Positions 1 to 64,000 of a stretch of DNA of 64,000 nucleotides are shown piece after piece. The notes under the pieces are model-generated. The model was not told where the DNA came from and did not search any database. It worked only from the letters and a program-made list of their open reading frames with translations. Origin of the DNA: Candidatus Poribacteria bacterium. GTDB taxonomy: Bacteria; Poribacteria; WGA-4E; WGA-3G. How positions within the stretch are numbered: position 1 is the first letter of the stretch; each line of letters starts with the position of its first letter. Both the position numbers and the translations under genes were made by a program. The DNA is taken from NCBI GenBank assembly GCA_026706025.1, contig JAPOZO010000072.1, positions 62,001 to 126,000 on the forward strand. The letters run 5' to 3'.

Positions 1-418
1 CTGCTTCCGAATCCGATGCGAAAATCTTGTTGCCGAGCCTCTCTACACCGATTGCCACACTCGGAATTACCCCTGCCTCTGGCTCTTCTAAGAGTTGGAA
101 CTTCAAACTCGCGGTCCGATCAGAAGAGGATTCTGAACCGTGTTCTTCCCATAACTGTGTCAGTCCGATTTCAACTCGGTCAAACAACCCAAAGTTGAGA
201 CGAATCGCAACGGCATCACCAAGGCTTGTCGTAGAACGGTCCATCATCCGTTGCTGGAAACCGAGATACGTACCTGCCTCGAACACGCCGTGTTTCAGGA
301 CCCGACCCGTTGGAATATCCACCAACCCACTCCCCGTAAACACTTCACTCCTAACGGGGTTAGAGACCGTGAGGGAGGCAAATACAAGTAAGAAAAGCAC
401 GATCGTGTGTCGAAGCAT
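1..418 (-). CDS. Outer-membrane/beta-barrel-type protein, C-terminus cut by window edge
   Basis: The minus-strand frame is open from an ATG at 418 to the window edge (139 codons visible). It starts with a hydrophobic signal-peptide-like segment (residues 1-20, ending near VSNPVRS). The rest is rich in alternating polar/hydrophobic stretches with Gly, such as GSGLVDIPTGRVL and AGTYLGFQQR, plus FDRVEIGLTQLWEE and a putative barrel strand VIPSVAIGVERLG. That pattern resembles YjbH-like or other exported barrel proteins, but no family was recognised with certainty. The start lies 5 bp after the rpiA stop, so the two are probably co-transcribed. Confidence 0.6.
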   Translation of the reverse strand, partial: MLRHTIVLFLLVFASLTVSNPVRSEVFTGSGLVDIPTGRVLKHGVFEAGTYLGFQQRMMDRSTTSLGDAVAIRLNFGLFDRVEIGLTQLWEEHGSESSSDRTASLKFQLLEEPEAGVIPSVAIGVERLGNKIFASDSEA

Positions 419-423
419 TGATG

Positions 424-1113
424 CTACTCCATATACTCGATAGCAGAAGACGTGCCGATGATGATTTTGTCAGCACGATTCACAAAAATCCCGTTCTCTA
501 CCACACCCGGAATGTTGTTTAGCTGCATCTCTACCTCTTCGGGTGCGGGGATACCATCAAAGTGGCAGTCGAGGATATAGTTGCCGTTGTCGGTGATGAG
601 TGGCGATGCGTCTCCGCCTTGTGAGGTGTTCTGTCGTAATGTTGATTCCCCACAAATCCGATTAACAGCGGTTTGGGTGGCTTCCCATCCGAACCGTACG
701 ATTTCCACAGGGAGTGGGAATGTCGTGCCGAGGACACGTGATAGCTTGCTTTCGTCAACGACAATTAATATCTCTTTAGAAGCGTTAGCGATGATCTTCT
801 CTCTAACGAGCGCGGCACCACCACCTTTAATCAGATTAAGATGGGCATCTACCTCATCGGCACCGTCAATAGTTAGGTCAATGGTAGAGTGTGTCGCGAG
901 CGTTGTCAGCGGTATCTTTTGTGCTGACGCGATTTTCTCAGTGCCCTCGGAGGTAGGGATGCCAATAATATCAAGTCCTTCACTCACCATCGCGCCGAGT
1001 TTCAAGAGCGCGTAATAGACGGTGGACCCTGTCCCCAACCCTACAATCATACCGGATCGGACGCTCTCTGTCGCTTTTTCTGCAGCAATTTTTTTCAGGT
1101 TTTCAGTGTTCAT
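424..1113 (-). CDS. rpiA: Ribose-5-phosphate isomerase A
   Basis: Interconverts ribose-5-phosphate and ribulose-5-phosphate in the non-oxidative pentose phosphate pathway (cytosol). Family motifs are clear: GLGTGSTVYY near residue 25 (phosphate-binding loop), the TIDGADEVD active-site motif and the KGGGAALVREK loop with catalytic Glu/Lys, then VVDESK. Length 229 aa is normal. A longer frame with a TTG at 1152 exists, but the ATG at 1113 (MNTENLKKIA) matches the family N-terminus better. Residues around 165-175 (RQNTSQGGDAS) form a small loop of the kind that varies in the family. The next gene begins 5 bp downstream. Confidence 0.95.
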   Translation of the reverse strand: MNTENLKKIAAEKATESVRSGMIVGLGTGSTVYYALLKLGAMVSEGLDIIGIPTSEGTEKIASAQKIPLTTLATHSTIDLTIDGADEVDAHLNLIKGGGAALVREKIIANASKEILIVVDESKLSRVLGTTFPLPVEIVRFGWEATQTAVNRICGESTLRQNTSQGGDASPLITDNGNYILDCHFDGIPAPEEVEMQLNNIPGVVENGIFVNRADKIIIGTSSAIEYME

Positions 1114-1152
1114 GATGCATATAAGTTTACCAGAAGATCGCCTTGAAATCAA

Positions 1153-1350
1153 GTTTTTAATAGTTATCGGTTATCAGTTTGCCTCGCAGTGCGAGTTAAG
1201 AGATTTCCGATCCTCCAATGTCTCTTTGTAACCGTCGTTATCTATAATGGATAACGACCATGACAAGCAGATTTTAGAGAATCAAAAACCAGACTGATAA
1301 CTGACAACTGATAACTGACGACTATTCTTCTGATAACTGACAGCTATCCC
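1153..1350. repeat. Interspersed GTTATCAGT-type inverted-repeat element
   Basis: Non-coding gap between divergent genes filled with the GTTATCAG/CTGATAAC repeat family: TAGTTATCGGTTATCAG near 1160, and CTGATAACTGACAACTG plus further units at 1291-1345. The inner part carries the recurrent GCCTCGCAGTGCGAG block. The same family recurs at about 12.3, 25.7, 28.1-28.3, 32.6-32.8, 38.3-38.4, 43.2-43.4 and 45.2-45.3 kb. Confidence 0.8.
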
Positions 1351-1363
1351 TCTCATAAAACAT

Positions 1364-1392
1364 TTGATTCTTTTTACCCGTTGTGCTAAAAT
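1364..1392 (+). promoter_or_regulatory. Sigma-70-like promoter placing the start of a leaderless mRNA
   Basis: TTGATT (1364-1369), a 17-bp spacer, then TAAAAT (1387-1392). The ATG of the deacylase is at 1400, only 7 bp after the -10 box, so transcription would begin at or next to the start codon. Confidence 0.5.
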
Positions 1393-1399
1393 ACCCATC

Positions 1400-2386
1400 A
1401 TGAGGAATAATATACGCCATAGCAGCTTGGTGGTTGGGCAACTGGTAGCCGAACCTGCAACTCGGACGGAAGGTCATCTCAAAGTTGGCACGATGCCTGA
1501 CGGAACGGCTGTCCGACTGCCTGTTGTACTCATCAACGGGAGGTCCCTAGGCAAAACACTCTATATCCAAGCAATTAGCGACGGAGATGAACTCAACGGT
1601 ATCGCTGTTGTTCACAACATTCTCCAAACGGTCGCGCCAGAGCAGTTGCACGGCAAGATTATCGCCGTGCCGCTTGTCAATTTTCACGCGTTCCATGCCA
1701 AACAGGCACTCAGCCCTGTGGACAGTCGCAAAATGAATCGCTGTTTCCCGGGCAGACGGGACGGCACGTCAAGTGAACGGATCGCTTATAACCTCTTTCA
1801 ACACGCTGTTCAGCAAGCGGACTACTGCCTCGATCTGCACCAAGGCGGCGTACATCCAATGATAGATGAGGTTCGCGTCCGCGTTGGCGAAAAACATACA
1901 CTTCACAATGCCTGCCTTGAACTTGCACGCGTTTTCGGTATCGGACACATTCTCGATCAGAAGGGTCCGAAGGGGCAACTTGCACAAGCAGCACCAGAGA
2001 TTGGTATCCCAACGATTGATCCAGAATTGGGTGGGACTCATGGATGGGACGCAATAAGCATCAAAAAAGGCGTGCGCGGCGTGCGCAATGTATTACAATA
2101 CTATGATTTTATTGCTGGAACGCCGGAGATTCCTGACCAGCAAATCGTTGTCAAAAAATTCGCGCCGCTCATCAGCAACGAAGGCGGTTTTGTCTATTAT
2201 AGAGCGGAATTGTATGAACACCTTACAGCATCTCAGCCGGTTGCTGATATCTGCGATGTCTTTGGCAATGTCCGAGAATCCATATTTTCACCAGTTGACG
2301 GTATTTTCTGGGCAAAACCTATCTACCCGATGGTTGCGAGTGGCGGTATTGTCGGCAAAATCGGCACACCTATTGGGTATCTCTAA
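1400..2386 (+). CDS. AstE/AspA-family zinc deacylase (succinylglutamate desuccinylase/aspartoacylase-like)
   Basis: Predicted M14-fold amidohydrolase that removes an acyl group from an amino-acid-like substrate; substrate unknown. The first metal motif reads ISDGDELNG where family members usually have xxHGDExxG, so the usual His ligand is an Asp while Glu is kept. The third ligand is in LDLHQGG. Other family marks are RKMNRCFPGR and the C-terminal beta domain (SPVDGIFW, GGIVGKIG). Length 328 aa from the ATG at 1400. A TTG at 1364 lies in frame but coincides with a likely -35 box. There is no ribosome-binding site, which fits leaderless translation. The peptidase gene follows after 23 bp with its own strong RBS. 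Confidence 0.8.
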   Translation: MRNNIRHSSLVVGQLVAEPATRTEGHLKVGTMPDGTAVRLPVVLINGRSLGKTLYIQAISDGDELNGIAVVHNILQTVAPEQLHGKIIAVPLVNFHAFHAKQALSPVDSRKMNRCFPGRRDGTSSERIAYNLFQHAVQQADYCLDLHQGGVHPMIDEVRVRVGEKHTLHNACLELARVFGIGHILDQKGPKGQLAQAAPEIGIPTIDPELGGTHGWDAISIKKGVRGVRNVLQYYDFIAGTPEIPDQQIVVKKFAPLISNEGGFVYYRAELYEHLTASQPVADICDVFGNVRESIFSPVDGIFWAKPIYPMVASGGIVGKIGTPIGYL

Positions 2387-2409
2387 AATATTCATAAGGA
2401 GGACACGGC

Positions 2410-3717
2410 TTGCACAAACAGAATCGTAAAGCCTTTATTGAAAAAATGGGAAGTGGGGGTGTCGCTATCTTCGCCAGCGCACCGCCTGCAAGATGGAACC
2501 ACGACACCGAATATCTTTATCGCCCAGATCCGAATTTTTATTACCTGACGGGGTTTGAAGAACCGGAGTCAATTTGTGTTATTGCCCCCGAGCATTCAAA
2601 ATACCAATATATCTTGTTTGTTCGTCCGAAAGATAAACAGGCAGAAATTTGGAACGGTAAGCGCGTCGGCGTTAAAGATGCCCGTAAACACTACGGCGCA
2701 GATAAAGTCTATCCGATAGAAAAGTTCAGTGAAAAAATTGGAAAATATCTACAGGATGCCAAAAGGCTTTACTATACCCTCGGCTCCAATGAGGATGTTG
2801 ATACCGAAATTCTGAGCCTTTTCACGCGGTCTGTCAGGTCACGCGTTCGTTCAGGAAAAGGGTTTGATACGCTTGTTGACCCAAGCCCTATTCTTAGCGA
2901 ACTGCGACTCATCAAAAATGAGCCGGAACTGCAGCGCATCCAGAAGGCAACAGAGATTACAGTGGCGGGTCATGTCGCAGCAATGAAAGCAGTTCGACCG
3001 GGGATGTATGAATATGATTTAGAAGCCCTCGTTGAATCCACGTTCCGCATGAACGGTGCTGGCGGTCCCGCTTTTCCGACTATCGTGGCGAGTGGTGGCA
3101 ACGCGACGACGCTCCACTACACAACAAATGACCGCCAAATTGAAGACGAAACACTCGTACTTATTGACGCAGGTGCGGAGTACGGTCGGTACGCTGGAGA
3201 TGTGACCCGGACCTTCCCGGCAAACGGCACTTTCACCGAGGCACAGAGAGAAATCTATCAGCTTGTCCTTGAGGCACACTATGCAATTATTGACGGTATC
3301 CGTCCGGGTGTTTCCATTGACGAACCACACCAAAAGTCAATTGAGTTGTTAACAGAAAGTATGCTCAGTCTTGGGCTTCTAAAAGGGAAAGCGGAAAAAT
3401 TGATAGAAAAAGATAAATACAGGCAGTTTTACATGTACCGGATTGGACACATGCTCGGCTTAGATGTACACGATGTCAACTGTGTCCGCGAAGCGAACGG
3501 CGATTTCAAGACCTTCCAGCCCGGGATGGTGATGACAATTGAACCCGGACTCTATGTCGCCGAAGGTACCAAAGGTGTTCCACCGAAGTACTTAGGCATC
3601 GGTATCCGCATAGAGGACGACATCCTCGTCACAGAATCCGGCAACGAAAACCTAACCAGCGGTGTCCCGAAAGAAATTGATGAAATCGAGGCACTCGTCC
3701 AAAGCACAAAGTGGTAA
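2410..3717 (+). CDS. pepP: Xaa-Pro aminopeptidase (M24B), TTG start
   Basis: Cytosolic metallo-aminopeptidase that removes N-terminal residues preceding proline. The N-terminal AMP_N domain (about 1-140) contains FYYLTGFEEPES. The C-terminal pita-bread domain carries all five metal ligands: Asp pair in LIDAGAEYGRYAGDVTR, His in HMLGLDVHD, Glu in MTIEPGLYV and Glu in GIRIEDDILVT. Length 435 aa matches PepP. The start is a TTG at 2410: a perfect AAGGAGGA at 2396-2403 sits 6 nt upstream, and no ATG precedes the conserved region. It probably forms an operon with the deacylase upstream. Confidence 0.93.
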   Translation: MHKQNRKAFIEKMGSGGVAIFASAPPARWNHDTEYLYRPDPNFYYLTGFEEPESICVIAPEHSKYQYILFVRPKDKQAEIWNGKRVGVKDARKHYGADKVYPIEKFSEKIGKYLQDAKRLYYTLGSNEDVDTEILSLFTRSVRSRVRSGKGFDTLVDPSPILSELRLIKNEPELQRIQKATEITVAGHVAAMKAVRPGMYEYDLEALVESTFRMNGAGGPAFPTIVASGGNATTLHYTTNDRQIEDETLVLIDAGAEYGRYAGDVTRTFPANGTFTEAQREIYQLVLEAHYAIIDGIRPGVSIDEPHQKSIELLTESMLSLGLLKGKAEKLIEKDKYRQFYMYRIGHMLGLDVHDVNCVREANGDFKTFQPGMVMTIEPGLYVAEGTKGVPPKYLGIGIRIEDDILVTESGNENLTSGVPKEIDEIEALVQSTKW

Positions 3718-3818
3718 CCGGATGCCGTCCGCCGTTCACCGCGCATAAGACAAAGTAGTAGTCACACGCCGTGGGTTCTCCGTCCATCCAATGAATTCTC
3801 AACGCAAGGAGTCTTAAT

Positions 3819-4100
3819 ATGATCGGAAACTTAAGACAAACAATGGTAGAGCTGAAAGACGTAATCCGCCAGAAATACAAAGCCGAGATTACGGGCATCT
3901 TCGGATCGCATGTTCGGAGTGATTTCCACGCAGACAGTGATCTGGATCTCTTGGTAGATTTTGATGACGGTGCCGATCTGATGGATCATGTCAATCTCCA
4001 ACGATTTTTAGAGGATAGATTGGAGTGCAAGGTTGATGTAGTATCACGACCTTCATGCAAAGAAGAAAAGAACTTCATACCTCTGTTTTCGACAACGTGA
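3819..4100 (+). CDS. MNT-type nucleotidyltransferase (MntA antitoxin-like), no HepT partner adjacent
   Basis: Small nucleotidyltransferase of the DNA pol beta superfamily. The active site is intact: GS(x)R at residues 29-33 (FGSHVR) and SDLDLLV at 40-46 with both catalytic Asp residues. MntA proteins usually AMPylate a HepT RNase toxin encoded next door, but no HepT-like frame follows here. The C-terminus (KNFIPLFSTT) differs from the usual hydrophobic ending. Another frame of the same stretch (ending about 4111, VFDNVISL) looks more typical, so a late frameshift is possible. RBS AAGGAG lies just upstream (about 3806-3811). Confidence 0.8.
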   Translation: MIGNLRQTMVELKDVIRQKYKAEITGIFGSHVRSDFHADSDLDLLVDFDDGADLMDHVNLQRFLEDRLECKVDVVSRPSCKEEKNFIPLFSTT

Positions 4101-4247
4101 TTAGCCTATGAAACTGGAGTTTTCTCATGGTTGAGAAGATTAAAAAGATAAAGGCTTGCGGAGGTAGCTCTGTGTATTTTTACATTTGTTGATTAACTGG
4201 AAAAGACCGAAAAATTTGTGTTACACTATCTAAAATCGGAGGAACAG

Positions 4248-4814
4248 ATGCCGAAACATGGAATTCCGAAACAAAAAAAAATGAGAGGCATGAACAAGCA
4301 TCAGAAGAAAGTGCATCGTCGCGGTGAAGATCGCTTGCGTGGCAACGAAGTTGAATATTATCTTGAACTTGCCCACTCTTCCAACGCCGATGATCGCGTC
4401 GAGGCGATGGACAATCTCTGTCCGTGTCATGTCCGGAAGAGCATTGACAAAGTTTGGGTGGCACTCTACAAAGGCATGGTTGATCCAGACCTACGCGTCC
4501 GCAAAGCGGCATGGCACACGCTTGATGATGGCGGAAACCCGAACGATCCGAGACTCCAACCGCTCCTCGAAAAAATCGCTAAAGAGGAAACCGATCCCAA
4601 GTTACGCCAGCGTGCGCTTGACCTCATCGCTGCTACCCGAAAAGTTGAAGAGCAAAAAGAGATGCTGTTAGGACAGAAAGCGCATACTTTCTCTGGACGC
4701 TGTGATTGGTGCGGAGACTCAAATGTTCCAGTCAGTTATGATTACGAAACAGAGTTTGAAACGAACGGCACCAAACGTTTTGCCTTGGTCTGTGAGGCGT
4801 GTGAAGCCGCGTAG
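4248..4814 (+). CDS. HEAT-repeat protein with C-terminal zinc ribbon
   Basis: 188-aa cytosolic protein. A basic N-terminus (QKKMRGMNKHQKKVHRRG) is followed by about three HEAT/armadillo-like helical pairs (DDRVEAMDNL; DLRVRKAAWHTLDDGG; DPKLRQRALDLI). It ends with a four-cysteine ribbon: CDWCGDS near residue 150 and CEAC near the C-terminus. HEAT repeats usually mediate protein binding, but no function is assigned. The ATG at 4248 is preceded by GGAGG. A second HEAT/zinc-ribbon gene with the modules in reverse order lies at 38885. Confidence 0.7.
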   Translation: MPKHGIPKQKKMRGMNKHQKKVHRRGEDRLRGNEVEYYLELAHSSNADDRVEAMDNLCPCHVRKSIDKVWVALYKGMVDPDLRVRKAAWHTLDDGGNPNDPRLQPLLEKIAKEETDPKLRQRALDLIAATRKVEEQKEMLLGQKAHTFSGRCDWCGDSNVPVSYDYETEFETNGTKRFALVCEACEAA

Positions 4815-4836
4815 CGTGCCTATATCAAAGATTTTT

Positions 4837-5304
4837 ATGGCAACCCACAATCAATTATTTGAAGGACATACCGATTTCATCGCGACCCGCGGCGTTAGAG
4901 AATATCGCGAGACGATTCCAGTCTGGGTAAACGCAAACGATGTTGTATTGGAAATCGGCTGCGAGTGGGGTACAACAACAACCTTGATCGCACCCCACTG
5001 TAAAAAAGTTATTGGCACGGACATCAGTTCCAAATGTATTGAACGCGCGCGGGAAAGGCATCCCGCACTCGATTTTGCGGTACTTGACGGCTTCGATGTT
5101 AGAGCAGCACTCGATCTCGGTGAACCGTTCAGCAAAATTTACATCGATATGTCTGGAATGTCCGGCTACAATTCGCTGCTCGACACGATTGCGCTGCTGA
5201 CATCTTATGCGACAGTCCTTCGTCCGCAGGCAATCATTGTTAAAAGTAGTTCACTAAAACGTTTCGCGGGACATTGCCACGCGTGGCGTTCGCCGAAGAA
5301 TTAG
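4837..5304 (+). CDS. Class I SAM-dependent methyltransferase-like protein
   Basis: 155-aa Rossmann-fold protein. Motif I is VVLEIGCEWGTTTTLI (about 31-46), followed by VIGTDISSKCIERAR (acidic loop binding the SAM ribose) and a motif IV-like IYIDMSG. The C-terminus has PQAIIVKSSSLKRFA. Substrate unknown; the family also contains rRNA methyltransferase-like proteins. The ATG at 4837 lies 22 bp after the previous stop. Longer upstream translations overlap the zinc ribbon of the preceding gene and are unlikely. Confidence 0.65.
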   Translation: MATHNQLFEGHTDFIATRGVREYRETIPVWVNANDVVLEIGCEWGTTTTLIAPHCKKVIGTDISSKCIERARERHPALDFAVLDGFDVRAALDLGEPFSKIYIDMSGMSGYNSLLDTIALLTSYATVLRPQAIIVKSSSLKRFAGHCHAWRSPKN

Positions 5305-5404
5305 TCATAAGAAAAAATAAAGAAAAATTAGTTTGGATGCAACAAATAAATAAGATCCCGTTTTATAAAGGCGTTTGCACTTTAAAAAAAGTGAAGGGAA
5401 GTTG

Positions 5405-5455
5405 ATGTCAATGCAACAAACTAAACAACAACTTGATAAAGCGAGTTTGATATGA
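5405..5455 (+). CDS. Possible 16-residue leader peptide translationally coupled to the sigma factor
   Basis: Short frame starting at ATG 5405, preceded by a good Shine-Dalgarno (AAGGGAAG, about 5394-5401). It ends in TGA at 5453-5455, which overlaps the sigma-factor ATG (5452-5454) as ATGA. The sigma factor has no RBS of its own, so this leader could deliver ribosomes to it. The peptide is Gln/Lys rich. Its translation is an inference from signals only. Confidence 0.4.
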   Translation: MSMQQTKQQLDKASLI

Positions 5456-6027
5456 TTCCTGATGATGTGTACGTACACCAAACGGTAGAAGGTGATGTCG
5501 AGGCATTCAACGAGCTCGTCAATCGGCACCATTCAAAGATTTATGGACTTGCTTACCGGATGCTCGGCAATCCCGATGATGCCGCTGATGCGACACAAGA
5601 AACATTTTTAGAGGCGTACAAGTCCGTTAAAACGTTCCAATTTCAGTCCCAATTCGGCACTTGGTTATATCGTATCGGCATCAATACATGCCAGCAGTAT
5701 ATCCGTAAATCGCAATCGAATGAGCGCAAGCTTACCGCTTATACCAGAGAGGCGGAAATCCATGGTCCCGCTTCTGAGAATGACTCACCTGAACGCGTGG
5801 CGATTAAAACTGAGCAGAATGAGGTCGTTCAAGATGCCATCGGTCAGTTACCGCCAAAGCAGCGCGAGGTCGTCACGCTCTATTACATGCAACACATGAA
5901 GTATCGGGAAATTGCGGAGATATTGAAATGTTCAGAAGGCACAGTTGCCTCTCGGTTGAACCAAGCATTGAAAAATCTCAAGCGGAAGCTGAGCAAATAC
6001 TATCTTCAAGGAGGGGTATCACAATGA
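5452..6027 (+). CDS. ECF-type RNA polymerase sigma factor
   Basis: 191-aa sigma-70 family, ECF group. Region 2 spans about residues 20-85 (FNELVNRHHSKIYGLAYRML, the DAADATQETFLEAYK core-binding helix, GTWLYRIGIN). Region 4 spans about 125-180 (LPPKQREVVTLYYM, YREIAEIL, SEGTVASRL recognition helix). It should direct transcription of a small envelope or stress regulon. It overlaps the next gene by ATGA (6024-6027), the classic arrangement for sigma/anti-sigma pairs. A possible leader peptide overlaps its start. Confidence 0.93.
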   Translation: MIPDDVYVHQTVEGDVEAFNELVNRHHSKIYGLAYRMLGNPDDAADATQETFLEAYKSVKTFQFQSQFGTWLYRIGINTCQQYIRKSQSNERKLTAYTREAEIHGPASENDSPERVAIKTEQNEVVQDAIGQLPPKQREVVTLYYMQHMKYREIAEILKCSEGTVASRLNQALKNLKRKLSKYYLQGGVSQ

Positions 6028-6743
6028 ATTGCGAACAGACTCTTAAGAATTTGCCTCACTTCGTCATAGAAGAAAGTCCAGAGGCAATAGATCGAGTTTC
6101 TACAGGAACGTCGCGGCGTGCGGTTTTGGAGCATCTTCGGAGCTGCCCAGAATGTCAGATGGCGTATGAAGCACTATGGCATACTGCGAGTGTATTGGAG
6201 AGCGCAGATGAACCTGTTACCCCACCAGAATTGGCGGTTAATATTCAGGAGCGCGTACGCGAATTCCATCAACGGAGACAATTGGCATTTTTTGCGAATC
6301 CACTATCATGGTGCCTTGATCGGTTGAAGTTGGATATCTCTCCGAGGGTTGTTAACGCTACCGCACTAATTTTCTTTCTTATCCTTTCCGGTTTTGCCGC
6401 GAAATTTGCGTTCTTTACAAACCCATCCGAACCAGAATCTGGCTTGATAGCGATGAAAAAGACGATGCTCCAGAACATTAGAATCTCCACATCTCCGTGG
6501 GCGGTGCTTAAAGATACCGAGACACACACCGAAGAAGGACAGATGTCGGAGCAGGCGGTAATTGCTGTCCAAAATGAGCGTAATCACTTCTTTAACCCAG
6601 CGCGAGTTTCATCGAAGGTATGGCACACGGACACCGTAGACGCTAATAGACAAATAGGTGAAGCCAGTGTTGCTAATTATTTGCAAGGCACGGTGAGCGA
6701 AAAGTTAACCGTGTTTTGGAATCACATTAAAACAGAGTTGTAG
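6024..6743 (+). CDS. Probable membrane-bound anti-sigma factor
   Basis: 239 aa. The N-terminal region contains LEHLRSCPEC, a short form of the zinc-binding HxxxCxxC motif of anti-sigma (ZAS) proteins, and is predicted cytosolic. A single membrane helix follows (about 110-130: NATALIFFLILSGFAAKFAFF), then a C-terminal sensor part with no recognised domain. The ATGA overlap with the ECF sigma gene and the strong RBS (AAGGAGGGG, 6008-6016) support the role. The family is diverse and the assignment rests on the motif plus context. Confidence 0.75.
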   Translation: MNCEQTLKNLPHFVIEESPEAIDRVSTGTSRRAVLEHLRSCPECQMAYEALWHTASVLESADEPVTPPELAVNIQERVREFHQRRQLAFFANPLSWCLDRLKLDISPRVVNATALIFFLILSGFAAKFAFFTNPSEPESGLIAMKKTMLQNIRISTSPWAVLKDTETHTEEGQMSEQAVIAVQNERNHFFNPARVSSKVWHTDTVDANRQIGEASVANYLQGTVSEKLTVFWNHIKTEL

Positions 6744-7147
6744 CCTTTTGATTGAGGTTAAGCACAATCAAAGCGCATTTGCTAAAACTCGAAAATTAGA
6801 TTGGACAACACATACCTTTCACCAAGATGTTTATCCATGAATCACATCCGTACCATGTGCTTTGTTTAACCACAGTAGACTAATTTATTTTTCATCTATT
6901 GGAGGCGCGGTTTCTAACCGCGCTCTTCTTTTTTTAAACACTTGCCAAGTAAATTTAGAGAAAACAGTCAGGGTCATTCAATTGTATTTCTCGCAGGCAA
7001 AAATACTAAATATACGTTATGTTTTTTAAAAAATCGCTGAAATTTTCGCTGGATTTCGCTGGATTTCGCTGGATCTCACACCGGATTCTGGAAAAAGGAT
7101 GTCCAATCCAATAATTTCTTAAAATTGAATGGCCCTGGAGAAAACAG
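6744..7147. other. Gene-free gap with terminator and short tandem repeat
   Basis: No coding frame is convincing here. It holds the terminator at 6905-6936 and a triplicated 10-bp unit TTTCGCTGGA at about 7044-7073, just ahead of the transporter promoter. Confidence 0.6.
6905..6936 (+). terminator. Rho-independent terminator (repeat-derived)
   Basis: Perfect 8-bp stem GCGCGGTT / AACCGCGC with a 3-nt loop, followed by a T-rich run. It lies downstream of the sigma/anti-sigma genes. The sequence resembles the GGTGCGATT/AATCGCACC palindromes seen at 14.7 and 29.0 kb. Confidence 0.75.
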
Positions 7148-7176
7148 TTGACACACAACCCTTTTTTCTGTAAAAT
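7148..7176 (+). promoter_or_regulatory. Strong sigma-70 promoter of the peptide transporter genes
   Basis: TTGACA (7148-7153), 17-bp spacer, TAAAAT (7171-7176). The predicted transcript start is near 7183, about 40 nt before the first ATP-binding gene. Confidence 0.8.
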
Positions 7177-7221
7177 AGGCTAAATTTTGTAGGAGTGATC
7201 TCCAGCGCGCGACAATTAAAA

Positions 7222-8262
7222 ATGGCTGTATCACAAGAAACATCTTATCAAGAACCGCTTCTGGAAATTTCTGGCTTAAAGACAGTTTTCCCAACAGATG
7301 ATGGCATCGTCAACGCCGTGAACGATGTCAGTTTCTCTATTGCACGTGGACAGACCGTAGGCGTTGTCGGTGAAAGCGGTTGTGGAAAAAGTATCACCGG
7401 GCTCTCACTCCTCCAACTCGTGCCATCGCCGGGCAGAATTGAAGCCGGTGAGATTCTTTTTCATCGAAATGGCGATGCTAATCCGTTGGATATCGCACAG
7501 GTACCACCGAAAAGCGAGTTGATACGCGAAATCCGAGGCAACGAAATCGCCATTATTTTCCAAGAACCGATGACATCGCTTAATCCGGTTTATACCGTTG
7601 GCGACCAGATCGCCGAAGCGGTTGCCCTACACGAACAGGTAGACAAAAAAACTGCCCGCGAACGTGCCATTGAGATGCTTGTACGCGTCGGTATCCCTGC
7701 CCCCGCGCAACGCGTCGATGAATACCCACACCAACTCTCAGGCGGCATGCGCCAACGCGTCATGATCGCAATGGCACTCTGTTGTTCACCCGCGCTGCTC
7801 ATCGCAGATGAACCGACAACCGCGCTTGATGTGACGATCCAAGCACAAGTACTCGGCCTCATGCAAGAACTTCAAGCGGAAATGGGGATGGCAATTATGC
7901 TGATCACGCACGACCTTGGCGTTATCGCTGATCTCGCTGATGAAGTCGTTGTTATGTACGCAGGGCGCGTCGTTGAAAGCGGGAGTGTTGATGACATCTT
8001 CTATAATCCGCTGCATCCGTATACACAAGGACTCCTCAAATCTATCCCTGTTCTCGGTAGGACAGTGCAGAAGGCGTTACCCTCTATACCGGGGACAGTG
8101 CCACATCCGTTGGCACTGCCGACAGGGTGTTCATTTCAACCACGGTGTCCTGAACGGATGCCAGAATGTGAGCAGATGCCCGAACTTGAGATACTCAATA
8201 GAAATGGAGACAATAGCAGACAGGCTGTGCGATGCTGGCTTCACACAGACCTACAAGGATAA
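7222..8262 (+). CDS. Oligo/dipeptide ABC transporter ATP-binding protein (OppD/DppD type)
   Basis: Cytosolic ATPase of a peptide importer. Walker A GESGCGKS (about residues 55-62), Q-loop [10 protein letters not shown], signature LSGGMRQRV, Walker [15 protein letters not shown], switch His in ITHDLGV. The C-terminal oligopeptide/dipeptide domain has HPYTQGLL and the [14 protein letters not shown] cysteine motif. 346 aa is typical. The ATG at 7222 is preferred over a GTG at 7195 because the AGGAG there overlaps that GTG. It forms an operon with the next ATPase, lipoprotein and permeases. Confidence 0.92.
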
Positions 8263-8272
8263 GAAATGTACA

Positions 8273-9370
8273 ATGACGAATTTAAGACCAGACATATCCC
8301 GAGTCGCGTCAGAATTACCCGAACACCATCGTGAAACGAAGTGGAACGATGCCCAGGTGCCCATAGTTAAAAATACGAAATTGCTTCAGGTCAACGACCT
8401 CCGAAAATACTTCCCTATCCAGAAAGGGATCCTCCAACGCACCGTCGGCTATGTAAAAGCGGTAGACGGGATCAGTTTTGACGTGAACCGCGGTGAAACG
8501 CTTGGGCTCGTCGGCGAGAGTGGCTGCGGAAAGACGACTGCTGGACGCTGCCTGCTCCGACTCATACCACCGACAAGTGGCAGCTTCATTTTCGGTGAGG
8601 AACAGGTAGATCTGGCGAAATTGACACACCGCGAGATGCAACCTTTTCGGAAACGCATCCAGATGATCTTCCAAGACCCGCACGCATCACTCAACCCGCG
8701 GATGACGGTCGCGGATATCGTCGGGGAGCCGATGCGTGTCAACCGCACCGAGAAAGGGACAGCACTTCAAGACCGGATTGTGGCATTACTTGAATCCGTC
8801 GGCTTGCGATCACAGGATATGCGCCGCTACCCACACGCCTTTAGCGGTGGGCAGCGTCAACGTATCGGCATTGCGCGTGCGTTAGCACTCCAACCTGAAC
8901 TCATTGTCGCAGATGAGCCCGTCTCGGCATTAGATGTCTCGGTGCAAGCGCAGATTCTCAACTTGTTGGCAGAACTCCGCGAAGAATTCAATCTCTCTTA
9001 TATCTTTATCGCACACGATCTGAGCGTTGTTGAACACATCAGCGACCGTGTCGCGGTCATGTATCTCGGCAAAATCGTCGAGATTAGCGATGCTGAAACG
9101 CTCTATGAATCGCCGAAGCACCCCTACACAGAAGCGTTAATATCCGCGGTGCCGCTCCCGGATCCGAATGCGCAGCGTGAACGTGAGCATATTCGCCTTG
9201 AGGGGGATGTACCTGATCCTTCGCAACCGCCGACTGGATGCTATTTTCACCCGCGATGTCGCTACGCAACCGATCTATGCAAACAGGAAACACCAGAACT
9301 CCGAGAGGTTACACCGGGTGTTCAGGTGGCTTGCCACCATAGCGATACGTTGGAGTTACAGGGAGTTTAA
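8273..9370 (+). CDS. Oligo/dipeptide ABC transporter ATP-binding protein (OppF/DppF type)
   Basis: Partner ATPase of the importer. Walker [10 protein letters not shown]-loop [12 protein letters not shown], signature FSGGQRQRI, Walker [16 protein letters not shown]-loop IAHDLSV. The C-terminal extension has HPYTEAL and [14 protein letters not shown]. The F-type N-terminus [16 protein letters not shown] with its insertion is conserved. Start ATG 8273; the frame is open further upstream but that overlaps the preceding gene. An extra 25-30 residues precede the domain. The stop overlaps the next start (TAATG at 9368-9372). Confidence 0.92.
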
Positions 9371-10317
9371 TGATGTCAACGGAAAAAATATCCCCAGATG
9401 AACTCGCGGCATGCAGAAAACGATTGGAAGCGGTGTGGAAGAACCGAGTAATGGATGAAGGGCTGCTCCACGAGGCGTGGCATACCGCGCATGAGGTGGC
9501 GATGCTGCTTTATGACGAGTTCAACGCAAGCCAAGTCTTCGTCTTCGGATCACTTACAGAACCGATGTGGTTCACAAAGGGATCGGATATTGATATCGCT
9601 GTGTCAGGACTCTCTGACGATACCTACGATAAAGCGTACGGCAAGGTTATATATTTCGATGCTCCGTTCAAAATAGACTTCATCAATTTTGATAGGTTGA
9701 AGGGGCTTTTCCGAGAACGTGTAAAACACCAAGCGATTCCCATCGAAAAAGGGACGCGTCCTATATTGTGGCAGACACTTTACAAACACCTTCAACGACA
9801 AGTTTTCCCGACAGAGGACGGAGACATTTACGAAATGAACCGAAAGAGACTCACACAACGCATCAACGATGAATTTGATAAAATAGAAGGAACGCTTGAA
9901 AGAATCCATAGGGGATTGGAAAAGATTGAAGAGGTTCCCATTGATGTCACAGAATTTATTGAAAATACAATCGCTACGGATCTTGCCGATGTCTATAGGG
10001 GTATAGAGAACATATTTCTGCGGATTGCCCGTGAGGTGGATATGCACGTACCAACCGGGAGTCAATGGCATAAAAATCTACTCGCACAAATGGCAGAAAA
10101 ACGACCAGAACGCCGTCCAGTGATTTCCGAAAATACACGCAGCGAACTGGAAGAACTTTTGGAATTCCGTCACAAGGTGAACAACATCTACGGCAAAGAA
10201 TTAAAATATGAAAAGACCATACCGCATGCAAAATCAATTGACATACTCTTTGCAAAGGTATCTCAAGACCTAAATACGTTCACTGACTCCCTTGAAAAGC
10301 GTGAAGAGGACGCTTAA
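9370..10317 (+). CDS. Fused MNT nucleotidyltransferase / HepT-like protein inside the transporter operon
   Basis: 315 aa. The N-terminal nucleotidyltransferase domain (about 40-130) has FVFGSLTEP (GS at 60-61) and GSDIDIAV with both Asp residues. The C-terminal helical domain (about 145-310) ends with FRHKVNNIYGKEL, resembling the RNase-type HepT motif (R-x4-H-x-Y) with Asn at the His position. It looks like a single-chain version of the MntA/HepT toxin-antitoxin pair, perhaps with a dead toxin half. It sits between oppF-like and oppA-like genes with 1-3 bp spacing, so it is co-expressed with peptide uptake. Function there is unknown. Confidence 0.65.
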   Translation: MMSTEKISPDELAACRKRLEAVWKNRVMDEGLLHEAWHTAHEVAMLLYDEFNASQVFVFGSLTEPMWFTKGSDIDIAVSGLSDDTYDKAYGKVIYFDAPFKIDFINFDRLKGLFRERVKHQAIPIEKGTRPILWQTLYKHLQRQVFPTEDGDIYEMNRKRLTQRINDEFDKIEGTLERIHRGLEKIEEVPIDVTEFIENTIATDLADVYRGIENIFLRIAREVDMHVPTGSQWHKNLLAQMAEKRPERRPVISENTRSELEELLEFRHKVNNIYGKELKYEKTIPHAKSIDILFAKVSQDLNTFTDSLEKREEDA

Positions 10318-10318
10318 A

Positions 10319-12274
10319 ATGCAAAAGCCAACAAAAATCCATCAGACTACAACTTTGCTTTTTATTAAAGCACTGTTTATCTTGCTAATTTTCATCATCG
10401 GATGTTCGGGAAACCCGTTAGAAGATGTTTCCGGTTTCCCGCTTGGAATTGAGGCGAAAGAGGCACCGATGTGGGCAAAACGGGTCGCTGAGGGCAAACT
10501 CCCACCGCTGTCAGAACGGCTGCCAGAAAATCCGCTTGTCGCTAAAACGGATTTCGACGGATATGAACGCCCGGGGCCTTATGGCGGGACGTGGCACCGG
10601 TTCCATACGCATCCAGATTTAGGGACGTGGAAGATGACGGCAGGATATGCACCGCTCATTCGTTGGAAATTTGATGCCTCTGGTTTGGAACCCGGTCTTG
10701 CAGAGTCGTGGGAGTTTAATGAAGATGGGAGTATGCTGACGTTGCATCTACGTAAAGGGGTCAAATGGTCGGATGGGCATCCTTATACTTCAGCCTCGTT
10801 CGCTTACTATTATGAACTCTGCCTTGATGAACGACACAAGTACGGCGCGCCTGTCTGGTGTAAGGTCAACGGTATCCCGATGGAAGTTGAGACGCCCGAT
10901 GATCATACAATTGTGATGAAATTCGCTGGTCCCAACTGGCTCGTACCGCTTTGGTTGGCGACCGGTTTTTGGTGGTGCAATCAATACAACATCCCAGCAC
11001 ACTACATGCAGCAGTTCCATCCGGACAGCAACTCAGCGTATACCGATTTCATCCGATTCGAGAAAGAAAATATCCCACATCAAAACCCAGCGCGTCCGAC
11101 GTTGTGGCCCTGGCGGGTGACAAAATACGAAAAGGGTGGCTTTCGTGTTGAACTTGAACGCAACCCGTATTACTATGTCGTCGATACACTCGGCAGACAA
11201 CTCCCTTACATCGACAAAATCAAGACGAGTTTAGTCCCCGAACCACAAGTGCGCGTGCTTAAAATCCTCGCGGGCGAGATTGACTGCCAATACCGCGGGA
11301 TGGAACTCCGCGATCTTGCCCTCTATCTGAAAGGACAAGAGAAGGGTGGCTATAAGGTCCGGCGGTGGAAAAGCACGGCTGGCGCGCAACCTGCTATCCT
11401 GATTAACTGGACAGCACCTGATCCTGTGTTAAGAAAACTCATCCGCGATCAAAGGTTCCGCAAGGCACTCGCTTATGGTATTGACCGCGTGAAATGTAAC
11501 GAAATCGCATGGCGTGGATTGTTGGAACCCCAGGCAGCAACAGTTAGCCAAGAGGGATGGCATTTTGCTGATGAAGACGGGCAGACGCTCTTTGAGGAAT
11601 GGAAACGCGCCGATGCAGACTTTGATATCGCTGCCGGAAACCGTCTCCTTGATGAGATGGGACTCACAGAACGTGATAAAGACGGTTATAGACTACGTCC
11701 AGATGGCAAACGGATTGAGATGCTCATGGACGTGCCGAGTTCCAATCTCAACAGCCAAGAGAATGACATCGGACTGATTATTCAAGAGGGTTGGGAACAA
11801 CTCGGCTTGGAGACCTTGCTCTACACGCCACCCGGTGCCGAATTGAGTCTGCGTCGGACGCTCGGTAAATTCACAATCAGCATGCACGGTGAAGCAGAGA
11901 TGGATCTCTTTACTTATCCCGACTGGGTGTTTCCCACGCTCGCGAAGTACTGGCACCCGAAGGTCGGGAAATGGTATGAAACAGGCGGCGAAAAGGGGGA
12001 ACCTCCCACAGGGCCGCTAAAGAAACTGCTTGACTTATACGATGCAATTAAACGCGAACCTGACGAGAAACAGCGGCACCAATACGTTCGGGATGCTGTT
12101 AGGATTCACATTGACGAGGGACCCTTTCACCTCGGTTCCGCAGCACGTTCGCCGTCGCTCTTGGTCGTCTCGAACCATTTCCACAACGTGCCAAACGATG
12201 GCATTTTAGGGCCGTGGGCAATTGTTACACCAGCGACCCATTATCCCGAACAGTGTTGGATATCTAAGGAATAG
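10319..12274 (+). CDS. Peptide ABC transporter substrate-binding lipoprotein (SBP family 5)
   Basis: Extracytoplasmic solute-binding protein of the Opp/Dpp system, 651 aa. An N-terminal signal peptide ends with a lipobox FIIGCSG (Cys near residue 28), so it is membrane-anchored after lipidation. SBP_bac_5 marks include TLHLRKGVKWSDGHPYT, DDHTIVMKFAGPNW, QRFRKALAYGIDR and GPFHLGSAARSP. The size is larger than E. coli DppA (about 535 aa) and resembles the large microcin/peptide-type binding proteins. The ATG at 10319 follows the previous stop by 1 bp, with GAGG upstream. Ligand not predictable. Confidence 0.9.
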   Translation: MQKPTKIHQTTTLLFIKALFILLIFIIGCSGNPLEDVSGFPLGIEAKEAPMWAKRVAEGKLPPLSERLPENPLVAKTDFDGYERPGPYGGTWHRFHTHPDLGTWKMTAGYAPLIRWKFDASGLEPGLAESWEFNEDGSMLTLHLRKGVKWSDGHPYTSASFAYYYELCLDERHKYGAPVWCKVNGIPMEVETPDDHTIVMKFAGPNWLVPLWLATGFWWCNQYNIPAHYMQQFHPDSNSAYTDFIRFEKENIPHQNPARPTLWPWRVTKYEKGGFRVELERNPYYYVVDTLGRQLPYIDKIKTSLVPEPQVRVLKILAGEIDCQYRGMELRDLALYLKGQEKGGYKVRRWKSTAGAQPAILINWTAPDPVLRKLIRDQRFRKALAYGIDRVKCNEIAWRGLLEPQAATVSQEGWHFADEDGQTLFEEWKRADADFDIAAGNRLLDEMGLTERDKDGYRLRPDGKRIEMLMDVPSSNLNSQENDIGLIIQEGWEQLGLETLLYTPPGAELSLRRTLGKFTISMHGEAEMDLFTYPDWVFPTLAKYWHPKVGKWYETGGEKGEPPTGPLKKLLDLYDAIKREPDEKQRHQYVRDAVRIHIDEGPFHLGSAARSPSLLVVSNHFHNVPNDGILGPWAIVTPATHYPEQCWISKE

Positions 12275-12400
12275 CCGTCAGCCATCAGCCGTCAGGGCGG
12301 TTTTTTCTACAAAAAACCTTTCAGCGGTCAGAGAAGAGATGTTCGATTTGTCTAAAACCCTCTTAACTGACTGCTGACAGCCGACTGCTGATAGCCAATA
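12275..12400. repeat. GTCAG/GATAAC-type interspersed repeat inside the transporter operon
   Basis: GCCGTCAGCCATCAGCCGTCAG, a TTTTTTCTAC/AAAAAACC segment, then CTGCTGACAGCCGACTGCTGATAGCC. It is a diverged copy of the repeat family and separates the binding-protein gene from the first permease gene. Confidence 0.7.
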
Positions 12401-12417
12401 AAACAGGAGACACACCC

Positions 12418-13404
12418 ATAGTTACCTATATCATTCGTCGATGTTTCATCGCTGTTCCGACACTTTTGGCGATTTCTATCATCTCTTTCATTATTATCCA
12501 ACTCCCGCAAGGCGATTATCTCGACCGTGAAATCCAACGGTTAGAGGAGGAGTTCGGCGATAGCAGTTCTCTCGCACAAGTCGAGGAATTGCGGGAACGT
12601 TATGGGCTGAACGCGCCGTTGTGGAAGCGTTACCTTATCTGGATAAGTGGTTTTGTGCGCGGTAATTTCGGTGAGTCGTTTGAGTATAAACGCGAAGTCG
12701 ATGAACTGATATGGGATCGGATCGCCTTTACGCTCCTTATTTCCGTCGGATCGCTCATCTTTACCTACGTTGTCGCTATCCCCCTCGGTATCTATTCCGC
12801 AACACATCAATATAAATGGTCAGATAACTTTCTAACCTTCCTGAGTTTTGTCGGGATGTCGATACCGGCGTTTCTCTTGGCACTCTCGTTGATGGTGTTT
12901 GCGTTTGACATCTTCGGTGTCCCCCTATTTGGGTTATTCTCGGCTTACTATGAAGGCGCGCCCTGGACATGGGGCAAACTGGGCGACCTTTTCAAACATC
13001 TCTGGATTCCAGTGATTGTCGTTGGTATTAACGGAACCGCGAGTTTGATGCGTATCATGCGCGGCAACCTGCTTGATGTGTTAGGGCAGCCGTTTGTTCA
13101 AACTGCACGCGCAAAGGGGTTGAAAGAAATCGTCGTGGTTGGGAAACATGCCGTGCGGATAGCGATTAATCCGCTTATCAGTATTTTAGGGATGAGTCTA
13201 CCGGGTATCCTCTCCGGTTCAGCGATTGTCTCAATTGTGTTGGGATTGCCGACGGTCGGACCGATTCTCTTACGCAGTCTACTGAATGAGGATATCTACC
13301 TTGCTGGCACGCTGATTATGATGCTGAGCCTTCTTCTGGTTATCGGTAACCTGCTTGCTGATATAGCCTTGGCTTGGGTAGATCCGAGGATTCGCTATGA
13401 ATAA
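12418..13404 (+). CDS. Peptide ABC transporter permease (OppB/DppB type), apparent ATA start
   Basis: Integral membrane permease, six predicted helices, with the binding-protein-dependent EAA-like loop VQTARAKGLKEI. The N-terminal motif TYIIRRCFIAVPTLLAIS is typical of DppB, yet it lies upstream of any ATG, GTG or TTG in frame except a TTG at 12466 that would delete half of helix 1. A perfect AGGAG (12405-12409) stands 8 nt before an ATA codon at 12418, which I take as the start (328 aa). An in-frame TAA at 12364 limits the frame. A start-codon mutation or sequence error are alternatives. Confidence 0.85.
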   Translation: MVTYIIRRCFIAVPTLLAISIISFIIIQLPQGDYLDREIQRLEEEFGDSSSLAQVEELRERYGLNAPLWKRYLIWISGFVRGNFGESFEYKREVDELIWDRIAFTLLISVGSLIFTYVVAIPLGIYSATHQYKWSDNFLTFLSFVGMSIPAFLLALSLMVFAFDIFGVPLFGLFSAYYEGAPWTWGKLGDLFKHLWIPVIVVGINGTASLMRIMRGNLLDVLGQPFVQTARAKGLKEIVVVGKHAVRIAINPLISILGMSLPGILSGSAIVSIVLGLPTVGPILLRSLLNEDIYLAGTLIMMLSLLLVIGNLLADIALAWVDPRIRYE

Positions 13405-13622
13405 TTTTTTCGATTACCTTGCGGTTCGGTTAGGTGGATTTGACACTTGAAGTCCCACTCCGTTTATCTGCCTTCCACTTCGTTTCAGGCTACGGTCACT
13501 CACTATTTTTCATCAGAAACCCGATTTTTTGACCATCAACTCGACTCCGAACATAATATAGAAAGGCACGAGTTGATGATCAAATCGGAAAAATCGGAGT
13601 AGAAACCCAATATTTTAAAAAT
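13405..13622. repeat. Intergenic gap with CATCAACTCG hairpin element (copy 1)
   Basis: Inverted repeat ACCATCAACTCG (13532-13543) and CGAGTTGATGAT (13569-13580). The loop edges ACTCCG...GGCA and the flanks CCGATTTTTT / AAATCGG are also symmetric. A second, more perfect copy lies at 43287-43339. Confidence 0.75.
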
Positions 13623-14717
13623 ATGAAACTTACAATCGAGACAGCAGAAGAGATTGAGGACGCAGGCGACCCTTGGACAGATGGAGGGCAGCTGAGTTAC
13701 CGTCAACTGATATGGCGGCGGTTCCGCAAGAATCGGATGGGTGTCATCGCGGGTGCCCTTTTGCTGATTTTTTATATCCTTGCTATCGGTGCTGACTTCT
13801 TCGCGCCCTATCACTACAACGAAATCAACATGCGCCTGCGGCACGTCCCACCGCAACGTCTCCATTTCTCATTCTCATACGGCTTCTATGTCTACGGCTT
13901 GAAATCCGTGCGCAACCCAGAAAGCCTTGAGTTAGAATTCACTAAAGATATAACGCGATGGTATCCCGTTAAATTCTTTTTCAAAGATGCCGACGGCAGG
14001 CGACATCTCTTCAGTTCCGAGGGACCCATGTTCCTATTAGGCACCGACCGGATGGGGCGCGATCTACTTTCACGGATCATGTACGGAGCGCGCGTGTCGA
14101 TGACACTCGGCTTGGTCGGTGTCTTTTTGAGCATCGTTCTCGGTTCTATCCTCGGCACTGTATCCGGATACTGGGGCGGATGGGTCGATAATCTGATCCA
14201 ACGTATTATTGAGGTACTCTCAGCATTCCCTGACATCCCACTGTGGATGGCACTCGGTGCCGCACTTCCACCGGGTTGGTCGAGTATCCAAATCTATTTC
14301 GGGATTACGATTATTCTGTCGATTATCCGTTGGGGCGGATTGGCACGGCAGGTACGTGGAAAGGTCTTGGCGTATCGGGAGAGTGATTTTGTTATGGCAG
14401 CACGTGCCGCAGGCGCAGGACATTGGCATATCATCACAAAGCACCTACTACCGGGATGCTATAGTCATATCATCGTTATCGCGACGCTCGCCATTCCCGG
14501 CATGATCTTAGGGGAGACCGCGCTCAGTTTCTTAGGCTTGGGCATCCGTCCCCCGATGACGAGTTGGGGTGTGCTGTTAGAAGAGGCACAACGCGTGACC
14601 GTTTTGCTTCACTATCCATGGCTCATTTTCCCAGCCGTGCCGGTGCTCGTCGTTGTCATCGCGTTTAACTTCTTAGGAGATGCCCTCCGCGATGCCGCAG
14701 ATCCATACTCAGATTAA
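13623..14717 (+). CDS. Peptide ABC transporter permease (OppC/DppC type)
   Basis: 364 aa integral membrane protein. The N-terminal OppC_N segment holds the first helix (VIAGALLLIFYILAIGADFF). A periplasmic insertion of about 75 residues follows (FSYGFYVYGLKSV to GPMFLLGTDRMGRDLLSRI). The permease core comes next, with the EAA loop FVMAARAAGAGHWHI. The DPYSD-type C-terminus is intact. It completes the importer. The gap to the previous permease gene contains a repeated hairpin, and no clear RBS is visible before the ATG at 13623. Confidence 0.92.
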   Translation: MKLTIETAEEIEDAGDPWTDGGQLSYRQLIWRRFRKNRMGVIAGALLLIFYILAIGADFFAPYHYNEINMRLRHVPPQRLHFSFSYGFYVYGLKSVRNPESLELEFTKDITRWYPVKFFFKDADGRRHLFSSEGPMFLLGTDRMGRDLLSRIMYGARVSMTLGLVGVFLSIVLGSILGTVSGYWGGWVDNLIQRIIEVLSAFPDIPLWMALGAALPPGWSSIQIYFGITIILSIIRWGGLARQVRGKVLAYRESDFVMAARAAGAGHWHIITKHLLPGCYSHIIVIATLAIPGMILGETALSFLGLGIRPPMTSWGVLLEEAQRVTVLLHYPWLIFPAVPVLVVVIAFNFLGDALRDAADPYSD

Positions 14718-14724
14718 AAGGCCC

Positions 14725-14836
14725 CCCAGGCCCGGTAGGTGCGATTTCCTAATCGCACCGGATTTTAGGCACAAACCTTACCCAGGCCCGGTAGGTGCGA
14801 TTTCCTAATCGCACCGGATTTTAGGCACAAACCTTA
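14725..14836. repeat. Two tandem 56-bp palindromic (REP-like) units
   Basis: Two near-identical 56-bp copies (14725-14780, 14781-14836). Each contains CCCGGTAGGTGCGATT, a short loop and AATCGCACCGG, followed by TTTTAGGCACAAACCTTA. A related single copy interrupts the end of rsmI at about 28990. The hairpins could also act as a terminator or processing site after the permease gene. Confidence 0.85.
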
Positions 14837-14859
14837 GTTGATACCTATGGAGAAACAAC

Positions 14860-15687
14860 ATGTCAACAAACACAGACCTCGGATTTTTTGCAACAGATGT
14901 TTCGTTCACAGACAAGTCCGCAATCGTGACAGGTTCCAGCCGCGGCATCGGACGCGCAATCGCTATTGAATTAGCGCGTCAAGGTGCTGATGTGCTTATC
15001 AATTACAACCAAAACCGTGATGCCGCTGAATCCGTGCAGCAAGAGGTAGAGGCACTCGGCAGAAAAGCAGTTATTATTCAAGCCGACATCAGCGACCTCG
15101 ATTCACACGAGAGGTTGCTTAACACCGCACACGAGGCTTTCGGGAAGGTGGACGTCCTCATCAACAATGCCGGTATCACCCGTATCGCTGATATTCTTCA
15201 GGAGACACCCGAACAGTTTGATCTGATTGTCAACACCAACCTCAAGGCGACGCACTTCCTCACACAACGCGTCGCAAACTATATGGTAGCGGACGAGATT
15301 CGCGGGTGTATCATCTATACGCTCTCGATTTCTGATACAGTGGCATCCGACAATCGCACCGCCTATTGTATCTCAAAAGCAGGGTTGGAGATGAGTATGC
15401 GCGCCTACGCTGGACGCTTAGCAGTACACGGTATTAAAGTGAACGGCATCGCTGCGGGTGTGATTGATACAGACCTCTCGCGCGTCCGTATTCCCGATTA
15501 TGAGGAGGCCGCGGAGAAGGGGTATATCTTTATGGTCCGCGCCGGCGCGCCTGAAGATGTCGCGCACGCCACCATCTCTGCGATGAAACTTTACGATACG
15601 GGGGTCGTTCTCCCCGCTGCAGGTGGTGTGATGACACCGCTATTGAATCTCAGGTCTATGGCGGAATTGGATATGAATAAATCTTAA
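14860..15687 (+). CDS. Short-chain dehydrogenase/reductase (FabG-like)
   Basis: 275 aa NAD(P)-dependent oxidoreductase with a Rossmann fold. Cofactor loop TGSSRGIG (24-31), NNAG (102-105), active-site Ser near 156-158 and Tyr169/Lys173 (YCISK). It is close to 3-oxoacyl-ACP reductase or sugar-alcohol dehydrogenase types, but the substrate is not determinable. It lies downstream of the tandem palindromes that follow the transporter genes and has its own GGAG-type RBS, so it may be a separate unit or a weakly co-expressed tail of the operon. Confidence 0.88.
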   Translation: MSTNTDLGFFATDVSFTDKSAIVTGSSRGIGRAIAIELARQGADVLINYNQNRDAAESVQQEVEALGRKAVIIQADISDLDSHERLLNTAHEAFGKVDVLINNAGITRIADILQETPEQFDLIVNTNLKATHFLTQRVANYMVADEIRGCIIYTLSISDTVASDNRTAYCISKAGLEMSMRAYAGRLAVHGIKVNGIAAGVIDTDLSRVRIPDYEEAAEKGYIFMVRAGAPEDVAHATISAMKLYDTGVVLPAAGGVMTPLLNLRSMAELDMNKS

Positions 15688-15741
15688 AGTGGTTGTTAGA
15701 ACGTCCGTTAGTCTTTCTTTAAATTCCGGGGATTTTTGTGG

Positions 15742-15747
15742 TACAAT
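15742..15747 (+). promoter_or_regulatory. Probable -10 box for the STAS-like/PIN pair
   Basis: TACAAT at 15742-15747 within GTGGTACAATAGTG. The -35 region (TTAAAT-like) is weak. The first gene starts 57 bp downstream. Confidence 0.4.
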
Positions 15748-15803
15748 AGTGAGTAGGAGTGTTGAGAGTATAGAAGCAGAAAAACATTTTTAAGGAAATA
15801 ACT

Positions 15804-16169
15804 ATGTCAGAAGATATTAGAATATCCATGTTTGAAGTCGTAGGCAGCCCTTTCTGTGTTGCCTCCGACGATGGGGAGAAGATTCATAAGCACCTTGACG
15901 CTGCACTGAGGGCGAATCAAGAGGTTGTACTCTCGTTTCATAATGTTACGGCACTAACTGGGGCTTTCTTAAGTGCCGCGATCGGTCAGTTATATGGCAC
16001 ATTTAGTGAAGAAAAAATACAATCTCTATTGAAGGTAGAGGATGCAAAGTCAGACGACCTTAGATTGTTGAGGAGTGCTGTTAACAATGCCAAGTTGTAC
16101 TTCAAAAACCCGGAACGATTCAACCAAGCGATACGAGAAGTAATGGGCGATGAGGTTGGTGATGTATAA
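15804..16169 (+). CDS. STAS-like protein (DUF4325 type)
   Basis: 121 aa cytosolic protein. The segment VVLSFHNVTALTGAFLSAAIGQLYGTF (here in parts: VVLSFHNVTALT, then FLSAAIGQLYG) matches the STAS-like DUF4325 pattern, in which an acidic strand is followed by a Ser/Thr-bearing helix. Members often sit beside ATPase, methylase or PIN genes. Here the downstream PIN-domain gene overlaps it by 8 bp, so the pair is probably a two-component toxin-antitoxin-like or regulatory module. RBS AAGGAA upstream. Confidence 0.65.
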   Translation: MSEDIRISMFEVVGSPFCVASDDGEKIHKHLDAALRANQEVVLSFHNVTALTGAFLSAAIGQLYGTFSEEKIQSLLKVEDAKSDDLRLLRSAVNNAKLYFKNPERFNQAIREVMGDEVGDV

Positions 16170-16692
16170 AGCAATGGAGGTGCGCCATCACAACTTCACC
16201 TCTAAAGACAAATTGTTTCTGGATGCCAATATTTGGTTGTATCTGTTCAGTCCACGGGAACCCAGAGACCGTTGGAAACAAATCTACTCCGAGGTTTTTG
16301 AACGTATCTTGAAAGCGAACAGTCGAATTTATGTTGATGTTCTTGTCGTTTCAGAATTCATCAACGCTTATGCTCGGATGAAATGGCGAGCTGTCGCCCC
16401 GCATATCAAATCGTTCAAAGATTTTCGCAACAGCACAGGTTTTAAACCTGTTGCTGAAGATATTACTGCAGGTGTTAGGGAAATTATAAGCCACTGCTCA
16501 CGCATCGAGAGTGGCTTTGTAACACTGCAAATGGATGGCTTGCTTACTGACTATGCCGCGGGCAATTCTGACTTCAACGATCAGGTCATAACGGCTCTCT
16601 GCAAAAACAACGGACTCACCTTAATAACAAACGACAGCGATTTCAAAACTCAGGATATCCCCATCCTTACTGCGAATTCCAATCTCCTTTAG
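16162..16692 (+). CDS. PIN-domain ribonuclease-like protein
   Basis: 176 aa from ATG 16162 (in-frame ATGs also at 16150 and 16174; GAGG at 16152-16155 favours 16162). PIN fold acidic residues are present: LFLDANIWLY, VVSEFINAY, LLTDYAAGNSDFNDQV and ITNDSDF. PIN proteins are Mg-dependent RNases and commonly toxins of VapBC modules. The overlap with the STAS-like gene suggests that protein as its partner instead of a VapB-type antitoxin. No antitoxin DNA-binding domain is visible. Confidence 0.8.
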   Translation: MYKAMEVRHHNFTSKDKLFLDANIWLYLFSPREPRDRWKQIYSEVFERILKANSRIYVDVLVVSEFINAYARMKWRAVAPHIKSFKDFRNSTGFKPVAEDITAGVREIISHCSRIESGFVTLQMDGLLTDYAAGNSDFNDQVITALCKNNGLTLITNDSDFKTQDIPILTANSNLL

Positions 16693-16772
16693 TTGGCGGC
16701 AGAACAACAAAGGATAATCTCAATTGTTCCGCTAAATGCAGCGCAATTTTCCTTAACATCACATCAAACGCG

Positions 16773-17693
16773 TCACATAATCCCAATATCGCGTAATATT
16801 GACTTTTTGATTTTGCAGACCATCGTATACGCAGGGTCGAAGACGTTACCCATATCATATTCTACGGCTTGCCCCAATAGAATGTGGGCTGCGCGTTTCT
16901 CCAAACCGAGTTCACCCAACCACCGAAGAAGTTCTGTCGTTGCGTGTTGTACCGCCTGATCCAAGGGGCGGGCATTGCCCGCTGTCAGAATGTAATCACT
17001 GTTTTCGGCACGGGGCCAGTTGATGCTTTTGCCTTTAAGGACTTCAACAGTAAACTGCACGTCAAAAGAGATTTCGATGCCGGTACCGACGATTTCACCG
17101 TCACCCTGTACGGCATGTCCATCGCCAAGATGAAAAAGCGCGCCAGGGACAAAGACAGGCAAGTAGACGGTGACACCCTCCTTAAAACCGCGATAGTCCA
17201 TGTTTCCGCCGTGTGTAGAGGAGGTCGCTGTCGAGATCGCTTGCCCACGCGGTGGTGCAACACCGAAACATCCGACCATCGGCTCAAGTGGTAGCGTGAG
17301 TTTACCCAATTGCGTCTCTGGGGTCATCAACGTCGCTGTCCACTTCTCCACATCCACATGCCACTCAGCGAGACCGCCTTCTGGCATCTCGGACGCTACG
17401 TAGTGCGGATCAAGAACATTCGGAGCGACGACCATAGCCGTCCTCCCGATTTTTCGGTTTGGAAGGATCCGGTCAAAATGGATTGATAATGTATCACCGG
17501 GTTCCGCCGATTCAATATAAAAAGGACCTGTTTGTGGATTGCCTCTCTCGGTGACCTGTGTATCTGTGGCATCGTATCCGGCGTTATCCACCGTTGTTGT
17601 GAAAACGGTGTCTCCGCTCTCAATATGTAGCACCGGTTCATGCGCGCCGATTGCTGTGTAGTAGACAGTCGGTTCAAAGTGATGTGTCGCCAT
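16773..17693 (-). CDS. Acetamidase/formamidase family protein
   Basis: 306 aa. FmdA/AmdA-family amidohydrolase that hydrolyses short-chain amides (formamide, acetamide) to carboxylate and ammonia. Conserved stretches: NPQTGPFYIESAEPGDTL, PMVGCFGVAPPRG, STHGGNMDYRGFKEG and the FHLGDGHAVQGDGE metal-binding region. The start was set at ATG 17693, preceded by AGGAAAGGA; a TTG at 17720 is less likely. Convergent with the PIN gene. Alone, without an amide transporter beside it. Confidence 0.9.
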   Translation of the reverse strand: MATHHFEPTVYYTAIGAHEPVLHIESGDTVFTTTVDNAGYDATDTQVTERGNPQTGPFYIESAEPGDTLSIHFDRILPNRKIGRTAMVVAPNVLDPHYVASEMPEGGLAEWHVDVEKWTATLMTPETQLGKLTLPLEPMVGCFGVAPPRGQAISTATSSTHGGNMDYRGFKEGVTVYLPVFVPGALFHLGDGHAVQGDGEIVGTGIEISFDVQFTVEVLKGKSINWPRAENSDYILTAGNARPLDQAVQHATTELLRWLGELGLEKRAAHILLGQAVEYDMGNVFDPAYTMVCKIKKSILRDIGIM

Positions 17694-18022
17694 ATCTGAA
17701 ATTCCTTTCCTATTCTTCAAGATGACTGGAGTAGTTTTCCAAGCAATATATCACGTTTGAGAGGCACTGTCAAGGTAGGAGTATCAGTTTTGGTTTTCTG
17801 TCCGTTTTAGAGAAAGTATTGAAACCAAAAGGTTCCTCCTACCAGTTTTTAGGGCGAACCGTGGGTTGTTCAAATTGACTTGGCAGAACCGGAGCAGTTT
17901 CTGTAAAAATAACCGAAGTTGCTACCTATGTAAAAAGTTGCTTGATGACGGTTAGCGATACATTTGTCAGTCCGAATGCCGTTGAATTGGGTTGTCCTCC
18001 GATCGCCATAGTTTGCTAATTG
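17694..18022. other. Intergenic region with imperfect inverted repeat and 24-nt motif
   Basis: GGTAGGAG...TTTTGGTTT (about 17774-17795) is mirrored by AAACCAAAAGG...CTCCTACC (17822-17842). A motif TAACCGAAGTTGCTACCTAT (17910-17929) recurs at 19448 and 22112. No gene is evident. Confidence 0.55.
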
Positions 18023-18547
18023 TTAATTTTCGGAAACCCCATAGAGTATTAAGCACCCTGCAACCGTTCCGAATGCCAGACCGCCAGCTGCCGATCTTGA
18101 CTGAAGCGATCGCATTTGGCTTTGGTATGTATCCGTGTAAGCCTGAATGTATTCAGGTGATTTTCCGAGCAACCTTTCAGGCGACGGGTGTCTCGGGCTG
18201 AAGCGCATCACAAGGTGTGACGTTAGGCAACCGGCAGCTAAACCGATAACGGCACCACCAAACTGTGCGTCATTCGGATCGATAGGCGAGAGAGAATAGC
18301 CAGCATAGATGCCGTAGTCTGGCGAGAGCTCAGGGGCTATCAGTGAACCGACAGCGTATCCAGCGATACATGCCATAGGTCCAAGTGCCCCGATCATAAA
18401 CCATGTTGATTTATCAAAATTCGCCTCTGCATCGGCTTCCGCATCGGTTTTCGCCTGATATTCCACACTTACCACTTGCGGAAAACAGTTCAATGCGATA
18501 TTCAAAAACAAGACACCTGTCATAAACAGAGCGATTTTGCGAGTCAT
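18023..18547 (-). CDS. Hypothetical exported/membrane protein, paralogue of the gene at 18660
   Basis: 174 aa. Signal-peptide-like N-terminus (MTRKIALFMTGVLFLNIALN), then a charged segment AKTDAEADAEANFDKSTWF, a Gly-rich hydrophobic helix (MIGALGPMACIAGYAVGSLI), a second Gly-rich helix near the middle, and an ending LGKSPEYIQAYTDTYQ plus a last membrane helix. The same order of motifs (Ala/Asp-rich segment, W-F-hairpin, IGKSSEYV..Y...Y, final helix) is present in the neighbouring protein, so the two are tandem paralogues. Function unknown. ATG 18547 has AAGGAAG upstream. Confidence 0.65.
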   Translation of the reverse strand: MTRKIALFMTGVLFLNIALNCFPQVVSVEYQAKTDAEADAEANFDKSTWFMIGALGPMACIAGYAVGSLIAPELSPDYGIYAGYSLSPIDPNDAQFGGAVIGLAAGCLTSHLVMRFSPRHPSPERLLGKSPEYIQAYTDTYQSQMRSLQSRSAAGGLAFGTVAGCLILYGVSEN

Positions 18548-18659
18548 AAAGGTCACTTCCTTTCGTTTTTATCTCTCATCGCATATACCAAGAAACAACT
18601 GCTTTGGCAATGTTGTTAATTCCAAACTGTGTATCAATAACGTTGACATTCAAGAAACC

Positions 18660-19097
18660 TTAAAACCCTCCGAGGCGAGTATCGCCAAAGAGTCTGAAAT
18701 AGAGTCTGCCTGCGATTTCCTCCCCAGAAGAGAGTGCCTCAACAATCACGTACCCAGCGATAGTCGTGCTGCCGATACAACCTATCAATGCAGAACGGTT
18801 GCGCAATGTCTTTGTTTTTCGGCGATATTCTGCAGAATAGCGAATTACATATTCAGATGATTTTCCGATCAGTCGTTGTGCGGGTATTTCAACCCCCGCA
18901 TTGATAGCAACTATATAGCCTGTTGGCCCAAAACAGCATCCATAGAAAAACCATCGGGTTTTATTTATATCCGCCGCAGCGTCTTTTCTGGCATCCGCAA
19001 CAGCCTTCGCAGAAATATCAGTTTCTGTTGAAAAAGCAGGCATAACAGAATAAGTGAATAACAGGATAATCAAAACAGGGGCAATACATTTTTTCAT
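18660..19097 (-). CDS. Hypothetical exported/membrane protein, paralogue of the gene at 18023
   Basis: 145 aa. Signal peptide (MKKCIAPVLIILLFTYSVMP, cleavage after AFS), then AKAVADARKDAAADINKTRWFFYG, a GPTGYIVAINAG helix, IGKSSEYVIRYSAEYRRK and a terminal hydrophobic helix. It is shorter than its paralogue: the middle Gly-rich helix is missing. Both are on the minus strand with a 112-bp gap, so they may be co-transcribed. No known function. Confidence 0.65.
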   Translation of the reverse strand: MKKCIAPVLIILLFTYSVMPAFSTETDISAKAVADARKDAAADINKTRWFFYGCCFGPTGYIVAINAGVEIPAQRLIGKSSEYVIRYSAEYRRKTKTLRNRSALIGCIGSTTIAGYVIVEALSSGEEIAGRLYFRLFGDTRLGGF

Positions 19098-19538
19098 TTT
19101 AACACCTCACGTGAAAAGTTTTTAATCTGGCATTTTTTTAGATGAAAAAAAGACAACAACCACGGTGGATGTCAACGCGACAGGGTGTCGCGTCTGAGAA
19201 TCACATCCAAAGGGTTGCTATGTTTCCATTGCCTTCAAATGGGAAAGCACCTCTGAACTTCCTGATGATGTGACTATCCAGGTTCTTACCCAATTTTGCC
19301 AACCTCTCAATACTCAGTTTCTTTCGCTACAGGTTCGGGAGAAACTGCCTGCTGTTTTAGGACCTTGCGGAGGCACTTCATTCGCTCTCCACAATATCCG
19401 CAAGATTTCTTTCCTGATTTTGTTTCTGCGGAAGATTTTGTTAATTATAACCCAAGTTGCCACTTGCGTAACTAACGCGATCGGTTGGTAGACCAGCGAA
19501 AAAACTGTAAGGAGCCAAAGCGTCTGTGAAGCGGACTC
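19098..19538. other. Intergenic region, one motif copy, no confident gene
   Basis: Contains TAACCCAAGTTGCCACTTGC at 19448-19467. On the minus strand a 40-50 codon stretch with coding-like composition (KKSCGYCGERMKC, about 19308-19440) lacks a start codon; I treat it as unproven. Confidence 0.4.
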
Positions 19539-21581
19539 TTACTTCTGCAGTTTCAAATCTCCCCACTTCGTAATCATTTTACCACTTGAGGATACAAATC
19601 CTCTCATACGTACGGTTGCTAACTGCTTGCGAACACCGGCATGAGAAACATCCTCTATCCGATAATAGTAAACGATATTCGGCTTGGCAGTAGTGTCTGT
19701 CCATGTATAGGTGTGCCGTTCACTCGTTGTGCCTGCACCTTGAATGAGTGTGGGATTGACAACCTTAAATGTGCCATCTATGTTTTCGCTGCGGTAAATA
19801 TAGAATCCTGCGTTGTCAACCTCTGATTGGGTTGTCCATTTGACGACAACGCCTGCAGGTGTTAATTCTGCCCGGAAACTCGACAACGTTACAGGCAGCG
19901 GTTCGCCCCCTTCTTTAAGATAGATTTTCATATCTGGATTCTTTCCGAGAAGCGTAAGGAGACGCGCATGGTTCTTAATCGGATTGCCTTCAAGATGCAA
20001 TCTTCGCAGATTTACCAATCCAACGAGTGGGGATATATCTCGAATGGCATTCTGCTGTAGCCATAACTCTCTCAATCGTGTTAATCCCGAAAGAGGACTC
20101 ACGTCACTAATTTGATTCACTTCAAGAAATAACCACCCTAACTGCGTCAATCTAGCAAGCGGTCGGATATCACGGATTTGATTATCATTCAGTGCTAATC
20201 TCAATAATTGTGTTAGTCCTGTCAGTGGACTGATGTTACTGATTTGATTCTGCCCTATAACTAACTCTTTTAACTGCGTCAGTCCTGTTAGTGGACTAAT
20301 GTCTCGAATTTGATTACTATTGAGACCCAAAGACGCTAACTGTGTCATCCTTGTCAGTGAACTAACGTTTCTGATTTGATTATCACTCAGATTTAACTCC
20401 ACTAACTGCGTCAATCCTGCAAGTGGAGATATATCACTGATTTGATTACCCTGGAGATGTAACAGTTCTAAAGGCATCAACCCGGCGAGTGAACTCACAT
20501 CTCGAATCTGATTATCAGCAAGTGCTAAAAACCTCAACTGAGTTAACCCCGCGAGTGGACTCACGTTTTGAATTTGATTGTCAGCAAGTACTAAATTCTG
20601 CAATTGAGTTAATCCTGCGACTGGGCTCACGTCGGTGATTTGATTCCTCCAGAACTCTAAGTATTCTAACTGCGTCAACTCAGAAAGCGGATTGAGATTA
20701 CTGATCTGATTATTATTGAGCAGTAACCGCTCTAATTGCGTTGCATGTTCCAATCCAGTGAGGTCTGTTATCTGGCGACCGTTAGCAGTTAGTGATATTA
20801 ATCTTCGCATCCTCTGTTCAGTCATAGGTACGTTTGGTCCTAAGTTCAACGCCTCTCGGACAGCTGCAGCCAAATTTGGATCGGGTATCAGGTTTGTGCC
20901 GTCCGGTGCAGTGATCTCAACATCCACCTCAACGAGTTTTGTAAGACTCGCTAGTGGTGAGGTATCCGTAATCGGATTCTCCGCAAGGTATAACTGCGTT
21001 AGATTTGTCAATCCTGCAAGCGGGGACACATCACGGATTCGATTCGTCCTGAGATTTAGAATCACTAATTGTGTCAATCCTGCGAGTGGGGATACATCGC
21101 TGATTTGATTTTGGATGAGATATAACTCCACTAACTGCGTCAATCCGGAAAGCGGACTTACATCACTGATTTGATTCGCCCTAAGATTTAACCATTCTAA
21201 TTGCGTCAATCTTGCGAGTGGAGATATATCGCTGATTTGATTGTCGCCAATCCATAAAAACTTTAACTGTGTCAGTTCAGCGAGTGGACTGATGTCGCTG
21301 ATTTGATTGTTAGGGAGAATTAACTGTTCTATATTCGTGGCATATTCCAACCCAGTGATGTTCTTTATCTGACGTTCTCTGGCATCAAAACCCAAAATTA
21401 ATTCCATATGTTGTCTGGTGATAGGTTCGTTAGGTCCTAATACATTATTTGCTTCAAAAAGATCCCGCAATACTGCTTCCAAATTAGCATCTGGTATATT
21501 TACAACCTGTGCAGATGCAATGTGCGGGACCAAACAACTGAGTGCAAGAAAAATAACGAGTAATCTGAAATACTTTTTCAC
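19539..21581 (-). CDS. Secreted leucine-rich-repeat protein (internalin-like) with C-terminal Fn3-like domain
   Basis: 680 aa with a signal peptide (MKKYFRLLVIFLALSCLVPH, cleavage after ASA). Two blocks of 22-residue LRRs (consensus LTQLxxLxLxxNQISDVSPLAG) each begin with the same cap: IPDANLEAVLRDLF near residue 29 and IPDPNLAAAVREAL near 235. About 7 and 13 repeats are visible. Residues about 560-660 (LSSFRAELTPAGVVVKW, FYIYRSEN, YYYRIEDVS) form a fibronectin-III-like sandwich. Probably a surface or periplasmic binding protein. The GTG start at 21581 is supported by GGAGG 7 nt upstream. Confidence 0.88.
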   Translation of the reverse strand: MKKYFRLLVIFLALSCLVPHIASAQVVNIPDANLEAVLRDLFEANNVLGPNEPITRQHMELILGFDARERQIKNITGLEYATNIEQLILPNNQISDISPLAELTQLKFLWIGDNQISDISPLARLTQLEWLNLRANQISDVSPLSGLTQLVELYLIQNQISDVSPLAGLTQLVILNLRTNRIRDVSPLAGLTNLTQLYLAENPITDTSPLASLTKLVEVDVEITAPDGTNLIPDPNLAAAVREALNLGPNVPMTEQRMRRLISLTANGRQITDLTGLEHATQLERLLLNNNQISNLNPLSELTQLEYLEFWRNQITDVSPVAGLTQLQNLVLADNQIQNVSPLAGLTQLRFLALADNQIRDVSSLAGLMPLELLHLQGNQISDISPLAGLTQLVELNLSDNQIRNVSSLTRMTQLASLGLNSNQIRDISPLTGLTQLKELVIGQNQISNISPLTGLTQLLRLALNDNQIRDIRPLARLTQLGWLFLEVNQISDVSPLSGLTRLRELWLQQNAIRDISPLVGLVNLRRLHLEGNPIKNHARLLTLLGKNPDMKIYLKEGGEPLPVTLSSFRAELTPAGVVVKWTTQSEVDNAGFYIYRSENIDGTFKVVNPTLIQGAGTTSERHTYTWTDTTAKPNIVYYYRIEDVSHAGVRKQLATVRMRGFVSSSGKMITKWGDLKLQK

Positions 21582-22143
21582 GGTTTTACCTCCGTTTAAG
21601 GTGAATTAATCTATTTTGTTTGAAAACATGAAACGTCCGTCTACTGAAAACCAAGCAGTCTCCCCTAAGAAGGGTTCATAAATCGTTTGTGCCGAAAACA
21701 GGCGGCTGCAGCATCTCCTGTCCGACACTTTGTTACAATAGTGTATCCACCCGCAGCGATAAGAAAAGTTTACTTTCTTATCAACATCTTCCGCGTAGGC
21801 AGCCAGTAACGCGTTTGACACCCTAACATCGGAATAATATTATTATTAAACCTATATTTTATCAATATAATTTAATAAAATATAGGTTTAAATATATCAA
21901 AAACACAATTTTTTCACAACTAATTTCATAAAAAGCGGATTTTCAATGTGGAATACAATCAGATATTGCGGGTGTAGCAACATTTTTTGAGCACTCGGTT
22001 CTTTCGCTTTGAATCGTACGAAAAGTTTGATTAAGAGGAGGCTTTGTGCTATTATGCAGTAGTGTTGAAGATGCTTGCATTGGATTTTAGTCTTCCGAAG
22101 TCCATTTACTGTAACCCAAGTTACTACTTATAAGATTTTAAAT
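21582..22143. other. AT-rich region upstream of the 1125-aa protein
   Basis: No convincing gene in 562 bp. It is locally very AT-rich (21835-21920) and contains the 16-bp inverted repeat listed separately, plus the third copy of the TAACCCAAGTTRCTACTTAT motif at 22112-22134, ending 9 bp before the next ATG. Confidence 0.55.
21847..21890. repeat. Perfect 16-bp inverted repeat (hairpin)
   Basis: TAAACCTATATTTTAT (21847-21862) and its exact reverse complement (21875-21890) with a 12-nt loop, in AT-rich DNA. It could be a regulator-binding palindrome, an iteron/origin-like structure or a terminator without a U-run. Confidence 0.75.
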
Positions 22144-25100
22144 ATGCCGACAGACCTCTTTAACGATCTCATTCAACGCTGCCACCAACGTCACCAAAAG
22201 CCGCTCCGGCAGCAAAAGACAGTGGCAACCCCCACGATGTTGAGTGCGGCTCATCCGCACCAATACACGGTTTACTGCGCCCACAAATGCCCTGTGTTGC
22301 TTGATGATTTGGAACAGGCGGACATCTCCCTTATGCCGATAGGGCAAACACCTGCGCACGATAGCGGTCCAAAGCATTTGATGCCTAATCGATTTTTGAA
22401 ACGCCAAGGGATGAGAAACTGGAGAGCCAACCGATGGGACGCGTCATGGGGACTCCAGATTTATACCGGTATCCCTTCCGAACGCGACGGCGCACGGTGG
22501 CATGACCTCGATTTTAAATACGAAGCGATTTCCGCTGTCCCAGACGACATCCTTGCCTATATTGAAGTGCTTGTGAACGCTGTCGAGAACCCACTGTTGA
22601 CACTGTCAAGGTCGGGCGGGCTGCGCTTTTCCTGCAGAGTGCAGGAGTATCTTCATCCAAATACCGAGGAAGAAAGACTGTATGTCTATAAACACACGCC
22701 GACACCTGAAAATCCGGACTATCGAGACGTATACCTTGAAATCCTTGGAGAAAAGGGATACAGTCGCTGGGATGCACGCTACGAAATCTTGCTCGGAAAT
22801 CTGTTAGACCCACCCATGATTTCCAAAGAGGTCCTTTTTGCCCCTCTCGACGCGCTCCGCGCAAAACTTCACGAACCCCTTCCCCAAAAAACTGAGCAGG
22901 ACGAAACTTTTATCGACATACCATCACCTTTCGGTTCACGCGACCTCGACCTCGCAAAAGAAGCACTTGCAAAACGCGGTTTCTCTTATATCCGACAAGC
23001 GGACGGTTTTCATCACTGGATACGTTACGGCGGTGATGCTAACAATACAGACGCACTACTCTGGGAGAACGAGGGAACCGTATGGCTCCGCACATCTATA
23101 CTGGATGCTGAGCTGCCGATGGAAGCAACACCTATCACAGAGATCTGGAGTGATACCGGTATTGTGCCACCGACACTCGCTCCTGCGCTGCCTGTCTCTG
23201 ACAAGATGATCGCTGTGAGGGAAGGAAAACTCAGCCCCTTGGCGATAAGACGTTCCCGTCCAGTCCTGCGAAAACCGGAAACCTCTGAAGAAACCACCAT
23301 TCGGACAGGGGACATTCTTGATGGAACCGCGCGTATCCTTGGACTCAATGTTGAAGCAGAGGGAAGCGGCTACGCTGATACACAATCCCATCTTCTTAAC
23401 AGTGGTGCAACCTGCTTAAACGCGCCGAGCGTCGAGTTAGCAGATGAAGCAGAACAACGCCTTCAAGAACAAGGTGTCCGCTCTGTTGCTCGTTGGAAAC
23501 CTCGGATGCACCTCTGGAAGCAGGTAAAAGAGATACCCGTCGATGCACGTATGGCAAATCCGTTTCAACACGGAAATGTCTGTGAGGATCCAGAGCGATG
23601 CGATGCCCTTGAGGAAAAAGGTGGAGATCCGAGCGAAAGCATCTGCCCGCAGTGCCCGGTTTACGAGGCGTGTCAGGCGCGTGGCTACTTATCCCAACCT
23701 GCCTCACTACAACGCGCCAAAACACAGATAGTGGAGTCCTCTCGACTATTTTTCGATCCACGACACGCTAAATTGGTGGACGCGTTACTGCAGCCAGTCA
23801 ATAGAAGAGAAAATAGGCTTTGTATCATCAATGGTGTGACGGATGTGCACCCTCTGTTTCTAAGATGTGGATTATCAAGAAAGGTGTTAGAAGAGTGGAT
23901 CGCTAACTGGCGGGGGAGTGCCTTAGGGAACTTCGCCAAGACATTACTGAATGCTTTAGAAATCAGAGGTAAGACCCACGGCGATGCGGTCAAACGGGTC
24001 CGGGCAGCACTGCAGACGTTTGAATGGCAGAAAGAAGAAGTTATCCAGCAGATGACACAAGTCAATGTGCGCGGCAAGGTAGCGGAGAAAGGCAAGATTG
24101 ATTCTGAAACTGGACAAGTGTTGGCGCGTTTTACCATTGAGTTTGAAGGCGGGACTTCTGCTTATATTCCCTTAAACAGTGATGTTGAAGATACACTCAC
24201 GGCACAAGGGCTGCCTGTTTTTCCACTCTGTTCCTTCAAACGCAACGAAGACATGAAAATCCCAATGCCGATGGCAGAGGCGATTCAATTAGGTATCTTG
24301 AATCCGGAGACCGTCCAAAGTATTCAGGCATTCCCGACCGTCTATCCAGATCCAACATGGACGTTTTGGCATCAACTCAAGCGGTTCTTTGCGCGTTACA
24401 CACGCGATGCTGATGCACCAATTCGGTGGGATCACAAGGTACTGACGCTCACAATTCCCCCAATACTGCATTCGAGCGTTAGACGACTTGTATTAGTATC
24501 GGAAACACTCTCCGAGCAACATCTTCGCAGGACATTCCCACCTGACGAAGTCGAAGTTAAGCCTATTCAACCGACACCATGGCGACCGGAAAACCGAGTC
24601 TTTCAGATTCGGACAGGTCGTTACCAACCCGAGACGATTTTAGACTACGGCGATAACGGGGAAGTTGTTGGTGCTTCTAAAATGGGGCAACGCTTTTTTG
24701 CTGGTATCCGAGCAGAAATTGAAAGAAAACCCGACGTTAAGCATGCAATTATCGCAAATAATATGATTCTAAAAGTGTTGGTGAGGATCGTAGAAAACGA
24801 GAATATCTGTTTCATAAACTATTCCAGAAAAATAATACAGGGAAACACAAATCTCGAAGATGCCGAAGTCATCTGGATGGTCGGCCTGCCAACACCACCC
24901 ATAGACGCTACTTGGAGGTGTTCGCAGGCTCTGTTTGGAAACGATGAGAAACCGCTCTGTTATGATAGAGTCATGCAACCCTATCACTACAAAGACGAAC
25001 GGATCCAGAACGTTTACGAAACAGCTGCACGCCGAATCATCACAGAGGTTGTCGGACTTATTCAATTGGATTCCCAGACAGGCAAAAATGTCATGTTGCT

Positions 25101-25521
25101 CACTGGGTTGGAACTGCCGAATATCACCGATAGACCTGAAACCCTTCTTTTTGACTGGGAAGACTTTGAGATCGCCGGTGGGCTGGACAAACTTCCTGAG
25201 ATAATAGCCACACGTCAACACTTTGAAGTTGAGAGAGCCAACCTAACTGCGGAATCCGGTAGAGACAAAGTGCAGCATATTCTCGGATGCACCCACATTC
25301 ATGCCAACCGTGTACTGAGAAAACTCAGCGGTACGGAACGCATCACCTTCCGACAACAAATTCTCACGCTCTTGGCTTCCAGTGGTGAGAAAAAGGCATC
25401 TGAAATGATCGCGGTTATTGACGGTAACCCAACAGCAATACGCCACACCCTCATGAAACTTGTTAACACCGGTGAGATTGTGAGGGTTCGGCGCGGTGTG
25501 TATACACTCAAAACAGATTAA
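22144..25521 (+). CDS. Large protein resembling a PrimPol/degenerate SF2-helicase fusion with C-terminal winged helix
   Basis: 1125 aa, no sure family. N-terminal part (about 80-190) reads like a PrimPol core: GLQIYTGIPSERDGARWHDLDF (in pieces YTGIPSERDG and WHDLDF) and LLTLSRSGGLRFS. The middle has a helicase-like layout: LNAPSVELADEAEQRL resembles motif Ia. A Cys cluster at about 479-511 (CEDPERC, CPQCPVYEAC) resembles the Fe-S/zinc module of XPD-like helicases, and VIWMVGLPTPP resembles the late helicase motifs. I find no Walker A GKT/S, so ATPase activity is doubtful. The last 60 residues form a winged helix (ILTLLASSGEKKASEMI, RVRRGVYTL). Start ATG 22144 has no clear RBS. A broken integrase follows, suggesting a mobile element. 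Confidence 0.6.
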   Translation: MPTDLFNDLIQRCHQRHQKPLRQQKTVATPTMLSAAHPHQYTVYCAHKCPVLLDDLEQADISLMPIGQTPAHDSGPKHLMPNRFLKRQGMRNWRANRWDASWGLQIYTGIPSERDGARWHDLDFKYEAISAVPDDILAYIEVLVNAVENPLLTLSRSGGLRFSCRVQEYLHPNTEEERLYVYKHTPTPENPDYRDVYLEILGEKGYSRWDARYEILLGNLLDPPMISKEVLFAPLDALRAKLHEPLPQKTEQDETFIDIPSPFGSRDLDLAKEALAKRGFSYIRQADGFHHWIRYGGDANNTDALLWENEGTVWLRTSILDAELPMEATPITEIWSDTGIVPPTLAPALPVSDKMIAVREGKLSPLAIRRSRPVLRKPETSEETTIRTGDILDGTARILGLNVEAEGSGYADTQSHLLNSGATCLNAPSVELADEAEQRLQEQGVRSVARWKPRMHLWKQVKEIPVDARMANPFQHGNVCEDPERCDALEEKGGDPSESICPQCPVYEACQARGYLSQPASLQRAKTQIVESSRLFFDPRHAKLVDALLQPVNRRENRLCIINGVTDVHPLFLRCGLSRKVLEEWIANWRGSALGNFAKTLLNALEIRGKTHGDAVKRVRAALQTFEWQKEEVIQQMTQVNVRGKVAEKGKIDSETGQVLARFTIEFEGGTSAYIPLNSDVEDTLTAQGLPVFPLCSFKRNEDMKIPMPMAEAIQLGILNPETVQSIQAFPTVYPDPTWTFWHQLKRFFARYTRDADAPIRWDHKVLTLTIPPILHSSVRRLVLVSETLSEQHLRRTFPPDEVEVKPIQPTPWRPENRVFQIRTGRYQPETILDYGDNGEVVGASKMGQRFFAGIRAEIERKPDVKHAIIANNMILKVLVRIVENENICFINYSRKIIQGNTNLEDAEVIWMVGLPTPPIDATWRCSQALFGNDEKPLCYDRVMQPYHYKDERIQNVYETAARRIITEVVGLIQLDSQTGKNVMLLTGLELPNITDRPETLLFDWEDFEIAGGLDKLPEIIATRQHFEVERANLTAESGRDKVQHILGCTHIHANRVLRKLSGTERITFRQQILTLLASSGEKKASEMIAVIDGNPTAIRHTLMKLVNTGEIVRVRRGVYTLKTD

Positions 25522-25711
25522 CTGCTCTCCGAAGAGGCCGCATCCGTCATCAAAGCCTTCATTTCAGAGAACACTCTCAAGACATATCAACGGGCATTCT
25601 GGAACTTAGAGAGGTAATTAGCAAGTCGAACGCTATCCGATGCCCTGTTAGCAAACTACATCATTGTTTATTCAGAAGTGGGTGCTACAACGGACCTGTA
25701 TTGTCTGATAA
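25522..25711 (+). pseudogene. Tyrosine recombinase (integrase) N-terminal domain remnant
   Basis: In the same frame as the preceding gene, directly after its stop, the sequence reads VIKAFISENTLKTYQRAF, WNLER, a TAA stop where Trp is expected, then LASRTLSDALLANYIIVYSE and VGATTDLYC. This is the SAM-like core-binding domain of phage-type integrases (SxNTxxxYxxxxxxFxxW, LxxYLxxL pattern). It has an in-frame stop and no start, and it is cut off by a GATAACTGATTGCTGATAGCC repeat; the catalytic domain is absent. Confidence 0.7.
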
Positions 25712-25732
25712 CTGATTGCTGATAGCCAATAG
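25705..25732. repeat. Short copy of the CTGATAACTG repeat family truncating the integrase
   Basis: CTGATAACTGATTGCTGATAGCC lies exactly where the integrase similarity ends. Confidence 0.6.
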
Positions 25733-25759
25733 AAACTCCGGCAAAGTTCCAAAAAACAT

Positions 25760-25788
25760 TTGACAATCGGAAACCTCTATGCTAAACT
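25760..25788 (+). promoter_or_regulatory. Sigma-70 promoter of the HtrA-like protease gene
   Basis: TTGACA (25760-25765), 17-bp spacer, TAAACT (25783-25788); start near 25795, ATG at 25827 with AAAGGA upstream. Confidence 0.8.
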
Positions 25789-25826
25789 CTTAAAAAAATA
25801 ACATATCCAAACGAAAAGGATACATC

Positions 25827-27251
25827 ATGAAACAAATCTTTAAACGCACAAGCGGTGCAGTCTTAGCGGTTATCGCGCTCTTTACTTTGCTTGCAAACGC
25901 CAATGCCGAACACGATTGGACAGAACAGATTGCCGCCTACAAACCGATGGTAGTGAACGTCGAAACCTCCTCGGAGGTCGTCTTTGAAACGGAAGTGAAA
26001 GGCACAAATTTTGCTACCGGTTTTGTTGTTGACGCGGAACACGGCATCATTGCCACGAACCGCCATGTCACCGGCAGCAGCCCTTCTTACGTTAAAATTA
26101 ACTTCCACGATGGTAGTTTTACCGAAGCAAAGATTCTTTACTATGATCCGACGCACGACTTCGGGTTTTATCAGATTGATCCTGCCGCGGTTGATTTTGA
26201 GCTGCAAGCCGTTGAACTCGGCGAATGGGATGCACTCTCCCTTGGTGATGAACTCCTGCTTATCGGTAACAACGAGAAAGAAGAATATACGATCAAATTC
26301 GGCAGAATTACGAACCTCAACGTTAACAAGGGTGACCGGCACTCCAGCTACATTCACACTACGTTTGACCGGACAGGTGGCTCAAGCGGAAGTCCGGTGT
26401 GGAATACCGCTGGTCAAGTGATAGCGATTCACGCTCGCGGCACAGATACCTCCAGTTTTGAACTGCCGATCGATTACCTCCACGATGCGCTTGAGTTGAT
26501 TCGGAACAAAGTGTCGATCCAACGCGGCGAAATCGGCGTAGATCTGGAACTCGTCTCTATCGGCGAAGCCATCAAACACTTTAATTTTCCCGAGGCTTTG
26601 CGGAAAGAGATTGGTCCCTCCAAAGCCGGGACACCCAAGGTTATCCAAATTGAATCCATTGTACCGAGGACAACGGGTGAAGCCGACCTCCGTGCGTCCG
26701 ATATTATCTATCGTATCAATAACGAACCCATCAAGGACGACCTCTATACTTTCGATGCGATATTGAATCAGAATGTTGGGAAAAGCGTCAATTTGGACAT
26801 CTATCGGAACGGTGAAAACCTGAGTATTGATGTCCCTGTAGAGGACTTGGAGGCGAAGAAGGTGACTCGCTTTGTCAGATTCGGTGGTGCAATTTTACAC
26901 GATATTACACCACAACTCCGCCGTATCCTCTTCCTTGAGGCTGACGGTGTCTATTTACCACACGCTGAGCGGGGTAGTAGTTTCTCGCGTGTCGGTGTCC
27001 AAGAACGGAATGGCAACTCTAAGATAGTCATCCTCGATATAAACGGAAAACAGATCCGCAATCTTGATGACTTCATTGAAGCGTGTAAAACGATTACGGA
27101 TGGACAGCACACCTATGTTGTTGTCCGTGATTTTAATCTATTTGACAGTTCGCCAACACCGAAAAGTTTAACGGTCAACCTCAAATTTGGTCCGTTGCAA
27201 CAGTTTGAATGGAATCCAGAGGAATTGGACTGGAAAGAAATCATGGAATAG
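25827..27251 (+). CDS. HtrA/Deg-like exported serine protease with PDZ domains
   Basis: 474 aa. Signal peptide about 1-27 (cleavage after ANA). Trypsin-like domain with catalytic His80 (TNRHVTG), Asp111 (PTHDFGF) and Ser197 (GGSSGSP). A first PDZ domain spans about 235-335 (IVPRTTGEADLRASDIIYRIN) and a second PDZ-like region about 345-460 (ILDINGKQIRNLDDF). The layout, with a Gly-Ser-Ser-Gly-Ser-Pro active site and two divergent PDZ domains, is closer to Nma111-like DegPs than to E. coli DegP. Likely role: periplasmic protein quality control. Own promoter. Confidence 0.85.
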   Translation: MKQIFKRTSGAVLAVIALFTLLANANAEHDWTEQIAAYKPMVVNVETSSEVVFETEVKGTNFATGFVVDAEHGIIATNRHVTGSSPSYVKINFHDGSFTEAKILYYDPTHDFGFYQIDPAAVDFELQAVELGEWDALSLGDELLLIGNNEKEEYTIKFGRITNLNVNKGDRHSSYIHTTFDRTGGSSGSPVWNTAGQVIAIHARGTDTSSFELPIDYLHDALELIRNKVSIQRGEIGVDLELVSIGEAIKHFNFPEALRKEIGPSKAGTPKVIQIESIVPRTTGEADLRASDIIYRINNEPIKDDLYTFDAILNQNVGKSVNLDIYRNGENLSIDVPVEDLEAKKVTRFVRFGGAILHDITPQLRRILFLEADGVYLPHAERGSSFSRVGVQERNGNSKIVILDINGKQIRNLDDFIEACKTITDGQHTYVVVRDFNLFDSSPTPKSLTVNLKFGPLQQFEWNPEELDWKEIME

Positions 27252-27259
27252 CCATTTGA

Positions 27260-28075
27260 CTACTGAAGGTTGATGGCTAACCCAATGAAATCCGATGCCG
27301 CAGGTTTCTCGAAAATTCGGGCATAGTTGATGTGTATGCCTTTCCAGGCAATCCCGATTCCGGCTGTCCATGCCCCGTTTGAAAAGCCGAGTCGGATAGG
27401 CACAATAGGGAACCGATCCCACTCGGCACCGATGTACACCTCTGGCGTTGTTCGGTCAGTTGGGAATGCGACATCCACGGAGAATTGGTATGTGTCGTAG
27501 CGATAGGCGGTGCCGAGTGTTAGCCATTGAATACCATAGCCTTCAAGGTTTTGCGCGAGACACCCGAATTTGAGGTGCGGACGCGGTTTGAAAAGCAATC
27601 CGATGTCGTAGTTTGTCTGATACCCAAAGAATTGGTAGACATCGGAGGGGTGTCTTCGCTTAAACTTGAGACTCAATCCTGCGGCGAGATATGGACCGAA
27701 TTGACGCGCGATGCCGTAGTAGTTGAAATCGGGAACGCCACTATCAACACCGATGGCAATTTTGTTGCCCCAGAAAAGACTGTAACCGCGGTAACTATAG
27801 CCGACACCTTTTGGATCGAACCGATAATCTTCTCGGTTGTAAAATTTATTGACCCCGAAAAGTTTCACACCTTGCCACTGGATGAGTCCGGCAGGGTTCC
27901 AAAAACCGGCAGTGGCATCGTCAGCGATAGCGGTGAAGGCGTTTCCCATCCCTAATGCACGCGCACCGACGTAGAGCGGACGCGCCGATTCAAACGGTTT
28001 TTCGTCAAAGGCAGCCTGCAAAGATACCGGTGCTACCAACCATAGGAGACATAGGATAACATAGGTAGTTTTCAT
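27260..28075 (-). CDS. PorV/PorQ-family outer-membrane beta-barrel protein
   Basis: 271 aa. Signal peptide (1-21, cleavage after LQA) followed by the diagnostic PorV/PorQ/UPF0164 N-terminal motif GARALGMGNAFTAIADD and ATAGFWNPAGL, then a series of amphipathic strands with terminal aromatic residues ending FIGLAINLQ. Such proteins are FadL-like outer-membrane barrels, some linked to protein secretion. Convergent with the HtrA-like gene (8-bp gap). No strong RBS before ATG 28075. Confidence 0.8.
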   Translation of the reverse strand: MKTTYVILCLLWLVAPVSLQAAFDEKPFESARPLYVGARALGMGNAFTAIADDATAGFWNPAGLIQWQGVKLFGVNKFYNREDYRFDPKGVGYSYRGYSLFWGNKIAIGVDSGVPDFNYYGIARQFGPYLAAGLSLKFKRRHPSDVYQFFGYQTNYDIGLLFKPRPHLKFGCLAQNLEGYGIQWLTLGTAYRYDTYQFSVDVAFPTDRTTPEVYIGAEWDRFPIVPIRLGFSNGAWTAGIGIAWKGIHINYARIFEKPAASDFIGLAINLQ

Positions 28076-28134
28076 TGCCGTAATTTAGCACGAAATGCCC
28101 AATATAGCAAGAGAATGGTAGTCAGTTATCAGAA

Positions 28135-28261
28135 TTTGAACTGTGATTGATGAGATTCATGGGATTGACAGGATAAATCTACGCAACACCTAAATTGCTT
28201 TCTCATAACAAATACCCTCTTATCCTATTAATGAAAAAAATCACACAAATCACAGTTCAAA
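28135..28261. mobile_element. 127-bp MITE-like element with long imperfect terminal inverted repeats
   Basis: Termini TTTGAACTGTGATT (28135-28148) and AATCACAGTTCAAA (28248-28261) are perfect inverted repeats. The similarity extends imperfectly to about 40 bp (GATGAGATTCATGGGATT...GGATAA against its mirrored partner). It is nested between GTTATCAG-family repeats (28120-28132 and 28270-28300). Confidence 0.75.
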
Positions 28262-28307
28262 CAACTAAGTACTGACAACTGATAACCGATGACCGATAAC
28301 TCAAAAA

Positions 28308-29036
28308 ATGCAAAATACGCCATCTGGCACGCTTTACCTTGTTAGCACACCGATCGGAAATTTAGAGGATATTACCCTGCGTGCCCTCCGCATCCTCAAA
28401 GAGGTAGACCTGATCGCTGCTGAAGACACACGTCAAACACGCCGTCTCTTAACGCACTATAACATTCATACCCCTCTCACAAGCTACTTTGAAGGCAACC
28501 AGCAAGTAAAGTGCGACAAACTGATTGAGCGCATGAAAACAGGTGAGACGATTGCCCTCGTTTCAGATGCAGGCACGCCTATCATTTCAGACCCAGGGTA
28601 TCCACTCCTACGTGGCTGTATCACCTCAGAAATCCCTATTGTTCCGATTCCAGGGGTATCAGCAGTTATCACAGCAGCATCCGTTTCTGGGCTCCCGCTG
28701 CATAACTTTACCTTTGAAGGCTTCCTGTCGCCAAAATCCGCAAAAAGAAAGCGGCAATTAAGTGTACTCACTGATGAAGAGAGAACGTTAATCTTTTTTG
28801 AATCTCCGCACCGTTTCTGTCGCTTCCTTGAAGATGTCTTCGAGGTGATGGGTGAACGCGACCTTGTCGTTACACGCGAGTTGACGAAAAAGTTTGAAGA
28901 GATATTCCGGGGGAATGTCAGTGAGGCATTGGAGAAATTTCGAGAGACCGAGCCGCGCGGAGAGTTTACGATCGTTATTGCTGGGAAACGGCCCCCCAGG
29001 CCCGGTAGGTGCGGTTTGGAACCGCACCGGGCTTGA
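28308..29036 (+). CDS. rsmI: 16S rRNA 2'-O-ribose methyltransferase RsmI, C-terminus altered by repeat insertion
   Basis: 242 aa. SAM-dependent methylation of C1402 ribose in 16S rRNA. Family motifs: TLYLVSTPIGNLEDIT at the N-terminus, AAEDTRQTRRLL, ALVSDAGTPIISDPGYPL, PIPGVSAVITA, FFESPHRF, VTRELTKKFEE. The last about 14 residues (KRPPRPGRCGLEPHRA) are encoded by a palindromic repeat inserted between 12-bp direct repeats (28975-28986 and 29049-29060). Removing 74 bp restores an ending RRRKDDS that would overlap the next gene. The enzyme core is unaffected. Confidence 0.93.
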   Translation: MQNTPSGTLYLVSTPIGNLEDITLRALRILKEVDLIAAEDTRQTRRLLTHYNIHTPLTSYFEGNQQVKCDKLIERMKTGETIALVSDAGTPIISDPGYPLLRGCITSEIPIVPIPGVSAVITAASVSGLPLHNFTFEGFLSPKSAKRKRQLSVLTDEERTLIFFESPHRFCRFLEDVFEVMGERDLVVTRELTKKFEEIFRGNVSEALEKFRETEPRGEFTIVIAGKRPPRPGRCGLEPHRA

Positions 29037-29048
29037 AAAAGAAAATTC
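28987..29048. repeat. Palindromic (REP-like) element inside the end of rsmI
   Basis: GGCCCCCCAGGCCCGGTAGG followed by a GGTGCGGTTTGGAACCGCACC hairpin core. It matches the tandem units at 14725-14836 and is flanked by TTATTGCTGGGA on both sides, consistent with a target-site duplication. Confidence 0.85.
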
Positions 29049-29072
29049 TTATTGCTGGGAGAAGGAGAAAAG

Positions 29073-30011
29073 ATGACAGTTGATGGAATAGAACAGATCG
29101 CCGTTATCGGGGCAGGACTCATGGGACACGGCATTGCACAGGAATTCGCATGCGCGGGCTACCGAGTCCTGATGCACGATGTTGCCAACGAACACCTCGA
29201 AACGGCACGCACTCAGATTGAGAACAACCTCGGTGTGCTTGCTGAAAATGGGGTTATCGCCAAAGAGAATATCGCGCCGACGTTACAACGGATTAAGACT
29301 ACCACCGAATTGTCTGCCATCGCCGAAAACGCCGATTTTGTTGTCGAAGCCGTCACCGAGAATTTGGCATTAAAACAGCAGATATTTGAGGAATTAGATA
29401 CAACCTGTCCGTCCCATACAATTTTGGCGAGCAATACGACCGCATTGATGCCCAGCCAGATTGGTGTGAAGGCAAAACGCAAGGGTAAAATCCTCAATAC
29501 TCACTATTTTAATCCGCCTTACCTTATTCCATTGGTCGAACTCATTCGCAGCCCTGATACCTCTGATGAAACGGTTGCAGTGACGTTTGATCTCTTGACG
29601 GCTATCGGGAAAACGCCTGCGATTATTGAAAAAGAGGCACTCGGTTTCGTCGGGCCGAGATTGCAAGCTGCCCTCATTCGGGAAGCATTCGCAATCGTAG
29701 AACAGGGCATCGCCAGTGCAGAGACTGTCGATCTTGTCGTCCGGAATAGCTTTGGACGAAGGCTTAGCGTCGCTGGTCCCTTTCAAGTCTTTGAACTTGC
29801 TGGATGGGACCTTGTGCTTGCCGCCTTTGAAGAACTTTATAAAGACCTCAACAGTTCGGCTGACATCAATCCGCTCCTCCGGCAAATGGTGGAATCCGGT
29901 AAACTCGGTGTAAAGTCTAAGGAAGGTTTCTACAGTTGGACAGATGACAAAATACAGGAACTTCGAGACCGGATGAATCGCGCATTAATACAGCAAGCAA
30001 AAGATATATAA
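29073..30011 (+). CDS. 3-hydroxyacyl-CoA dehydrogenase (3-hydroxybutyryl-CoA dehydrogenase type)
   Basis: 312 aa NAD-dependent dehydrogenase of beta-oxidation or butyrate-type metabolism. Rossmann motif GAGLMG (13-18), acidic residue in VLMHDV, NTTALMPSQIG and the active-site HYFNPPYLIPLVEL, then the all-helical C-terminal domain (GFVGPRLQAALIREA, GKLGVKSKEGFY). Start ATG 29073 with AAGGAG 5 nt upstream; a TTG at 29052 is in frame but inside the duplicated repeat flank. It originally overlapped rsmI. The partner crotonase/thiolase genes are not in the window. Confidence 0.9.
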   Translation: MTVDGIEQIAVIGAGLMGHGIAQEFACAGYRVLMHDVANEHLETARTQIENNLGVLAENGVIAKENIAPTLQRIKTTTELSAIAENADFVVEAVTENLALKQQIFEELDTTCPSHTILASNTTALMPSQIGVKAKRKGKILNTHYFNPPYLIPLVELIRSPDTSDETVAVTFDLLTAIGKTPAIIEKEALGFVGPRLQAALIREAFAIVEQGIASAETVDLVVRNSFGRRLSVAGPFQVFELAGWDLVLAAFEELYKDLNSSADINPLLRQMVESGKLGVKSKEGFYSWTDDKIQELRDRMNRALIQQAKDI

Positions 30012-30043
30012 AGTAGTAGGCAGACTCCGTTCTGCCGTTCGCA
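30009..30043. repeat. AAAGTAGTAGGC hairpin element, copy at 30.0 kb
   Basis: TAAAGTAGTAGGCAGACTCC then GTTCTGCCG: an imperfect hairpin (GGCAGA/TCTGCC) starting with the stop codon of the dehydrogenase. Related copies lie at 35671, 38812 and 38846. Confidence 0.6.
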
Positions 30044-30044
30044 C

Positions 30045-30758
30045 ATGCAGGCTAAGATATTAAACAAACTCCGTTCTATCGTCCAGACCAAGCGTCACAT
30101 TATATTACTATTTGTGATACTCATGGGTTTAATCCTGCTGGGAGTCTACCATAAACGGGTTTGGGCATATCTCCTTGAACTCACTGCTGCTTTTCAGAGT
30201 ATTGAAACGGCACGTGCGTACATCGCCCGTTATGGTGCGCTCGCGCCCGTGGTATCAGCGATACTCATGATCTTTCAGAGTGTGATTGCGCCGTTGCCAG
30301 CGTTCCTGATTACCTTTGCAAACGGCACACTTTTTGGGTTCTGGTGGGGTTCGCTCCTGTCCTGGAGCAGTTCAATGGTCGGCGCAGCATTCTGTTTCTA
30401 TATCGCCCGCTACCTCGGTATCCAACGCGTGACACGGCTCATTAGCCAACCGGTAGTGGACAAAACGAATGATTTCTTTGAAAAATATGGGACTTATGCT
30501 ATCCTTATTGCTCGCTTGGTGCCGCTCATCTCTTTTGATGTCGTTAGTTATTTTGCAGGGGCGACTCGGATGCGGTTTCTCGGTTTTTGGATTGCGACTG
30601 GCATTGGTCAACTGCCAGCCACCTTGGTTTATTCTTATCTTGGAGATAGAATCTCTGCACACATCAAACTGATATTGTGGAGTTTCTGTATTTTAATTTC
30701 GTTATCAATTATAATATGGCTCGTGAAGACTCGAACCCGTAGCAGGGAAACCTTGTAA
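30045..30758 (+). CDS. TVP38/TMEM64 (DedA-like, VTT-domain) membrane protein
   Basis: 237 aa integral membrane protein, six predicted helices. The VTT (SNARE-associated) domain spans about 75-195: FQSVIAPLPAFLITFANGTLFG, GSLLSWSSSMVGAAFCFYIARYLG (quoted in parts FQSVIAPLPAF and AAFCFYIARYLG), RLVPLISFDVVSYFAGATRM. Family members are linked to lipid scrambling or flippase-like activity. Start ATG 30045 lies in the hairpin repeat, with no RBS visible. Confidence 0.85.
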   Translation: MQAKILNKLRSIVQTKRHIILLFVILMGLILLGVYHKRVWAYLLELTAAFQSIETARAYIARYGALAPVVSAILMIFQSVIAPLPAFLITFANGTLFGFWWGSLLSWSSSMVGAAFCFYIARYLGIQRVTRLISQPVVDKTNDFFEKYGTYAILIARLVPLISFDVVSYFAGATRMRFLGFWIATGIGQLPATLVYSYLGDRISAHIKLILWSFCILISLSIIIWLVKTRTRSRETL

Positions 30759-30814
30759 GCCCGATTTATTAAAACAGGCATCGGGGTTAGAAATCCTTCA
30801 CACAATATGAAGTT

Positions 30815-31585
30815 ATGAAACTACACATTGTCCTTTCCCTCACTTTTACGATGCTCTGCGCTTGCCAGCTAACGAACCCACAAAATTTCGCGGACAAACA
30901 GCGAAGATACCCGCGCGTCCGGGCAGCCTTTGAAGAAAAAGACGGTACACTTCGCAGCCTGTTTGCAGACCAGGATATCCCCTATCCACCACAGAAACTC
31001 TTTATCCGAGTCTTCAAACAAGAAAAGATTTTGGAAGTCTGGGCATTTTCAACATTCGATGCCGTTTTCAAACTCGTGAAACATTATCCGATCTGCCGCA
31101 CGTCAGGAAATTTGGGACCCAAAAGACGTGAGGGCGACTTGCAAATTCCGGAGGGTTTCTATTATATCGATAGATTTAATCCCAAAAGCAACTTTCATCT
31201 ATCGCTTGGGGTTAATTATCCGAACCAGGCAGATAAGATCTTGGGCAAAAAAGGCAACTTAGGGGGCGATATATTCATACACGGCGGCTGCGCAACAATC
31301 GGCTGTGTTCCAATCACTGATGAATATATTAAGGAAGTCTATTGGTTGGCGGTGCAGGCGAAATCAAACGGATACTCAAAAATCCTTGTGCACATTTTTC
31401 CAACAAAATTGGACGATCATACAATGACGCGCTTAAAAAACACTTTTCCAAATAACAACACCCTGATAAACTTTTGGAAAAATCTGAAAATCGGATATAA
31501 TTGGTTTGAACAGTACCAGAAATTGCCGATGATCTCAATAAATCGGGACGGCACATATCAGTTCTCAGATTCTTCAGAAGAATAA
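30815..31585 (+). CDS. L,D-transpeptidase (YkuD-fold, YafK-like), probable lipoprotein
   Basis: 256 aa. N-terminal lipoprotein signal (LTFTMLCACQ, Cys near 17-19). The catalytic region about 65-200 has the YkuD-type core FIHGGCATIGCVPITDE with catalytic His and the second Cys; the usual SxGC(I/V)R is TIGCVP here, as in YafK-type enzymes. These act on peptidoglycan cross-links or lipoprotein attachment in the periplasm. The C-terminal 50 residues are without known domain. The Gfo/Idh/MocA gene follows after 13 bp. Confidence 0.8.
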   Translation: MKLHIVLSLTFTMLCACQLTNPQNFADKQRRYPRVRAAFEEKDGTLRSLFADQDIPYPPQKLFIRVFKQEKILEVWAFSTFDAVFKLVKHYPICRTSGNLGPKRREGDLQIPEGFYYIDRFNPKSNFHLSLGVNYPNQADKILGKKGNLGGDIFIHGGCATIGCVPITDEYIKEVYWLAVQAKSNGYSKILVHIFPTKLDDHTMTRLKNTFPNNNTLINFWKNLKIGYNWFEQYQKLPMISINRDGTYQFSDSSEE

Positions 31586-31598
31586 GAGGAGATTCAAA

Positions 31599-32573
31599 AT
31601 GGTTCGTATAGGTGTAGTTGGAGTCGGTGGCATGGGAAACGGCCATTGCAACGCGCTTCCTAACGTTGAAAATTGTGAATTTGTAGGCGTGGCGGATCTT
31701 CGCTTGGAAGCGGCGGAAGCCGTTGCTGAGCGGCATAATATCCGCGCCTTCCAAGACTATCAAGAATTATTTGCTGTTGTGGACGCTATCGTCGTAGCGA
31801 CACCACCTGTTGCACATACACAGGTCGTCGTCGATGCAGCGGAGGCGGGCGTGCATGCTTTCTGCGAAAAACCGCTCTCCTTGACGCTCGCTGACGCAGA
31901 CGCGATGATCGAGGCATCGGACAAGGCGGGGACGCATCTGATGGTTGGGCAGGTGCTACGCTTCTATCCTGTCCATGAACTCGGTCGGCAGATGGTGGAC
32001 AATGGCGACATCGGAGACATCACCTACATCGAAACCGATTACTCGGGTCCCTATAATGCGCCGCGTAACCGTCCCGAAAGTTGGTACGGTACCGTCGGTG
32101 GACTCTTGGAAAACGGCATCCACAAATCCGACCTGATTAACTGGTTCGGTGGCACTGCGCTGACCGTCGCCGCTGAGGTGGGGAGTTTCTCCGGACACGA
32201 CGATTGGGAGGATTACACGATCTCTCTCATCCGTTACGATTCGGGCGCGGTAGGCATTTTACGGTGGGGCGGCTTCCTCGGTGCACGCGGCACCAACGAT
32301 ACGATTATTGACGGAACCGAGGGGTCACTCCGTTTAAATATGTCAGCCGATCTCGCCTATCTCAAAAAGCGTGGCGGCGATTGGGAGGAAATCGTTCCAA
32401 ATCGCGAGGGACCGCACGGTGTCGTCGGGGAATTGACGCATTTTGTTGACTGCGTCCGAGAAGATAGAACCCCCATGATTGACGGTAGAGGCGGAAAACA
32501 CGCCGTAGAGGTCGTTTTGGCGACTTATGAATCGGCGAAAGAGAAAACCAAAGTCGCACTGCCGATGGCATAA
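31599..32573 (+). CDS. Gfo/Idh/MocA-family oxidoreductase
   Basis: 324 aa. NAD(P)-binding Rossmann domain (GVVGVGGMGNGH at 4-15, AVVDAIVVATPP, FCEKPLSLTLADAD with the EKP catalytic Lys). The C-terminal alpha/beta sheet domain begins near 125 (GDIGDITYIETDYSG; GVHKS-type His replaced by NGIHKSDLINW). Probably a sugar or inositol-type dehydrogenase. RBS AGAGGAG upstream of ATG 31599. A second family member lies at 39354 with low similarity outside the motifs. Confidence 0.9.
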   Translation: MVRIGVVGVGGMGNGHCNALPNVENCEFVGVADLRLEAAEAVAERHNIRAFQDYQELFAVVDAIVVATPPVAHTQVVVDAAEAGVHAFCEKPLSLTLADADAMIEASDKAGTHLMVGQVLRFYPVHELGRQMVDNGDIGDITYIETDYSGPYNAPRNRPESWYGTVGGLLENGIHKSDLINWFGGTALTVAAEVGSFSGHDDWEDYTISLIRYDSGAVGILRWGGFLGARGTNDTIIDGTEGSLRLNMSADLAYLKKRGGDWEEIVPNREGPHGVVGELTHFVDCVREDRTPMIDGRGGKHAVEVVLATYESAKEKTKVALPMA

Positions 32574-32589
32574 TGGCTATCGGCTATCA

Positions 32590-32822
32590 AAAGAATAGTA
32601 GTCAGTTATCAGTACGGTTTTCTCTCACTGCGAGGCATGAAAAACCTTTCGGTTTTAACAGTTGTCAGTTGTCAGTACGATTTTTTCTGCGAAAAAATCT
32701 GTCAGTCGTCAGTAAAGAGACCTTTTGCATTGTCCCAACCCTCTTTTAACTGAAAACTGATAACCGATAACTGATAACTATTTCCTCTGACAACTGATAA
32801 CTGACAACTGACAACTATTTTA
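32590..32822. repeat. Long GTTATCAGT-family element (MITE-like)
   Basis: Starts AATAGTAGTCAGTTATCAGT (about 32595) and ends ACTGACAACTGACAACTATT; the ends are inverted repeats. Inside are GAGGCATGAAAAACCTTTCGG, a TTTTTTCTGCGAAAAAA hairpin and many TGATAAC/GTCAGT units. It abuts the next ATG at 32825. Confidence 0.8.
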
Positions 32823-32824
32823 AA

Positions 32825-33694
32825 ATGCTCTTCCTTGTTCTCAATATTGTCCTGCTGTCTGGATTTGGACTCTTTCTCAAGCATGCCAAAAACAACCAAC
32901 AACGCCTAAACCCAATCGGTTTTGTCAACTACCTCAGCGCGTTCTTTATCAGCGTCTGGGTACTTTCACAGGAGCAAGACTTTGAATTCTCAAAACTGAC
33001 CTTCGCGTTAGGTATATCAAATGGTGTGACGTATGCGCTCGGATTTGAATTGTTCACTATCGGTATCCAGCTCAGTGGGATTGTCGTCACGGCTGCACTC
33101 GTCAGATTGTCGATCGTACTACCAATTCTGGTAGCGATGATATTCTGGCAAGAGATTCCGAACCTATGGCAAACGATAGGGCTTCTTTTAACCTTCGTGG
33201 CGATTCCACTTCTCAGTCAGCGGGAGAAAGAGCCGACCTATGCATTCACTCCTGACAAGCCGGAAGTGCCTCAAGGTTTGGGGTTCGCTATTGCTATTAC
33301 GATCTTGCTGGTCACCGGTATCTCACGACTCACCATGAAAGCGTTTAACGAGATGTGTCCTATTGATGAAAAGTCGCTCTATATGAGTCTGCTTTTCGGT
33401 GTTGCTACGGTCATTTACTTCGGGATATGCCTTTATCAGAGGATATGGCCCAATTGGTGGGAAGTCTTCTATGGTGTGCTGATAGGTATTTGTAATGTCG
33501 GTGGGAGTTGGGCACTGCTCATCGCACTCGACCATGTGAGTGCCTTGATCGCCTTTCCGATGTCAAGCTCCGGCGGTGTGTTGTTCACGATGTTCGTCGG
33601 TATGGTGTTCCTCCATGAACGGCTGAGTCGGACCTCTCTCATCGGTGCCTCGGTTGCAACCATTGCATTAATCTTTGTCAATTTGAAACCATGA
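32825..33694 (+). CDS. EamA/DMT-superfamily transporter
   Basis: 289 aa, ten predicted membrane helices in two EamA halves (1-130 and 150-289). The N-terminal helix MLFLVLNIVLLSGFGLFLK is followed by KHAKNNQQ. The second half ends GVLFTMFVGMVFLHERLS, ASVATIALIFVNLKP, the usual EamA ending. It probably exports metabolites; substrate unknown. No RBS is visible: the upstream 230 bp are repeat DNA that ends 3 bp before the ATG. Confidence 0.82.
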   Translation: MLFLVLNIVLLSGFGLFLKHAKNNQQRLNPIGFVNYLSAFFISVWVLSQEQDFEFSKLTFALGISNGVTYALGFELFTIGIQLSGIVVTAALVRLSIVLPILVAMIFWQEIPNLWQTIGLLLTFVAIPLLSQREKEPTYAFTPDKPEVPQGLGFAIAITILLVTGISRLTMKAFNEMCPIDEKSLYMSLLFGVATVIYFGICLYQRIWPNWWEVFYGVLIGICNVGGSWALLIALDHVSALIAFPMSSSGGVLFTMFVGMVFLHERLSRTSLIGASVATIALIFVNLKP

Positions 33695-33722
33695 TTCGCA
33701 ACACGTATCAGTAGAGACAAAT

Positions 33723-33751
33723 TTGACTTTGGGCGCGAAATGTGGTATCAT
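33723..33751 (+). promoter_or_regulatory. Sigma-70 promoter of the CopD-like membrane protein gene
   Basis: TTGACT (33723-33728), 17-bp spacer, TATCAT (33746-33751); ATG 29 bp downstream at 33780. Confidence 0.75.
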
Positions 33752-33779
33752 TTATGAAAAATCGGGATTCTTAAGAAAA

Positions 33780-34262
33780 ATGCGGGAGAGCGTAGAACTT
33801 GTCATCCGGAGCGTCCACCTGATCGCAGCAATCATCTGGTTCGGAGGCGTACTCTTTTCTACTTTCATCGCAATGCCAATCTTGCAGCGGAACTTGTCAT
33901 CGGAAGACTTGTTAGCCGTTCACAACCGTTTTCGGACTTGGATACGATTGATGATTCACGTCCTTCTGACAACGGGCGCGATGGTATTCTTTATCATTGC
34001 ATGGAATAATGGATTTTTTGCGCAGCAGAATGGTAGCGATTTCAAAACCTACATGTTAACTTTCGTCGCAAAACTTGCGGCGTTTGGACTCATGGCACTC
34101 TTTTGGGGGCTATATAGCTCCCTCTATCGGCGGCACCTTGAGGTTGCTCCACCGGACAGCAAAGCGCATCACAACCAGAGTCCTTATATCAATGTCTGGA
34201 GAGACTTGACGCTGATTGCAGGTTTAATCGTTTTCGCGCTCGCGGTGCTGGTGAAAAACTGA
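33780..34262 (+). CDS. CopD/DUF2269-like four-helix membrane protein
   Basis: 160 aa from ATG 33780, chosen because a promoter occupies 33723-33751. Four hydrophobic helices. Helix 1 carries RSVHLIAAIIWFGGVLFSTF, the pattern of CopD-like/YqiJ/DUF2269 proteins with a conserved His and a WFGG turn. Helix 2 includes IHVLLTTGAMVFF with a second His, so a heme-binding b-type role is possible. Located just before a heme-related radical SAM gene, which makes a heme or redox role plausible but unproven. Confidence 0.65.
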   Translation: MRESVELVIRSVHLIAAIIWFGGVLFSTFIAMPILQRNLSSEDLLAVHNRFRTWIRLMIHVLLTTGAMVFFIIAWNNGFFAQQNGSDFKTYMLTFVAKLAAFGLMALFWGLYSSLYRRHLEVAPPDSKAHHNQSPYINVWRDLTLIAGLIVFALAVLVKN

Positions 34263-34296
34263 CTTCAAAACATTATACCTTCTCGCTATTAAAAAT

Positions 34297-35667
34297 ATGA
34301 CAGACACAAAAGTTCAGGCAGTCTCATGGAATATCACCCGATTGTGTAACCTGAAATGTACACACTGCTATCTCCCGGCAGGCTTCGTAGACACAAACGA
34401 GTTAGGGAACGGAAACTTTCAACTATCTGATATTCAAGGTTCCACGGAATACTCACGGGATGCAGAATTAAGCCAATCCCAATGTTTTCGTGTCATCGAC
34501 GAGATCGCTGAAATCAATCCGCACATCCTCCTCATTCTCACTGGTGGGGAACCGTTATTACGCCCGGATATCTTGGAGATATCGAAGTATGCCTCCGATA
34601 CCGGGTTTCTTGTTGTCATGGGCACAAACGGTGTCCTGCTCAACGACGGAGTGGTCGAGAAGATGCAACAGCACGGTGTTACCGGTGCAGGCGTGAGTCT
34701 CGACGCTATCCAACCTTCAGACCACGACAAGTTTCGGGGCATGGAGGGCGCGTGGAAAGCGACAATGAATGGTGTTGAGGCACTCAAACGCGCACAAATG
34801 GATTTTCTCGTTCAGACCTCCGTAACGCAGTGGAATTACGATGAAATTCCAAAAATCGTGGAATTCGCCTATCAGCTCGGTGCGAAGGTGCTAAATCTCT
34901 ATTTTCTCGTCCGAACGGGAAGAGGCAAGACGGTGATGGACCTTACGCCTGCACAATATGAAAAAATGCTTGAGACGATGTTCGAGTTGCAAGCAGCCTA
35001 TTCAGGCAAGATGCTCATCGCTGCGAAATGCGCTCCGCACTACAAGCGTGTTATCTATGGGCAACAGTCCGACTCCGCCTTCCTTCAAGGGTATCCGAGC
35101 GGTACATGTCCGTGCGGTATTTACTACTGTCGTATCACGCCTGAGGGTGAACTGACACCCTGTCCATATCTACCTGTTAGCGTTGGAAACCTCAAAGACG
35201 AAAGTTTCGTTAAACTCTGGAACGAATCAAAAACTTTTCAGGACTTACGGAACCGGAACCTGCTTGAAGGGAAGTGCGGTGCGTGTGAATTCAAAGAGGT
35301 GTGTGGGGGTTGTAGGGCACGCGCCTATGCCACGACCGGTAACTACCTCGCCGAAGATGCGTCCTGCGAATATCAACCGGGGTCATCGTCTGTTAGTGTG
35401 GATAGAGAGCAACACAGCACGTCGCCTGTTCAAATTGAGAACAAGATCGCTTTTGCCACGGAAACCGATTACGAATTGCAGTGGACGGAGGCAGCAGAAA
35501 AAAGGTTAAAACGCGTGCCGTCATTTGCGCGCGGGATGGTCATCAAAAGCGTTGAGAAATACGCACGTGAACACGGTTATCGGGAGGTTACCCCCGAACT
35601 CATGCAAGCCGTCAAGAAACGGTTTGACGAAACCGGTATCCCATCTTTCAGGCCCAAAAAACGCTAA
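34297..35667 (+). CDS. Radical SAM/SPASM protein with C-terminal PCP_red domain (NirJ/AhbD-like)
   Basis: 456 aa. Radical SAM 4Fe-4S motif C17xxxC21xxC24 (CNLKCTHC) and GGEPLLRPDI. The SPASM region (about 265-345) has CPCGIYYCRI, CPYLPV, CGACEFKEVCGGCRA and a last Cys. The C-terminal 70 residues (LQWTEAAEKRLKRVPSFARG, VIKSVEKYAREHG) form a PCP_red domain, as in light-independent protochlorophyllide reductase subunits and heme-modifying radical SAM proteins. Likely modifies a heme/tetrapyrrole or a peptide. A free-standing PCP_red protein is encoded at 37812. Confidence 0.85.
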   Translation: MTDTKVQAVSWNITRLCNLKCTHCYLPAGFVDTNELGNGNFQLSDIQGSTEYSRDAELSQSQCFRVIDEIAEINPHILLILTGGEPLLRPDILEISKYASDTGFLVVMGTNGVLLNDGVVEKMQQHGVTGAGVSLDAIQPSDHDKFRGMEGAWKATMNGVEALKRAQMDFLVQTSVTQWNYDEIPKIVEFAYQLGAKVLNLYFLVRTGRGKTVMDLTPAQYEKMLETMFELQAAYSGKMLIAAKCAPHYKRVIYGQQSDSAFLQGYPSGTCPCGIYYCRITPEGELTPCPYLPVSVGNLKDESFVKLWNESKTFQDLRNRNLLEGKCGACEFKEVCGGCRARAYATTGNYLAEDASCEYQPGSSSVSVDREQHSTSPVQIENKIAFATETDYELQWTEAAEKRLKRVPSFARGMVIKSVEKYAREHGYREVTPELMQAVKKRFDETGIPSFRPKKR

Positions 35668-35670
35668 TGC

Positions 35671-35702
35671 AAAGTAGTAGGCACGCTCCGTCGTGCCGTA
35701 GC
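35671..35702. repeat. AAAGTAGTAGGC hairpin element, copy at 35.7 kb
   Basis: AAAGTAGTAGGCACGCTCCG then TCGTGCCGTA; hairpin GGCACG/CGTGCC, 3 bp after the radical SAM stop. Confidence 0.7.
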
Positions 35703-35724
35703 AACAACGGTAGAGGAAACCGAG

Positions 35725-36450
35725 ATGCTTACAGCAGATCAGATTGCCTTCTTTCAGGAACATGGATATCTTATCCTTGAAAATTTTATTGATTCGGAGA
35801 TAATTGACGGATGGAGAGAGCAGGTCTGGCAGCACTTTGATTCCAGCTTTGAAACACCGGAGACCTGGCCCAACGATTATGAAATTCCCGGATTCAGTTT
35901 CTCACCGGTCTTTGGACACCTGCTCGCGATGCAAGAGATTACCGAGCAGCTCGGTGGCGGTCAATTTTTTACGGGGGGCGGCGGTTCACCGATTATCAAA
36001 TGGCCCAACCCTGAAGAAGCGTGGGAAATGCCCAAAGATGGACACATTGACGCGTATGGTGCCGTTGCTGGCTGGAGTCCTTTTATGTTCGGTGCAACAA
36101 CCTATCTTTATGATGCCAAACCCAAGGGCGGCGCGTTCGTTTTTTGGCCCGGAAGCCACCACTCAACGCACAAGTACTTCCTCCAATATCCTGAGCAAAT
36201 TGACGGTAGTTTCTACGATATTGAAGACTGGGGATGGCATGTGCTTTCGGATTTATCCCCAGAGGGACCCCGTGAGTTTATTGGTGCTGCCGGTGATGTT
36301 GTGTTGTGGCACGCGTTTCTCTGCCACACCGGTTCAGCGAATGTGACAGATGTCCCTCGTTTCGGTCTCTTTACACGGTATGCCCATGAAAAACGGGACG
36401 AGATTAAATACGAAATTCCAGAGAACCTCTGGAAATATTGGGCAATTTAA
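35725..36450 (+). CDS. Phytanoyl-CoA dioxygenase family protein (copy 1)
   Basis: 241 aa Fe(II)/2-oxoglutarate-dependent oxygenase. N-terminal FFQEHGYLILENFID is the family signature. The metal site is H-x-D in GHIDAYGA and the distal His in LWHAFLCHTGSAN. FWPGSHHSTHKYFLQYP lies between. Possible substrates include small secondary metabolites or amino-acid derivatives; unknown. Directly followed by a paralogue (copy 2) with the same upstream sequence TAGAGGAAACC(c/g)AGATG, so the duplication included the RBS. Confidence 0.9.
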   Translation: MLTADQIAFFQEHGYLILENFIDSEIIDGWREQVWQHFDSSFETPETWPNDYEIPGFSFSPVFGHLLAMQEITEQLGGGQFFTGGGGSPIIKWPNPEEAWEMPKDGHIDAYGAVAGWSPFMFGATTYLYDAKPKGGAFVFWPGSHHSTHKYFLQYPEQIDGSFYDIEDWGWHVLSDLSPEGPREFIGAAGDVVLWHAFLCHTGSANVTDVPRFGLFTRYAHEKRDEIKYEIPENLWKYWAI

Positions 36451-36503
36451 GAAATGGTTGTCAGTTCTCAACTATTAGCCCTTTAATGATAGAGGAAACC
36501 CAG

Positions 36504-37223
36504 ATGCTTACATCAGAACAGATCGCATTTTTTCAAGAACATGGATACCTTATCCTTGAAAATTTTATTGATTCGGAGATAATTGATGGATGGCGGGGAC
36601 AGATCTGGAAACATTTCGATTCCAGTCTTGAAACGCCGAAGACCTGGCCCAACGACTATGTCGTCCAAAACTTCAGTTTTTCACCACTGTTCGGGCAACT
36701 GCCCGCGATGCAAGAGATTACCGAGCAGCTGGGTGAAGGTCAATTTACCGGTGGTGGCGGTTCACCACTTGTCAAATGGCCCAATCCTGAAGAAGAATGG
36801 GCAATACCGGGTAGTGGACACATCGACGCCTACGGTCCCGGTGGTTGGAGCCCTTTTATGCTCGGCGCGACAACCTACCTCTATGATGTCGAACCCGGTG
36901 GTGGTGCGTTCGTCTTTTGGCCCGGAAGCCACCACTCAACGCATAAATACTTCCTTCAATATCCTGAGCAAATTGATGGCAGCTTCTACGATATCGAGGA
37001 TTGGGGGTGGCATGTGCTTTCGGATTTATCGCCGGAAGGCCCTCGCGAATTTACGGGTGCCGCGGGCGACGTTGTACTGTGGCACGCGTTTTTGTGCCAT
37101 ACCGGATCGGCGAATATAAGAGACGTTCCACGTTTTGGTATCTTTGCGCGCTACTCACATCAAAAGCGGGAGGAGATTAAATACGAAATTCCAGAAAACC
37201 TTTGGAAGTACTGGGCAATTTAG
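36504..37223 (+). CDS. Phytanoyl-CoA dioxygenase family protein (copy 2)
   Basis: 239 aa, clearly a tandem duplicate of the preceding gene: N-terminus MLTSEQIAFFQEHGYLILEN, the block from GSHHSTHKYFLQYP through DLSPEGPRE and the C-terminus EIPENLWKYWAI are almost unchanged. Differences cluster at residues 55-65 and 85-125, around the active-site entrance, which hints at a changed substrate. The iron ligands (GHIDAYG, LWHAFLCH) are kept. Start ATG 36504 with AGAGGAAA upstream. Confidence 0.9.
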   Translation: MLTSEQIAFFQEHGYLILENFIDSEIIDGWRGQIWKHFDSSLETPKTWPNDYVVQNFSFSPLFGQLPAMQEITEQLGEGQFTGGGGSPLVKWPNPEEEWAIPGSGHIDAYGPGGWSPFMLGATTYLYDVEPGGGAFVFWPGSHHSTHKYFLQYPEQIDGSFYDIEDWGWHVLSDLSPEGPREFTGAAGDVVLWHAFLCHTGSANIRDVPRFGIFARYSHQKREEIKYEIPENLWKYWAI

Positions 37224-37257
37224 GAAATGGCTGTCGGAGACCGTTAGTCTTTGAGTG

Positions 37258-37641
37258 ATGACAATCATGATAAAAAATCTGTTTCTCTTAATCGTTGTTT
37301 TTGCCGCTTTTAGTGGGTGCGGCGAACCTACTGAAGAGTTATGCTCGAAGGAAGTTGGAGATGTTGTTACGATTACGCTGTTAGAAACAGTAACAGTAGA
37401 AAGATCTGATTCTATACCCTTCCGCGATAATGTCACCTGTGATGGTATTCAGTACACAACGATTTTTAGAGTTGCCTTTCCGGCTGATGTATCTATAACA
37501 AAGTATCGCAAATTTGATAAAAGTTCGGGGTATACACGCGTTCTATATTCATTTCCAGCGGGTGTTGTTCTGAAGGTTGTCGTCACAGAAAAATTGAGTG
37601 ATAATAGTTATAAAGCCCGTGTATTGGAAATTTTCTCATAA
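37258..37641 (+). CDS. Small hypothetical lipoprotein
   Basis: 127 aa. Signal peptide (IKNLFLLIVVFAAFSGC) with lipobox AFSGC near residue 22, then a beta-rich domain (EVGDVVTITLLETVTVERSD, a pair of Cys in ELCSKEV and VTCDGIQY, VLKVVVTEKLSD). No family recognised. Possible starts at GTG 37255, ATG 37258 and ATG 37267; all keep the lipobox. It follows the dioxygenase pair by 34 bp. Confidence 0.65.
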   Translation: MTIMIKNLFLLIVVFAAFSGCGEPTEELCSKEVGDVVTITLLETVTVERSDSIPFRDNVTCDGIQYTTIFRVAFPADVSITKYRKFDKSSGYTRVLYSFPAGVVLKVVVTEKLSDNSYKARVLEIFS

Positions 37642-37811
37642 TTCTTCTCAAGGAAAGCGCGATGTCGGATTATATGGGGTCATAATGGATACTCCTAAAA
37701 AAAAATTACGGCATGTAAGTCGAGACAACGCGTCGTCTGGATATACGGAAAGGGATATTTCTGTAAAACCTTCTTCACCGAACCGTAAGGAAAGTTAAAA
37801 AAGGAGAAAGA

Positions 37812-38225
37812 ATGAACGAACAAAATAATGCAAACGAACGGCTTACAGATGTAGAAGAACGCCTGACACGCGTCGAAAACCTGCTCGTTAGCATCAACGA
37901 GAAATTAGATCAGCCTTCCGCTGTTAATGCGGCAGATATCGAGCAGACGGAAGCGTTCAAGCAGTGGGTGACCAATTACGTCTCAATGCGGTTACAGCAA
38001 CTCGTACCGGAAACATGTGACCATCCCGATGCAGCCGTACTTCAGGACGGTCCCTACCTTGACAACACCACAGTGCCATGTACGGAGGAAGTTGAGCATC
38101 GGGTTAAACGGATACCGATCCCGTTTGTCCGCGAGATGGTCGTCCAGCGTGTCGCTGAAAATGCGCGGGAGGCGGGGATCGAACGTGTAGATATTGAGTT
38201 TTTCGAGAAAGCCGCTACATTTTGA
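37812..38225 (+). CDS. Stand-alone PCP_red-domain protein with N-terminal coiled coil
   Basis: 137 aa. Residues 8-35 form a short coiled coil (ERLTDVEERLTRVENLLVSI). Residues about 90-135 (VEHRVKRIPIPFVREMVVQR, VAENAREAG) form a PCP_red domain, the same as at the end of the radical SAM protein at 34297. In known systems this domain accompanies heme or tetrapyrrole-modifying enzymes. Cys residues at ETCDHP and VPCTEE could bind metal. Excellent RBS AAGGAG before ATG 37812. Confidence 0.75.
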   Translation: MNEQNNANERLTDVEERLTRVENLLVSINEKLDQPSAVNAADIEQTEAFKQWVTNYVSMRLQQLVPETCDHPDAAVLQDGPYLDNTTVPCTEEVEHRVKRIPIPFVREMVVQRVAENAREAGIERVDIEFFEKAATF

Positions 38226-38295
38226 CAATGTAAAGCCACAGAGGAGTTCCCTCTGCCTAATTTTGATTGGAAGGACTTCTTAAAGGCACCGATAT

Positions 38296-38418
38296 AATAG
38301 TTGTCAGTTATCAGTTAAGAGGACATATAGTATATTTACCAATGTTTTCATTTATAAGCGAAGTAACTGACAACTGAAAGGTTTTTCGGAGAAAAACCGT
38401 ACTGACAACTGGTAACTA
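38296..38418. repeat. GTTATCAGT-family element with terminal inverted repeats
   Basis: Left end AATAGTTGTCAGTTATCAGT, right end ACTGACAACTGGTAACTATT. The centre carries an AGGTTTTTCGGAGAAAAACC hairpin. It abuts the next gene (ATG 38425). Confidence 0.8.
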
Positions 38419-38424
38419 TTCGCT

Positions 38425-38814
38425 ATGGACTGGGTTTTCAACACCTTCTCGGAATATCTTGAGAATGACTTCAAAAAGCGGATCGGCAACCCGAATCCTA
38501 CCGTTGCTGATCTTTGGGAAGCCTTTCAAGTACTCTTTCCTGCCACTTCAGCGCAGCTCCTCGTGCAGGAACCGGTGGGCAATACAGTGCGATTTAAAGC
38601 ACTTGCGTTCTATCATGCAGACGAAATGGGTCCGTTGATTGAAACCCCCTTGAAGTATCTCAGACAAAATTTCGGAGGCGGTAAATTCAAAATCAACTTC
38701 TATCACGGCATGCAGTTCATCGCGACGATTAATTTCAAGCCAGAGGGTCCTGAAATTTGGCGCGATCTACCGGAAATGGAAGGAAATCCAGCAATTGACG
38801 AAGTCGCGACTTAA
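38425..38814 (+). CDS. Hypothetical protein
   Basis: 129 aa, predicted cytosolic. Amphipathic helices at the N-terminus (VFNTFSEYLENDFKKRIG, VADLWEAFQVLF) are followed by a beta-rich half (NTVRFKALAFYHADEMG, GKFKINFYHGMQFIATINF). I do not recognise a family. There is no RBS; the upstream DNA is a mobile repeat ending 6 bp before the ATG. Codon composition is like its neighbours. Confidence 0.6.
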   Translation: MDWVFNTFSEYLENDFKKRIGNPNPTVADLWEAFQVLFPATSAQLLVQEPVGNTVRFKALAFYHADEMGPLIETPLKYLRQNFGGGKFKINFYHGMQFIATINFKPEGPEIWRDLPEMEGNPAIDEVAT

Positions 38815-38877
38815 AGTAGTAGACACGCTTCATGTACCGTAGCCTAAAGCAGGAGGCACACTCTGTGTGCCGTAACC
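38812..38877. repeat. AAAGTAGTAGAC / AAAGCAGGAGGC hairpin elements, two copies in a row
   Basis: First copy 38812-38843 starts with the TAA stop of the upstream gene; second copy 38846-38877 has a perfect GGCACAC-TCT-GTGTGCC hairpin. Confidence 0.65.
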
Positions 38878-38884
38878 AAGGACA

Positions 38885-39331
38885 ATGGACAAAATCATGC
38901 GTCAACAACAGGAATTTGAGGAATGCCCCTCGTGCGAAAATACAAATCTCCGACGGTTGGATGGAAATTCATGGTTCTGCTTGGATTGTGACTGGGATAA
39001 CCTCAGCGTTATTCCGAAAGGCAATGATGAACTCCTCACCTCCCTTCGGCACGGAGATGTCCATTCGCGGCGGATCGCCGCACAAGCGTTGATTAATATG
39101 GGTGATGCCGATCGGCATCTCGCCACGAAGATGGATTCAAACGCGCTACTCGAAGCGTTAGATGACGAAGATGCCGATGTGCGTTACTTCGTCGCTGTCG
39201 CTCTCGGTAAACTGGAAGCCAGTCTCAGCCTCGGCAAACTCAAGCAGCTCGCCCGAGACGATGCGTCTGCACTCGTTCGCGAAGGTGCCAAATCGGCGGT
39301 TGAACAAATCGAATCACGCCAGTTGTCTTAG
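38885..39331 (+). CDS. Zinc-ribbon plus HEAT-repeat protein
   Basis: 148 aa. N-terminal ribbon CPSCEN (Cys 14, 17) and CLDCDW (Cys 32, 35) is followed by HEAT-like repeats (DVHSRRIAAQALINMGDAD, EDADVRYFVAVALGKLEAS quoted in part, ALVREGAKSAVEQI). The module order is reversed relative to the HEAT/zinc-ribbon protein at 4248. Probably an adaptor protein; role unknown. The Gfo/Idh/MocA gene follows after 22 bp and may be co-transcribed. Confidence 0.7.
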   Translation: MDKIMRQQQEFEECPSCENTNLRRLDGNSWFCLDCDWDNLSVIPKGNDELLTSLRHGDVHSRRIAAQALINMGDADRHLATKMDSNALLEALDDEDADVRYFVAVALGKLEASLSLGKLKQLARDDASALVREGAKSAVEQIESRQLS

Positions 39332-39353
39332 TGGCTAAAGGAAATAGAAAAAT

Positions 39354-40418
39354 ATGGAAAAAATTCGACTCGGTTATATCGGCTGTGGATTCATGGCTCA
39401 GAAGGTCCATATCCCGAATTTTGTGAGCATCCCGGAATGTGAACTCATCGGCCTTGCGGAAGTACGTTCCGAACTCGGAAAAACAGTCCAAAATCGTTTC
39501 GGTATCCCGCAACTTTATAGCGATCACGGTGAACTCGCACAAAACGCCGATATTGAAGCGGTGGCAGTCTCCGCTGACTTCGCATTACAAGGCGAAATCG
39601 CAAAAGACTTACTCTTGGCTGGTAAACACGTCTTCATGGAGAAACCGATGGCTGTCTCCACCGAACAGGCTGAGGCTATCGTGGCGGCATCGCAGAAGTC
39701 TGGTAAAAAGTTGATGGTCGGCTACATGAAACGCTACGATGCTGGAAATGAGATCGTCAAGGCGAAAATAGCACAATTCCGAGAGACCGACGAACTCGGA
39801 CGTCTGACTTATGCCAGAAATCACGGCTTCGGTGGGGATTGGGTCTGCAATCTTGATACCCACATGGACGGAACCGACGAACCCAAACCGAGCGCGCCCG
39901 TCAAAACCCCAGAATGGATACCAGAGCAGTATCGTGGTTCCTATTTGGGATACCTCCAGCAGTATACACACAATATCAATCTGATGCGTTGGTTCCTTGA
40001 TGCAGGTGACAAAGTTACTGTCAAAGTCGTTGATTTAGATGCGAACGGATATTCCGGTGTTGTCATCTTCGATATGGATGGCATCCGTGTAACATTGGAA
40101 ACAGGACACGTTTCGCACTATCGTTGGGATGAGCATAGTCAAATCTATTTTCAGAATGGATGGATTCACACGTGGGCACCGCCGTTGCTTTTAAAGAATA
40201 CACCCGCAGAGGTTGAAATCTATCGCGCTGGCGAAGAACAGGAAATTACACGTCCGATACCGAGACCGAGTTGGACATGGGCATATCACAGGGAGGCAGA
40301 ATACTTCATCGCGAATGTCCGTAACGATGAACCCTTCCGTTCTTCAGCCGAAGATACGCTTACTGATGTCAGACTTTTTGAGGACATCTACCGGATCTTC
40401 ATTGAGCAGCAAAAATAG
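39354..40418 (+). CDS. Gfo/Idh/MocA-family oxidoreductase
   Basis: 354 aa. Rossmann motif GYIGCGFMAQK (8-18), acidic sugar-binding residue in GLAEVR, EKP motif in VFMEKPMAVSTEQAE and the family helix KKLMVGYMKRYD. The C-terminal sheet domain carries FGGDWVCNLDTHMDG, TLETGHVSHYRW and a His/Trp-rich surface (RWDEHSQIYFQNGWIHTW quoted in part). Sugar-derivative dehydrogenase of unknown substrate. Its stop is exactly adjacent to the stop of the convergent membrane-protein gene (no gap). Confidence 0.88.
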   Translation: MEKIRLGYIGCGFMAQKVHIPNFVSIPECELIGLAEVRSELGKTVQNRFGIPQLYSDHGELAQNADIEAVAVSADFALQGEIAKDLLLAGKHVFMEKPMAVSTEQAEAIVAASQKSGKKLMVGYMKRYDAGNEIVKAKIAQFRETDELGRLTYARNHGFGGDWVCNLDTHMDGTDEPKPSAPVKTPEWIPEQYRGSYLGYLQQYTHNINLMRWFLDAGDKVTVKVVDLDANGYSGVVIFDMDGIRVTLETGHVSHYRWDEHSQIYFQNGWIHTWAPPLLLKNTPAEVEIYRAGEEQEITRPIPRPSWTWAYHREAEYFIANVRNDEPFRSSAEDTLTDVRLFEDIYRIFIEQQK

Positions 40419-42677
40419 TTATTTCCGCATCAATATCTCTGTGTCATTGATGTCTATCGCGAGTTCGTAGTTTTCTTGTAGATATGCTGCAATCAAGGGA
40501 TGTCGCTCCTCAACAGGAATACCGTCAACAGCATCAAACCAACCTCCAGTTTTAAAGATCACCAAACGCGTTTCGTCTCGTTCAAGAGCCTCAATAACTT
40601 CTTGCTGCATTGCAGGTGTTGATGCGTACGAGACCTGATGGAATCGGGAGACGCCGGGTCGATTCGCAAAGAAATAGTAGGCACCCTGACTCGTAAAGTC
40701 GAAAATCTTTTCGTTCTCTGCCGTGTTTTCCTTAATATAAGCGACGACCTTTTGAATCTGTTCAACCTGATCGTCCGGGATATCTACTGCACCAGCACGC
40801 ACTAACGCCTGCGATACAGTGTTTTGCTTGAACGGATTCTGACGCAACCGTTGCCATTTCTCATTGAAACCCGCCAACGGATGATGCGCCTCACCAACAT
40901 ACCAACAGAATATAACTGTCGGAATGAGTACCCATGCTGCCTTCAACGCGGTATGCCAAGGTCTTTCACCTCTTAGAGACGATAAGCCAACACGGCACAT
41001 TCCGATAATACCACCTTCTAACGGAATTAAACAGAGCAGCCATAAGAAAGTGGCACCATAAATCAGGTGTCCACCGTCTGAACGCCCCAACGCTGTCCGA
41101 AAAAAGGCAATACCGCCGAGGAGTAAGAGAAGGAGTTTCATCGTGTTGGCTGAATGCGTACCAGATAGCCCTCGGTATGTCAGGTAAGCCGCGATCATCA
41201 AAAAGATGCAGATCGGTAGATACCATGGAAACCCTTCACTGAAGATAAAGGCGTGCCAACCTTCCGACGACAATAGCGTAAGTGTTTTTGATAGGGACGG
41301 GAAAGCGAGTCCCCACGTTGCAAGTTGATAGCGACACTGGATATAAGAATTCCAAATTACATCGTCCAAAGCACCGTGGGAGAAAAAATAGATGCCTACC
41401 GAGAGAAAACCAAGTAACACCCCACAACCATAACTGATTAAGGGTATCAGATATTCTCTCCTATTTCTTTCCGATTGGCTTTGCCCGCTTCCACGCTCTG
41501 TTCTAAAACCGCCTTGTAACACATATATAACCAGAAACAATCCGATAGCACCCAGCGTGTAAAGCCCAATTTCAGTGCTATACCAGAATGCCAAACTTGT
41601 GGAAAGTCCTGCAAGGAGCAATTTCCATACAAACGTAGGGACCTTGTTCGTGTGAGTCCCTCGGAAGTGCGTAAGGGAATTCGCTACGAAGGCGAAACTA
41701 ATTAAGCCGAGACTATGCCGTGGGGATACCCAGAATCCGGTTCCAGAAGCGATAAGTACACAAATGAAGGCAGCCAAAAATCTGCTTCGGAACACTTGTA
41801 AACCGAGCACGTAGAGCGCAACATAGCCGAGTGGACCCAACAGATCTTCCATTAAACGCACACCGAATAAGGTCGGTTCAAAGAGTTGGCCGCCAACCCA
41901 TGCTAAATAAGCGTTTTGGAAAAGTCCGTGCTGGATATAGATATCCCGGAACGGCACGCCGCCGCGTAGCATTTCATTGAGAGGCGCGAGCCGCTCACCT
42001 TCGTGGAATAGATCTATGTTGCCGTGGATACTCCCGGAGTAGGTAAGCAGATAGATAAAAATTGGAAGGATAATGTATTCAAGTCCGCCACGCCAAATCT
42101 TTGTGGTTCTATAGCTTGCAGAAGCAGAAACGCCTTCCTTTTCGCTGGCGAGATTTGTATCATCGGAAACATCTGAATTCCACAACGTAGGGAAGTACCG
42201 CTTATACAGTAGCACCAATTTGAGCAGAATAGATAAACTGACCGGCAAGAGTAAACCTATTAGCGTGCGTTGCCCGATGTAATAGACTTGTAACCAACAG
42301 AGCCATAACGGTATTGATGCCAATGCGTTCGCTTTAAGCACGCGCGCAATCGGTTGTGCAGTTAATTTGGCACACCAACGCGAATAGACCCACCACCCGA
42401 ACCAATACAGGCATATTGCTATGGGGATACCGAGCAGTGCCAGCAGATAGAAAAAGTATTCCTGTTGTTTCGGGTACGCGTTAACACTGAGCCAACCGAC
42501 GACACTGGCGTTTGAGTGGTATTCAAAAGTGATATATTTTTGGAGGGTTATCCCTAAGGCGATTGCGAGGGAAGCGGCGGAAAAAGTGAGGAGCCCAATG
42601 CAGGGCTTGAGGGCAGGGGTTTTGACAACGCGCATGTCCGGCATAAATTGCTGAAGGTAGACTCGCCAGCGATGCAT
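40419..42677 (-). CDS. Large multi-pass membrane protein, GT-C glycosyltransferase-like
   Basis: 752 aa with about 13-15 membrane helices and a C-terminal soluble domain (about 630-750: QIQKVVAYIKENTAENEKIF, IPVEERHPLIAAYLQENYEL). An extracytoplasmic loop after a middle helix contains DLFHEGERLAPLNEMLRGG, with the acidic D..HEGE cluster that GT-C enzymes use for catalysis, and PFRDIYIQHGLFQN. This is the layout of lipid-linked-sugar glycosyltransferases such as GT39-like enzymes. Donor and acceptor unknown. Monocistronic as far as can be seen. Confidence 0.7.
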   Translation of the reverse strand: MHRWRVYLQQFMPDMRVVKTPALKPCIGLLTFSAASLAIALGITLQKYITFEYHSNASVVGWLSVNAYPKQQEYFFYLLALLGIPIAICLYWFGWWVYSRWCAKLTAQPIARVLKANALASIPLWLCWLQVYYIGQRTLIGLLLPVSLSILLKLVLLYKRYFPTLWNSDVSDDTNLASEKEGVSASASYRTTKIWRGGLEYIILPIFIYLLTYSGSIHGNIDLFHEGERLAPLNEMLRGGVPFRDIYIQHGLFQNAYLAWVGGQLFEPTLFGVRLMEDLLGPLGYVALYVLGLQVFRSRFLAAFICVLIASGTGFWVSPRHSLGLISFAFVANSLTHFRGTHTNKVPTFVWKLLLAGLSTSLAFWYSTEIGLYTLGAIGLFLVIYVLQGGFRTERGSGQSQSERNRREYLIPLISYGCGVLLGFLSVGIYFFSHGALDDVIWNSYIQCRYQLATWGLAFPSLSKTLTLLSSEGWHAFIFSEGFPWYLPICIFLMIAAYLTYRGLSGTHSANTMKLLLLLLGGIAFFRTALGRSDGGHLIYGATFLWLLCLIPLEGGIIGMCRVGLSSLRGERPWHTALKAAWVLIPTVIFCWYVGEAHHPLAGFNEKWQRLRQNPFKQNTVSQALVRAGAVDIPDDQVEQIQKVVAYIKENTAENEKIFDFTSQGAYYFFANRPGVSRFHQVSYASTPAMQQEVIEALERDETRLVIFKTGGWFDAVDGIPVEERHPLIAAYLQENYELAIDINDTEILMRK

Positions 42678-42759
42678 GGTTCTTGCCTCAATACAAGCAC
42701 AAACTCACTGTGCTTTTTAATGGCATCATTTGAAGATTGGAGAAAATCAACCGATGGTG

Positions 42760-43215
42760 TTAAGTTTCCCCAAGCGGTCCCTCAACCTCAATAAAATCTC
42801 GCGCCGTTGCGTCCCACACGAAAGCCTTCACGGCGCGTATCTCAGTGCCGTAAACGGAGATCACCAGATAAGTGGTACCCGGATAGGTGGGTTCATCCCA
42901 CATCGTCGCATCTGCTTTGTCTTTCTCCGAAAAATACGCTTCGTGATTCGGGTGTGAATGGTAGAACGCCTTAATCTGCTGTGTTTCAGATGCTTTGGTA
43001 ACCTTGAATAAGTCATCAGGATGTATTACGTACGCCGTACGCGCATCACGCGGATATCTGTCAGGATCTTCCTGATGCAATTCGTTTTGTATATTTCGAC
43101 ATTTCCAGACAAATTCCTGCGTTCCATCACTCAAAATGGCACCGCAGCATTCATCGGGAAACTCCGATTTGGCGTGGTCACAAATTTGGCTGAGAGTTTC
43201 TGGTTTTACAAGCAT
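42760..43215 (-). CDS. JAB/MPN metallopeptidase (M67) partner of the sulfur carrier
   Basis: 151 aa. Complete JAMM site: Glu22 (FPDECCG), His86 and His88 (YHSHPN), Ser96 and Asp99 (FSEKDKADA). Bacterial M67 enzymes next to ThiS/MoaD-like proteins remove C-terminal extensions from the carrier or release the formed amino acid (Mec in the CysO pathway, QbsD in quinolobactin synthesis). Downstream on the same strand as the MoaD-like carrier and the cysK/cysH genes, so a role in carrier-dependent cysteine biosynthesis is likely. Confidence 0.85.
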   Translation of the reverse strand: MLVKPETLSQICDHAKSEFPDECCGAILSDGTQEFVWKCRNIQNELHQEDPDRYPRDARTAYVIHPDDLFKVTKASETQQIKAFYHSHPNHEAYFSEKDKADATMWDEPTYPGTTYLVISVYGTEIRAVKAFVWDATARDFIEVEGPLGET

Positions 43216-43431
43216 CAGTTTTTGTTAGTTACCAGTTATCAGTTTTCAGTTACAAGAGGCTTTTGATAGTCCAAAGGTCTCTTTCTTTAACCATCAACTC
43301 GACTCCGTTATAAATGTTAAGGCACGAGTTGATGGTTAAAACTGAAAGATTTTTCATGCCTCGCAGTGAGAGAAAATCGTATTCTCACTGCGAAGCAAAC
43401 TGACAACTATTCCTCTGACAGCCGACAGCCA
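43216..43431. repeat. GTTATCAGT-family repeat enclosing CATCAACTCG hairpin (copy 2)
   Basis: Outer repeat units at 43225-43255 and 43385-43430. Nested inside is the perfect 15-bp inverted repeat TTAACCATCAACTCG (43287-43301) / CGAGTTGATGGTTAA (43325-43339), with the same loop edges ACTCCG...GGCA as at 13532-13580. Confidence 0.8.
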
Positions 43432-43719
43432 TTAAGACAGATCGCTTCCGCCAGCAATTGCCGGAATAATCGAGATTTCGGCACCGTCTGCAACAACGGT
43501 CTCTTTTCCGTCAAGGAAGCGGATGTCTTCATCATTAAGATAAATATTTACAAACCGACGGATATTTCCGCCTTCATCACAGAGACGTTCTTTCATCCCT
43601 GGATAGTTTGTTTCAAGATTTTCAATAATGCCTTCAATATTGGCACCTTCTGTCTCAACTTCCGCCATGTTTTGCGTTAAGCGTCTCAGCGGGGTTGGAA
43701 TACGGACTATTACAGCCAT
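43432..43719 (-). CDS. MoaD/ThiS-family sulfur carrier with post-diglycine tail
   Basis: 95 aa beta-grasp protein: VIVRIPTPLRRLTQ at the start, RFVNIYLNDEDIRFLDG in the middle and DGAEISIIPAIAGG at the end. After the Gly-Gly that is thiocarboxylated comes a four-residue tail SDLS. The carrier therefore needs trimming before activation, and the JAB peptidase encoded next (42760) is the obvious candidate. Start ATG 43719 with AAGGAG upstream; a longer frame to 43782 overlaps the gene before it. Predicted to donate sulfur for cysteine synthesis together with CysK. Confidence 0.88.
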   Translation of the reverse strand: MAVIVRIPTPLRRLTQNMAEVETEGANIEGIIENLETNYPGMKERLCDEGGNIRRFVNIYLNDEDIRFLDGKETVVADGAEISIIPAIAGGSDLS

Positions 43720-43750
43720 GGAATAAATTTTCTCCTTTTTTATAGTTATA

Positions 43751-44203
43751 CTAAAAAATAAATTGAAACAGCAAAAACGCAACAGTGATGATGCTGTAGG
43801 CTACAAAATAGAAATTTATCATTTTCGCACTAGCGTTTGCTGATTTTGGATTCGATAATTCAGCGGATTTTTCGGGCGGGGGAACTTCTCCGCGCTTATC
43901 TTCTAACATCAGGGTCTGGTTCTTGAGAACAACAAGTAATTTATCCCTTTCTTCTTTTAGGTCTTGCTTGTCCTTACGCAAGTCCCCAATTTGTTCCTTC
44001 AAATTGGCGTTCTCTACCTGTAAAATCGCTATTGTCTCAAGACTATCATTTTGTCTCGGCGAGTCTCCCTGAGAATTATCACTGAGATTATCGGAGTTTC
44101 TTAGATGCCCGTAAAATCGCTCTAACTCAGCGGGGTCTACCACCTTACGCCCTCGTTCGTCTTTGTCCCATGAGAACTTGTTTTCTTGAACGTGCCGATA
44201 CAA
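43751..44203 (-). CDS. HTH/coiled-coil protein with C-terminal membrane anchor, 5' end disrupted
   Basis: 150 aa from a TTG at 44203, but the homologous frame clearly begins earlier: SEAVKLVPVSKST is encoded upstream, then LYRHVQENKFSWDKDERGRK and VVDPAELERFYGH. This is the helix-turn-helix plus beta-wing N-terminus found in plasmid and phage proteins. No ATG/GTG/TTG start exists before that HTH; the frame runs only to a TAA near 44280, just after the methyltransferase gene. A coiled coil spans about 65-100 and a C-terminal helix (INFYFVAYSIITVAFLLFQF) anchors it. Either it uses a rare start or an insertion removed the start. Confidence 0.6.
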   Translation of the reverse strand: MYRHVQENKFSWDKDERGRKVVDPAELERFYGHLRNSDNLSDNSQGDSPRQNDSLETIAILQVENANLKEQIGDLRKDKQDLKEERDKLLVVLKNQTLMLEDKRGEVPPPEKSAELSNPKSANASAKMINFYFVAYSIITVAFLLFQFIF

Positions 44204-44285
44204 GGTGGACTTTGATACTGGAACTAATTTTACAGCTTCTGAAATCAGTATTTTTGCGCGGTTTACCGTCCGCTGGAGTGATTAG

Positions 44286-44933
44286 TTATGTTTTGTGTAT
44301 CTTTTTTGTTACAATAAAATAACTAGATGCTCCTTTATATATCTTTTCAGTTTCTATAGTTTGAAAATTCCCTTTTGCCATTAAATCGTCTAATTCGGGG
44401 CTTCTAAGTCTTCTTATAGGAATTGGAATTATTCCAGTTTTAGTCAATAGCCGAACAAGTTGAATCTGCACACTAACTAAAAATGACATCTCCTCCTGTA
44501 GGCAAGGTGTTACAGAAATAAATAATCCTTTAGGCTTTAGCAATTCATATATTCTCTGCATAATCTTATGCACATCTCCTATAGTATGTAACATATTGAA
44601 AGCCAGAATCACATCAAACGATTCTTTTTTATATCTTTTATCAAATATATCCGTTTGCACGAAATTTACATTCTCAACTGCACTCATAGCTGCTTTCTTT
44701 TTGGCAAGTTCAATCATTTTGGATGATGTATCAAGAGCATGAATCTCTTTCACCTGATTGGCAAGTTCACAGGCTGTTGTGCCTGTCCCACATCCATAAT
44801 CCAAAACAATATCGCTAATATTGAGATATTCTTTAGTATTCTCTCTACTCTTTTTATGAATATATTCAAAACGCTCCTCTGTCTTGTCATAGTTTTTTGA
44901 AGCTTTATCCCAGAACCCTTCCGATTTATTCAT
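44286..44933 (-). CDS. AT-rich class I SAM-dependent methyltransferase (Methyltransf_11/25 type)
   Basis: 215 aa. N-terminal FWDKASKNYDKTEERF, motif I VLDYGCGTGTTACELA (about 42-57), HALDTSSKMIELAKKK, NVNFVQTDIF, motif IV FDVILAFNMLHTIGDV and LKPKGLFISVTPCL. Small-molecule or lipid methyltransferase. The gene is markedly richer in A/T than its neighbours and has a GGAG RBS, consistent with recent transfer. It lies between a 214-bp TIR element and the decapitated HTH gene, within an otherwise sulfur-metabolism gene group. Confidence 0.85.
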   Translation of the reverse strand: MNKSEGFWDKASKNYDKTEERFEYIHKKSRENTKEYLNISDIVLDYGCGTGTTACELANQVKEIHALDTSSKMIELAKKKAAMSAVENVNFVQTDIFDKRYKKESFDVILAFNMLHTIGDVHKIMQRIYELLKPKGLFISVTPCLQEEMSFLVSVQIQLVRLLTKTGIIPIPIRRLRSPELDDLMAKGNFQTIETEKIYKGASSYFIVTKKIHKT

Positions 44934-44962
44934 TTTTTACTCCATATATTAATACCTACTAA

Positions 44963-45176
44963 AGTTTGGACAATTTTTTAGTGGAATACACATATCGCCC
45001 CGCTGGGGCTTATATCCTGGGGGTAGGTCGTTTCTATAGACATATCGTCCCGCTGGGGCTGCTCGTTGGTACATCTAAGTTTATTTTTCTTCGAGTTAGG
45101 TTTATGTAAGGAACTTTCAGAAAAATTAGAAACGCTGTAAAAACAGGTCATGCTCCTGATAGAAATTGTCCAAACT
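44963..45176. mobile_element. 214-bp MITE-like element with 14-bp perfect terminal inverted repeats
   Basis: AGTTTGGACAATTT (44963-44976) and AAATTGTCCAAACT (45163-45176). Extending outward, TA dinucleotides stand one base from each end, as expected for Tc1/mariner/IS630-type TA duplications. Inside are two copies of CATATCGYCCCGCTGGGGCT (about 44990-45009 and 45042-45061). No transposase. Confidence 0.8.
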
Positions 45177-45177
45177 A

Positions 45178-45326
45178 TAATATAGTTATAAGTTATCAGT
45201 TCGGTTTTTCTGCGAAAACCCTTTTGGTTAACAGTTAAAGAGGTTTTCTGTGGAAACTTTCACAGGGAACGAAACTGTTCCAAGGATCCTCTTAACTTAT
45301 AACTTATAACTTATAACCGATAACCA
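45178..45326. repeat. GTTATAAG/GTTATCAG-family repeat element
   Basis: Left part TAGTTATAAGTTATCAGTTC followed by a TTTTTCTGCGAAAA hairpin; right part AACTTATAACTTATAACC and CGATAACC. The ends are inverted repeats, and the element touches the cysH stop. Confidence 0.75.
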
Positions 45327-46091
45327 TTAAATCGAATAGTGTAATCCACACTCTTTCGCGTTTTCATCTGCGTCAGCGTTTTCTAATGCAGGGGTCGCGT
45401 TTTGCCAGCGCCACCGTCCCGCGCGATTCGGTTCTCCTGGTTTTATGGGTGTCGTGCAGATGACACATCCGATTGATTCATAATAGTGACCTTGGTTGTC
45501 TGCTTCAAGCAACGGATTCACAGGGATTTCGTTTTCACGGACAAACTGCCATACGTCATCGGCACTCCACTGAATCAGTGGACTCACCTTCAGCACTGGA
45601 TGTGTCGTGGATGATATGATTTCTGCCTTTCGGTGTTGTTTTCTTGCATCGGACTGATCGTGCCGTATACCGGTTATCCAGACATCTAAAGTTTCCAACA
45701 GTCGTTGCATCGGGCGGACCTTCCGGATGTTACAACAGTGTTCTTGTTTCGACTTACTGTCAAAAAACAGGTATTCGCCGTGTTGTGCGACCATCTCTTG
45801 AACTTCTTGTGGGTCGGGTTGAACCTGTTCGATTTGGATACCATAACGCGATTCTACCTTCTCGAAGAAGTCATAAGTTTCTGGGAAGAGACGCAGGGTG
45901 TCGAGCGTGCAGACACGGAACGGCAACCCGTTTTCAGCAGCCATGTGAATCATCACCATCCCCGAAAGTTGTCCACTTGTGACAATTGCGGCGCGCGCTT
46001 TGAACCGTTTAAAGAGAGAGAAAAGAATTTCTTGGGGACTCTCCGTCAACAGAACTTCTTGGCAGAGAGCCTGATCTACTGGATAGTTCAA
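45327..46091 (-). CDS. cysH: Assimilatory adenylyl-sulfate/PAPS reductase
   Basis: 254 aa. Reduces APS/PAPS to sulfite in sulfate assimilation. PP-loop-type N-terminus (AIVTSGQLSGMVMIHMA), TLDTLRLFPETYDF, WITGIRHDQSDAR, and a C-terminal ECGLH motif whose Cys is catalytic. CC (EHCCNIRKV) plus CxxC (GCVICT) bind a 4Fe-4S cluster, so it belongs to the APS-reductase type. The start is odd: TTG at 46091, with an AAGGGA too far away (about 15 nt). An ATC at 46100 has better spacing, and no ATG is available. Follows cysK by 30 bp on the same strand. Confidence 0.92.
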   Translation of the reverse strand: MNYPVDQALCQEVLLTESPQEILFSLFKRFKARAAIVTSGQLSGMVMIHMAAENGLPFRVCTLDTLRLFPETYDFFEKVESRYGIQIEQVQPDPQEVQEMVAQHGEYLFFDSKSKQEHCCNIRKVRPMQRLLETLDVWITGIRHDQSDARKQHRKAEIISSTTHPVLKVSPLIQWSADDVWQFVRENEIPVNPLLEADNQGHYYESIGCVICTTPIKPGEPNRAGRWRWQNATPALENADADENAKECGLHYSI

Positions 46092-46121
46092 TTTTTTGAT
46101 GCTGTTCCCTTAGTTAAAAAC

Positions 46122-47072
46122 CTACGGAAGCGTATCCATGATGTCTGATTCGATTTCAAAATAACGACTTAAACTGAAATAGCGTTCCCCGGTGTCGGGG
46201 AGAATGGTAACAACTGTTTTATCGGGTCCCTGCGCCTTTGCGACCTGTAACGCGGCATAGACATTTGCACCGGACGACATCCCGACCAACAATCCCTCGG
46301 CTGTTGAAATTGACTTCATCATTTCGTAAGCCTCTTTTTCGGAGACTGTGATGACTTCGTCAATGACATCTACATTGAGCACTTCAGGAATCATCCCTGC
46401 GCCGAGTCCATCAATCCGGGTAGGCCCCGGTTTCCCACCGGAAAGCACTGCCGAAACACGCGGCTCCACAGCAACCACTTTCACATTCGGGCACGCTGTC
46501 TTCAGGACTTCTCCAACCCCTGTCAGTGTGCCGCCTGTGCCGACCCCTATAACGCAAAAATCGATGTCAGTACCGATTGCCTTGAGAATTTCGACTGCTG
46601 TCGTACGGCGATGAATTTCGGGGTTTGCGGGGTTTGTGAACTGGTTCGGCATATAGTGCCGCGGGTTCTGTCGGACGATTCTCTCCGCCTCCCAGATCGC
46701 ACTTGCCATACCGCCGTGCTCCGGGGTCAGCACAATTTTTGCACCGAAGGCAGAGAGGAGTTCATATTTTTCGCGGCTCACATTTTCTGGCATCGTCAAA
46801 GTGACAGGATAGCCTCTCGCGATCCCGACAATAGAAAGCCCCAAACCCGTATTACCAGCGGTAGGTTCAACGATGGTATCCCCTTTTCTGAGGATGCCGC
46901 GTTCTTCAGCATCAACGACCATCGCATAACTAATCCGATCCTTGATACTGCCGCCCGGATTGTAAGCCTCCAATTTTGCGAAGATCGTCGCATCGTCCTT
47001 ACCGGGCAAGGCATTCAGGCGAATCGTCGGCGTATTCCCGATGAGGTCTGTCAGATTTTTAGCGATTTTCAT
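46122..47072 (-). CDS. cysK: Cysteine synthase (O-acetylserine/phosphoserine sulfhydrylase family)
   Basis: 316 aa PLP enzyme, fold type II. PLP lysine Lys44 in NPGGSIKDR; substrate loop EPTAGNTGLGL; PLP phosphate loop GVGTGGTLTGVGE; C-terminal MSSGANVYAAL. Makes cysteine from an activated serine and sulfide or a thiocarboxylated carrier. The MoaD-like carrier and JAB peptidase downstream suggest the carrier-dependent route (CysM/CysO/Mec-like). Own sigma-70 promoter; ATG 47072. Confidence 0.93.
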   Translation of the reverse strand: MKIAKNLTDLIGNTPTIRLNALPGKDDATIFAKLEAYNPGGSIKDRISYAMVVDAEERGILRKGDTIVEPTAGNTGLGLSIVGIARGYPVTLTMPENVSREKYELLSAFGAKIVLTPEHGGMASAIWEAERIVRQNPRHYMPNQFTNPANPEIHRRTTAVEILKAIGTDIDFCVIGVGTGGTLTGVGEVLKTACPNVKVVAVEPRVSAVLSGGKPGPTRIDGLGAGMIPEVLNVDVIDEVITVSEKEAYEMMKSISTAEGLLVGMSSGANVYAALQVAKAQGPDKTVVTILPDTGERYFSLSRYFEIESDIMDTLP

Positions 47073-47112
47073 TTTCGTTCTGCTTGTGTACTTCAGACAA
47101 TTGCCACGTTAA

Positions 47113-47141
47113 AGTATACCATAAACACTGCGAAAAGTCAA
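47113..47141 (-). promoter_or_regulatory. Sigma-70 promoter of cysK
   Basis: On the minus strand TTGACT (47141-47136), 17-bp spacer, TATACT (47118-47113); predicted start near 47106, 34 nt before the ATG. Confidence 0.8.
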
Positions 47142-47183
47142 ATTTTTGACCTGAAATCGACTGCTGTCTGTGCGCCTTGACTC

Positions 47184-47214
47184 AAAAAACGGACTGGTAG
47201 TGTCTACCAGTCCG
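47184..47214 (-). terminator. Rho-independent terminator of the HigB-like operon
   Basis: Perfect 11-bp stem CGGACTGGTAG / CTACCAGTCCG with a 3-nt loop, followed on the minus strand by TTTTTT. Confidence 0.85.
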
Positions 47215-47265
47215 CCGCTATTTCCAACTATTTAAGTGAGATAAGCTATAGCAATTTCCATTATT

Positions 47266-47502
47266 TTATTCCCGATGTAGCCCTAATTGTGAAAACAAGT
47301 GATTAACACCACGGCGGAGTCGATGAAAAAAACCATTACGCTGTTGAGGTGGATCGCCTGGGGACTTATTAGTATCTTCTGGCACAACCGATACCTCAGC
47401 GCGTAAAGTCTTCCACTGCTTTTTCGCACGTGCCGAAACTTCCTCAGATATCCCCTTCTCTTTAAGATAATCCTCAAAATTACTACCGCGATACTTATTC
47501 AT
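47266..47502 (-). CDS. Short antitoxin-like protein (HigA/XRE-type N-terminus, no HTH)
   Basis: 78 aa. The N-terminal FEDYLKEKGISEEVSARAKK matches the toxin-neutralising N-terminal helix of XRE-type antitoxins paired with HigB/RelE toxins. The expected helix-turn-helix is missing: the rest is a Pro/Asn-rich linker and a basic tail (FHRLRRGVNHLFSQLG). It starts immediately after the toxin stop (CTAATGAAT-type junction at 47502/47503). It may neutralise without DNA binding, or be a truncated gene. A terminator follows at 47184-47214. Confidence 0.6.
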   Translation of the reverse strand: MNKYRGSNFEDYLKEKGISEEVSARAKKQWKTLRAEVSVVPEDTNKSPGDPPQQRNGFFHRLRRGVNHLFSQLGLHRE

Positions 47503-47874
47503 TTAGTCAGCCCTCCCTTTCCATAGTCTATTTCGTCTTCGTGCTATACGTAAATCTTTTCGCGGTGTGCGTTGAGACTTTTTGACAAAACCGTGCAAGA
47601 GAATTATTTCACCGGCTTCAACAGTAAACAAAACTCGCGCGATACGCTTTCCGCCGCTGATGCGGCTGCGAATTTCCCACAGACCTTCTTCGCCTTGCAG
47701 TTTTTTTCCGAGGCTCGTTCCCAATACCGAGGACCAATTTTCCGCTACAACTGTTATATCAGTGTCAATTATCATTTCATCCCTTTCTCCAAGACCTTCC
47801 AACCAGTCTCGGACAGGATCATTCCCTCGGTCTGTGCGGAAAAAGACAACGCGAAGTTCTGATTTTGTATTCAT
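47503..47874 (-). CDS. HigB/RelE-superfamily (Gp49-like) toxin
   Basis: 123 aa. Features of the phage-derived Gp49/HigB family: VRDWLEGLGERDEMIIDTDI, LGKKLQGEEGLWEIRSRI, RIARVLFTVEAGEIILLHGF, VKKSQRTPRKDLRIARRR. These are ribosome-dependent mRNA interferases. Toxin-first order with an adjacent antitoxin is typical of higBA. A probable promoter lies upstream on the minus strand (TTGGCA, 18 bp, TACAAT at about 47910-47940). Confidence 0.82.
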   Translation of the reverse strand: MNTKSELRVVFFRTDRGNDPVRDWLEGLGERDEMIIDTDITVVAENWSSVLGTSLGKKLQGEEGLWEIRSRISGGKRIARVLFTVEAGEIILLHGFVKKSQRTPRKDLRIARRRNRLWKGRAD

Positions 47875-48058
47875 AAAAAAATAATGCGTTGTTGTCTACC
47901 CAAGAAAATTGTACCACAAATTGGAGGACTATGCCAAGAGAAATTCTGAAACCCGCTGGAATAGGTCGTTTTCATCACGATATAGTGATCGGTTCAAGTC
48001 AGCACTACCGACGTTGCAACAAACGCCTTATTCCAACAATCTCTCGGCAATCTTCGCG

Positions 48059-48340
48059 TCAATTTTCTTCTTTTGCATCTTGCAAACCGGCTTTCGCCGC
48101 GAGGTTTCGGTGGAAATACTTCTTTGTTGCTTCAAGCGAGAAGGGACTTGTTTCAAACTCACGTTAGTATTCACGCTGTTCTTTGAAAGCTCGGTGCAGG
48201 AAATACACAGTAGAAATGCCAAGACCGATGAGAAGAAAAAGAATAACAATCACAGTGCCGAGGCGACTCTTTGACTTAGTGTTGGCTTGGGTTTCGGATT
48301 TGGTGCTTCAGGACACCAAAGTCTAAACCATTTCCAAAAT
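48059..48340 (-). pseudogene. Decayed copy of the membrane-anchor region of the transglutaminase-like protein
   Basis: Minus-strand fragments: RLWCPEAPNPKPKPTLSQRV in one frame, then after a +/-1 shift SKSRLGTVIVILFLLIGLGI, STVYFLHRAFKEQREY, an in-frame TAA, then REFETSPFSLEATKKYFHRN and LAAKAGLQDAKEEN. The Pro/Lys-rich linker plus VIVILFLLIGLGI closely resembles the tail of the protein at 51014 (EPEKPKPNKK, VIATLFILIGLGIPIAYVVY). No start codon. It sits at the end of the tubulin-like gene train. Alternatively a short expressed TM peptide could start at the GTG of VIVILF. Confidence 0.5.
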
Positions 48341-48377
48341 TTGCATCAAATTTTTATATGAGCCACAATGTTTTACA

Positions 48378-50957
48378 CTAACGTCTAAAACCGAGAAAAC
48401 GTCCCTGGATTTCCTTTTCAAAGATCCCCTTGGGAAATTGTGGATCATTGAGTCGAATAATAAGCGTATCCCGAACTGTTGTTTTCCCCAGTAAACTTAA
48501 TGTTTTCCTCAATTTTATAAGCCTCTCAATAGATTCACCAGGGCGGAGTGTGCGCTGCTGCGAAGTCAGATGTGATGAGAGGTAAAACCGCAGATTTTTA
48601 AAACGCACCTCAAATATCCGCAACTCAGTTTCACCGACATTGGTAACCACTAACGGTATACCACCAGATGGTAGATTGGTGCGCTGTATCTGAGTGTTAA
48701 CATCAATCCTTGCTTGACCTCCGATAAAATCTACCGCAAATTGAATTGGAAGTGACATACCAGATTTTTTGTCCTGAAGGTGTAAACTCTCAGAAACGCG
48801 TCCAATATCTTTGGCAGCCTGCGGATTAAGCACAAGTTCACAGCGTTCAGATATATTTGCTTCAGCACTATCGTCGACCTTCAATAATCCTGTCTGTTTT
48901 AACGTATCGGGTATTTCTACGCTACACACAACGTTGCCTTTACCATCACTACGTTTTATCGTAATACCAGCATACTGTGGATCATCAAACATAAACACTT
49001 TGGGAAAATAGAGTGCCGGTGGGTCTGAAACAAGGTGGACCATATCATATTTAGCATTGAAGCGATACACGCGACGGTTCGCGAGATAGCAGTCCGTAAC
49101 CAGGGACGCACGGATCTGTTTACGATAGGCATTAGAAGGTTTTTCACTCAACACTTGAACAAGCGGTGCAGCTGTCATCGGTTCAAATGCTGTTTCGTTT
49201 TGAACACGCAGATCTCCTTCTACAAAACGTAAGACAGTAGACGGCTGCACTTGCCCCTTCAGTTCGCCTTTACCAACGATGTCCAGCGTAAGCGGAATAC
49301 GCTCTACTTTGCCTTGTTCAATTTGCGGAAAAACCAATTCCTCATCTCGGAGAATTGGAACAGCCCCATTTGTCACCCCGATAGCATAAATAGGAGCAAG
49401 AAACGACCTTATAGGTTTCCTTTCAGATTCCAGCCGTATCCATCCCAAATTGAGCCCCGGTAAGAGGCATTCGGGTTGGATTATTGCAGTTACTTCTCGT
49501 TTTTTTCTTGCAGGAAGCACAAGCGTCTCAGGTTTAATACGCATCCAGTCAGTCAGAGATTGAAGTTTAAGCCCTATCTTCTGTTTAGACCTGTTTTGCA
49601 GTGTTACCTTTTGTTCAATACTATTGATCTGTATTTTGGATGCAACTCCGTGCTGACAGCAGACTATCTCGTATAACCGCGCAGGGTCAAGCCGCATTTC
49701 CCCATCAATTTCGGCACGATAAAGGTACATTCCTTCAGAAACGCTCAGTGTAATACCGAAGCCGTCATCTCTTTTTTCAAAAAACAGTGTACGCGGTGTC
49801 CATTGATTAAAATCACCCATGAGATAACCGATCCGCTCCTCACCTGTCAATGGAAATTGAAAATCTAAATCCTCAAAAATCATCACGGATTGATACGGTT
49901 CCTCTGTTGATGCGACAGTGATCGGCAAAGGTGTTTCTTGCTTATCGAAAACTTCAACATAGTGGATATCCGGCTGTTCTTTGTCTAACACCAACGCCGT
50001 TTCTTTGGCAATTTTATACCAGGCCCACACTGATATTTTTTTATCCGCCACACCAAGTTCCGAAACATTACGCCCCGGTTTCAGTTTTTCAATGTTTACA
50101 GAAATAGGTAAATCTGTCGTATCATATCCGTTAGTTTGGATTTGAGTCGGTGCAACTAACCGACCCGAATCCGATGTTGAAATTTGCGTTGATGACTTGT
50201 GTCGGTTAACATTCGGAACTGGAATGGTTTGTTGGAAATATTTTAGTGTAATCCCAGTCTTTTCTTGTCGCGGCATTACGACCCCTGGTTTCTGCAAATC
50301 TAATTCATAAGACAATTCACCTTTTGATGTGATTATCTTTGCATCAAAAGCGGATTCGTCTTTTTGTCTAATCTCAAGATGGGTTGGTGGGTAAAGTATA
50401 AAATCTCCGACAAGTAGAAATTCGGCTGTCGGTGCCACCGCATCTTCACGACTATCAGCAATTGAGACTTTATAGACAGTTATTTCACCAAAGTTGATAT
50501 ATTCGGGAAGTATCAAATGTGTAGATTGATTGTCTGGGGGATGAACACCTAATAATATCTTGCTAAACGTTTTTCGTTTTGAATTGGAAATGACGTTCAG
50601 TTCTGCTGTATTCACGGATGAAGGATTCGGTAGTGCTTTTAGTAAAAGTTCCAGTTCAAGCTCTACTGGTTCCGATGTCGGTGTAAGTGTAGCCCGTTTC
50701 GATCCTTGTGCCCTCTTTATCCACTCTCCATATACACGAGGAATACTAATTCGTTCTACATCTAACTTGCCACCGCCAACATTTGATACCATCACCTTTA
50801 CAGATTGGTTCGGATTATCAAACGTATCTAAATAGATGTTCGCATCAGTATAAAGGTACGGTTCATTAATCGGGGTAACTTTGAATGGAGGTTCTTCCGA
50901 TTCCGGTGCCATGGGTAGGTATAGCAAACTATGAATGTTTTTTAGATGATTAATCAT
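48378..50957 (-). CDS. Large beta-sandwich protein with Ig/ASH-like repeats and a CBM48-like module
   Basis: 859 aa from ATG 50957 (GAGG 9 nt upstream; TTG 51020 and ATG 50912 are alternatives). No signal peptide or membrane helix is obvious. Several domains of about 100 residues look like Ig/ASH (abnormal spindle, SPD-2, Hydin) folds: VMVSNVGGGKLDVERISIP, VTLQNRSKQKIGLKLQSLTD, PLVVTNVGETELRIFEVRF. In the middle (about 380-440) IGYLMGDFNQWTPRTLFFEK, DDGFGITLSVSEGMYLYRAE matches the AMPK/isoamylase-type CBM48 fold. Last intact gene of the minus-strand train. Similar Ig-type domains occur in the Hsp70-like protein at 55797. Role unknown. Confidence 0.65.
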   Translation of the reverse strand: MINHLKNIHSLLYLPMAPESEEPPFKVTPINEPYLYTDANIYLDTFDNPNQSVKVMVSNVGGGKLDVERISIPRVYGEWIKRAQGSKRATLTPTSEPVELELELLLKALPNPSSVNTAELNVISNSKRKTFSKILLGVHPPDNQSTHLILPEYINFGEITVYKVSIADSREDAVAPTAEFLLVGDFILYPPTHLEIRQKDESAFDAKIITSKGELSYELDLQKPGVVMPRQEKTGITLKYFQQTIPVPNVNRHKSSTQISTSDSGRLVAPTQIQTNGYDTTDLPISVNIEKLKPGRNVSELGVADKKISVWAWYKIAKETALVLDKEQPDIHYVEVFDKQETPLPITVASTEEPYQSVMIFEDLDFQFPLTGEERIGYLMGDFNQWTPRTLFFEKRDDGFGITLSVSEGMYLYRAEIDGEMRLDPARLYEIVCCQHGVASKIQINSIEQKVTLQNRSKQKIGLKLQSLTDWMRIKPETLVLPARKKREVTAIIQPECLLPGLNLGWIRLESERKPIRSFLAPIYAIGVTNGAVPILRDEELVFPQIEQGKVERIPLTLDIVGKGELKGQVQPSTVLRFVEGDLRVQNETAFEPMTAAPLVQVLSEKPSNAYRKQIRASLVTDCYLANRRVYRFNAKYDMVHLVSDPPALYFPKVFMFDDPQYAGITIKRSDGKGNVVCSVEIPDTLKQTGLLKVDDSAEANISERCELVLNPQAAKDIGRVSESLHLQDKKSGMSLPIQFAVDFIGGQARIDVNTQIQRTNLPSGGIPLVVTNVGETELRIFEVRFKNLRFYLSSHLTSQQRTLRPGESIERLIKLRKTLSLLGKTTVRDTLIIRLNDPQFPKGIFEKEIQGRFLGFRR

Positions 50958-51013
50958 AAACCTATGCCTCAAGGCGTGCAGGTTCCCTATTGCTCTACGC
51001 AACTTACAAATAA

Positions 51014-52066
51014 CTACCAATCTAACGGACTTTTTGATTCCTGTGTATCATCATATTGTGTATTATCATCGTGCCAATCGTCATCATCGTCCGCGAAGAC
51101 GAAACGGTAAACTACATACGCAATCGGTATTCCCAAACCAATGAGAATAAAGAGCGTTGCAATTACCATACCCACTGCACTATTTGTCTTTGAGGCATCC
51201 TTCTTATTAGGTTTAGGCTTTTCAGGTTCAGGTTTCGGTTTCACGGGTTCAGGCTTTGGTTGGATAGGTGGTGTTTCCAGTGTAGGCTCCGGTATAACGG
51301 GTGTTGGTTCTGTCTCTGGTGTGGGTGTCGTTACCTTGTCAGGTTTCGGTGCGGGTCCCACTTTAGAAGGGCTTAACGGGACAATTGCCTCTACAGTTTT
51401 TCCGACAGACGCAGGGAGTGCGCCAACAGTCCAACCCGTCCCAGTCGTTTCACAATAGAAGTACTTTATGCCGTTGTAGGTCAACGATGATCCTGTGAAG
51501 TCTCCACTGACACCAATCGCAATGTGTCCAGGCGTAAAAATCAGGGCAGTCTCTTCTCCTAATCCGCGCAGAATAGCCCCCACCAAGATCGTTGTATCTT
51601 CGCAGTCGCCGCCCCCTTCAATCAACGTTTCAACGGCATATCGTCTAAATTCATCATAACCTGTCGTTACATCATCAAGGGTATATGGTAAGGATTGGAC
51701 AAAACTTAAGACGAAATCAACGTGATCCTGCCGTTTCCAGTTGCGATTTTGCTTGAAGATGCGTTGAAACTCACGCGTCAGATTGCCGATCGTTGTTCTA
51801 CCCTCTTCGACCAATTTGGGAATATCGTAGCGTTCTTTGCCGGAGTATGAATTATACTTTTCCAGATCAATTGTCATCAGGACAGTGTAGGGTTTACCCT
51901 TAAAGTTCCACACATACCGCCGCCCGATTGTCTGGCGAGTATTGGGAGGGCGTTGTTGTGCTATACCCTCTACAATCCTGACAAAACTGAGGGCATCATT
52001 TGCAATAGCATCTGCATTGATAAGCAGTCCAGTGACAAGCAGAACGATAAGGAGTCTGATGGACAT
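51014..52066 (-). CDS. Membrane-anchored transglutaminase-like cysteine protein
   Basis: 350 aa. Signal peptide 1-22 (MSIRLLIVLLVTGLLINADA). Transglutaminase-like domain about 95-230 with the catalytic triad pattern Cys155 (GGGDCEDTTIL), His181 (TPGHIAIGV) and Glu206 (YFYCETTGTGW). A Pro/Glu/Lys-rich linker (230-300) leads to a membrane helix (MVIATLFILIGLGIPIAYVV) and a very acidic tail. The catalytic domain should be outside the cytoplasm and the tail inside. GGAG for this gene lies in the last codons of the preceding GrpE-like gene. Could be a protease or cross-linking enzyme. Confidence 0.78.
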   Translation of the reverse strand: MSIRLLIVLLVTGLLINADAIANDALSFVRIVEGIAQQRPPNTRQTIGRRYVWNFKGKPYTVLMTIDLEKYNSYSGKERYDIPKLVEEGRTTIGNLTREFQRIFKQNRNWKRQDHVDFVLSFVQSLPYTLDDVTTGYDEFRRYAVETLIEGGGDCEDTTILVGAILRGLGEETALIFTPGHIAIGVSGDFTGSSLTYNGIKYFYCETTGTGWTVGALPASVGKTVEAIVPLSPSKVGPAPKPDKVTTPTPETEPTPVIPEPTLETPPIQPKPEPVKPKPEPEKPKPNKKDASKTNSAVGMVIATLFILIGLGIPIAYVVYRFVFADDDDDWHDDNTQYDDTQESKSPLDW

Positions 52067-52069
52067 GTT

Positions 52070-53155
52070 CTATTCTCCGCGTATTACTACCGGCTTCTGT
52101 ATGATTTCACCATCTGCTACACGCCTAAGACCTGGTAAAATAACCTCAACAACAGTTCCACATTCTCCATTGGTTTGCCGTGAGCCTTGAATGTCATGTA
52201 CACGGGCATCCGCTTGCGTTTTGCCTATCTCAATCGGGACGACTTCATAACCAACGAGTTGTAGGCACTGCTCTAATTGTTCAGGCAGTTGGTCAGATGC
52301 AGTAAACCTTGCTACACCGTTGAATAGTCTATCTTTGATAAATTGCGATATGAATTGGTCGTATTCTTCTGAGTTTTCTTGTTCACACTCGGTAATGGTT
52401 TTCAATTTTTCTTTGAAGGCTTGCTCTGAATACCGCAACGTTTGAACGAGATCCCGATTTGCTGCGTAGGATTGTTCTAATTCAGTTATCCAATCCCGTA
52501 TAGTATGTTCTATCTGGTTTACAATTATCGGTTCTTCTTCAGTTAACGTGATATTTTCATTTTCAACAAATTCGATCAGTTTGTCATCTTGGGTAACTTC
52601 CTCTAATCCAATCTCATGTTCCGTTTTATCCAGATAAGTCGTCTCTGTTTCTTGCCGAATATCGGTTGAAATTTGTATTTGTGTGTTGTCTGTTTCCTTT
52701 TCAGGTTCTGTTTCCTTGGGTATAGTAATCTTCGGGTGGTATTCTGTTTCTTGTTTTGCAACTGGCGATTTGATTTCAACCTGTGGGGACTTAGTAATCA
52801 CTTCTTTTTCTGTTTCATTTAGTAATTCCTTTAAATCCAAATCAGAAGTTGAACTCTGTTTTCTACCGTCAAGGCGACAATAGAATTCTATCCATTTCAT
52901 AAATCCTTCAGGCAATTTCAAGGTATGCGTCTCGCCACTAAATAGCTGAACACACTCCATTAAAACCGTGCCACTGTTACTGGCTTTCCGACAGTGAATA
53001 AAAATCCGTTCTTGGTTATCCCCACAGTTTTCCAATATGAGAATTACTTGATCACTGTCTGACTGGAGTGAAATATTAATATCTCCGATTTTACCCGAGT
53101 GTGATGAAGTGTCTCTATTGTCAATAGCACCAAGTTTTATCATTTCCTGTCTCAT
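52070..53155 (-). CDS. Soluble protein with C-terminal GrpE-like domain (paralogue 2)
   Basis: 361 aa, no membrane helix. N-terminal beta domain about 10-95 (GDINISLQSDSDQVILILEN), a Thr/Glu-rich middle (about 110-220) and a C-terminal domain (about 265-361): EYDQFISQFIKDRLFNGVAR, EQCLQLVGYEVVPIEIGKTQ, ADARVHDI, GTVVEVILPGLRRVADGEII, QKPVVIRGE. The last part has the layout of the GrpE beta-wing (family pattern D-P-x-x-H then GTV..V...GY.....vLRPA.V.V). The C-terminal 95 residues are nearly identical to those of the gene at 53160. ATG 53155 has GGAGAG upstream, 4 bp after that gene's stop. Confidence 0.7.
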   Translation of the reverse strand: MRQEMIKLGAIDNRDTSSHSGKIGDINISLQSDSDQVILILENCGDNQERIFIHCRKASNSGTVLMECVQLFSGETHTLKLPEGFMKWIEFYCRLDGRKQSSTSDLDLKELLNETEKEVITKSPQVEIKSPVAKQETEYHPKITIPKETEPEKETDNTQIQISTDIRQETETTYLDKTEHEIGLEEVTQDDKLIEFVENENITLTEEEPIIVNQIEHTIRDWITELEQSYAANRDLVQTLRYSEQAFKEKLKTITECEQENSEEYDQFISQFIKDRLFNGVARFTASDQLPEQLEQCLQLVGYEVVPIEIGKTQADARVHDIQGSRQTNGECGTVVEVILPGLRRVADGEIIQKPVVIRGE

Positions 53156-53159
53156 GCAG

Positions 53160-54473
53160 TTACTCTCCACGAATCACTACCGGTTTCTGTATGATTTCAC
53201 CGTTATCTATTCGCTGCAATCCGGGTAAAATGACCTCAACAACAGTTCCAGGCTCGTCATTGGTCTGCTGTGAACTTTGAATCTCATGTATACGGGCATC
53301 CGCTTGCGTTTTGCCTATCTCTATAGGAACAACTTCGTAGCCCACAAGCCGTAAATATTCATCCAATTGTTCAGGCAGTTGGGCAGATTTGACAAATCTT
53401 GCTACACTATTGAATAGCCTATCTTTAACGAAATGCGGAATGAACTGGTCATATTCTTTCGCTTCTATTTCACATCCCAGTTGAAGTCCAATCAGAAGCC
53501 CTTCATAACGCGACACATAAGCGATACACTTATTTTGGAATTCGTTATACGCCGCATCTGTATTGACATCAGTTTCCAATTCAGGAGGTTCTGGCACAGG
53601 TGGTGCCGGTCCACGAATCTCTTTCAGTTTGTCTTTAATAACCTGATTCCCATATCCAAGCGTTTGAATGAGCTCTGGGTTCGCGGTGCCAGATTGTTCT
53701 AAATCATCTTCCCAATCCTCTATTGAGCGCGCCATCCAATTCAATATCTGCAATGTAGTTTGACTGGGGGTTGGATCTTCAATATCAATCCAATCAATTG
53801 GTTCTCCATTTTCGTATGTCTGGACTAATGACTCAACTTGCGTTCGCGTTTCTTGGCTAATCCCCTCCAATTGCAGTTGTTCATCAACAGTTTCATCTGG
53901 CACTTTGTCCAAATCCAAATTCATTAATGTAAGCTCAAAACCATCTAAACGGTTTCCGAGTTTAGATAAAGCGTTCTGGAAATTTTTCTGTTCATCGTGA
54001 AGTTGGGAATAGTTTGATACTGTTTCCTCTATTTTTTCAGTATTGTCTTTGCCTTGTCGACGAATATGTTTTAATTGCCCCTCCCAACGTTGATTGATTT
54101 CGTTCAATCTATTCTGCCACCCTCGTTCGCTATTTTCAAATTCGTTTTGCAGCTGACGAATTTTCCGCATACTTAGAAAAAACATTACCACAATTGTTAG
54201 GACGATGATTGCACCAAAAATCATAGCATAAGTTTGGAACGGATTGTCTAACGAATCTTGTAAGGCAGAGAGCTCATGTTTCAATTCCGTGATTTGTTTT
54301 TCTAAGGAGTTGACATGAGACTCTAAAGGGTTTAGTGTTTCAGAGGGCTGCTCAACAAGACTCGGTTCGTCGTTTGACTGTTCCGAAGCGTCCTGTGAAT
54401 ACACAAGGGGGGTTACTCCAACAAGTATCAGTGCCAATAAAAATAGAACATATCTGAATTGATGTATTTTCAT
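53160..54473 (-). CDS. Membrane-anchored coiled-coil protein with C-terminal GrpE-like domain (paralogue 1)
   Basis: 437 aa from ATG 54473 (GAGGG just upstream; ATG 54485 possible). Signal peptide-like N-terminus (FRYVLFLLALILVGVTPLVY), a short extracytoplasmic coiled coil (ESHVNSLEKQITELKHELSA), a membrane helix (TYAMIFGAIIVLTIVVMFFL), then cytoplasmic coiled coils (about 100-190), a Pro-rich linker and the GrpE-like domain (about 340-437: VKDRLFNSVARFVKSAQLPE, VGYEVVPIEIGKTQADARIH, GTVVEVILPGLQRIDNGEII). GrpE is the exchange factor of DnaK. Two Hsp70-family genes lie directly upstream, so this may be a membrane-bound exchange factor for them. Confidence 0.72.
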   Translation of the reverse strand: MKIHQFRYVLFLLALILVGVTPLVYSQDASEQSNDEPSLVEQPSETLNPLESHVNSLEKQITELKHELSALQDSLDNPFQTYAMIFGAIIVLTIVVMFFLSMRKIRQLQNEFENSERGWQNRLNEINQRWEGQLKHIRRQGKDNTEKIEETVSNYSQLHDEQKNFQNALSKLGNRLDGFELTLMNLDLDKVPDETVDEQLQLEGISQETRTQVESLVQTYENGEPIDWIDIEDPTPSQTTLQILNWMARSIEDWEDDLEQSGTANPELIQTLGYGNQVIKDKLKEIRGPAPPVPEPPELETDVNTDAAYNEFQNKCIAYVSRYEGLLIGLQLGCEIEAKEYDQFIPHFVKDRLFNSVARFVKSAQLPEQLDEYLRLVGYEVVPIEIGKTQADARIHEIQSSQQTNDEPGTVVEVILPGLQRIDNGEIIQKPVVIRGE

Positions 54474-54527
54474 TTTTTCCCTCATAAAGAAGCGCAATGA
54501 ATTGTGCTACTACAAGCAAGTTTTGTC

Positions 54528-55784
54528 TTAATCCATCAAAACTGGCACGGTAAATTCAACCGATCTCGTCTCTTGTGAATTTGGGAGATGTAAAGCAAAT
54601 GTGCCATGCGTAGCATCATTCAAGGTAACAGAAAGTATAAATTCCATTGGACTGTTTAATGTATACTTTTTATTCTCCTGCGGGACAATTTTAAGCGTAG
54701 CAAGATGAAACACATCACTGTTTTCTGTCATAGATAAACCACAGTAAAGATGAACATCGAATTCTGTAACATCACCCGTGACGCGAAAGGCTTTTTTCCG
54801 GTGATAGGGCGGTGTCCATGTATTCGGGACAAGTTCAACCTTTTTTCCATCAGGTAAACGCACCCCGAAGCAGAAATGATAGACAAAATGGAGCGGTTTT
54901 TCAAGATTTTTCTCTTCAAATTGCCGCACCAATTCTGCCCCGCCCAAGAGCGTTGCGGTTTCCTGTGGGTCAAGAAATGTTGCGCTGCAGCGCGCTTGCA
55001 ACAATTCAATGAATTTTAGAGCAGTATCGTCAATTCTGCCAGAAAAACCGACTACAACGTGTTGCTCGTCCACAACCTGTTGCAACATCTTTTGCACATC
55101 TGAAACCTTTTCATCTGTATCTACGAAGAAGTCAATAAACCGCAGTATATCGGTCAACTCTATTATAACACTACTCTCCAATTGACTACAATTCGTCCGA
55201 TAAACTACAAAATCATTCTGCGCAAAATCTACCAGAAACAGATGGCATTTGTTTGCGTCAGCGAGTATATTCGCCCACGCCTTCTGATAATATACCGAAA
55301 TACATAGTGTTTGACTGAGCACACTCCGCAGTGTCACGTTTGATGTCTTGAGAAATGGTACCGATACATCACTTTTTAAACGCTTGAATGTTTTTCTGAG
55401 CTGCCGGCGATGTATAGGTTTCCACTGATACGGCGTAATCGCGTATACCGACATCGCTTCAATTGGATATCCATGCTGTGGTAGCTGCCGATGAAAAATT
55501 TCTTCAAGAAATGCAGTAAATAAACATTCCAAGGTTTTTTCATCTGTGATTTCCTTGAAATGCGTGTCTAAATTGGGAAACCGAACTTCCACCGGATGGT
55601 TTGAGCTGAGACGTTCAAATGCTTCTCCAAAACAGGGAACTAATGTGTCTTTGTTTTCCTGACGAAAACCGATCTCCCATGGTAGACTGAGATTGATGTC
55701 TTTTAGTTGATTGTCAACTAAAACAACTACCTGAATTTCAGGTGCTGATAGATTGATGATGCATACGCGTTTTGACATTGGCAT
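54528..55784 (-). CDS. Degenerate Hsp70-like protein (pseudo-ATPase with substrate-binding beta domain)
   Basis: 418 aa. The order of landmarks follows Hsp70: YAITPYQWKPIHRRQLRKTF resembles VITVPAYFNDxQRxATKxA; LFLVDFAQNDFVVYRTN stands where LVYDLGGGTFDVSI is expected, but the GGGT phosphate loop is lost; VVVGFSGRIDDTALKFIELL corresponds to VLVGGSTRIPxVQxLL; then LLGGAELVRQF. From about 300 (FGVRLPDGKKVELVPNTWTP, FDVHLYCGLSMTENS, LATLKIVPQENKKYTLNSP) it resembles the Hsp70 substrate-binding beta-sandwich. The N-terminal phosphate-1 loop DxGTT is also missing. Probably no ATPase activity. 12 bp downstream of the intact Hsp70-like gene. Confidence 0.62.
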   Translation of the reverse strand: MPMSKRVCIINLSAPEIQVVVLVDNQLKDINLSLPWEIGFRQENKDTLVPCFGEAFERLSSNHPVEVRFPNLDTHFKEITDEKTLECLFTAFLEEIFHRQLPQHGYPIEAMSVYAITPYQWKPIHRRQLRKTFKRLKSDVSVPFLKTSNVTLRSVLSQTLCISVYYQKAWANILADANKCHLFLVDFAQNDFVVYRTNCSQLESSVIIELTDILRFIDFFVDTDEKVSDVQKMLQQVVDEQHVVVGFSGRIDDTALKFIELLQARCSATFLDPQETATLLGGAELVRQFEEKNLEKPLHFVYHFCFGVRLPDGKKVELVPNTWTPPYHRKKAFRVTGDVTEFDVHLYCGLSMTENSDVFHLATLKIVPQENKKYTLNSPMEFILSVTLNDATHGTFALHLPNSQETRSVEFTVPVLMD

Positions 55785-55796
55785 CCTATTGTATAT

Positions 55797-58496
55797 TCAA
55801 ATTTCATTTACAAATTCTGGCTCTCTCCTCTCAACTGTAGATTCATATTCATGATTATCCACAAGTGCCACCACTTTAATTTCCCCATTCTCTTTAACCG
55901 CCATTTTCAAACACGCATTCTGTAATGCCTCTCTCGGTATATTCTCAGGTAACGTTAGAGTGTAATCGTCAATGCGTGACAGTTCATCATTTGTTCTAAA
56001 ACGTTCACGAATATCAATATTAGTTTCTCCTTCACTCAGCAGGATATTCACTCTACCGAAACTTTCGTCAGGAATAAGCCTTCCTTTGGGAATAATTTCT
56101 TCAAAAACCAGTTGTCTACCATCGGACTGCATTATACCGATGCTGGCGTGTGTCTTGCGGAAGTTTTTAATTTCAAACCGAACTCTACTCGGTGATGAGT
56201 GAGTCATACCGTATTGCGCTGCACCTATTGCGACGCATTCTTTCGGTGAATCGCTGAGTTCGATATCAATATCATCGGTTTGGTATTCCTGTTGGAAGTG
56301 GGTTGTCATCATCTCCTTAACCATGGGCATTTTTGATGATTGACCTGCAAGTATCACGATTTCAGGCAGGTGTCCACCATTTTCTCTAATCATAGCGTCA
56401 ATATCAGCAAAGGTCTGGCGTAATTCATTGGCAACAAGTGAATGTAATTGTTCTTTTGAAATACTTACGTTAATGTCCCCTCGGGTAAGATTTTCAAGCG
56501 GGCGGGTATCATTTCCAACAATCACGTTCAAAGGAAAGTCACGGTTTGCTTCATCTTCATCGCTTAGTTCTTTTTTCAATTCCTCTGCTCCATTATACAA
56601 ACGGGACGTGTTAAATAGTTTTGCTCTATCCTCTCTTTGATCTCCTAAACTTTGCCATATTTCTCTCGGACTTAGGTATGGGATCTTATAACGAAGATTT
56701 AAACTTTCTCTTTCAATTCGTTGTCCAAATTCAGCCAACACAAAGTCAACAATTGCCTGAGTTACATCATCACCACCATATTTGGGATTTCCGCCGTGTG
56801 CAAGCGGTTCAATTGTGATTTCGCGACCATTATTGGTTACTTGTGAAAGAACGATATCGATAGTCCCACCGCCGAAATCATAAACCAACAGTCTATAATC
56901 GCCTTGTTGCCTTCGTTGAGAAATAGCCCCGAGTGAAGCCGCCGATGCTTCATCAATGAATATAAGATCGGTGATCCCGACTTTTTCAAACGCCTGTTTT
57001 ATGTCTTCTTGTTGTTTTCTATTAAACATTGTCGGATAGGTAATCACACATTTTTTAATTCTTGATCTTGTTGAGAGAGTGTCCAAGTGTTCTTCGGCAC
57101 GTTGAATAATATGTCTGAGTATATCAGCAACTACATCCCTTGGTTGCAATTCCAGATTGTTAGGAAATTGGCGTCTCCAGTTATATCCTAACCACCTTTT
57201 TACGGAACTGATGTAGTAAGGACCATCAATTTCGCTCGTGCGAGCGGTCTCTGCTCCATAACCAACTTCGTATACATCCCCATTTGTAGGCTGACTGTGA
57301 TAGATAATTGAGGAAGGTATGATATTCAAAGGATCTTCGCTGTTCAATTGGATAAGTTGGAAAACATCTTCAGCCCCAAAATAAGCACAACACGAACTCG
57401 TTGTGCCAAAATCAATAGCGAGGTAATGCGGGTACGCTTCCAGTTCTTCAACATTTACATTCAGGCCCCCTTCATATGTTGGATCATCCCCACAATTGGA
57501 GTTTATAGTAAAGTTAACAGGATAAGTTTTGGGATCAATACCAATGGCAGAAACCTGTATTTCAATATTATGGTGTTCTCCACCTTCAATATTTATAGGG
57601 AACTCAAGGTTTGGCAGCTGGACTAATTTGGAAGGACCGTTGAATACAATATTCCGAATTGTCAACGGACGTTCGCCTCTGTTCTCAAGCGTTAAGGGAT
57701 GTGTTTTCTCGCGATCCTGTGTGATGTCCAGGTTCATTGGTGGCACGAACAGTTTTGGCGGTTCTGGTTCTATCTCTCTTCGGATGTGAACTTGTTTGTC
57801 AATAGGTTGGGAAAAGCCACGGAGTTCAAAACTTAGTTTTACTACATTTACTTCGTCGCTGAGTTGGTTGCAGTCAATCTCCAAACGGACTTTTTTCAAC
57901 GCGTTGTTTTTTTCATGGAGGCTTTCAAAATAACCAACGCGAAGAATTGATCCGCCTGTGATTTTAATATTGGTGATATAAAATTTACCCTGTAGCACTT
58001 CAAGGTGGAGGTCTTTCGTCACCTTTTTCGTTCCTCTCCGATAACGAACCTCTATAGGATTTGGGGGCAGTTTAAATTCAGGACGTAATGAAGCCTCAAG
58101 ACGTAGTGATTTTTCGCTTTCAAAATTCGATGGAGCATCTTGAGCGCGCACAGTAATGGTTTTGGGATTTTGTGCTAATTTTGCGGGCTTTACCTGAATC
58201 GGCACTGCATGGAATTGACCCGCCTCAACCTCAAAAGGACTGTCATTCGCTTGTGGAAATAGAATTGTGTCATCCCTTGTCGTTTGAATCGGATGGAATG
58301 TAATCGGATAGGCACCGGTGTTTTCTACGAGAATAGCAAAGGCATGGATATTCGCACCGCTATCTGCGTAAATCAACGGCTCTTTTTCCCATCTCACCGA
58401 GAAATCAAAGACTTTACAACCACAATAACCACAATGTTTATCATGCGAATGAATTACCCAACCGACATTGCATTTTGAACAGATAGGGTCAGCCAT
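55797..58496 (-). CDS. Hsp70-family ATPase with N-terminal zinc ribbon and Ig-like domains
   Basis: 899 aa. Residues 6-27 form a zinc ribbon (C6xxC9, C22xxC25). About 30-350 are two or three Ig/CARDB-like sandwiches (AILVENTGAYPITFHPIQT, LTLENRGERPLTIRNIVFNG). The Hsp70 domain starts at about 358: phosphate-1 AIDFGTTSS (360-366), VITYPTMFNRKQQEDIKQA, phosphate-2 VYDFGGGTIDIVL (about 540), adenosine motif IVILAGQSSKMPM (about 717), AIGAAQYG. A substrate-binding beta domain follows (GIMQSDGRQLVFEEIIPKGR), with a short C-terminus lacking a full lid. All ATPase loops look intact. Its RBS AAGGAG lies inside the last codons of the tubulin-like gene, so the two are translationally linked. Confidence 0.85.
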   Translation of the reverse strand: MADPICSKCNVGWVIHSHDKHCGYCGCKVFDFSVRWEKEPLIYADSGANIHAFAILVENTGAYPITFHPIQTTRDDTILFPQANDSPFEVEAGQFHAVPIQVKPAKLAQNPKTITVRAQDAPSNFESEKSLRLEASLRPEFKLPPNPIEVRYRRGTKKVTKDLHLEVLQGKFYITNIKITGGSILRVGYFESLHEKNNALKKVRLEIDCNQLSDEVNVVKLSFELRGFSQPIDKQVHIRREIEPEPPKLFVPPMNLDITQDREKTHPLTLENRGERPLTIRNIVFNGPSKLVQLPNLEFPINIEGGEHHNIEIQVSAIGIDPKTYPVNFTINSNCGDDPTYEGGLNVNVEELEAYPHYLAIDFGTTSSCCAYFGAEDVFQLIQLNSEDPLNIIPSSIIYHSQPTNGDVYEVGYGAETARTSEIDGPYYISSVKRWLGYNWRRQFPNNLELQPRDVVADILRHIIQRAEEHLDTLSTRSRIKKCVITYPTMFNRKQQEDIKQAFEKVGITDLIFIDEASAASLGAISQRRQQGDYRLLVYDFGGGTIDIVLSQVTNNGREITIEPLAHGGNPKYGGDDVTQAIVDFVLAEFGQRIERESLNLRYKIPYLSPREIWQSLGDQREDRAKLFNTSRLYNGAEELKKELSDEDEANRDFPLNVIVGNDTRPLENLTRGDINVSISKEQLHSLVANELRQTFADIDAMIRENGGHLPEIVILAGQSSKMPMVKEMMTTHFQQEYQTDDIDIELSDSPKECVAIGAAQYGMTHSSPSRVRFEIKNFRKTHASIGIMQSDGRQLVFEEIIPKGRLIPDESFGRVNILLSEGETNIDIRERFRTNDELSRIDDYTLTLPENIPREALQNACLKMAVKENGEIKVVALVDNHEYESTVERREPEFVNEI

Positions 58497-58501
58497 ACTC
58501 G

Positions 58502-61500
58502 CTACTCCTTCTTCCGAGTGCCTTTACGCTGCAATGTCTGTTTCACATCCACATCTTTAACCGAGAATCCTGTAGAAGGCTGTTTCTCCTGTTCATCAGT
58601 TTTAGGCTGTGGTTGCTGCTCTGCAGGAGACTCTTCGCCCGTCGTGTCCTCTGCGGAACTGTGTTCCGTTTCAGGTGTTGCCTCAGACCACTGATATTCA
58701 TCTGTAGTCGCATCTGGTGTGCTGTGTTCTGATAGTGAGTCTTGTGGTGGTCCCGCATTATCTTGGTTAAATGATCCAGTATCAATCTCGCTTTCCTCGG
58801 AAGCAGCTTCTTCATAAGAATCTGAGCCTACTGGTGCGTTTGTAGCATTTCCGTTGCCGACATCTTGGGATGATGTTGAAGGTGCGTCGTCCGATGCTTG
58901 GGATGGAGTTTTCTGATGTATTTGGGGCGGTGGCTGGAAAAAGGTTGACCCCGATATTGAGTCAGAACCGGTATTATCTATAGAAGCATCCTCAGAGTAG
59001 ACATCATCTAAAAACCGACGGAAAAATTGACTTATATTTGCGTGTTCATTGTTGTCTTGAATTTCCCTCAACAATGAATCAATAAGTTTCTCAACCTTTT
59101 GACGGTTTAGCTGCGTGAAACATGAACGGACTGCATTGATAAATTTGTTATACTCAACTTCATTTTTCTTCTGCGAAAACCTTTTAATTCCATCCGGATC
59201 ATTATGCAAGTCGAGTCGCTCGGATAATCCATCAACGTTATATTCATAAACATATCCGTTCTTAGTCTGAAAAAAAACACTGGCAAATGCATCTTCTTTT
59301 ATCTTCTGACATATTTCAGGAACGATCCTTCCTAAAGCACGACACCATTGTTGTAGTTTTTGGATTTTGTCGTATAGCTCAAGGTTATAAAAGTCGGCAT
59401 CCTTATGAGTTGAATGTCCATATTCCCCTGGAGTCTGCCGGCATTTATCAGCAAGTGTTGAGTGAGAAACCAAGTCATCTAAGGCAAAACCTGCTTCCTC
59501 TTGATAGAAAAAAAGGAGATGATCCACAGAAGAGGGACTTATTTCAAACAAGAATCCTTTACCACTTAAACTGTTGTTTAAGTCAGTTAAAGCCTTCCCT
59601 ATGTGTCCGAAGATAATATTTGGTGAATCCTCAACGACAAACGGTATGTACATAGGGGTGAACATTTGATATGGGTTTGAGCGGCCGGCAAGATTCTGGA
59701 TGTCGGAACTTCCTGAATCTAAAAGTTCCTGAGCCTTTGTAACCACATCATTAACTTGAATTCGATCTAATGATAGTTGTCGGTAAGTTTCAGTCATCTG
59801 AGTGATTATGTCTGCCTGTTCTTTTCCTAAAAATGTAGCCATAGATTCTCCGCGGAGCAATTCAATACCTTCATCTGATTGGGCGATCTGGTGGCTCAGT
59901 GTCGATGCATCTATATCAATTCGATTTTCTGAGTTATTCGCAACAATTTTCACACATTCAGATCTTGGTGGATTGATAGCTTCATTACGTTCGCTCTTGA
60001 ATTCCTGAAGGCAGTTATTTAGATTCGCTTCTATCTGATCCAATCGCTGTTTAATGGTTCGACGACGGTTCGGTTCACCTCCATCCATCGGGGTTACTCC
60101 AAAACCGAGGTCGGTGCGAATTTCTTGTAAAATCGGTTTTATGAAATGATTCCGAACTGACTCATAGAAACTTGTTGGACTTCCGATAATCAAACTACAA
60201 TACCCCTTAACCATGTTATCGCGATGTGCTTTAACCGAATCATCCCGAAGAAAAATAAGTTTCAACCAAAGATTATTATCCGCCCTCTCCATTCGGGAAA
60301 AATCCAATTTATCTAAATTTAAAGTCGGCATCCGATCAGGGCAATTTTGTATAGAGTTTTCTATCTTTTTATCAAGCGTTTCAAAGAACATCCTCACATC
60401 GCCCAAGCCCCACGTTCCCTCAAAATCAATACTTCCTAATTGATTGTTCAAAGTTTGTTCAATCGCCTCGCTAAGTGCCTTTTTGCACTCAGGCACTTGC
60501 ATATTCATCAACTCAACATACTCTCCACCTTGCTCAAATTTCTTTCTGAATGAATCCCCGATTGGAAACTCCTCCATATTCCGATTTAATTGATTGGATG
60601 AGATTTCTGTATTGAGCCATTGCTTCCTGGCATTTGCAAGATGTGTATCAATGCGACTCTTAATTGATGATTGTCCATCTGGGCTGGTTAATGTATCTAT
60701 ATTCGCGTTTAGAATCCGATTCCATTCCGTTTCTGCGTCTTTTACAGTCGTGGCTTGAGGGATGTGTGATTCTAGCCAGTTATTACATAATTTTTCGCCG
60801 ATTGAACAAGCAGCAGCACTTGCGATGCGATATTTGGGATACCATACAGCAGTTAATCCAAAACTCGCCATATATCGTATCATTGTGCGGATTTCGCCTT
60901 CTCTCACAGGTTTTAAGGTCCCAAAATCAGCATGAGCTGTATAATTGGTGCGGATTGCATTTTTCACTCCACCTGTGTCTGCAGCAGATTCAGCAAAAAG
61001 ATTCAGTGCTACCATCAAGTTCAGACCGTGTTCATCAAAGTCACCAGCCCCTGTTGAGAATTGGTTGCCCGCAATTTTTCCGCTGGGCGATACAAACAGC
61101 GTATAATCAAACGGCTTTTCTCGCATATTCTTAATCTGCCGCCCATCTGGAAAAGTTATATCATAAGTTGTTTCCTGATGATGATAGTAATTTAACTCCG
61201 AAAGGCTTGCATAACAATTGGCTGAACGTATGTTAAACATAGCATCTGGTCTCGCAGCATGGTTCTCGTCGAACATTGTAAAAATGCCATTAATTCTTGA
61301 TTTATCGCCATAGGCACTGAGAAGGTATCGGAAAAAATATCCAACATCAATAAGCATCCCACTACAGGAACCACCGCAGAGAGACCCTAGCACATAAACT
61401 CTGATGGAGCCTGTATCGTCAAGGGGATGTTCTGCAATTTTTTTACGTTCTGTTAGAATATTGATCGCTTTCCGTTTCGTAGCGGGTGCCATAATAGCAC

Positions 61501-61909
61501 CGATCGCGTTGGCAAATGTAGCTTGGACATCAGACCAGTTTTCCCATAAACACAATCTACCTGCCATACGTATATTTGAAGCTCCATCCATAAAACCGCC
61601 TGCTTCAATTTTCAAGAGTTCAGGATCTAGCCAGTCCACTAAATCTGGGTTGTGCAGCGGTTCTCCTGGAGTCAACTTAAGTCGAATCGGACTAACGTTT
61701 GGAATCGTTGCCCTTATAAGATTGATTCGTTCATAATCATCCATTTGATTTGTATTTTGCACATTCACTTCACCATGTGTCTCAATGGCAATATAGCGGA
61801 AAAGTGGTAGCCCCGCGTGTCCGTATTCTTCAGACATAAGTTCACGTAATTTTACTAAAATTTCCTTCCCGGTTGTTCCGAGGCCAACAAATATTGTAGG
61901 TGTAATCAT
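58502..61909 (-). CDS. Tubulin/FtsZ-superfamily protein (Tub_2-like) with acidic C-terminal tail
   Basis: 1135 aa. N-terminal MITPTIFVGLGTTGKEILVK carries the first nucleotide-binding loop (GLGTTG, 9-14). GSLCGGSCSGM at 175-185 is the tubulin signature loop (GGGTGSG equivalent), followed by LIDVGYFFRYLL. FDYTLFVSPSG and STGAGDFDEHGLNLMVALNL fit the rest of the GTPase domain. This is the pattern of the bacterial tubulin-like (Tub_2) family. A long helical middle follows (about 370-990), then a Ser/Thr/Glu/Asp/Pro-rich tail (about 1000-1110) and a basic end (QTLQRKGTRKKE). The start is ATG 61909, preceded by GGAGGAG; an ATG at 61924 is in frame but contains that RBS. Likely a GTP-dependent polymer. 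Confidence 0.85.
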   Translation of the reverse strand: MITPTIFVGLGTTGKEILVKLRELMSEEYGHAGLPLFRYIAIETHGEVNVQNTNQMDDYERINLIRATIPNVSPIRLKLTPGEPLHNPDLVDWLDPELLKIEAGGFMDGASNIRMAGRLCLWENWSDVQATFANAIGAIMAPATKRKAINILTERKKIAEHPLDDTGSIRVYVLGSLCGGSCSGMLIDVGYFFRYLLSAYGDKSRINGIFTMFDENHAARPDAMFNIRSANCYASLSELNYYHHQETTYDITFPDGRQIKNMREKPFDYTLFVSPSGKIAGNQFSTGAGDFDEHGLNLMVALNLFAESAADTGGVKNAIRTNYTAHADFGTLKPVREGEIRTMIRYMASFGLTAVWYPKYRIASAAACSIGEKLCNNWLESHIPQATTVKDAETEWNRILNANIDTLTSPDGQSSIKSRIDTHLANARKQWLNTEISSNQLNRNMEEFPIGDSFRKKFEQGGEYVELMNMQVPECKKALSEAIEQTLNNQLGSIDFEGTWGLGDVRMFFETLDKKIENSIQNCPDRMPTLNLDKLDFSRMERADNNLWLKLIFLRDDSVKAHRDNMVKGYCSLIIGSPTSFYESVRNHFIKPILQEIRTDLGFGVTPMDGGEPNRRRTIKQRLDQIEANLNNCLQEFKSERNEAINPPRSECVKIVANNSENRIDIDASTLSHQIAQSDEGIELLRGESMATFLGKEQADIITQMTETYRQLSLDRIQVNDVVTKAQELLDSGSSDIQNLAGRSNPYQMFTPMYIPFVVEDSPNIIFGHIGKALTDLNNSLSGKGFLFEISPSSVDHLLFFYQEEAGFALDDLVSHSTLADKCRQTPGEYGHSTHKDADFYNLELYDKIQKLQQWCRALGRIVPEICQKIKEDAFASVFFQTKNGYVYEYNVDGLSERLDLHNDPDGIKRFSQKKNEVEYNKFINAVRSCFTQLNRQKVEKLIDSLLREIQDNNEHANISQFFRRFLDDVYSEDASIDNTGSDSISGSTFFQPPPQIHQKTPSQASDDAPSTSSQDVGNGNATNAPVGSDSYEEAASEESEIDTGSFNQDNAGPPQDSLSEHSTPDATTDEYQWSEATPETEHSSAEDTTGEESPAEQQPQPKTDEQEKQPSTGFSVKDVDVKQTLQRKGTRKKE

Positions 61910-61958
61910 CGCATGCTCCTCCATATTTAGTTAAAGATTCCGTTAACATCAGTTTTCA

Positions 61959-62354
61959 TCACTTCTTTTTTGGATTAAGAGATTTACCAACTGGTTTTGG
62001 AGTCGGCGCGTCAGTGTTCTTTTTTTCTTTATTTTTCTTTAACAGTGTATACAATAAACAGACATTAACAAGCATAATCACTATATAGAATAACAGATAA
62101 AGTACTGTATACAACCCTTCAGAAAATCGGTTATGTGCTCTGTCCCAAAGCCAGATTAGAAGCACCGTTCCACCGAGTATATGTATAAAAAGTGCAATTC
62201 CCCACGCTATTGCTGCCGCACGCTCAATACTTACTTGGTTCTTAAATAGATGACCAAGTCCACATGCAATTATCCATACAAAAGAATAACCAATGAAGTA
62301 GACAACTGCTGGCCAAACCAACGGATCTCCAAAAAAATCAGCGATGCTTTCCAT
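61959..62354 (-). CDS. Small membrane protein (four helices) with basic C-terminal tail
   Basis: 131 aa. Hydrophobic segments at about 13-33 (VWPAVVYFIGYSFVWIIACG), 46-70 (AAIAWGIALFIHILGGTVLL) and 80-105 (LYTVLYLLFYIVIMLVNVCL), with a possible fourth near 62-72. The tail is Lys/Pro rich (KKNKEKKNTD, NPKKK) and predicted cytoplasmic. No family recognised. It lies 49 bp upstream of the tubulin-like gene and may be its membrane partner. RBS AAAGGAAAAGGGG ahead of ATG 62354. Confidence 0.65.
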   Translation of the reverse strand: MESIADFFGDPLVWPAVVYFIGYSFVWIIACGLGHLFKNQVSIERAAAIAWGIALFIHILGGTVLLIWLWDRAHNRFSEGLYTVLYLLFYIVIMLVNVCLLYTLLKKNKEKKNTDAPTPKPVGKSLNPKKK

Positions 62355-62620
62355 TTAAACCCCTTTTCCTTTATTAGCAGTAGTTTCCTAATCTCTGTAT
62401 TATGAAAGTTTTTGAATCGTGTGTTCATAAAGTACCATGAACAGAAAAAAATTACTATAAATATCCCATAGCGTTACAGAGCCATTCAGTTTTCGATTTT
62501 CCATCGATTTTAGATAAGGCATCGTGACTGAGAGACCGCCCCTACAATGAAAGATTTTGAGCGAAAGATCAAAATTACCAGAGAACTGAATACCTCAGTA
62601 TAGTGTTATGTTTTAATTCC
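62355..62620. other. 266-bp gap at the head of the tubulin-like gene block
   Basis: No gene seen. It is the longest gap inside the minus-strand train and may contain an internal promoter for the 4-TM and tubulin-like genes; an ATCGAT-centred palindrome lies near 62500. No clear -35/-10 pair could be fixed. Confidence 0.4.
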
Positions 62621-64000
62621 TCATACATCAAGGGGATTGGTATCAGAAGCGTTATTCGACCAAATAATAGGTTCATCATCGTCCTCTGGTTTGTTAGAAG
62701 TGTTATCCACTATCTCACAGTTAATACGGATCTCATCATCGTCATCACCTTGATTTAACATTAGTATTTCGGGTAAATCTAATATCCGTCCTTCATCGTC
62801 GTCAGCATCTGCAAATAGCAGTAAATTTTTCTTATCGCAATATAAAAAAGCCTCACTACCAATATCAAACTGCAATTCATCAGGACCCCGAGGACCAAAT
62901 TCAAGTGTCATTTTATTTTTAAGCATAAAATATGCTTTCTCACCCAACGGTGTACCTGCCTGGCTGACTTGAGTCAACCCAATGTGATGGGCAATTTGAT
63001 ACGGAATTAAACGGCGAATTAAAAGAAAAAGAATTACACTTAAAATCGGAATAAGGAACACCCACAGCAGCCACATCGGGAAGCCGCTGCCACCACCTAT
63101 CAGTTTATAAGGAATCTCAATTGTCGCAGATTTAGTTTCATTTTCATATTTATAGTCTATTTCAAGGACAATTTTGTTGCCGCGCCAATCCAATCGGTCT
63201 CGTTTAGGCACTACCATGCTAAAAGGTTCGCCTAAACGTTCACCTACTTTCGGTACAGTAACGTCACAAAGTTTTCGCCCATCTTTGTATTGGACCTGAC
63301 AACGAAGTTGATCTATCCTAAAAGCCTTTTTGTTATAACTTTCGCTCTGAACAGCAAGACCAACATGGTATGTGTCTTCCGAAAAGTTCAGATTCAATTC
63401 CTTTGTCTGCTGTTCAGAATTATCCAAATTAGACACATATATACTATCAATCCTCGGTGTATATTTGATAGGTTGGGGTGAATGGATTTTGTTTTTACCG
63501 TTGAAACTGTAGGTAATTTCAAGTTTCAATGCGTTGCCAGGAGCAGCTATTTCCCTATGTGCAGGAAATAGGATGCGGAACTCGAATGGTGGAGGGTTTC
63601 CATGAAGTGAAACAGATGGGACTTCAACAACACCAAATGTGTTCTCTTCAGTCACAATCTGAAGCGGTTTGTTAAACTTATCCACAATTTCCACATTGAC
63701 ACTGTCGAGTTTAAATTTAGGTTTCTTGGAATTGTGCGTCTTAACAGTTAAGGTTTCACTGATAAATTTCCCTTCATCATCTCTGTCAAGTTGAATCTCT
63801 CGCACTCGTTTTCCTAGTTCTGTTGATGTAGCGAGGAAAATCGAGTCAATTACGTCGCTCTTCTGAAGTTTTCTGACTTGAATTCTAACGTGTTTATTTA
63901 CAAGCATACTAAAAATCATTGGTGAATGGAACTCATCTTCAATTTCCGCATGTCGCTTTAACACTTCAGATATGCCAGGGTCGCTTTTGCCGCTGTTATC
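62621..64000 (-). CDS. Membrane protein with beta-sandwich domains, N-terminus beyond window edge
   Basis: The frame is open from the stop at 62621 to the window edge (459 codons). A GTG at 63964 could be read as a start, but the frame continues upstream (SGKSDPGISEVLKRHAEIED), so the gene is probably longer. About 25-290 are beta-rich, Ig-like segments (FEFRILFPAHREIAAPGNAL; NKIVLEIDYKYENETKSATI). One membrane helix follows (FPMWLLWVFLIPILSVILFL), then a cytoplasmic part with a beta domain and a strongly acidic tail. Related gene sets often contain a VWA protein; whether this one has a VWA domain cannot be seen from here. Confidence 0.65.
   Translation of the reverse strand, partial: DNSGKSDPGISEVLKRHAEIEDEFHSPMIFSMLVNKHVRIQVRKLQKSDVIDSIFLATSTELGKRVREIQLDRDDEGKFISETLTVKTHNSKKPKFKLDSVNVEIVDKFNKPLQIVTEENTFGVVEVPSVSLHGNPPPFEFRILFPAHREIAAPGNALKLEITYSFNGKNKIHSPQPIKYTPRIDSIYVSNLDNSEQQTKELNLNFSEDTYHVGLAVQSESYNKKAFRIDQLRCQVQYKDGRKLCDVTVPKVGERLGEPFSMVVPKRDRLDWRGNKIVLEIDYKYENETKSATIEIPYKLIGGGSGFPMWLLWVFLIPILSVILFLLIRRLIPYQIAHHIGLTQVSQAGTPLGEKAYFMLKNKMTLEFGPRGPDELQFDIGSEAFLYCDKKNLLLFADADDDEGRILDLPEILMLNQGDDDDEIRINCEIVDNTSNKPEDDDEPIIWSNNASDTNPLDV

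Follow-up and report, generated by a model that had tools for sequence, protein, structure and literature searches.

The end of rsmI in a Candidatus Poribacteria genome has been rewritten by a short insertion, and this insertion, with its target duplication and the new protein tail it supplies, is real in the source lineage. Judged from its sequence, the 57-bp insert is the centre of an ISAs1-type MITE of about 142 bp, whose arms are missing here, and we lean towards the view that this core was copied or captured, without the arms, during DNA repair or replication. How REP-like palindromes arrive at new sites is poorly understood, and the pair of empty and filled sites described here captures a REP-bearing segment in the act of arriving. 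All coordinates (Table 1) refer to the window, which is the whole 64,000-nt stretch of DNA analysed, and G000 denotes the source genome.

Table 1. Features at the junction between rsmI and the downstream gene (window coordinates)
Feature	Position	Strand	Remarks
rsmI, 16S rRNA (cytidine1402-2'-O)-methyltransferase, 242 aa	28308..29036	+	TIGR00096, 255.9 bits, residues 9-229
Target duplication, left copy	28975..28991	+	exact over the first 12 nt; 2 differences over 17 nt
Insert, ISAs1-type MITE core (REP-like hairpin and 16-17 nt of MITE sequence)	28992..29048	+	57 bp; matches in relatives 91-98% over positions 1-57
GTAG tag and REP-like hairpin	29005..29028	+	arms 29008-29016 and 29020-29028
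MITE-specific tail TTGAAAAAGAAAATTC	29033..29048	+	common to full MITE copies; pattern scans
Target duplication, right copy	29049..29065	+	extends into the AAGGAG-type Shine-Dalgarno region of the dehydrogenase-like gene
3-hydroxyacyl-CoA dehydrogenase-like gene	29073..30011	+	NCBIfam matches below cut-off, E to 9.6e-68

RsmI was located in 92 of 97 genomes (the source genome counted), and among the 37 same-genus relatives found, the rsmI loci of 29 were read for the comparison that the initial annotation had proposed. The palindrome is absent in all 29, where RsmI continues directly with tails like IAGKRRKDDS and terminates at, across or close to the start of the next gene. It is also absent at the rsmI end of 40 of 40 Poribacteria loci in a second collection, whose genomes overlap with the first; a conserved motif of the next gene follows the rsmI stop at a distance of 16-26 nt in 23 of these 40 and was not found in five. 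Because the relatives without the insert mostly end RsmI in the ancestral manner at the ATG of the next gene, the event is an insertion. In the source genome (6.27 Mb), the site lies inside a 200-kb contig and the current rsmI stop is at 29034-29036. The insert supplies the last 15 or so residues of RsmI, which fall outside the methyltransferase match, in agreement with the repeat-derived tail described in the initial annotation. Read by eye in the frame of rsmI, the right copy of the duplication encodes I-A-G-R-R-R-K-D-D-S followed by a stop codon (29081-29083) that overlaps the downstream ATG; the initial annotation had reached this ending by deleting 74 bp. The ATG of the dehydrogenase-like gene overlaps or adjoins the rsmI stop in most relatives, and the claimed separation of rsmI from this gene is likewise upheld.

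The two copies of the target were recovered by a repeat search as a direct repeat of 17 nt with 88% identity and a spacing of 74. The exact part, TTATTGCTGGGA, occupies 28975-28986 and 29049-29060 on either side of the GTAG-tagged palindrome, exactly as first described, and a 12-nt match between the 62-nt flanks was obtained in none of 2000 shuffles of the right flank (shuffle maximum, 10). The following AACGG (28987-28991), assigned to the element in the initial annotation, is ancestral target sequence that stands at this place in the near relatives G005, G011, and G029. Because AACGG before 28992 matches the target of these three relatives, the duplication, initially given as about 12 bp, is best read on sequence comparison as one of 17 bp that has since acquired two substitutions. 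The 62-bp palindromic element of the initial annotation is correspondingly reduced to an inserted unit of 57 bp, of which only the central ~33 bp are palindromic. The palindrome itself is GGTGCGGTT-TGG-AACCGCACC at 29008-29028 with a GCCC/GGGC pair outside it, and the hairpin arm begins with the last G of the GTAG tag (29005-29008), which leaves the tag partly paired. The hairpin of the insert gives a z of -3.13 in a single-strand DNA fold, and microhomology at the junctions amounts to at most about 2 nt.

The extent of the insert was defined with a 60-nt query starting at 28992. Since the matches to the core in relatives start at 28992-28994 and end exactly at 29048, the inserted unit is 57 bp long. 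In the loci read, nearly all matches to the 57-bp core sit between the arms CAGGRC..ATTTAGTT and AACTAAAT..CCTG, and the copies bearing the tail are flanked by arms of the type CAGGGCTATTTAGTTCTCGG... and ...AAAACTAAATAGCCCTG. The rsmI copy lacks both inverted-repeat arms and has a core boundary on each side. The best other copies in the source genome are 92% identical over 49 nt, or 89% over positions 4-57, and no near-identical donor was seen there among the best 12 candidates scored. The REP core is also found inside another type of MITE, whose ends resemble ATGAAGTTTAA. With exact patterns, the only other arm-less core with the same tail and ends in 38 genomes is G019:C42, and no clear duplication was seen when this copy was compared with G036 and G003, both of which lack the core at that place.

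A total of 61 distinct ISAs1-type MITE copies were collected, 48 with the REP core and 47 with recognisable TSDs, which are located outside the arms and are 9-11 bp long in 43 of the 47 (12 bp in two). Three full 1347-bp ISs in G005 share the inverted repeat of the MITEs (CAGGGCCATTTAGTTTT) and have 9-10 bp duplications around them, and the transposase, translated from one of the three copies, belongs to the ISAs1 family (NF033564, 211 bits against a cut-off of 70). In a folded MITE the arms pair around the core (z -5.74), and this central core carries the GTAG-tagged REP-like hairpin. The rsmI insert is like these elements in that its 57-bp core occurs within MITEs sharing the IS inverted repeat, but unlike them it has neither arm and a longer duplication. 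Full copies elsewhere have terminal inverted repeats at both ends, which the rsmI copy does not, and instead of a TSD of 9-11 bp directly outside the arms it has its duplication beside the core. The REP thus travels as cargo of ISAs1-type MITEs and can also arrive without the MITE. The window holds one such MITE at 6958-7148, whose inverted repeats are CAGGGTCATTCAATT and AATTGAATGGCCCTG and whose 11-bp target duplication, GAGAAAACAGT, is exact. Contigs C6, C43, C47, C66, C103, C10, and C84 of the source genome break off about 55 nt away from the inverted repeat CAGAGCCATTCAGTTTT, a pattern suggesting that several long identical IS copies broke the assembly.

The initial annotation had taken the insertion as direct evidence that the REP-like element moves with a target duplication of about 12 bp, and had suggested a search for a RAYT-like transposase. 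Such genes are present: three loci of the source genome (L010, L012, and L013) exceed the NCBIfam cut-off for RAYT, and their link to the rsmI copy is a candidate one. Further Y1 loci comprise one fragment below the RAYT cut-off and one plain IS200/IS605 transposase, and REPs adjoin the Y1 genes in L010 and L011. The hairpin resembles GTAG-tagged REPs and the REPtrons formed with RAYT (TnpA_REP) in having GTAG beside a hairpin with a 9-bp stem, a high copy number, and RAYT genes with adjoining REPs at the level of the genome. It differs from them in riding mostly inside MITEs, and REP movement is not known to produce long target duplications.

Duplications are scarce around other copies. Outside MITE arms, REP copies make up 28 rows, some of them on both strands or in two genomes, and rsmI is the only one with a non-tandem flanking repeat score above 7 (three tandem arrays not counted); other copies flanked by 12-bp duplications, for which the initial annotation had proposed a search, did not appear among them. 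A census of short insertions covered 561 sites in 2.27 Mb of sequence surrounding rsmI in 28 genomes; it kept one site per 40 bp and dropped sites with more than four extra bases on the empty side. Ten non-array sites have a duplication score of at least 12, and three of the ten are arm-less palindromic MITE cores, namely rsmI of G000, the rsmI junction of G016, and another G016 site. No non-array duplication of at least 12 accompanies 15 of the 18 arm-less core sites. The enrichment of arm-less cores among the long duplications (3/10 against 18/561, hypergeometric 0.003) is post hoc and no more than a lead; in an earlier and smaller run, which pooled cores with and without arms and had split clusters, the figures were 3/7 and 34/543. 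Of the REP-tagged arm-less insertions with an empty relative, 1/8 (rsmI) has a duplication of at least 12, where the REP tag permits one mismatch and some of the eight are therefore weak matches. A constant duplication at several independent insertions, as expected of a mobile REP that makes TSDs, was not found in this material, and the claim that the element moves with a duplication of about 12 bp is not borne out, the full MITEs having TSDs of 9-11 bp outside their arms. A target duplication beside a REP is not proof of REP transposition.

Several candidates were rejected in the course of the census. In its first version, many apparent long duplications proved to be tandem arrays (GTAGGCACACTCCGTGTGCC and CAGTTATCAGTTATCGG types) and were excluded, and the TTCCCTTA repeat of G006 failed on alignment as a clean duplication. 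The intergenic REP sites G000 14726, G006 55826, G026 31600, and G029 16748 gave no clean empty site, the region being replaced in relatives.

The rsmI junction has been hit a second time, in G016 (L022), where the end of rsmI carries an arm-less CCCCCTTATCAGGGGG palindrome with an imperfect 18-bp duplication (three differences) that takes in the Shine-Dalgarno sequence and the start of the next gene. Elsewhere, the CCCCCTTATCAGGGGG core forms the centre of MITEs whose arms are of the TAGGACTTACGCA type and whose duplications measure about 6 bp, and the G016 insertion is an independent event at the same junction with the core of a different MITE. An arm-less CCCCCTTATCAGGGGG core at G016:C105 (site 23216 of the joined census stretch) is surrounded by a duplication of 42-45 bp. 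The duplications at the three arm-less cores are thus 17, 18, and 45 bp long, yet two A-type cores share their ends.

Template-switch insertions are marked by a copied segment with arbitrary ends, a variable duplication, and short microhomology. At rsmI, a stalled end would switch to the central hairpin domain of a MITE, copy it, and then return to the original strand about 17 bp back; alternatively, a broken end may capture a fragment by Ku-independent joining. Classical end joining is disfavoured because a search of the source genome found no Ku gene. The absence of arms on both sides, a duplication longer than 9-11 bp, and the parallel in G016 all support copying, and this route or capture is favoured because mobility by RAYT, ISAs1-type transposition, and later loss of the arms each fit poorly. 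Several points run counter to the proposed route. Most arm-less core sites have no long duplication, so it would leave one only irregularly; the source genome showed no near-identical donor among the candidates scored; the microhomology at the junctions is slight; the ends shared with G019:C42 mean that the 57 bp could be a unit in its own right; and the exact 12 nt taken alone is close to the range of the MITE TSDs. The wider proposal, that in these Poribacteria MITE hairpin cores are copied arm-less by template switching into the extruded core, with no transposase involved, and that this leaves variable duplications (17, 18, and 45 bp) and has hit the rsmI junction twice, in two species and with two MITE families, strikes us as rather doubtful.

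ISAs1-type transposition of the core is disfavoured because the arms would be required, and we infer that neither an ISAs1-type transposase nor a RAYT performed the insertion. It is unlikely that the REP-like palindrome is itself mobile through RAYT and made the target duplication of about 12 bp (or 17 bp). The RAYT loci of the source genome, the REPs adjoining Y1 genes, and the second arm-less core with the same ends in G019 speak for such mobility, but a long duplication is found in just one of the eight REP-tagged arm-less insertions and one of the 28 rows outside MITE arms, the insert extends past the hairpin by 16-17 nt of MITE sequence, and the G019 copy shows no clear duplication against its empty relatives. 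Moreover, the Y1 transposases of the IS200/IS605 family make no larger target duplications, according to an excerpt of PMC2817692. In E. coli, TnpA_REP cuts at a CT dinucleotide on the 5' or 3' side of the REP (PMC8266576), and in the MITE copies, as read from their sequences, no CT is present at either core boundary. Insertion of a full ISAs1-type MITE with a TSD of 10-12 bp and subsequent deletion of both arms would suit the 12-bp exact part and the TSDs of the full copies, two of which reach 12 bp; it is nevertheless improbable, as two separate deletions would be required, one of them stopping precisely at the duplication, and the AACGG that separates the core from the 12-bp repeat is the ancestral target of three near relatives, which points to a 17-bp duplication and no arm remnant. 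An assembly artefact might be suspected in a single metagenome-assembled draft genome in which the core is repeated and several contigs break off some 55 nt into a related inverted repeat. We regard this as very improbable, as the site lies well within its contig, the insert differs from every other copy found in the source genome, and a misjoin would not produce coherent flanks together with a target duplication that is exact over 12 nt.

The rsmI junction offers a concrete case in which to follow the copying of short palindromes and their effects on protein ends and operon coupling. REPs nested in longer palindromic repeats are known as GTAG-15 dimers in A. variabilis; these are similar to the present arrangement, but in the part of PMC3733652 cited here the palindrome is not tied to an IS family. 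The same paper describes intragenic REPs and Rickettsia palindromic elements as palindromic repeats that supply protein residues, whereas here only the C-terminal end is rewritten and both the empty site and the duplication are visible. In the titles and abstract openings of the literature on Poribacteria repeats, REP/RAYT, MITE/ISAs1, Rickettsia palindromic elements, and bacterial template switching, this arrangement was not recognised. Elsewhere in the window, a REP-like unit lying upstream of a gene occurs twice as an exact 56-bp tandem at 14725-14836; a similar pair stands at this place in G006, and most other relatives have a different sequence. In L246, L247, and the stretches of G005, G004, G007, and G011, the REP hairpin contains a further palindrome within its loop or arm, indicating that repeats insert into repeats.

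Follow-up and report, generated by a model that had tools for sequence, protein, structure and literature searches.

A predicted membrane-tethered GrpE-like protein and its soluble paralogue encoded with an Hsp70 in a poribacterial FtsZl1 operon

In a genome of the sponge-symbiont Poribacteria, two adjacent genes, P0001 and P0002 (hereafter designated copy A and copy B), encode proteins whose closely similar C-termini had been read, from the letters and open reading frames alone, as GrpE-like domains placed on unrelated N-termini, one of them membrane-bound. The locus raises the question of whether these domains are indeed GrpE and, if so, whether they serve the Hsp70 encoded in the same operon. 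GrpE is described in a review (PMC4753570) as the exchange factor of DnaK, without a membrane anchor, and a membrane-tethered GrpE-like factor would be an unusual way of fixing the working site of an Hsp70. No membrane-bound GrpE was found in a literature search by title and term that covered few subscription papers. The window analyzed here, that is, the whole stretch of 64,000 nucleotides (G000:C72:62001-126000), lies within a 6.3-Mb genome, and the relatives compared with it are Candidatus Poribacteria MAGs.

Both genes belong to an eight-gene operon on the minus strand, which runs in a single direction with short gaps from 62354 down to 48378 in the order of a 131-residue membrane protein, the FtsZl1 protein, a zinc-ribbon/Ig/Hsp70 protein, a 418-residue protein, copy A, copy B, a LapG-like protein, and an 880-residue protein (Table 1). 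The operon Hsp70 shares with Hsp70 of PF00012 the ATPase domain, located at about residues 355–760, but differs in its N-terminal zinc ribbon and Ig-like domains and, in one relative, in a GrpE-like C-terminal fusion; no signal peptide was seen in it. The 418-residue protein was considered as a degenerate Hsp70, a reading that profile comparison with the operon Hsp70 did not support (prob 0.4). Upstream of the operon, partly or wholly beyond the window, are encoded a protein with a DVSGSM sequence, a 455-residue protein, an OmpA-domain protein that lies just past the window end (PF00691, E 4.8e-16; G000:C72 about 127919-128554), and a coiled-coil protein resembling MotA/ExbB. A VWA domain in the first of these is hinted at by the DVSGSM, a VWA-like MIDAS motif recognized by eye, but the protein has no Pfam VWA match.

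The cluster resembles the FtsZl1/VWA/OmpA systems, for which membrane remodelling has been proposed (Makarova and Koonin 2010; PMC2875224), in that a Tubulin_2 protein is combined with OmpA and membrane proteins, but differs from them in that Hsp70 and GrpE-like genes belong to the operon; the main text of that paper makes no mention of Hsp70, DnaK, or GrpE. No link between FtsZl1 and Hsp70 was found in the literature searched, mostly without subscription papers, and no Hsp70 was found beside Tubulin_2 at seven loci in six genomes of other lineages. Among the cluster genes scanned with Pfam, neither the diverged GTPase nor the protein kinase of the FtsZl1 system was detected. An anti-phage defence system was also considered and rejected, as PADLOC gave coiled-coil matches only.

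Table 1 Features of the operon and its flank, in window positions
Feature	Position	Strand	Basis or remark
C-terminal part of larger protein extending beyond window end; N-terminal DVSGSM	62621..63964	-	
Small hydrophobic membrane protein, 131 aa, operon member	61959..62354	-	
FtsZl1 / Tubulin_2 protein	58502..61924	-	PF13809 E 5.7e-41
Operon Hsp70: zinc ribbon, Ig-like domains, ATPase domain, short C-terminal beta region	55797..58496	-	PF00012 E 5e-33
418-aa operon protein, directly before copy A	54528..55784	-	No family match
Copy A (P0001), predicted membrane-tethered GrpE-like protein, 445-aa ORF; likely ATG 54473	53160..54497	-	
Signal peptide of copy A (MKIHQFRYVLFLLALILVGVTPLVYS)	54396..54473	-	Hydropathy; conserved in A-type relatives
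TM helix of copy A, residues 92-110, then RKIRQ	54168..54224	-	KD 2.75
Coiled-coil region of copy A	53928..54167	-	Pfam coiled-coil matches
GrpE-like module of copy A (residues 195-445), six helices + beta head	53163..53915	-	AF2, Foldseek, hhalign
Beta head of copy A (residues 376-445)	53163..53372	-	
Copy B (P0002), soluble GrpE-like protein, 366-aa ORF; likely ATG 53155	52070..53170	-	
N-terminal beta-sandwich of copy B, residues 24-100	52871..53101	-	Homologous to ~550-aa protein N-terminus
T/E-rich disordered linker of copy B, residues 132-209	52544..52777	-	pLDDT < 50
GrpE-like module of copy B (residues 212-366), 45-residue deletion	52073..52537	-	
Secreted/TM protein, weak LapG / transglutaminase-like similarity	51014..52066	-	Kept in operons
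880-aa protein	48378..51020	-	Weak AMPK1_CBM model match

The GrpE reading of the two C-termini is largely right, as judged from sequence comparison and structure prediction. Residues 195–445 of copy A gave an AlphaFold2 model (pLDDT 90.5, pTM 0.83) for which Foldseek ranks 1–10 against the PDB were all GrpE or GRPEL1 (E 4e-4 to 0.08, prob 0.95–1.00), the next match having E 0.54 and prob 0.04 and none beyond rank 10 exceeding prob 0.08, with the caveat that GrpE is among the training structures of AlphaFold2; the full model of copy B again matched GrpE. A fold other than GrpE was thus looked for with model and Foldseek and was not found. Whole-chain TM-scores were low (best TMt 0.45) because the helix arrangement differs, whereas the head of copy A alone superposes well on GRPEL1 (2.2 A over 71 columns). 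The profile–profile comparison with GrpE, proposed at the outset as a check, aligned 31 members of the family with 18 canonical GrpE sequences collinearly over 120 columns (hhalign prob 79, E 1.5e-5). Copy A itself scored 13.6 bits (E 0.054) against Pfam GrpE, below the PF01025 gathering score of 25.8 bits, and copy B had no Pfam match, but two homologues of about 550 residues exceeded the cut-off with 29.6 and 29.2 bits. GrpE was not recovered by searching PDB sequences with the family profile, because the family is too divergent.

The head is the best-conserved part of the module and keeps the GrpE-like DxRxH, GTVVEV, G-L loop, and QKPVVI elements. The basic ENxKKRxxRE motif of the long N-terminal helix, present in most canonical proteins, is absent from all 30 members compared, which are therefore regarded as a divergent GrpE branch. 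In the GrpE of M. tuberculosis, basic residues of the long helix touch both the ATPase and substrate domains of DnaK and matter for refolding (PMC10803776). The likeness to GrpE of PF01025 thus lies in the head fold, the histidine and GTVxEV / V-V motifs, and the collinear helix–helix–head order, while the differences are the N-terminal membrane anchor or beta-sandwich, the missing ENxKKR, and the three additional helices that precede the GrpE-like part in the copy A model. A further difference is that both proteins are encoded with the operon Hsp70; the canonical grpE sits elsewhere in the same genome, and copies A and B are thus extra copies.

The original prediction placed the similarity of the two proteins in the last 95 or so residues, which are indeed alike, but the shared region is larger and starts well upstream: residues 199–366 of copy B and 234–445 of copy A are identical at 105 of 213 positions (blastp, E 1e-58). 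The common module comprises a helical part and the beta head, about 240 residues in both copies in most relatives and operons; in copy B of the window the helical part has a 45-residue deletion relative to other copies, which masked the helical similarity in the earlier reading. The two gene junctions are alike, as had been claimed, with end codons CGn-GGA-GAr in both and a Shine–Dalgarno-like GGAGA just 5' of the next ATG. At 52070-52080 and 53160-53170 of the window, the codons for the conserved C-terminal RGE also serve as this GGAGA.

The N-termini were confirmed to differ between the two copies in the way described before: copy A carries the signal peptide, TM helix, and coiled coil listed in Table 1, and copy B has no hydrophobic segment, its beta-sandwich and disordered linker being seen in the model. 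All eight A-type proteins whose N-terminus is intact are predicted to have a signal peptide and a single TM helix, flanked by basic residues towards the GrpE-like domain, in agreement with membrane anchoring of copy A. By the positive-inside rule, basic residues flanking a TM helix mark the cytoplasmic side; the GrpE-like domain of copy A should therefore face the cytoplasm, which is predicted to be the side of the Hsp70 as well. The beta domain of copy B, unrelated to the N-terminus of copy A, is not without relatives, for it has a homologue in the beta domain of the ~550-residue protein (hhalign prob 93.5, E 2.3e-7). This soluble protein, consisting of a beta-sandwich, a linker, and the GrpE-like module, is encoded in almost all genomes of the family (L032:195-1880, L091-L105), and its gene adjoins that of a PLP-dependent enzyme in the loci checked. 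A plausible history is that an ancestor of the 550-residue type was duplicated and that copy A exchanged the beta domain for an anchor.

Copy A or B occurs in 9 of the 85 genomes of the phylum, namely those bearing the operon. Copy A was found in all nine operons (cut by a contig end in G041) and copy B in seven, while the full-length 418-residue gene, strictly tied to the operon, is present in the same nine genomes as the A-type proteins. In a far relative, G083, a membrane-anchored GrpE-like protein (L157:8802-10358), which matches canonical GrpE with phmmer (8e-8, small test set) and hhalign (1e-4), is encoded directly after a 418-like gene, and a zinc-ribbon/Hsp70 protein is on another contig. 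For some genes the window operon is nearer to its counterpart in G066, a member of a different family, than to congeneric operons (Tubulin_2, 77% versus 64–65%), suggesting horizontal transfer; plasmid or phage carriage gave no match.

The connection with Hsp70 is drawn by gene fusion. In G049 (L038:7240-10869), the C-terminus of the operon Hsp70 carries a third copy of the module, which ties the GrpE-like domain to this Hsp70 (the fusion is seen in L038/L090, in the latter at L090:4291-7917), and a genome of the same genus encodes another Hsp70–GrpE fusion (L160:4331-6310; PF00012 E 1.5e-105, PF01025 E 2.6e-9). Taken together with the GrpE fold and homology, the co-occurrence of A-type and 418-residue proteins, the conserved anchor and topology, the separate canonical grpE, and the G083 protein, these fusions make it probable that copies A and B serve the operon Hsp70 as dedicated nucleotide exchange factors of a divergent GrpE type, with copy A anchored in the membrane. 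Against this reading speak the missing ENxKKRxxRE motif, the score of copy A below the Pfam cut-off, the lack of any Pfam match for copy B, the null PDB profile search, the low TM-scores, and the lack of a recognized J-domain protein in the operon.

Part of these observations would also be explained if the head were a docking module only, holding the operon Hsp70 at the membrane without exchange, with copy A as anchor or scaffold and copy B as adaptor. The loss of the basic motif, the extra helices, the deletion in the helical part of copy B, and the coiled coils, which suit scaffolding, all fit such a role, but it is precisely the head that is best conserved and retains its GrpE-like motifs, and we regard this main rival as rather unlikely. 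That a GrpE-derived domain has lost Hsp70 binding and acquired a new partner, such as FtsZl1 or another operon protein, is quite improbable: the large divergence from canonical GrpE and the family-wide ~550-residue member, whose observed neighbours include no Hsp70 gene, would agree with it, but one relative has the domain fused to its operon Hsp70, and Hsp70 is present in every operon seen in full.

GrpE domains were also seen in other settings among the relatives. At L159:5239-7600, a small stand-alone GrpE of 255 aa (PF01025 E 1e-11) is encoded directly beside its own Hsp70, and the PF01025 and PF00012 match lists suggest such pairs in several genomes. Large Hsp70 proteins of about 1250 residues with weak EVE-like and HEAT-like matches occur in two relatives (L161:4799-8608, L162:5448-9179). 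Large GrpE-containing ORFs were set aside as UvrD helicase fusions and are a separate matter; in these (L107:4110-9134, L108:4062-8075, L109:2354-5680), a UvrD helicase is combined with a GrpE domain whose score clearly exceeds the Pfam cut-off, with a GIY-YIG match in two of the three and S1 repeats following in two of the three, and the neighbouring genes include additional UvrD helicases or a DNA methylase that carries a restriction-like domain.

The suggested partial tandem duplication is borne out by A/B pairs that are adjacent in seven of the nine operons; in at least one, the heads have undergone gene conversion. In G066, identity between the two copies is 94–98% over their last ~160 bases, as against 66–68% just upstream, and agreement at four-fold sites drops from 26 of 27 in the head to 13 of 22 in the helical segment (Fisher p 0.003); by these figures the 3' end is a gene-conversion tract. 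The heads in the window agree at 15 of 27 four-fold sites, the copies being older than in G066. Such homogenization is compatible with a shared Hsp70 partner, but conversion alone explains it. Its tract in G066, the absence of copy B from two of nine operons, and the deletion in the window copy might be taken to mean that copy A alone is functional and that conversion preserves the sequence of copy B, a duplicate in decay; this is highly improbable given the intact frame in seven operons, the conserved head, and the conserved N-terminal domain common to the 550-residue family.

On the preferred exchange-factor reading, the anchor of copy A would lie in the inner membrane and its GrpE-like head would face the cytoplasm, and release of ADP, hence of client, from the operon Hsp70 would occur preferentially at the membrane, at a site that would adjoin the FtsZl1/OmpA/ExbB-like assembly encoded by the same cluster. 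Copy B would be the soluble version, with the beta-sandwich replacing the anchor, and may act in the cytosol or may instead form heterodimers with copy A through the common helical part. A more far-reaching proposal, which we put forward tentatively and hold to be possible but doubtful, is an Hsp70 machine with an exchange factor built into the inner membrane, a soluble paralogue for mixed dimers, and heads that gene conversion keeps fitted to one Hsp70; chaperone cycling in this machine might thereby be tied in space to a complex of tubulin-like type that spans the envelope. A membrane-tethered GrpE serving one operon Hsp70 would mean that bacteria can localize the reset step of Hsp70, beyond the J-protein step, and the poorly understood FtsZl1 membrane systems would be tied to chaperone cycling, giving them a testable biochemistry.

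Follow-up and report, generated by a model that had tools for sequence, protein, structure and literature searches.

What does an Hsp70 that carries a zinc ribbon and Ig-like domains in front of its ATPase do beside the gene for a tubulin-like protein? The question is raised by a gene from Candidatus Poribacteria bacterium, a member of a group of sponge symbionts (GCA_026706025.1, contig JAPOZO010000072.1, positions 62,001-126,000). This stretch of 64,000 nt is referred to as the window, and positions are given in its numbering. The open reading frame lies on the minus strand, starts with ATG, has 55797 and 58496 as its exact limits and is found in one copy in its genome. The product of 899 amino acids is here called Hsp70N.

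Canonical DnaK has its ATPase at the N-terminus and a helical lid at the C-terminus. Hsp70N departs from this layout at both ends, with about 355 residues before the ATPase and about 12 after the substrate-binding beta domain (SBD-beta), and it falls far below the DnaK equivalog cut-offs (116 bits against 648, NCBIfam). It does match the HSP70 family (Pfam, 5e-33, best stretch at residues 448-592), and the AlphaFold2 model (mean pLDDT 75, pTM 0.52) displays, from N to C, a small N-terminal unit, three beta-sandwiches up to about residue 350, the ATPase, SBD-beta and a short tail past residue 887. The corresponding limits are 1-30 for the zinc ribbon, about 31-350 for the sandwiches, 357-770 for the ATPase and 782-886 for SBD-beta. 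The best Foldseek match of the model reaches 8e-28. Residues 354-888 align with DnaK structures at Z 35-36 over about 460 residues, and the NBD alone has the Hsp70 ATPase fold (Z 35 and rmsd 3.0 over 367 residues against solved structures). The catalytic motifs are intact and invariant across nine orthologues: DFGTT at 362, K433 in VKRW, IDEASAAS at 514, YDFGGGTID at 539 and AGQSSK at 717. Judged by its model, Hsp70N is a genuine member of the Hsp70 superfamily, lidless and with a complete set of ATPase motifs.

An earlier note on this DNA had described a ribbon and Ig-like domains ahead of an Hsp70 ATPase, and that description is borne out. The four cysteines of the ribbon (C6xxC9/C22xxC25) are invariant in all nine Poribacteria orthologues and are also kept in an incomplete orthologue found in a second phylum, the model has its sandwiches in the expected place, and residues 53-123 give a weak HYDIN/CFA65-type Ig-like match (Pfam, 5e-5) just below the family cut-off. 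The note had also called the C-terminal lid reduced. It was right that the protein departs from DnaK there, but the lid is absent rather than reduced because the chain stops about 12 residues past SBD-beta, which is itself complete: it is modelled as a beta domain and the DnaK alignment reaches residue 888. A proposed likeness between these Ig-like domains and those of the protein encoded from 48378 is not established, as the Ig-type matches of that protein are weak and of a different kind (Cep192, 0.03).

Hsp70N is the seventh gene of an operon of 12 genes, all on the minus strand and in the order U1, U2, U3, U4, U5, Tub_2, Hsp70N, D1, D2, D3, D4 and D5. The genes mostly overlap or are separated by less than 35 bp, with one gap of 266 bp. 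The first genes lie beyond the end of the window. These are U1 (66579-68777), which is ZorA-like with a long coiled-coil tail (ZorA3 in PADLOC, 2.2e-14), U2 (65916-66554), which is ZorB-like (ZorB3 in PADLOC, 4e-25; OmpA, 4.8e-16), U3 (64552-65919), with a zinc ribbon and a beta-propeller-like part, and the rest of U4. The latter gene (62621-64000 in the window, running to about 64567) encodes a signal peptide, a vWA domain with an intact MIDAS motif (DVSxS), an Ig-like region and a TM segment. Both the MIDAS residues of U4 and the TM aspartate of U2 are conserved in orthologues. U5 (61959-62354) is a small multi-TM membrane protein. The tubulin-like gene, Tub_2 or FtsZl1 (58502-61924, 1140 amino acids), stands directly upstream of Hsp70N with a gap of 5 bp. 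Its product matches the Tubulin_2 domain well above the cut-off (Pfam, 5.7e-41) and has the loops GG[ST]CSG and GLGTTG conserved among orthologues.

Downstream of Hsp70N follow D1 (54528-55784, 418 amino acids) and then D2 (53160-54497), with a signal or TM segment and a coiled coil, and its paralogue D3 (52070-53170), which shares the C-terminal domain of D2. D4 (51014-52066) has an N-terminal signal, a transglutaminase/LapG-like cysteine-protease domain (LapG in NCBIfam, 4e-4; Transglut_core in Pfam, 0.06) and a C-terminal TM segment, and the Cys, His and Glu motifs GGGDCED, PGHIA and CETTG are kept in seven orthologues. D5 (48378-51020, 880 amino acids), the last gene, encodes a beta-rich, Ig-like protein with an AMPK1_CBM-like segment. 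None of the 12 proteins has a P-loop motif, no GTPase family was found in Pfam or NCBIfam scans of the operon proteins, and no known defence effector (nuclease, NADase or pore) is evident in the operon, where PADLOC recognises the motor pair only. A J-domain HPD motif is likewise not encoded in the operon, so that an Hsp70 cycle would need a J-protein from outside or run without one.

The protein following Hsp70N is best read as a second Hsp70, degenerate and probably non-hydrolysing, on the basis of a low-confidence AlphaFold model (pLDDT 61). Sequence comparison of D1 gave no significant match, and Hsp70 homology could not be found by sequence alone. By fold, all 50 Foldseek matches listed for the model belong to the Hsp70 family and cover ATPase and SBD-beta (best 8e-9), and with VIA-align Z reaches 10.6, with an rmsd of about 3 over about 108 residues in the SBD part. 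D1 has the ATPase fold and SBD-beta, is without lid and has lost the nucleotide-binding motifs: in place of DLGTT, DLGGGT and GGSxR it has NLSAPE, VDFAQND and GFSGRI. In another genome of the phylum (G065; L058, 14338-17967) Hsp70N is fused at its C-terminus to the C-terminal domain of D2/D3 in a protein of 1209 amino acids, and this supports a working link between the two. The domain may be GrpE-like, a lead that comes from the same fusion and from inspection by eye. No test of this was significant and shuffled sequences score as high: Pfam gave 0.05-0.13 for one member only, and hhalign gave 0.44, aligned at the right region.

The pairing with Tub_2 is strict. Hsp70 with the N-terminal extension occurs in eight of 84 genomes of the phylum and has Tub_2 immediately upstream in all eight; in one of these (G062) the contig breaks off within Tub_2, so that only the end of the gene is present. 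Six of the eight (G000, G025, G044, G063, G065 and G077) share the same operon in the same order, and G035 and G062 hold partial copies at contig ends. D2/D3 is a single gene in G025 and G035. Two further genomes of the phylum (G060 and G061) have Tub_2 without the extended Hsp70. That all eight carriers fall among the ten genomes with Tub_2 gives a P of about 1e-9 if the genomes are taken as independent; because they are related, a stronger argument is that the two genes stay adjacent across lineages. Scanning 84,980 species genomes by pattern, which detects close relatives only, gave eight loci, all recorded as Poribacteria, and added one complete operon of 12 genes (L094) with the same order and with Hsp70N directly downstream of Tub_2. 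Searching by way of Tub_2 led to a small second phylum, where one genome (G387) has U4, U5, Tub_2 and Hsp70N in the same order before the contig ends. Another genome of that phylum (G346) has U3, U4 and Tub_2.

The genomic pattern supports a functional tie between Hsp70N and Tub_2. Co-occurrence with Tub_2 was a check set beforehand, and the eight carriers, L094 and G387 all have Hsp70N directly downstream of Tub_2. The earlier note had held that wide occurrence of the architecture in genomes without a tubulin-like gene would speak against the link. The opposite was found: two samples of 386 genomes each, which overlap, were searched by profile and gave no carrier of Hsp70N without Tub_2. The link is supported, and it is broader than a pair of Hsp70 and tubulin, taking in 12 genes with a ZorA/ZorB-like motor and a second Hsp70. 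The N-terminal domains may bind the polymer or the membrane proteins of the operon, as the earlier note had proposed. The association rests on about ten loci in two phyla, hence on few independent lineages. No carriage by phages or plasmids was seen, since a search of IMG/VR with the N-terminal part of Hsp70N gave no match and the plasmid matches listed cover the Hsp70 domain only. A compact Tub_2 operon elsewhere (G273; L130, 8086-15092) encodes a vWA-like TM protein, a ZorA-like protein of 508 amino acids and a ZorB-like protein of 223 amino acids, with no Hsp70; pairing of ZorAB with a tubulin occurs outside Poribacteria as well.

As the gene trees conflict, lineages have evidently swapped parts of the operon. 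In the Tub_2 tree, the genome studied here (G000) pairs with G044, which belongs to another family (100/100), and G025 pairs with G035, while in the D5 tree G000 pairs with G025 (100/99). Between G000 and G025, identity is 86-97% in the flanking genes and 65% in Tub_2. The GC content is about 0.39-0.44 in the operon and about 0.41-0.49 just outside.

The place where the operon stands is a swappable, defence-type hotspot. When the interval from a CysM-like gene (46122-47072) to the gene at 69699 is compared in sister genomes, it is nearly empty in two (G018 and G023) and holds the 12-gene operon in two (G000 and G025). Six others (G001, G003, G006, G019, G027 and G032) have ZorB-like, ZorA-like and LapG-like proteins there, in what is called the type B cluster, whose LapG-like protein is 65-70% identical to D4. 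The one cluster of this type read in detail (G032; L156, 2179-13983) also encodes a tubulin-like protein (Tubulin_2, 3.9e-9), a protein of 1011 amino acids with Hsp70/actin-like sequence motifs and a lipoprotein, and is directly followed by a gene for a ThsB-like TIR protein (L156, 1684-2151; Pfam, 1.1e-7). Three genomes (G004, G007 and G009) have an Hsp70 that begins with its ATPase, accompanied by a GrpE-like membrane protein and in G004 also by a secreted vWA protein. A sacsin/HNH protein of the TmtA family is found at the locus in G005, and G014 has one that is visibly similar. At the edge of the island, between the CysM-like gene and D5, G000 has a Gp49-like gene (DUF891, RelE-like; 47503-47874, minus strand; Pfam, 3.2e-15) that was not seen there in G025. 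No tRNA that might serve as integration site was found within 40000-64000.

A short protein closely similar to the ThsB-like TIR protein of G032 is encoded at this locus in G083. The clusters of Hsp70 and GrpE-like protein found there (L079, about 4700-15000; L080, about 7500-14800; L084, about 7200-15300) have Hsp70s of 796-853 amino acids and a GrpE-like protein with several TM segments (Pfam GrpE, 9e-4 in L079); L079 also has a secreted vWA protein and L080 has two Hsp70s side by side. In a sister genome (L074, 2038-9416), Hsp70 and GrpE adjoin two FGE-sulfatase proteins, one of which is a caspase-PEGA-FGE-sulfatase protein.

The operon may be a conflict system. The exchange between lineages, the sporadic presence, the empty state of the site, the defence-type alternatives at the locus and the Zorya-type motor favour such a system, and about even confidence can be given to the reading that Hsp70N is an ATPase-competent, lidless Hsp70 which regulates such a system from the cytosol, the system being exchangeable, anchored in the envelope and most likely directed against phages. 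A ZorA/ZorB-like proton motor, encoded by the first two genes and held on peptidoglycan by its OmpA domain, would sense disturbance of the envelope jointly with the LapG-like protease and with the vWA protein, which lies outside the cytoplasm. The signal would be carried through the long cytosolic tail of the ZorA-like protein. Hsp70N would dock by way of the ribbon and the Ig-like domains at its N-terminus. Working with D1 and perhaps with the membrane-anchored D2/D3, it would use its ATP cycle to control the assembly or disassembly of the Tub_2 polymer, the presumed output of the system.

A different role has been proposed for FtsZl1/Tub_2 operons with vWA, OmpA and TM proteins, namely membrane remodelling (Makarova and Koonin 2010, PMC2875224). 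Tub_2 of the present operon is FtsZl1, its vWA, OmpA and TM partners fit that description and several operon proteins are membrane-linked by sequence, so a cytoskeletal machine can be considered in which the Tub_2 polymer gives membranes or vesicles their shape, the two Hsp70s assist its assembly as chaperones and no conflict is involved. Such a machine is a possible explanation of low probability. It would be unusual for a determinant of cell architecture to be sporadic (eight of 84 genomes) and absent from near sister species, and equally so to occupy a hotspot that is empty in some genomes and holds defence-type alternatives in others, and to have mosaic trees.

ZorAB-like pairs are also part of the larger MotAB/ExbBD/TolQR family, with its roles outside defence. 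The motor could therefore serve envelope stress or transport as one branch of that family, with the LapG-like protease and the vWA protein as active parts and with Hsp70N and D1 as maintenance chaperones. Consistent with this, the NCBIfam matches of U2 include MotB, T6SS and Pal-like OmpA proteins, D4 resembles LapG, and a LapG-like protein again accompanies ZorAB in the type B cluster. This explanation is unlikely in that it accounts neither for an Ig-bearing Hsp70 being so strictly paired with a tubulin nor for the exchange with islands carrying TIR and TmtA proteins. That Hsp70N is a plain housekeeping chaperone whose N-terminal domains are decorative is highly improbable, for although its ATPase and SBD-beta are complete, the genome has genes for another, DnaK-like Hsp70 and for a canonical GrpE at other places, and the Hsp70N gene is missing from most relatives and always lies within the Tub_2 operon.

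The conflict system proposed here has partial counterparts among known systems. GAP1-N2-type GTPase-centric systems (Kaur et al. 2020, PMC7159879), which are predicted conflict systems, include tubulin-like, vWA, TM and zinc-ribbon proteins, and another subset has HSP70 and GrpE, some with a second HSP70 that lacks the peptide-binding domain. The operon shares these protein types and the Hsp70 theme. However, the tubulin and HSP70 themes are described there as non-overlapping and centred on a GTPase, whereas the Poribacteria operon joins a tubulin with two Hsp70s, has a ZorAB-like motor and yielded no GTPase component. The second Hsp70 is also the reverse, as D1 keeps the SBD and has lost the ATPase motifs. 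From Zorya it has the ZorA-like protein with a long coiled-coil tail and the ZorB-like OmpA protein, the PADLOC matches of U1 and U2. In place of ZorC-G, for which PADLOC found no match in ten operon proteins (all but U5 and D3), there are Tub_2, two Hsp70s, a vWA protein and a LapG-like protein. The FtsZl1/Tub_2 operons mentioned above are alike in Tub_2 and in the vWA, OmpA and TM proteins, but PMC2875224 names neither Hsp70 nor DnaK as a component, and its genome-context section has no MotA/ZorA-type protein. Among the open-access titles and abstracts listed for Poribacteria with tubulin, or for ZorA/ZorB with tubulin or DnaK, none describes such a system.

Divergent Hsp70s that act as partners are exemplified by Ssz1 and Hsp110. 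D1 would resemble them as the divergent member of a putative pair with an active Hsp70; unlike them it is a separate, lidless, far more diverged and bacterial protein.

The operon and its hotspot suggest a tubulin system of a new kind, controlled by chaperones and perhaps directed against phages. More tentatively, the operon might represent a new class of bacterial immunity, driven by a proton motor, in which a two-Hsp70 machine of active Hsp70N and a pseudo-Hsp70 responds to a signal from the envelope with the controlled assembly of a tubulin-family polymer. The type B cluster, with ZorAB, another tubulin-like protein and a large protein with Hsp70/actin motifs, would be an independent example of that principle. 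If the reading is right, one conserved operon unites Zorya-type motors, FtsZl1/Tub_2 operons and HSP70-bearing conflict systems, which have so far been described apart, and offers a concrete candidate for the role and the control of a bacterial tubulin. A lidless, Ig-bearing Hsp70 beside a degenerate one would also be a natural experiment on how much of the Hsp70 cycle can be dispensed with.
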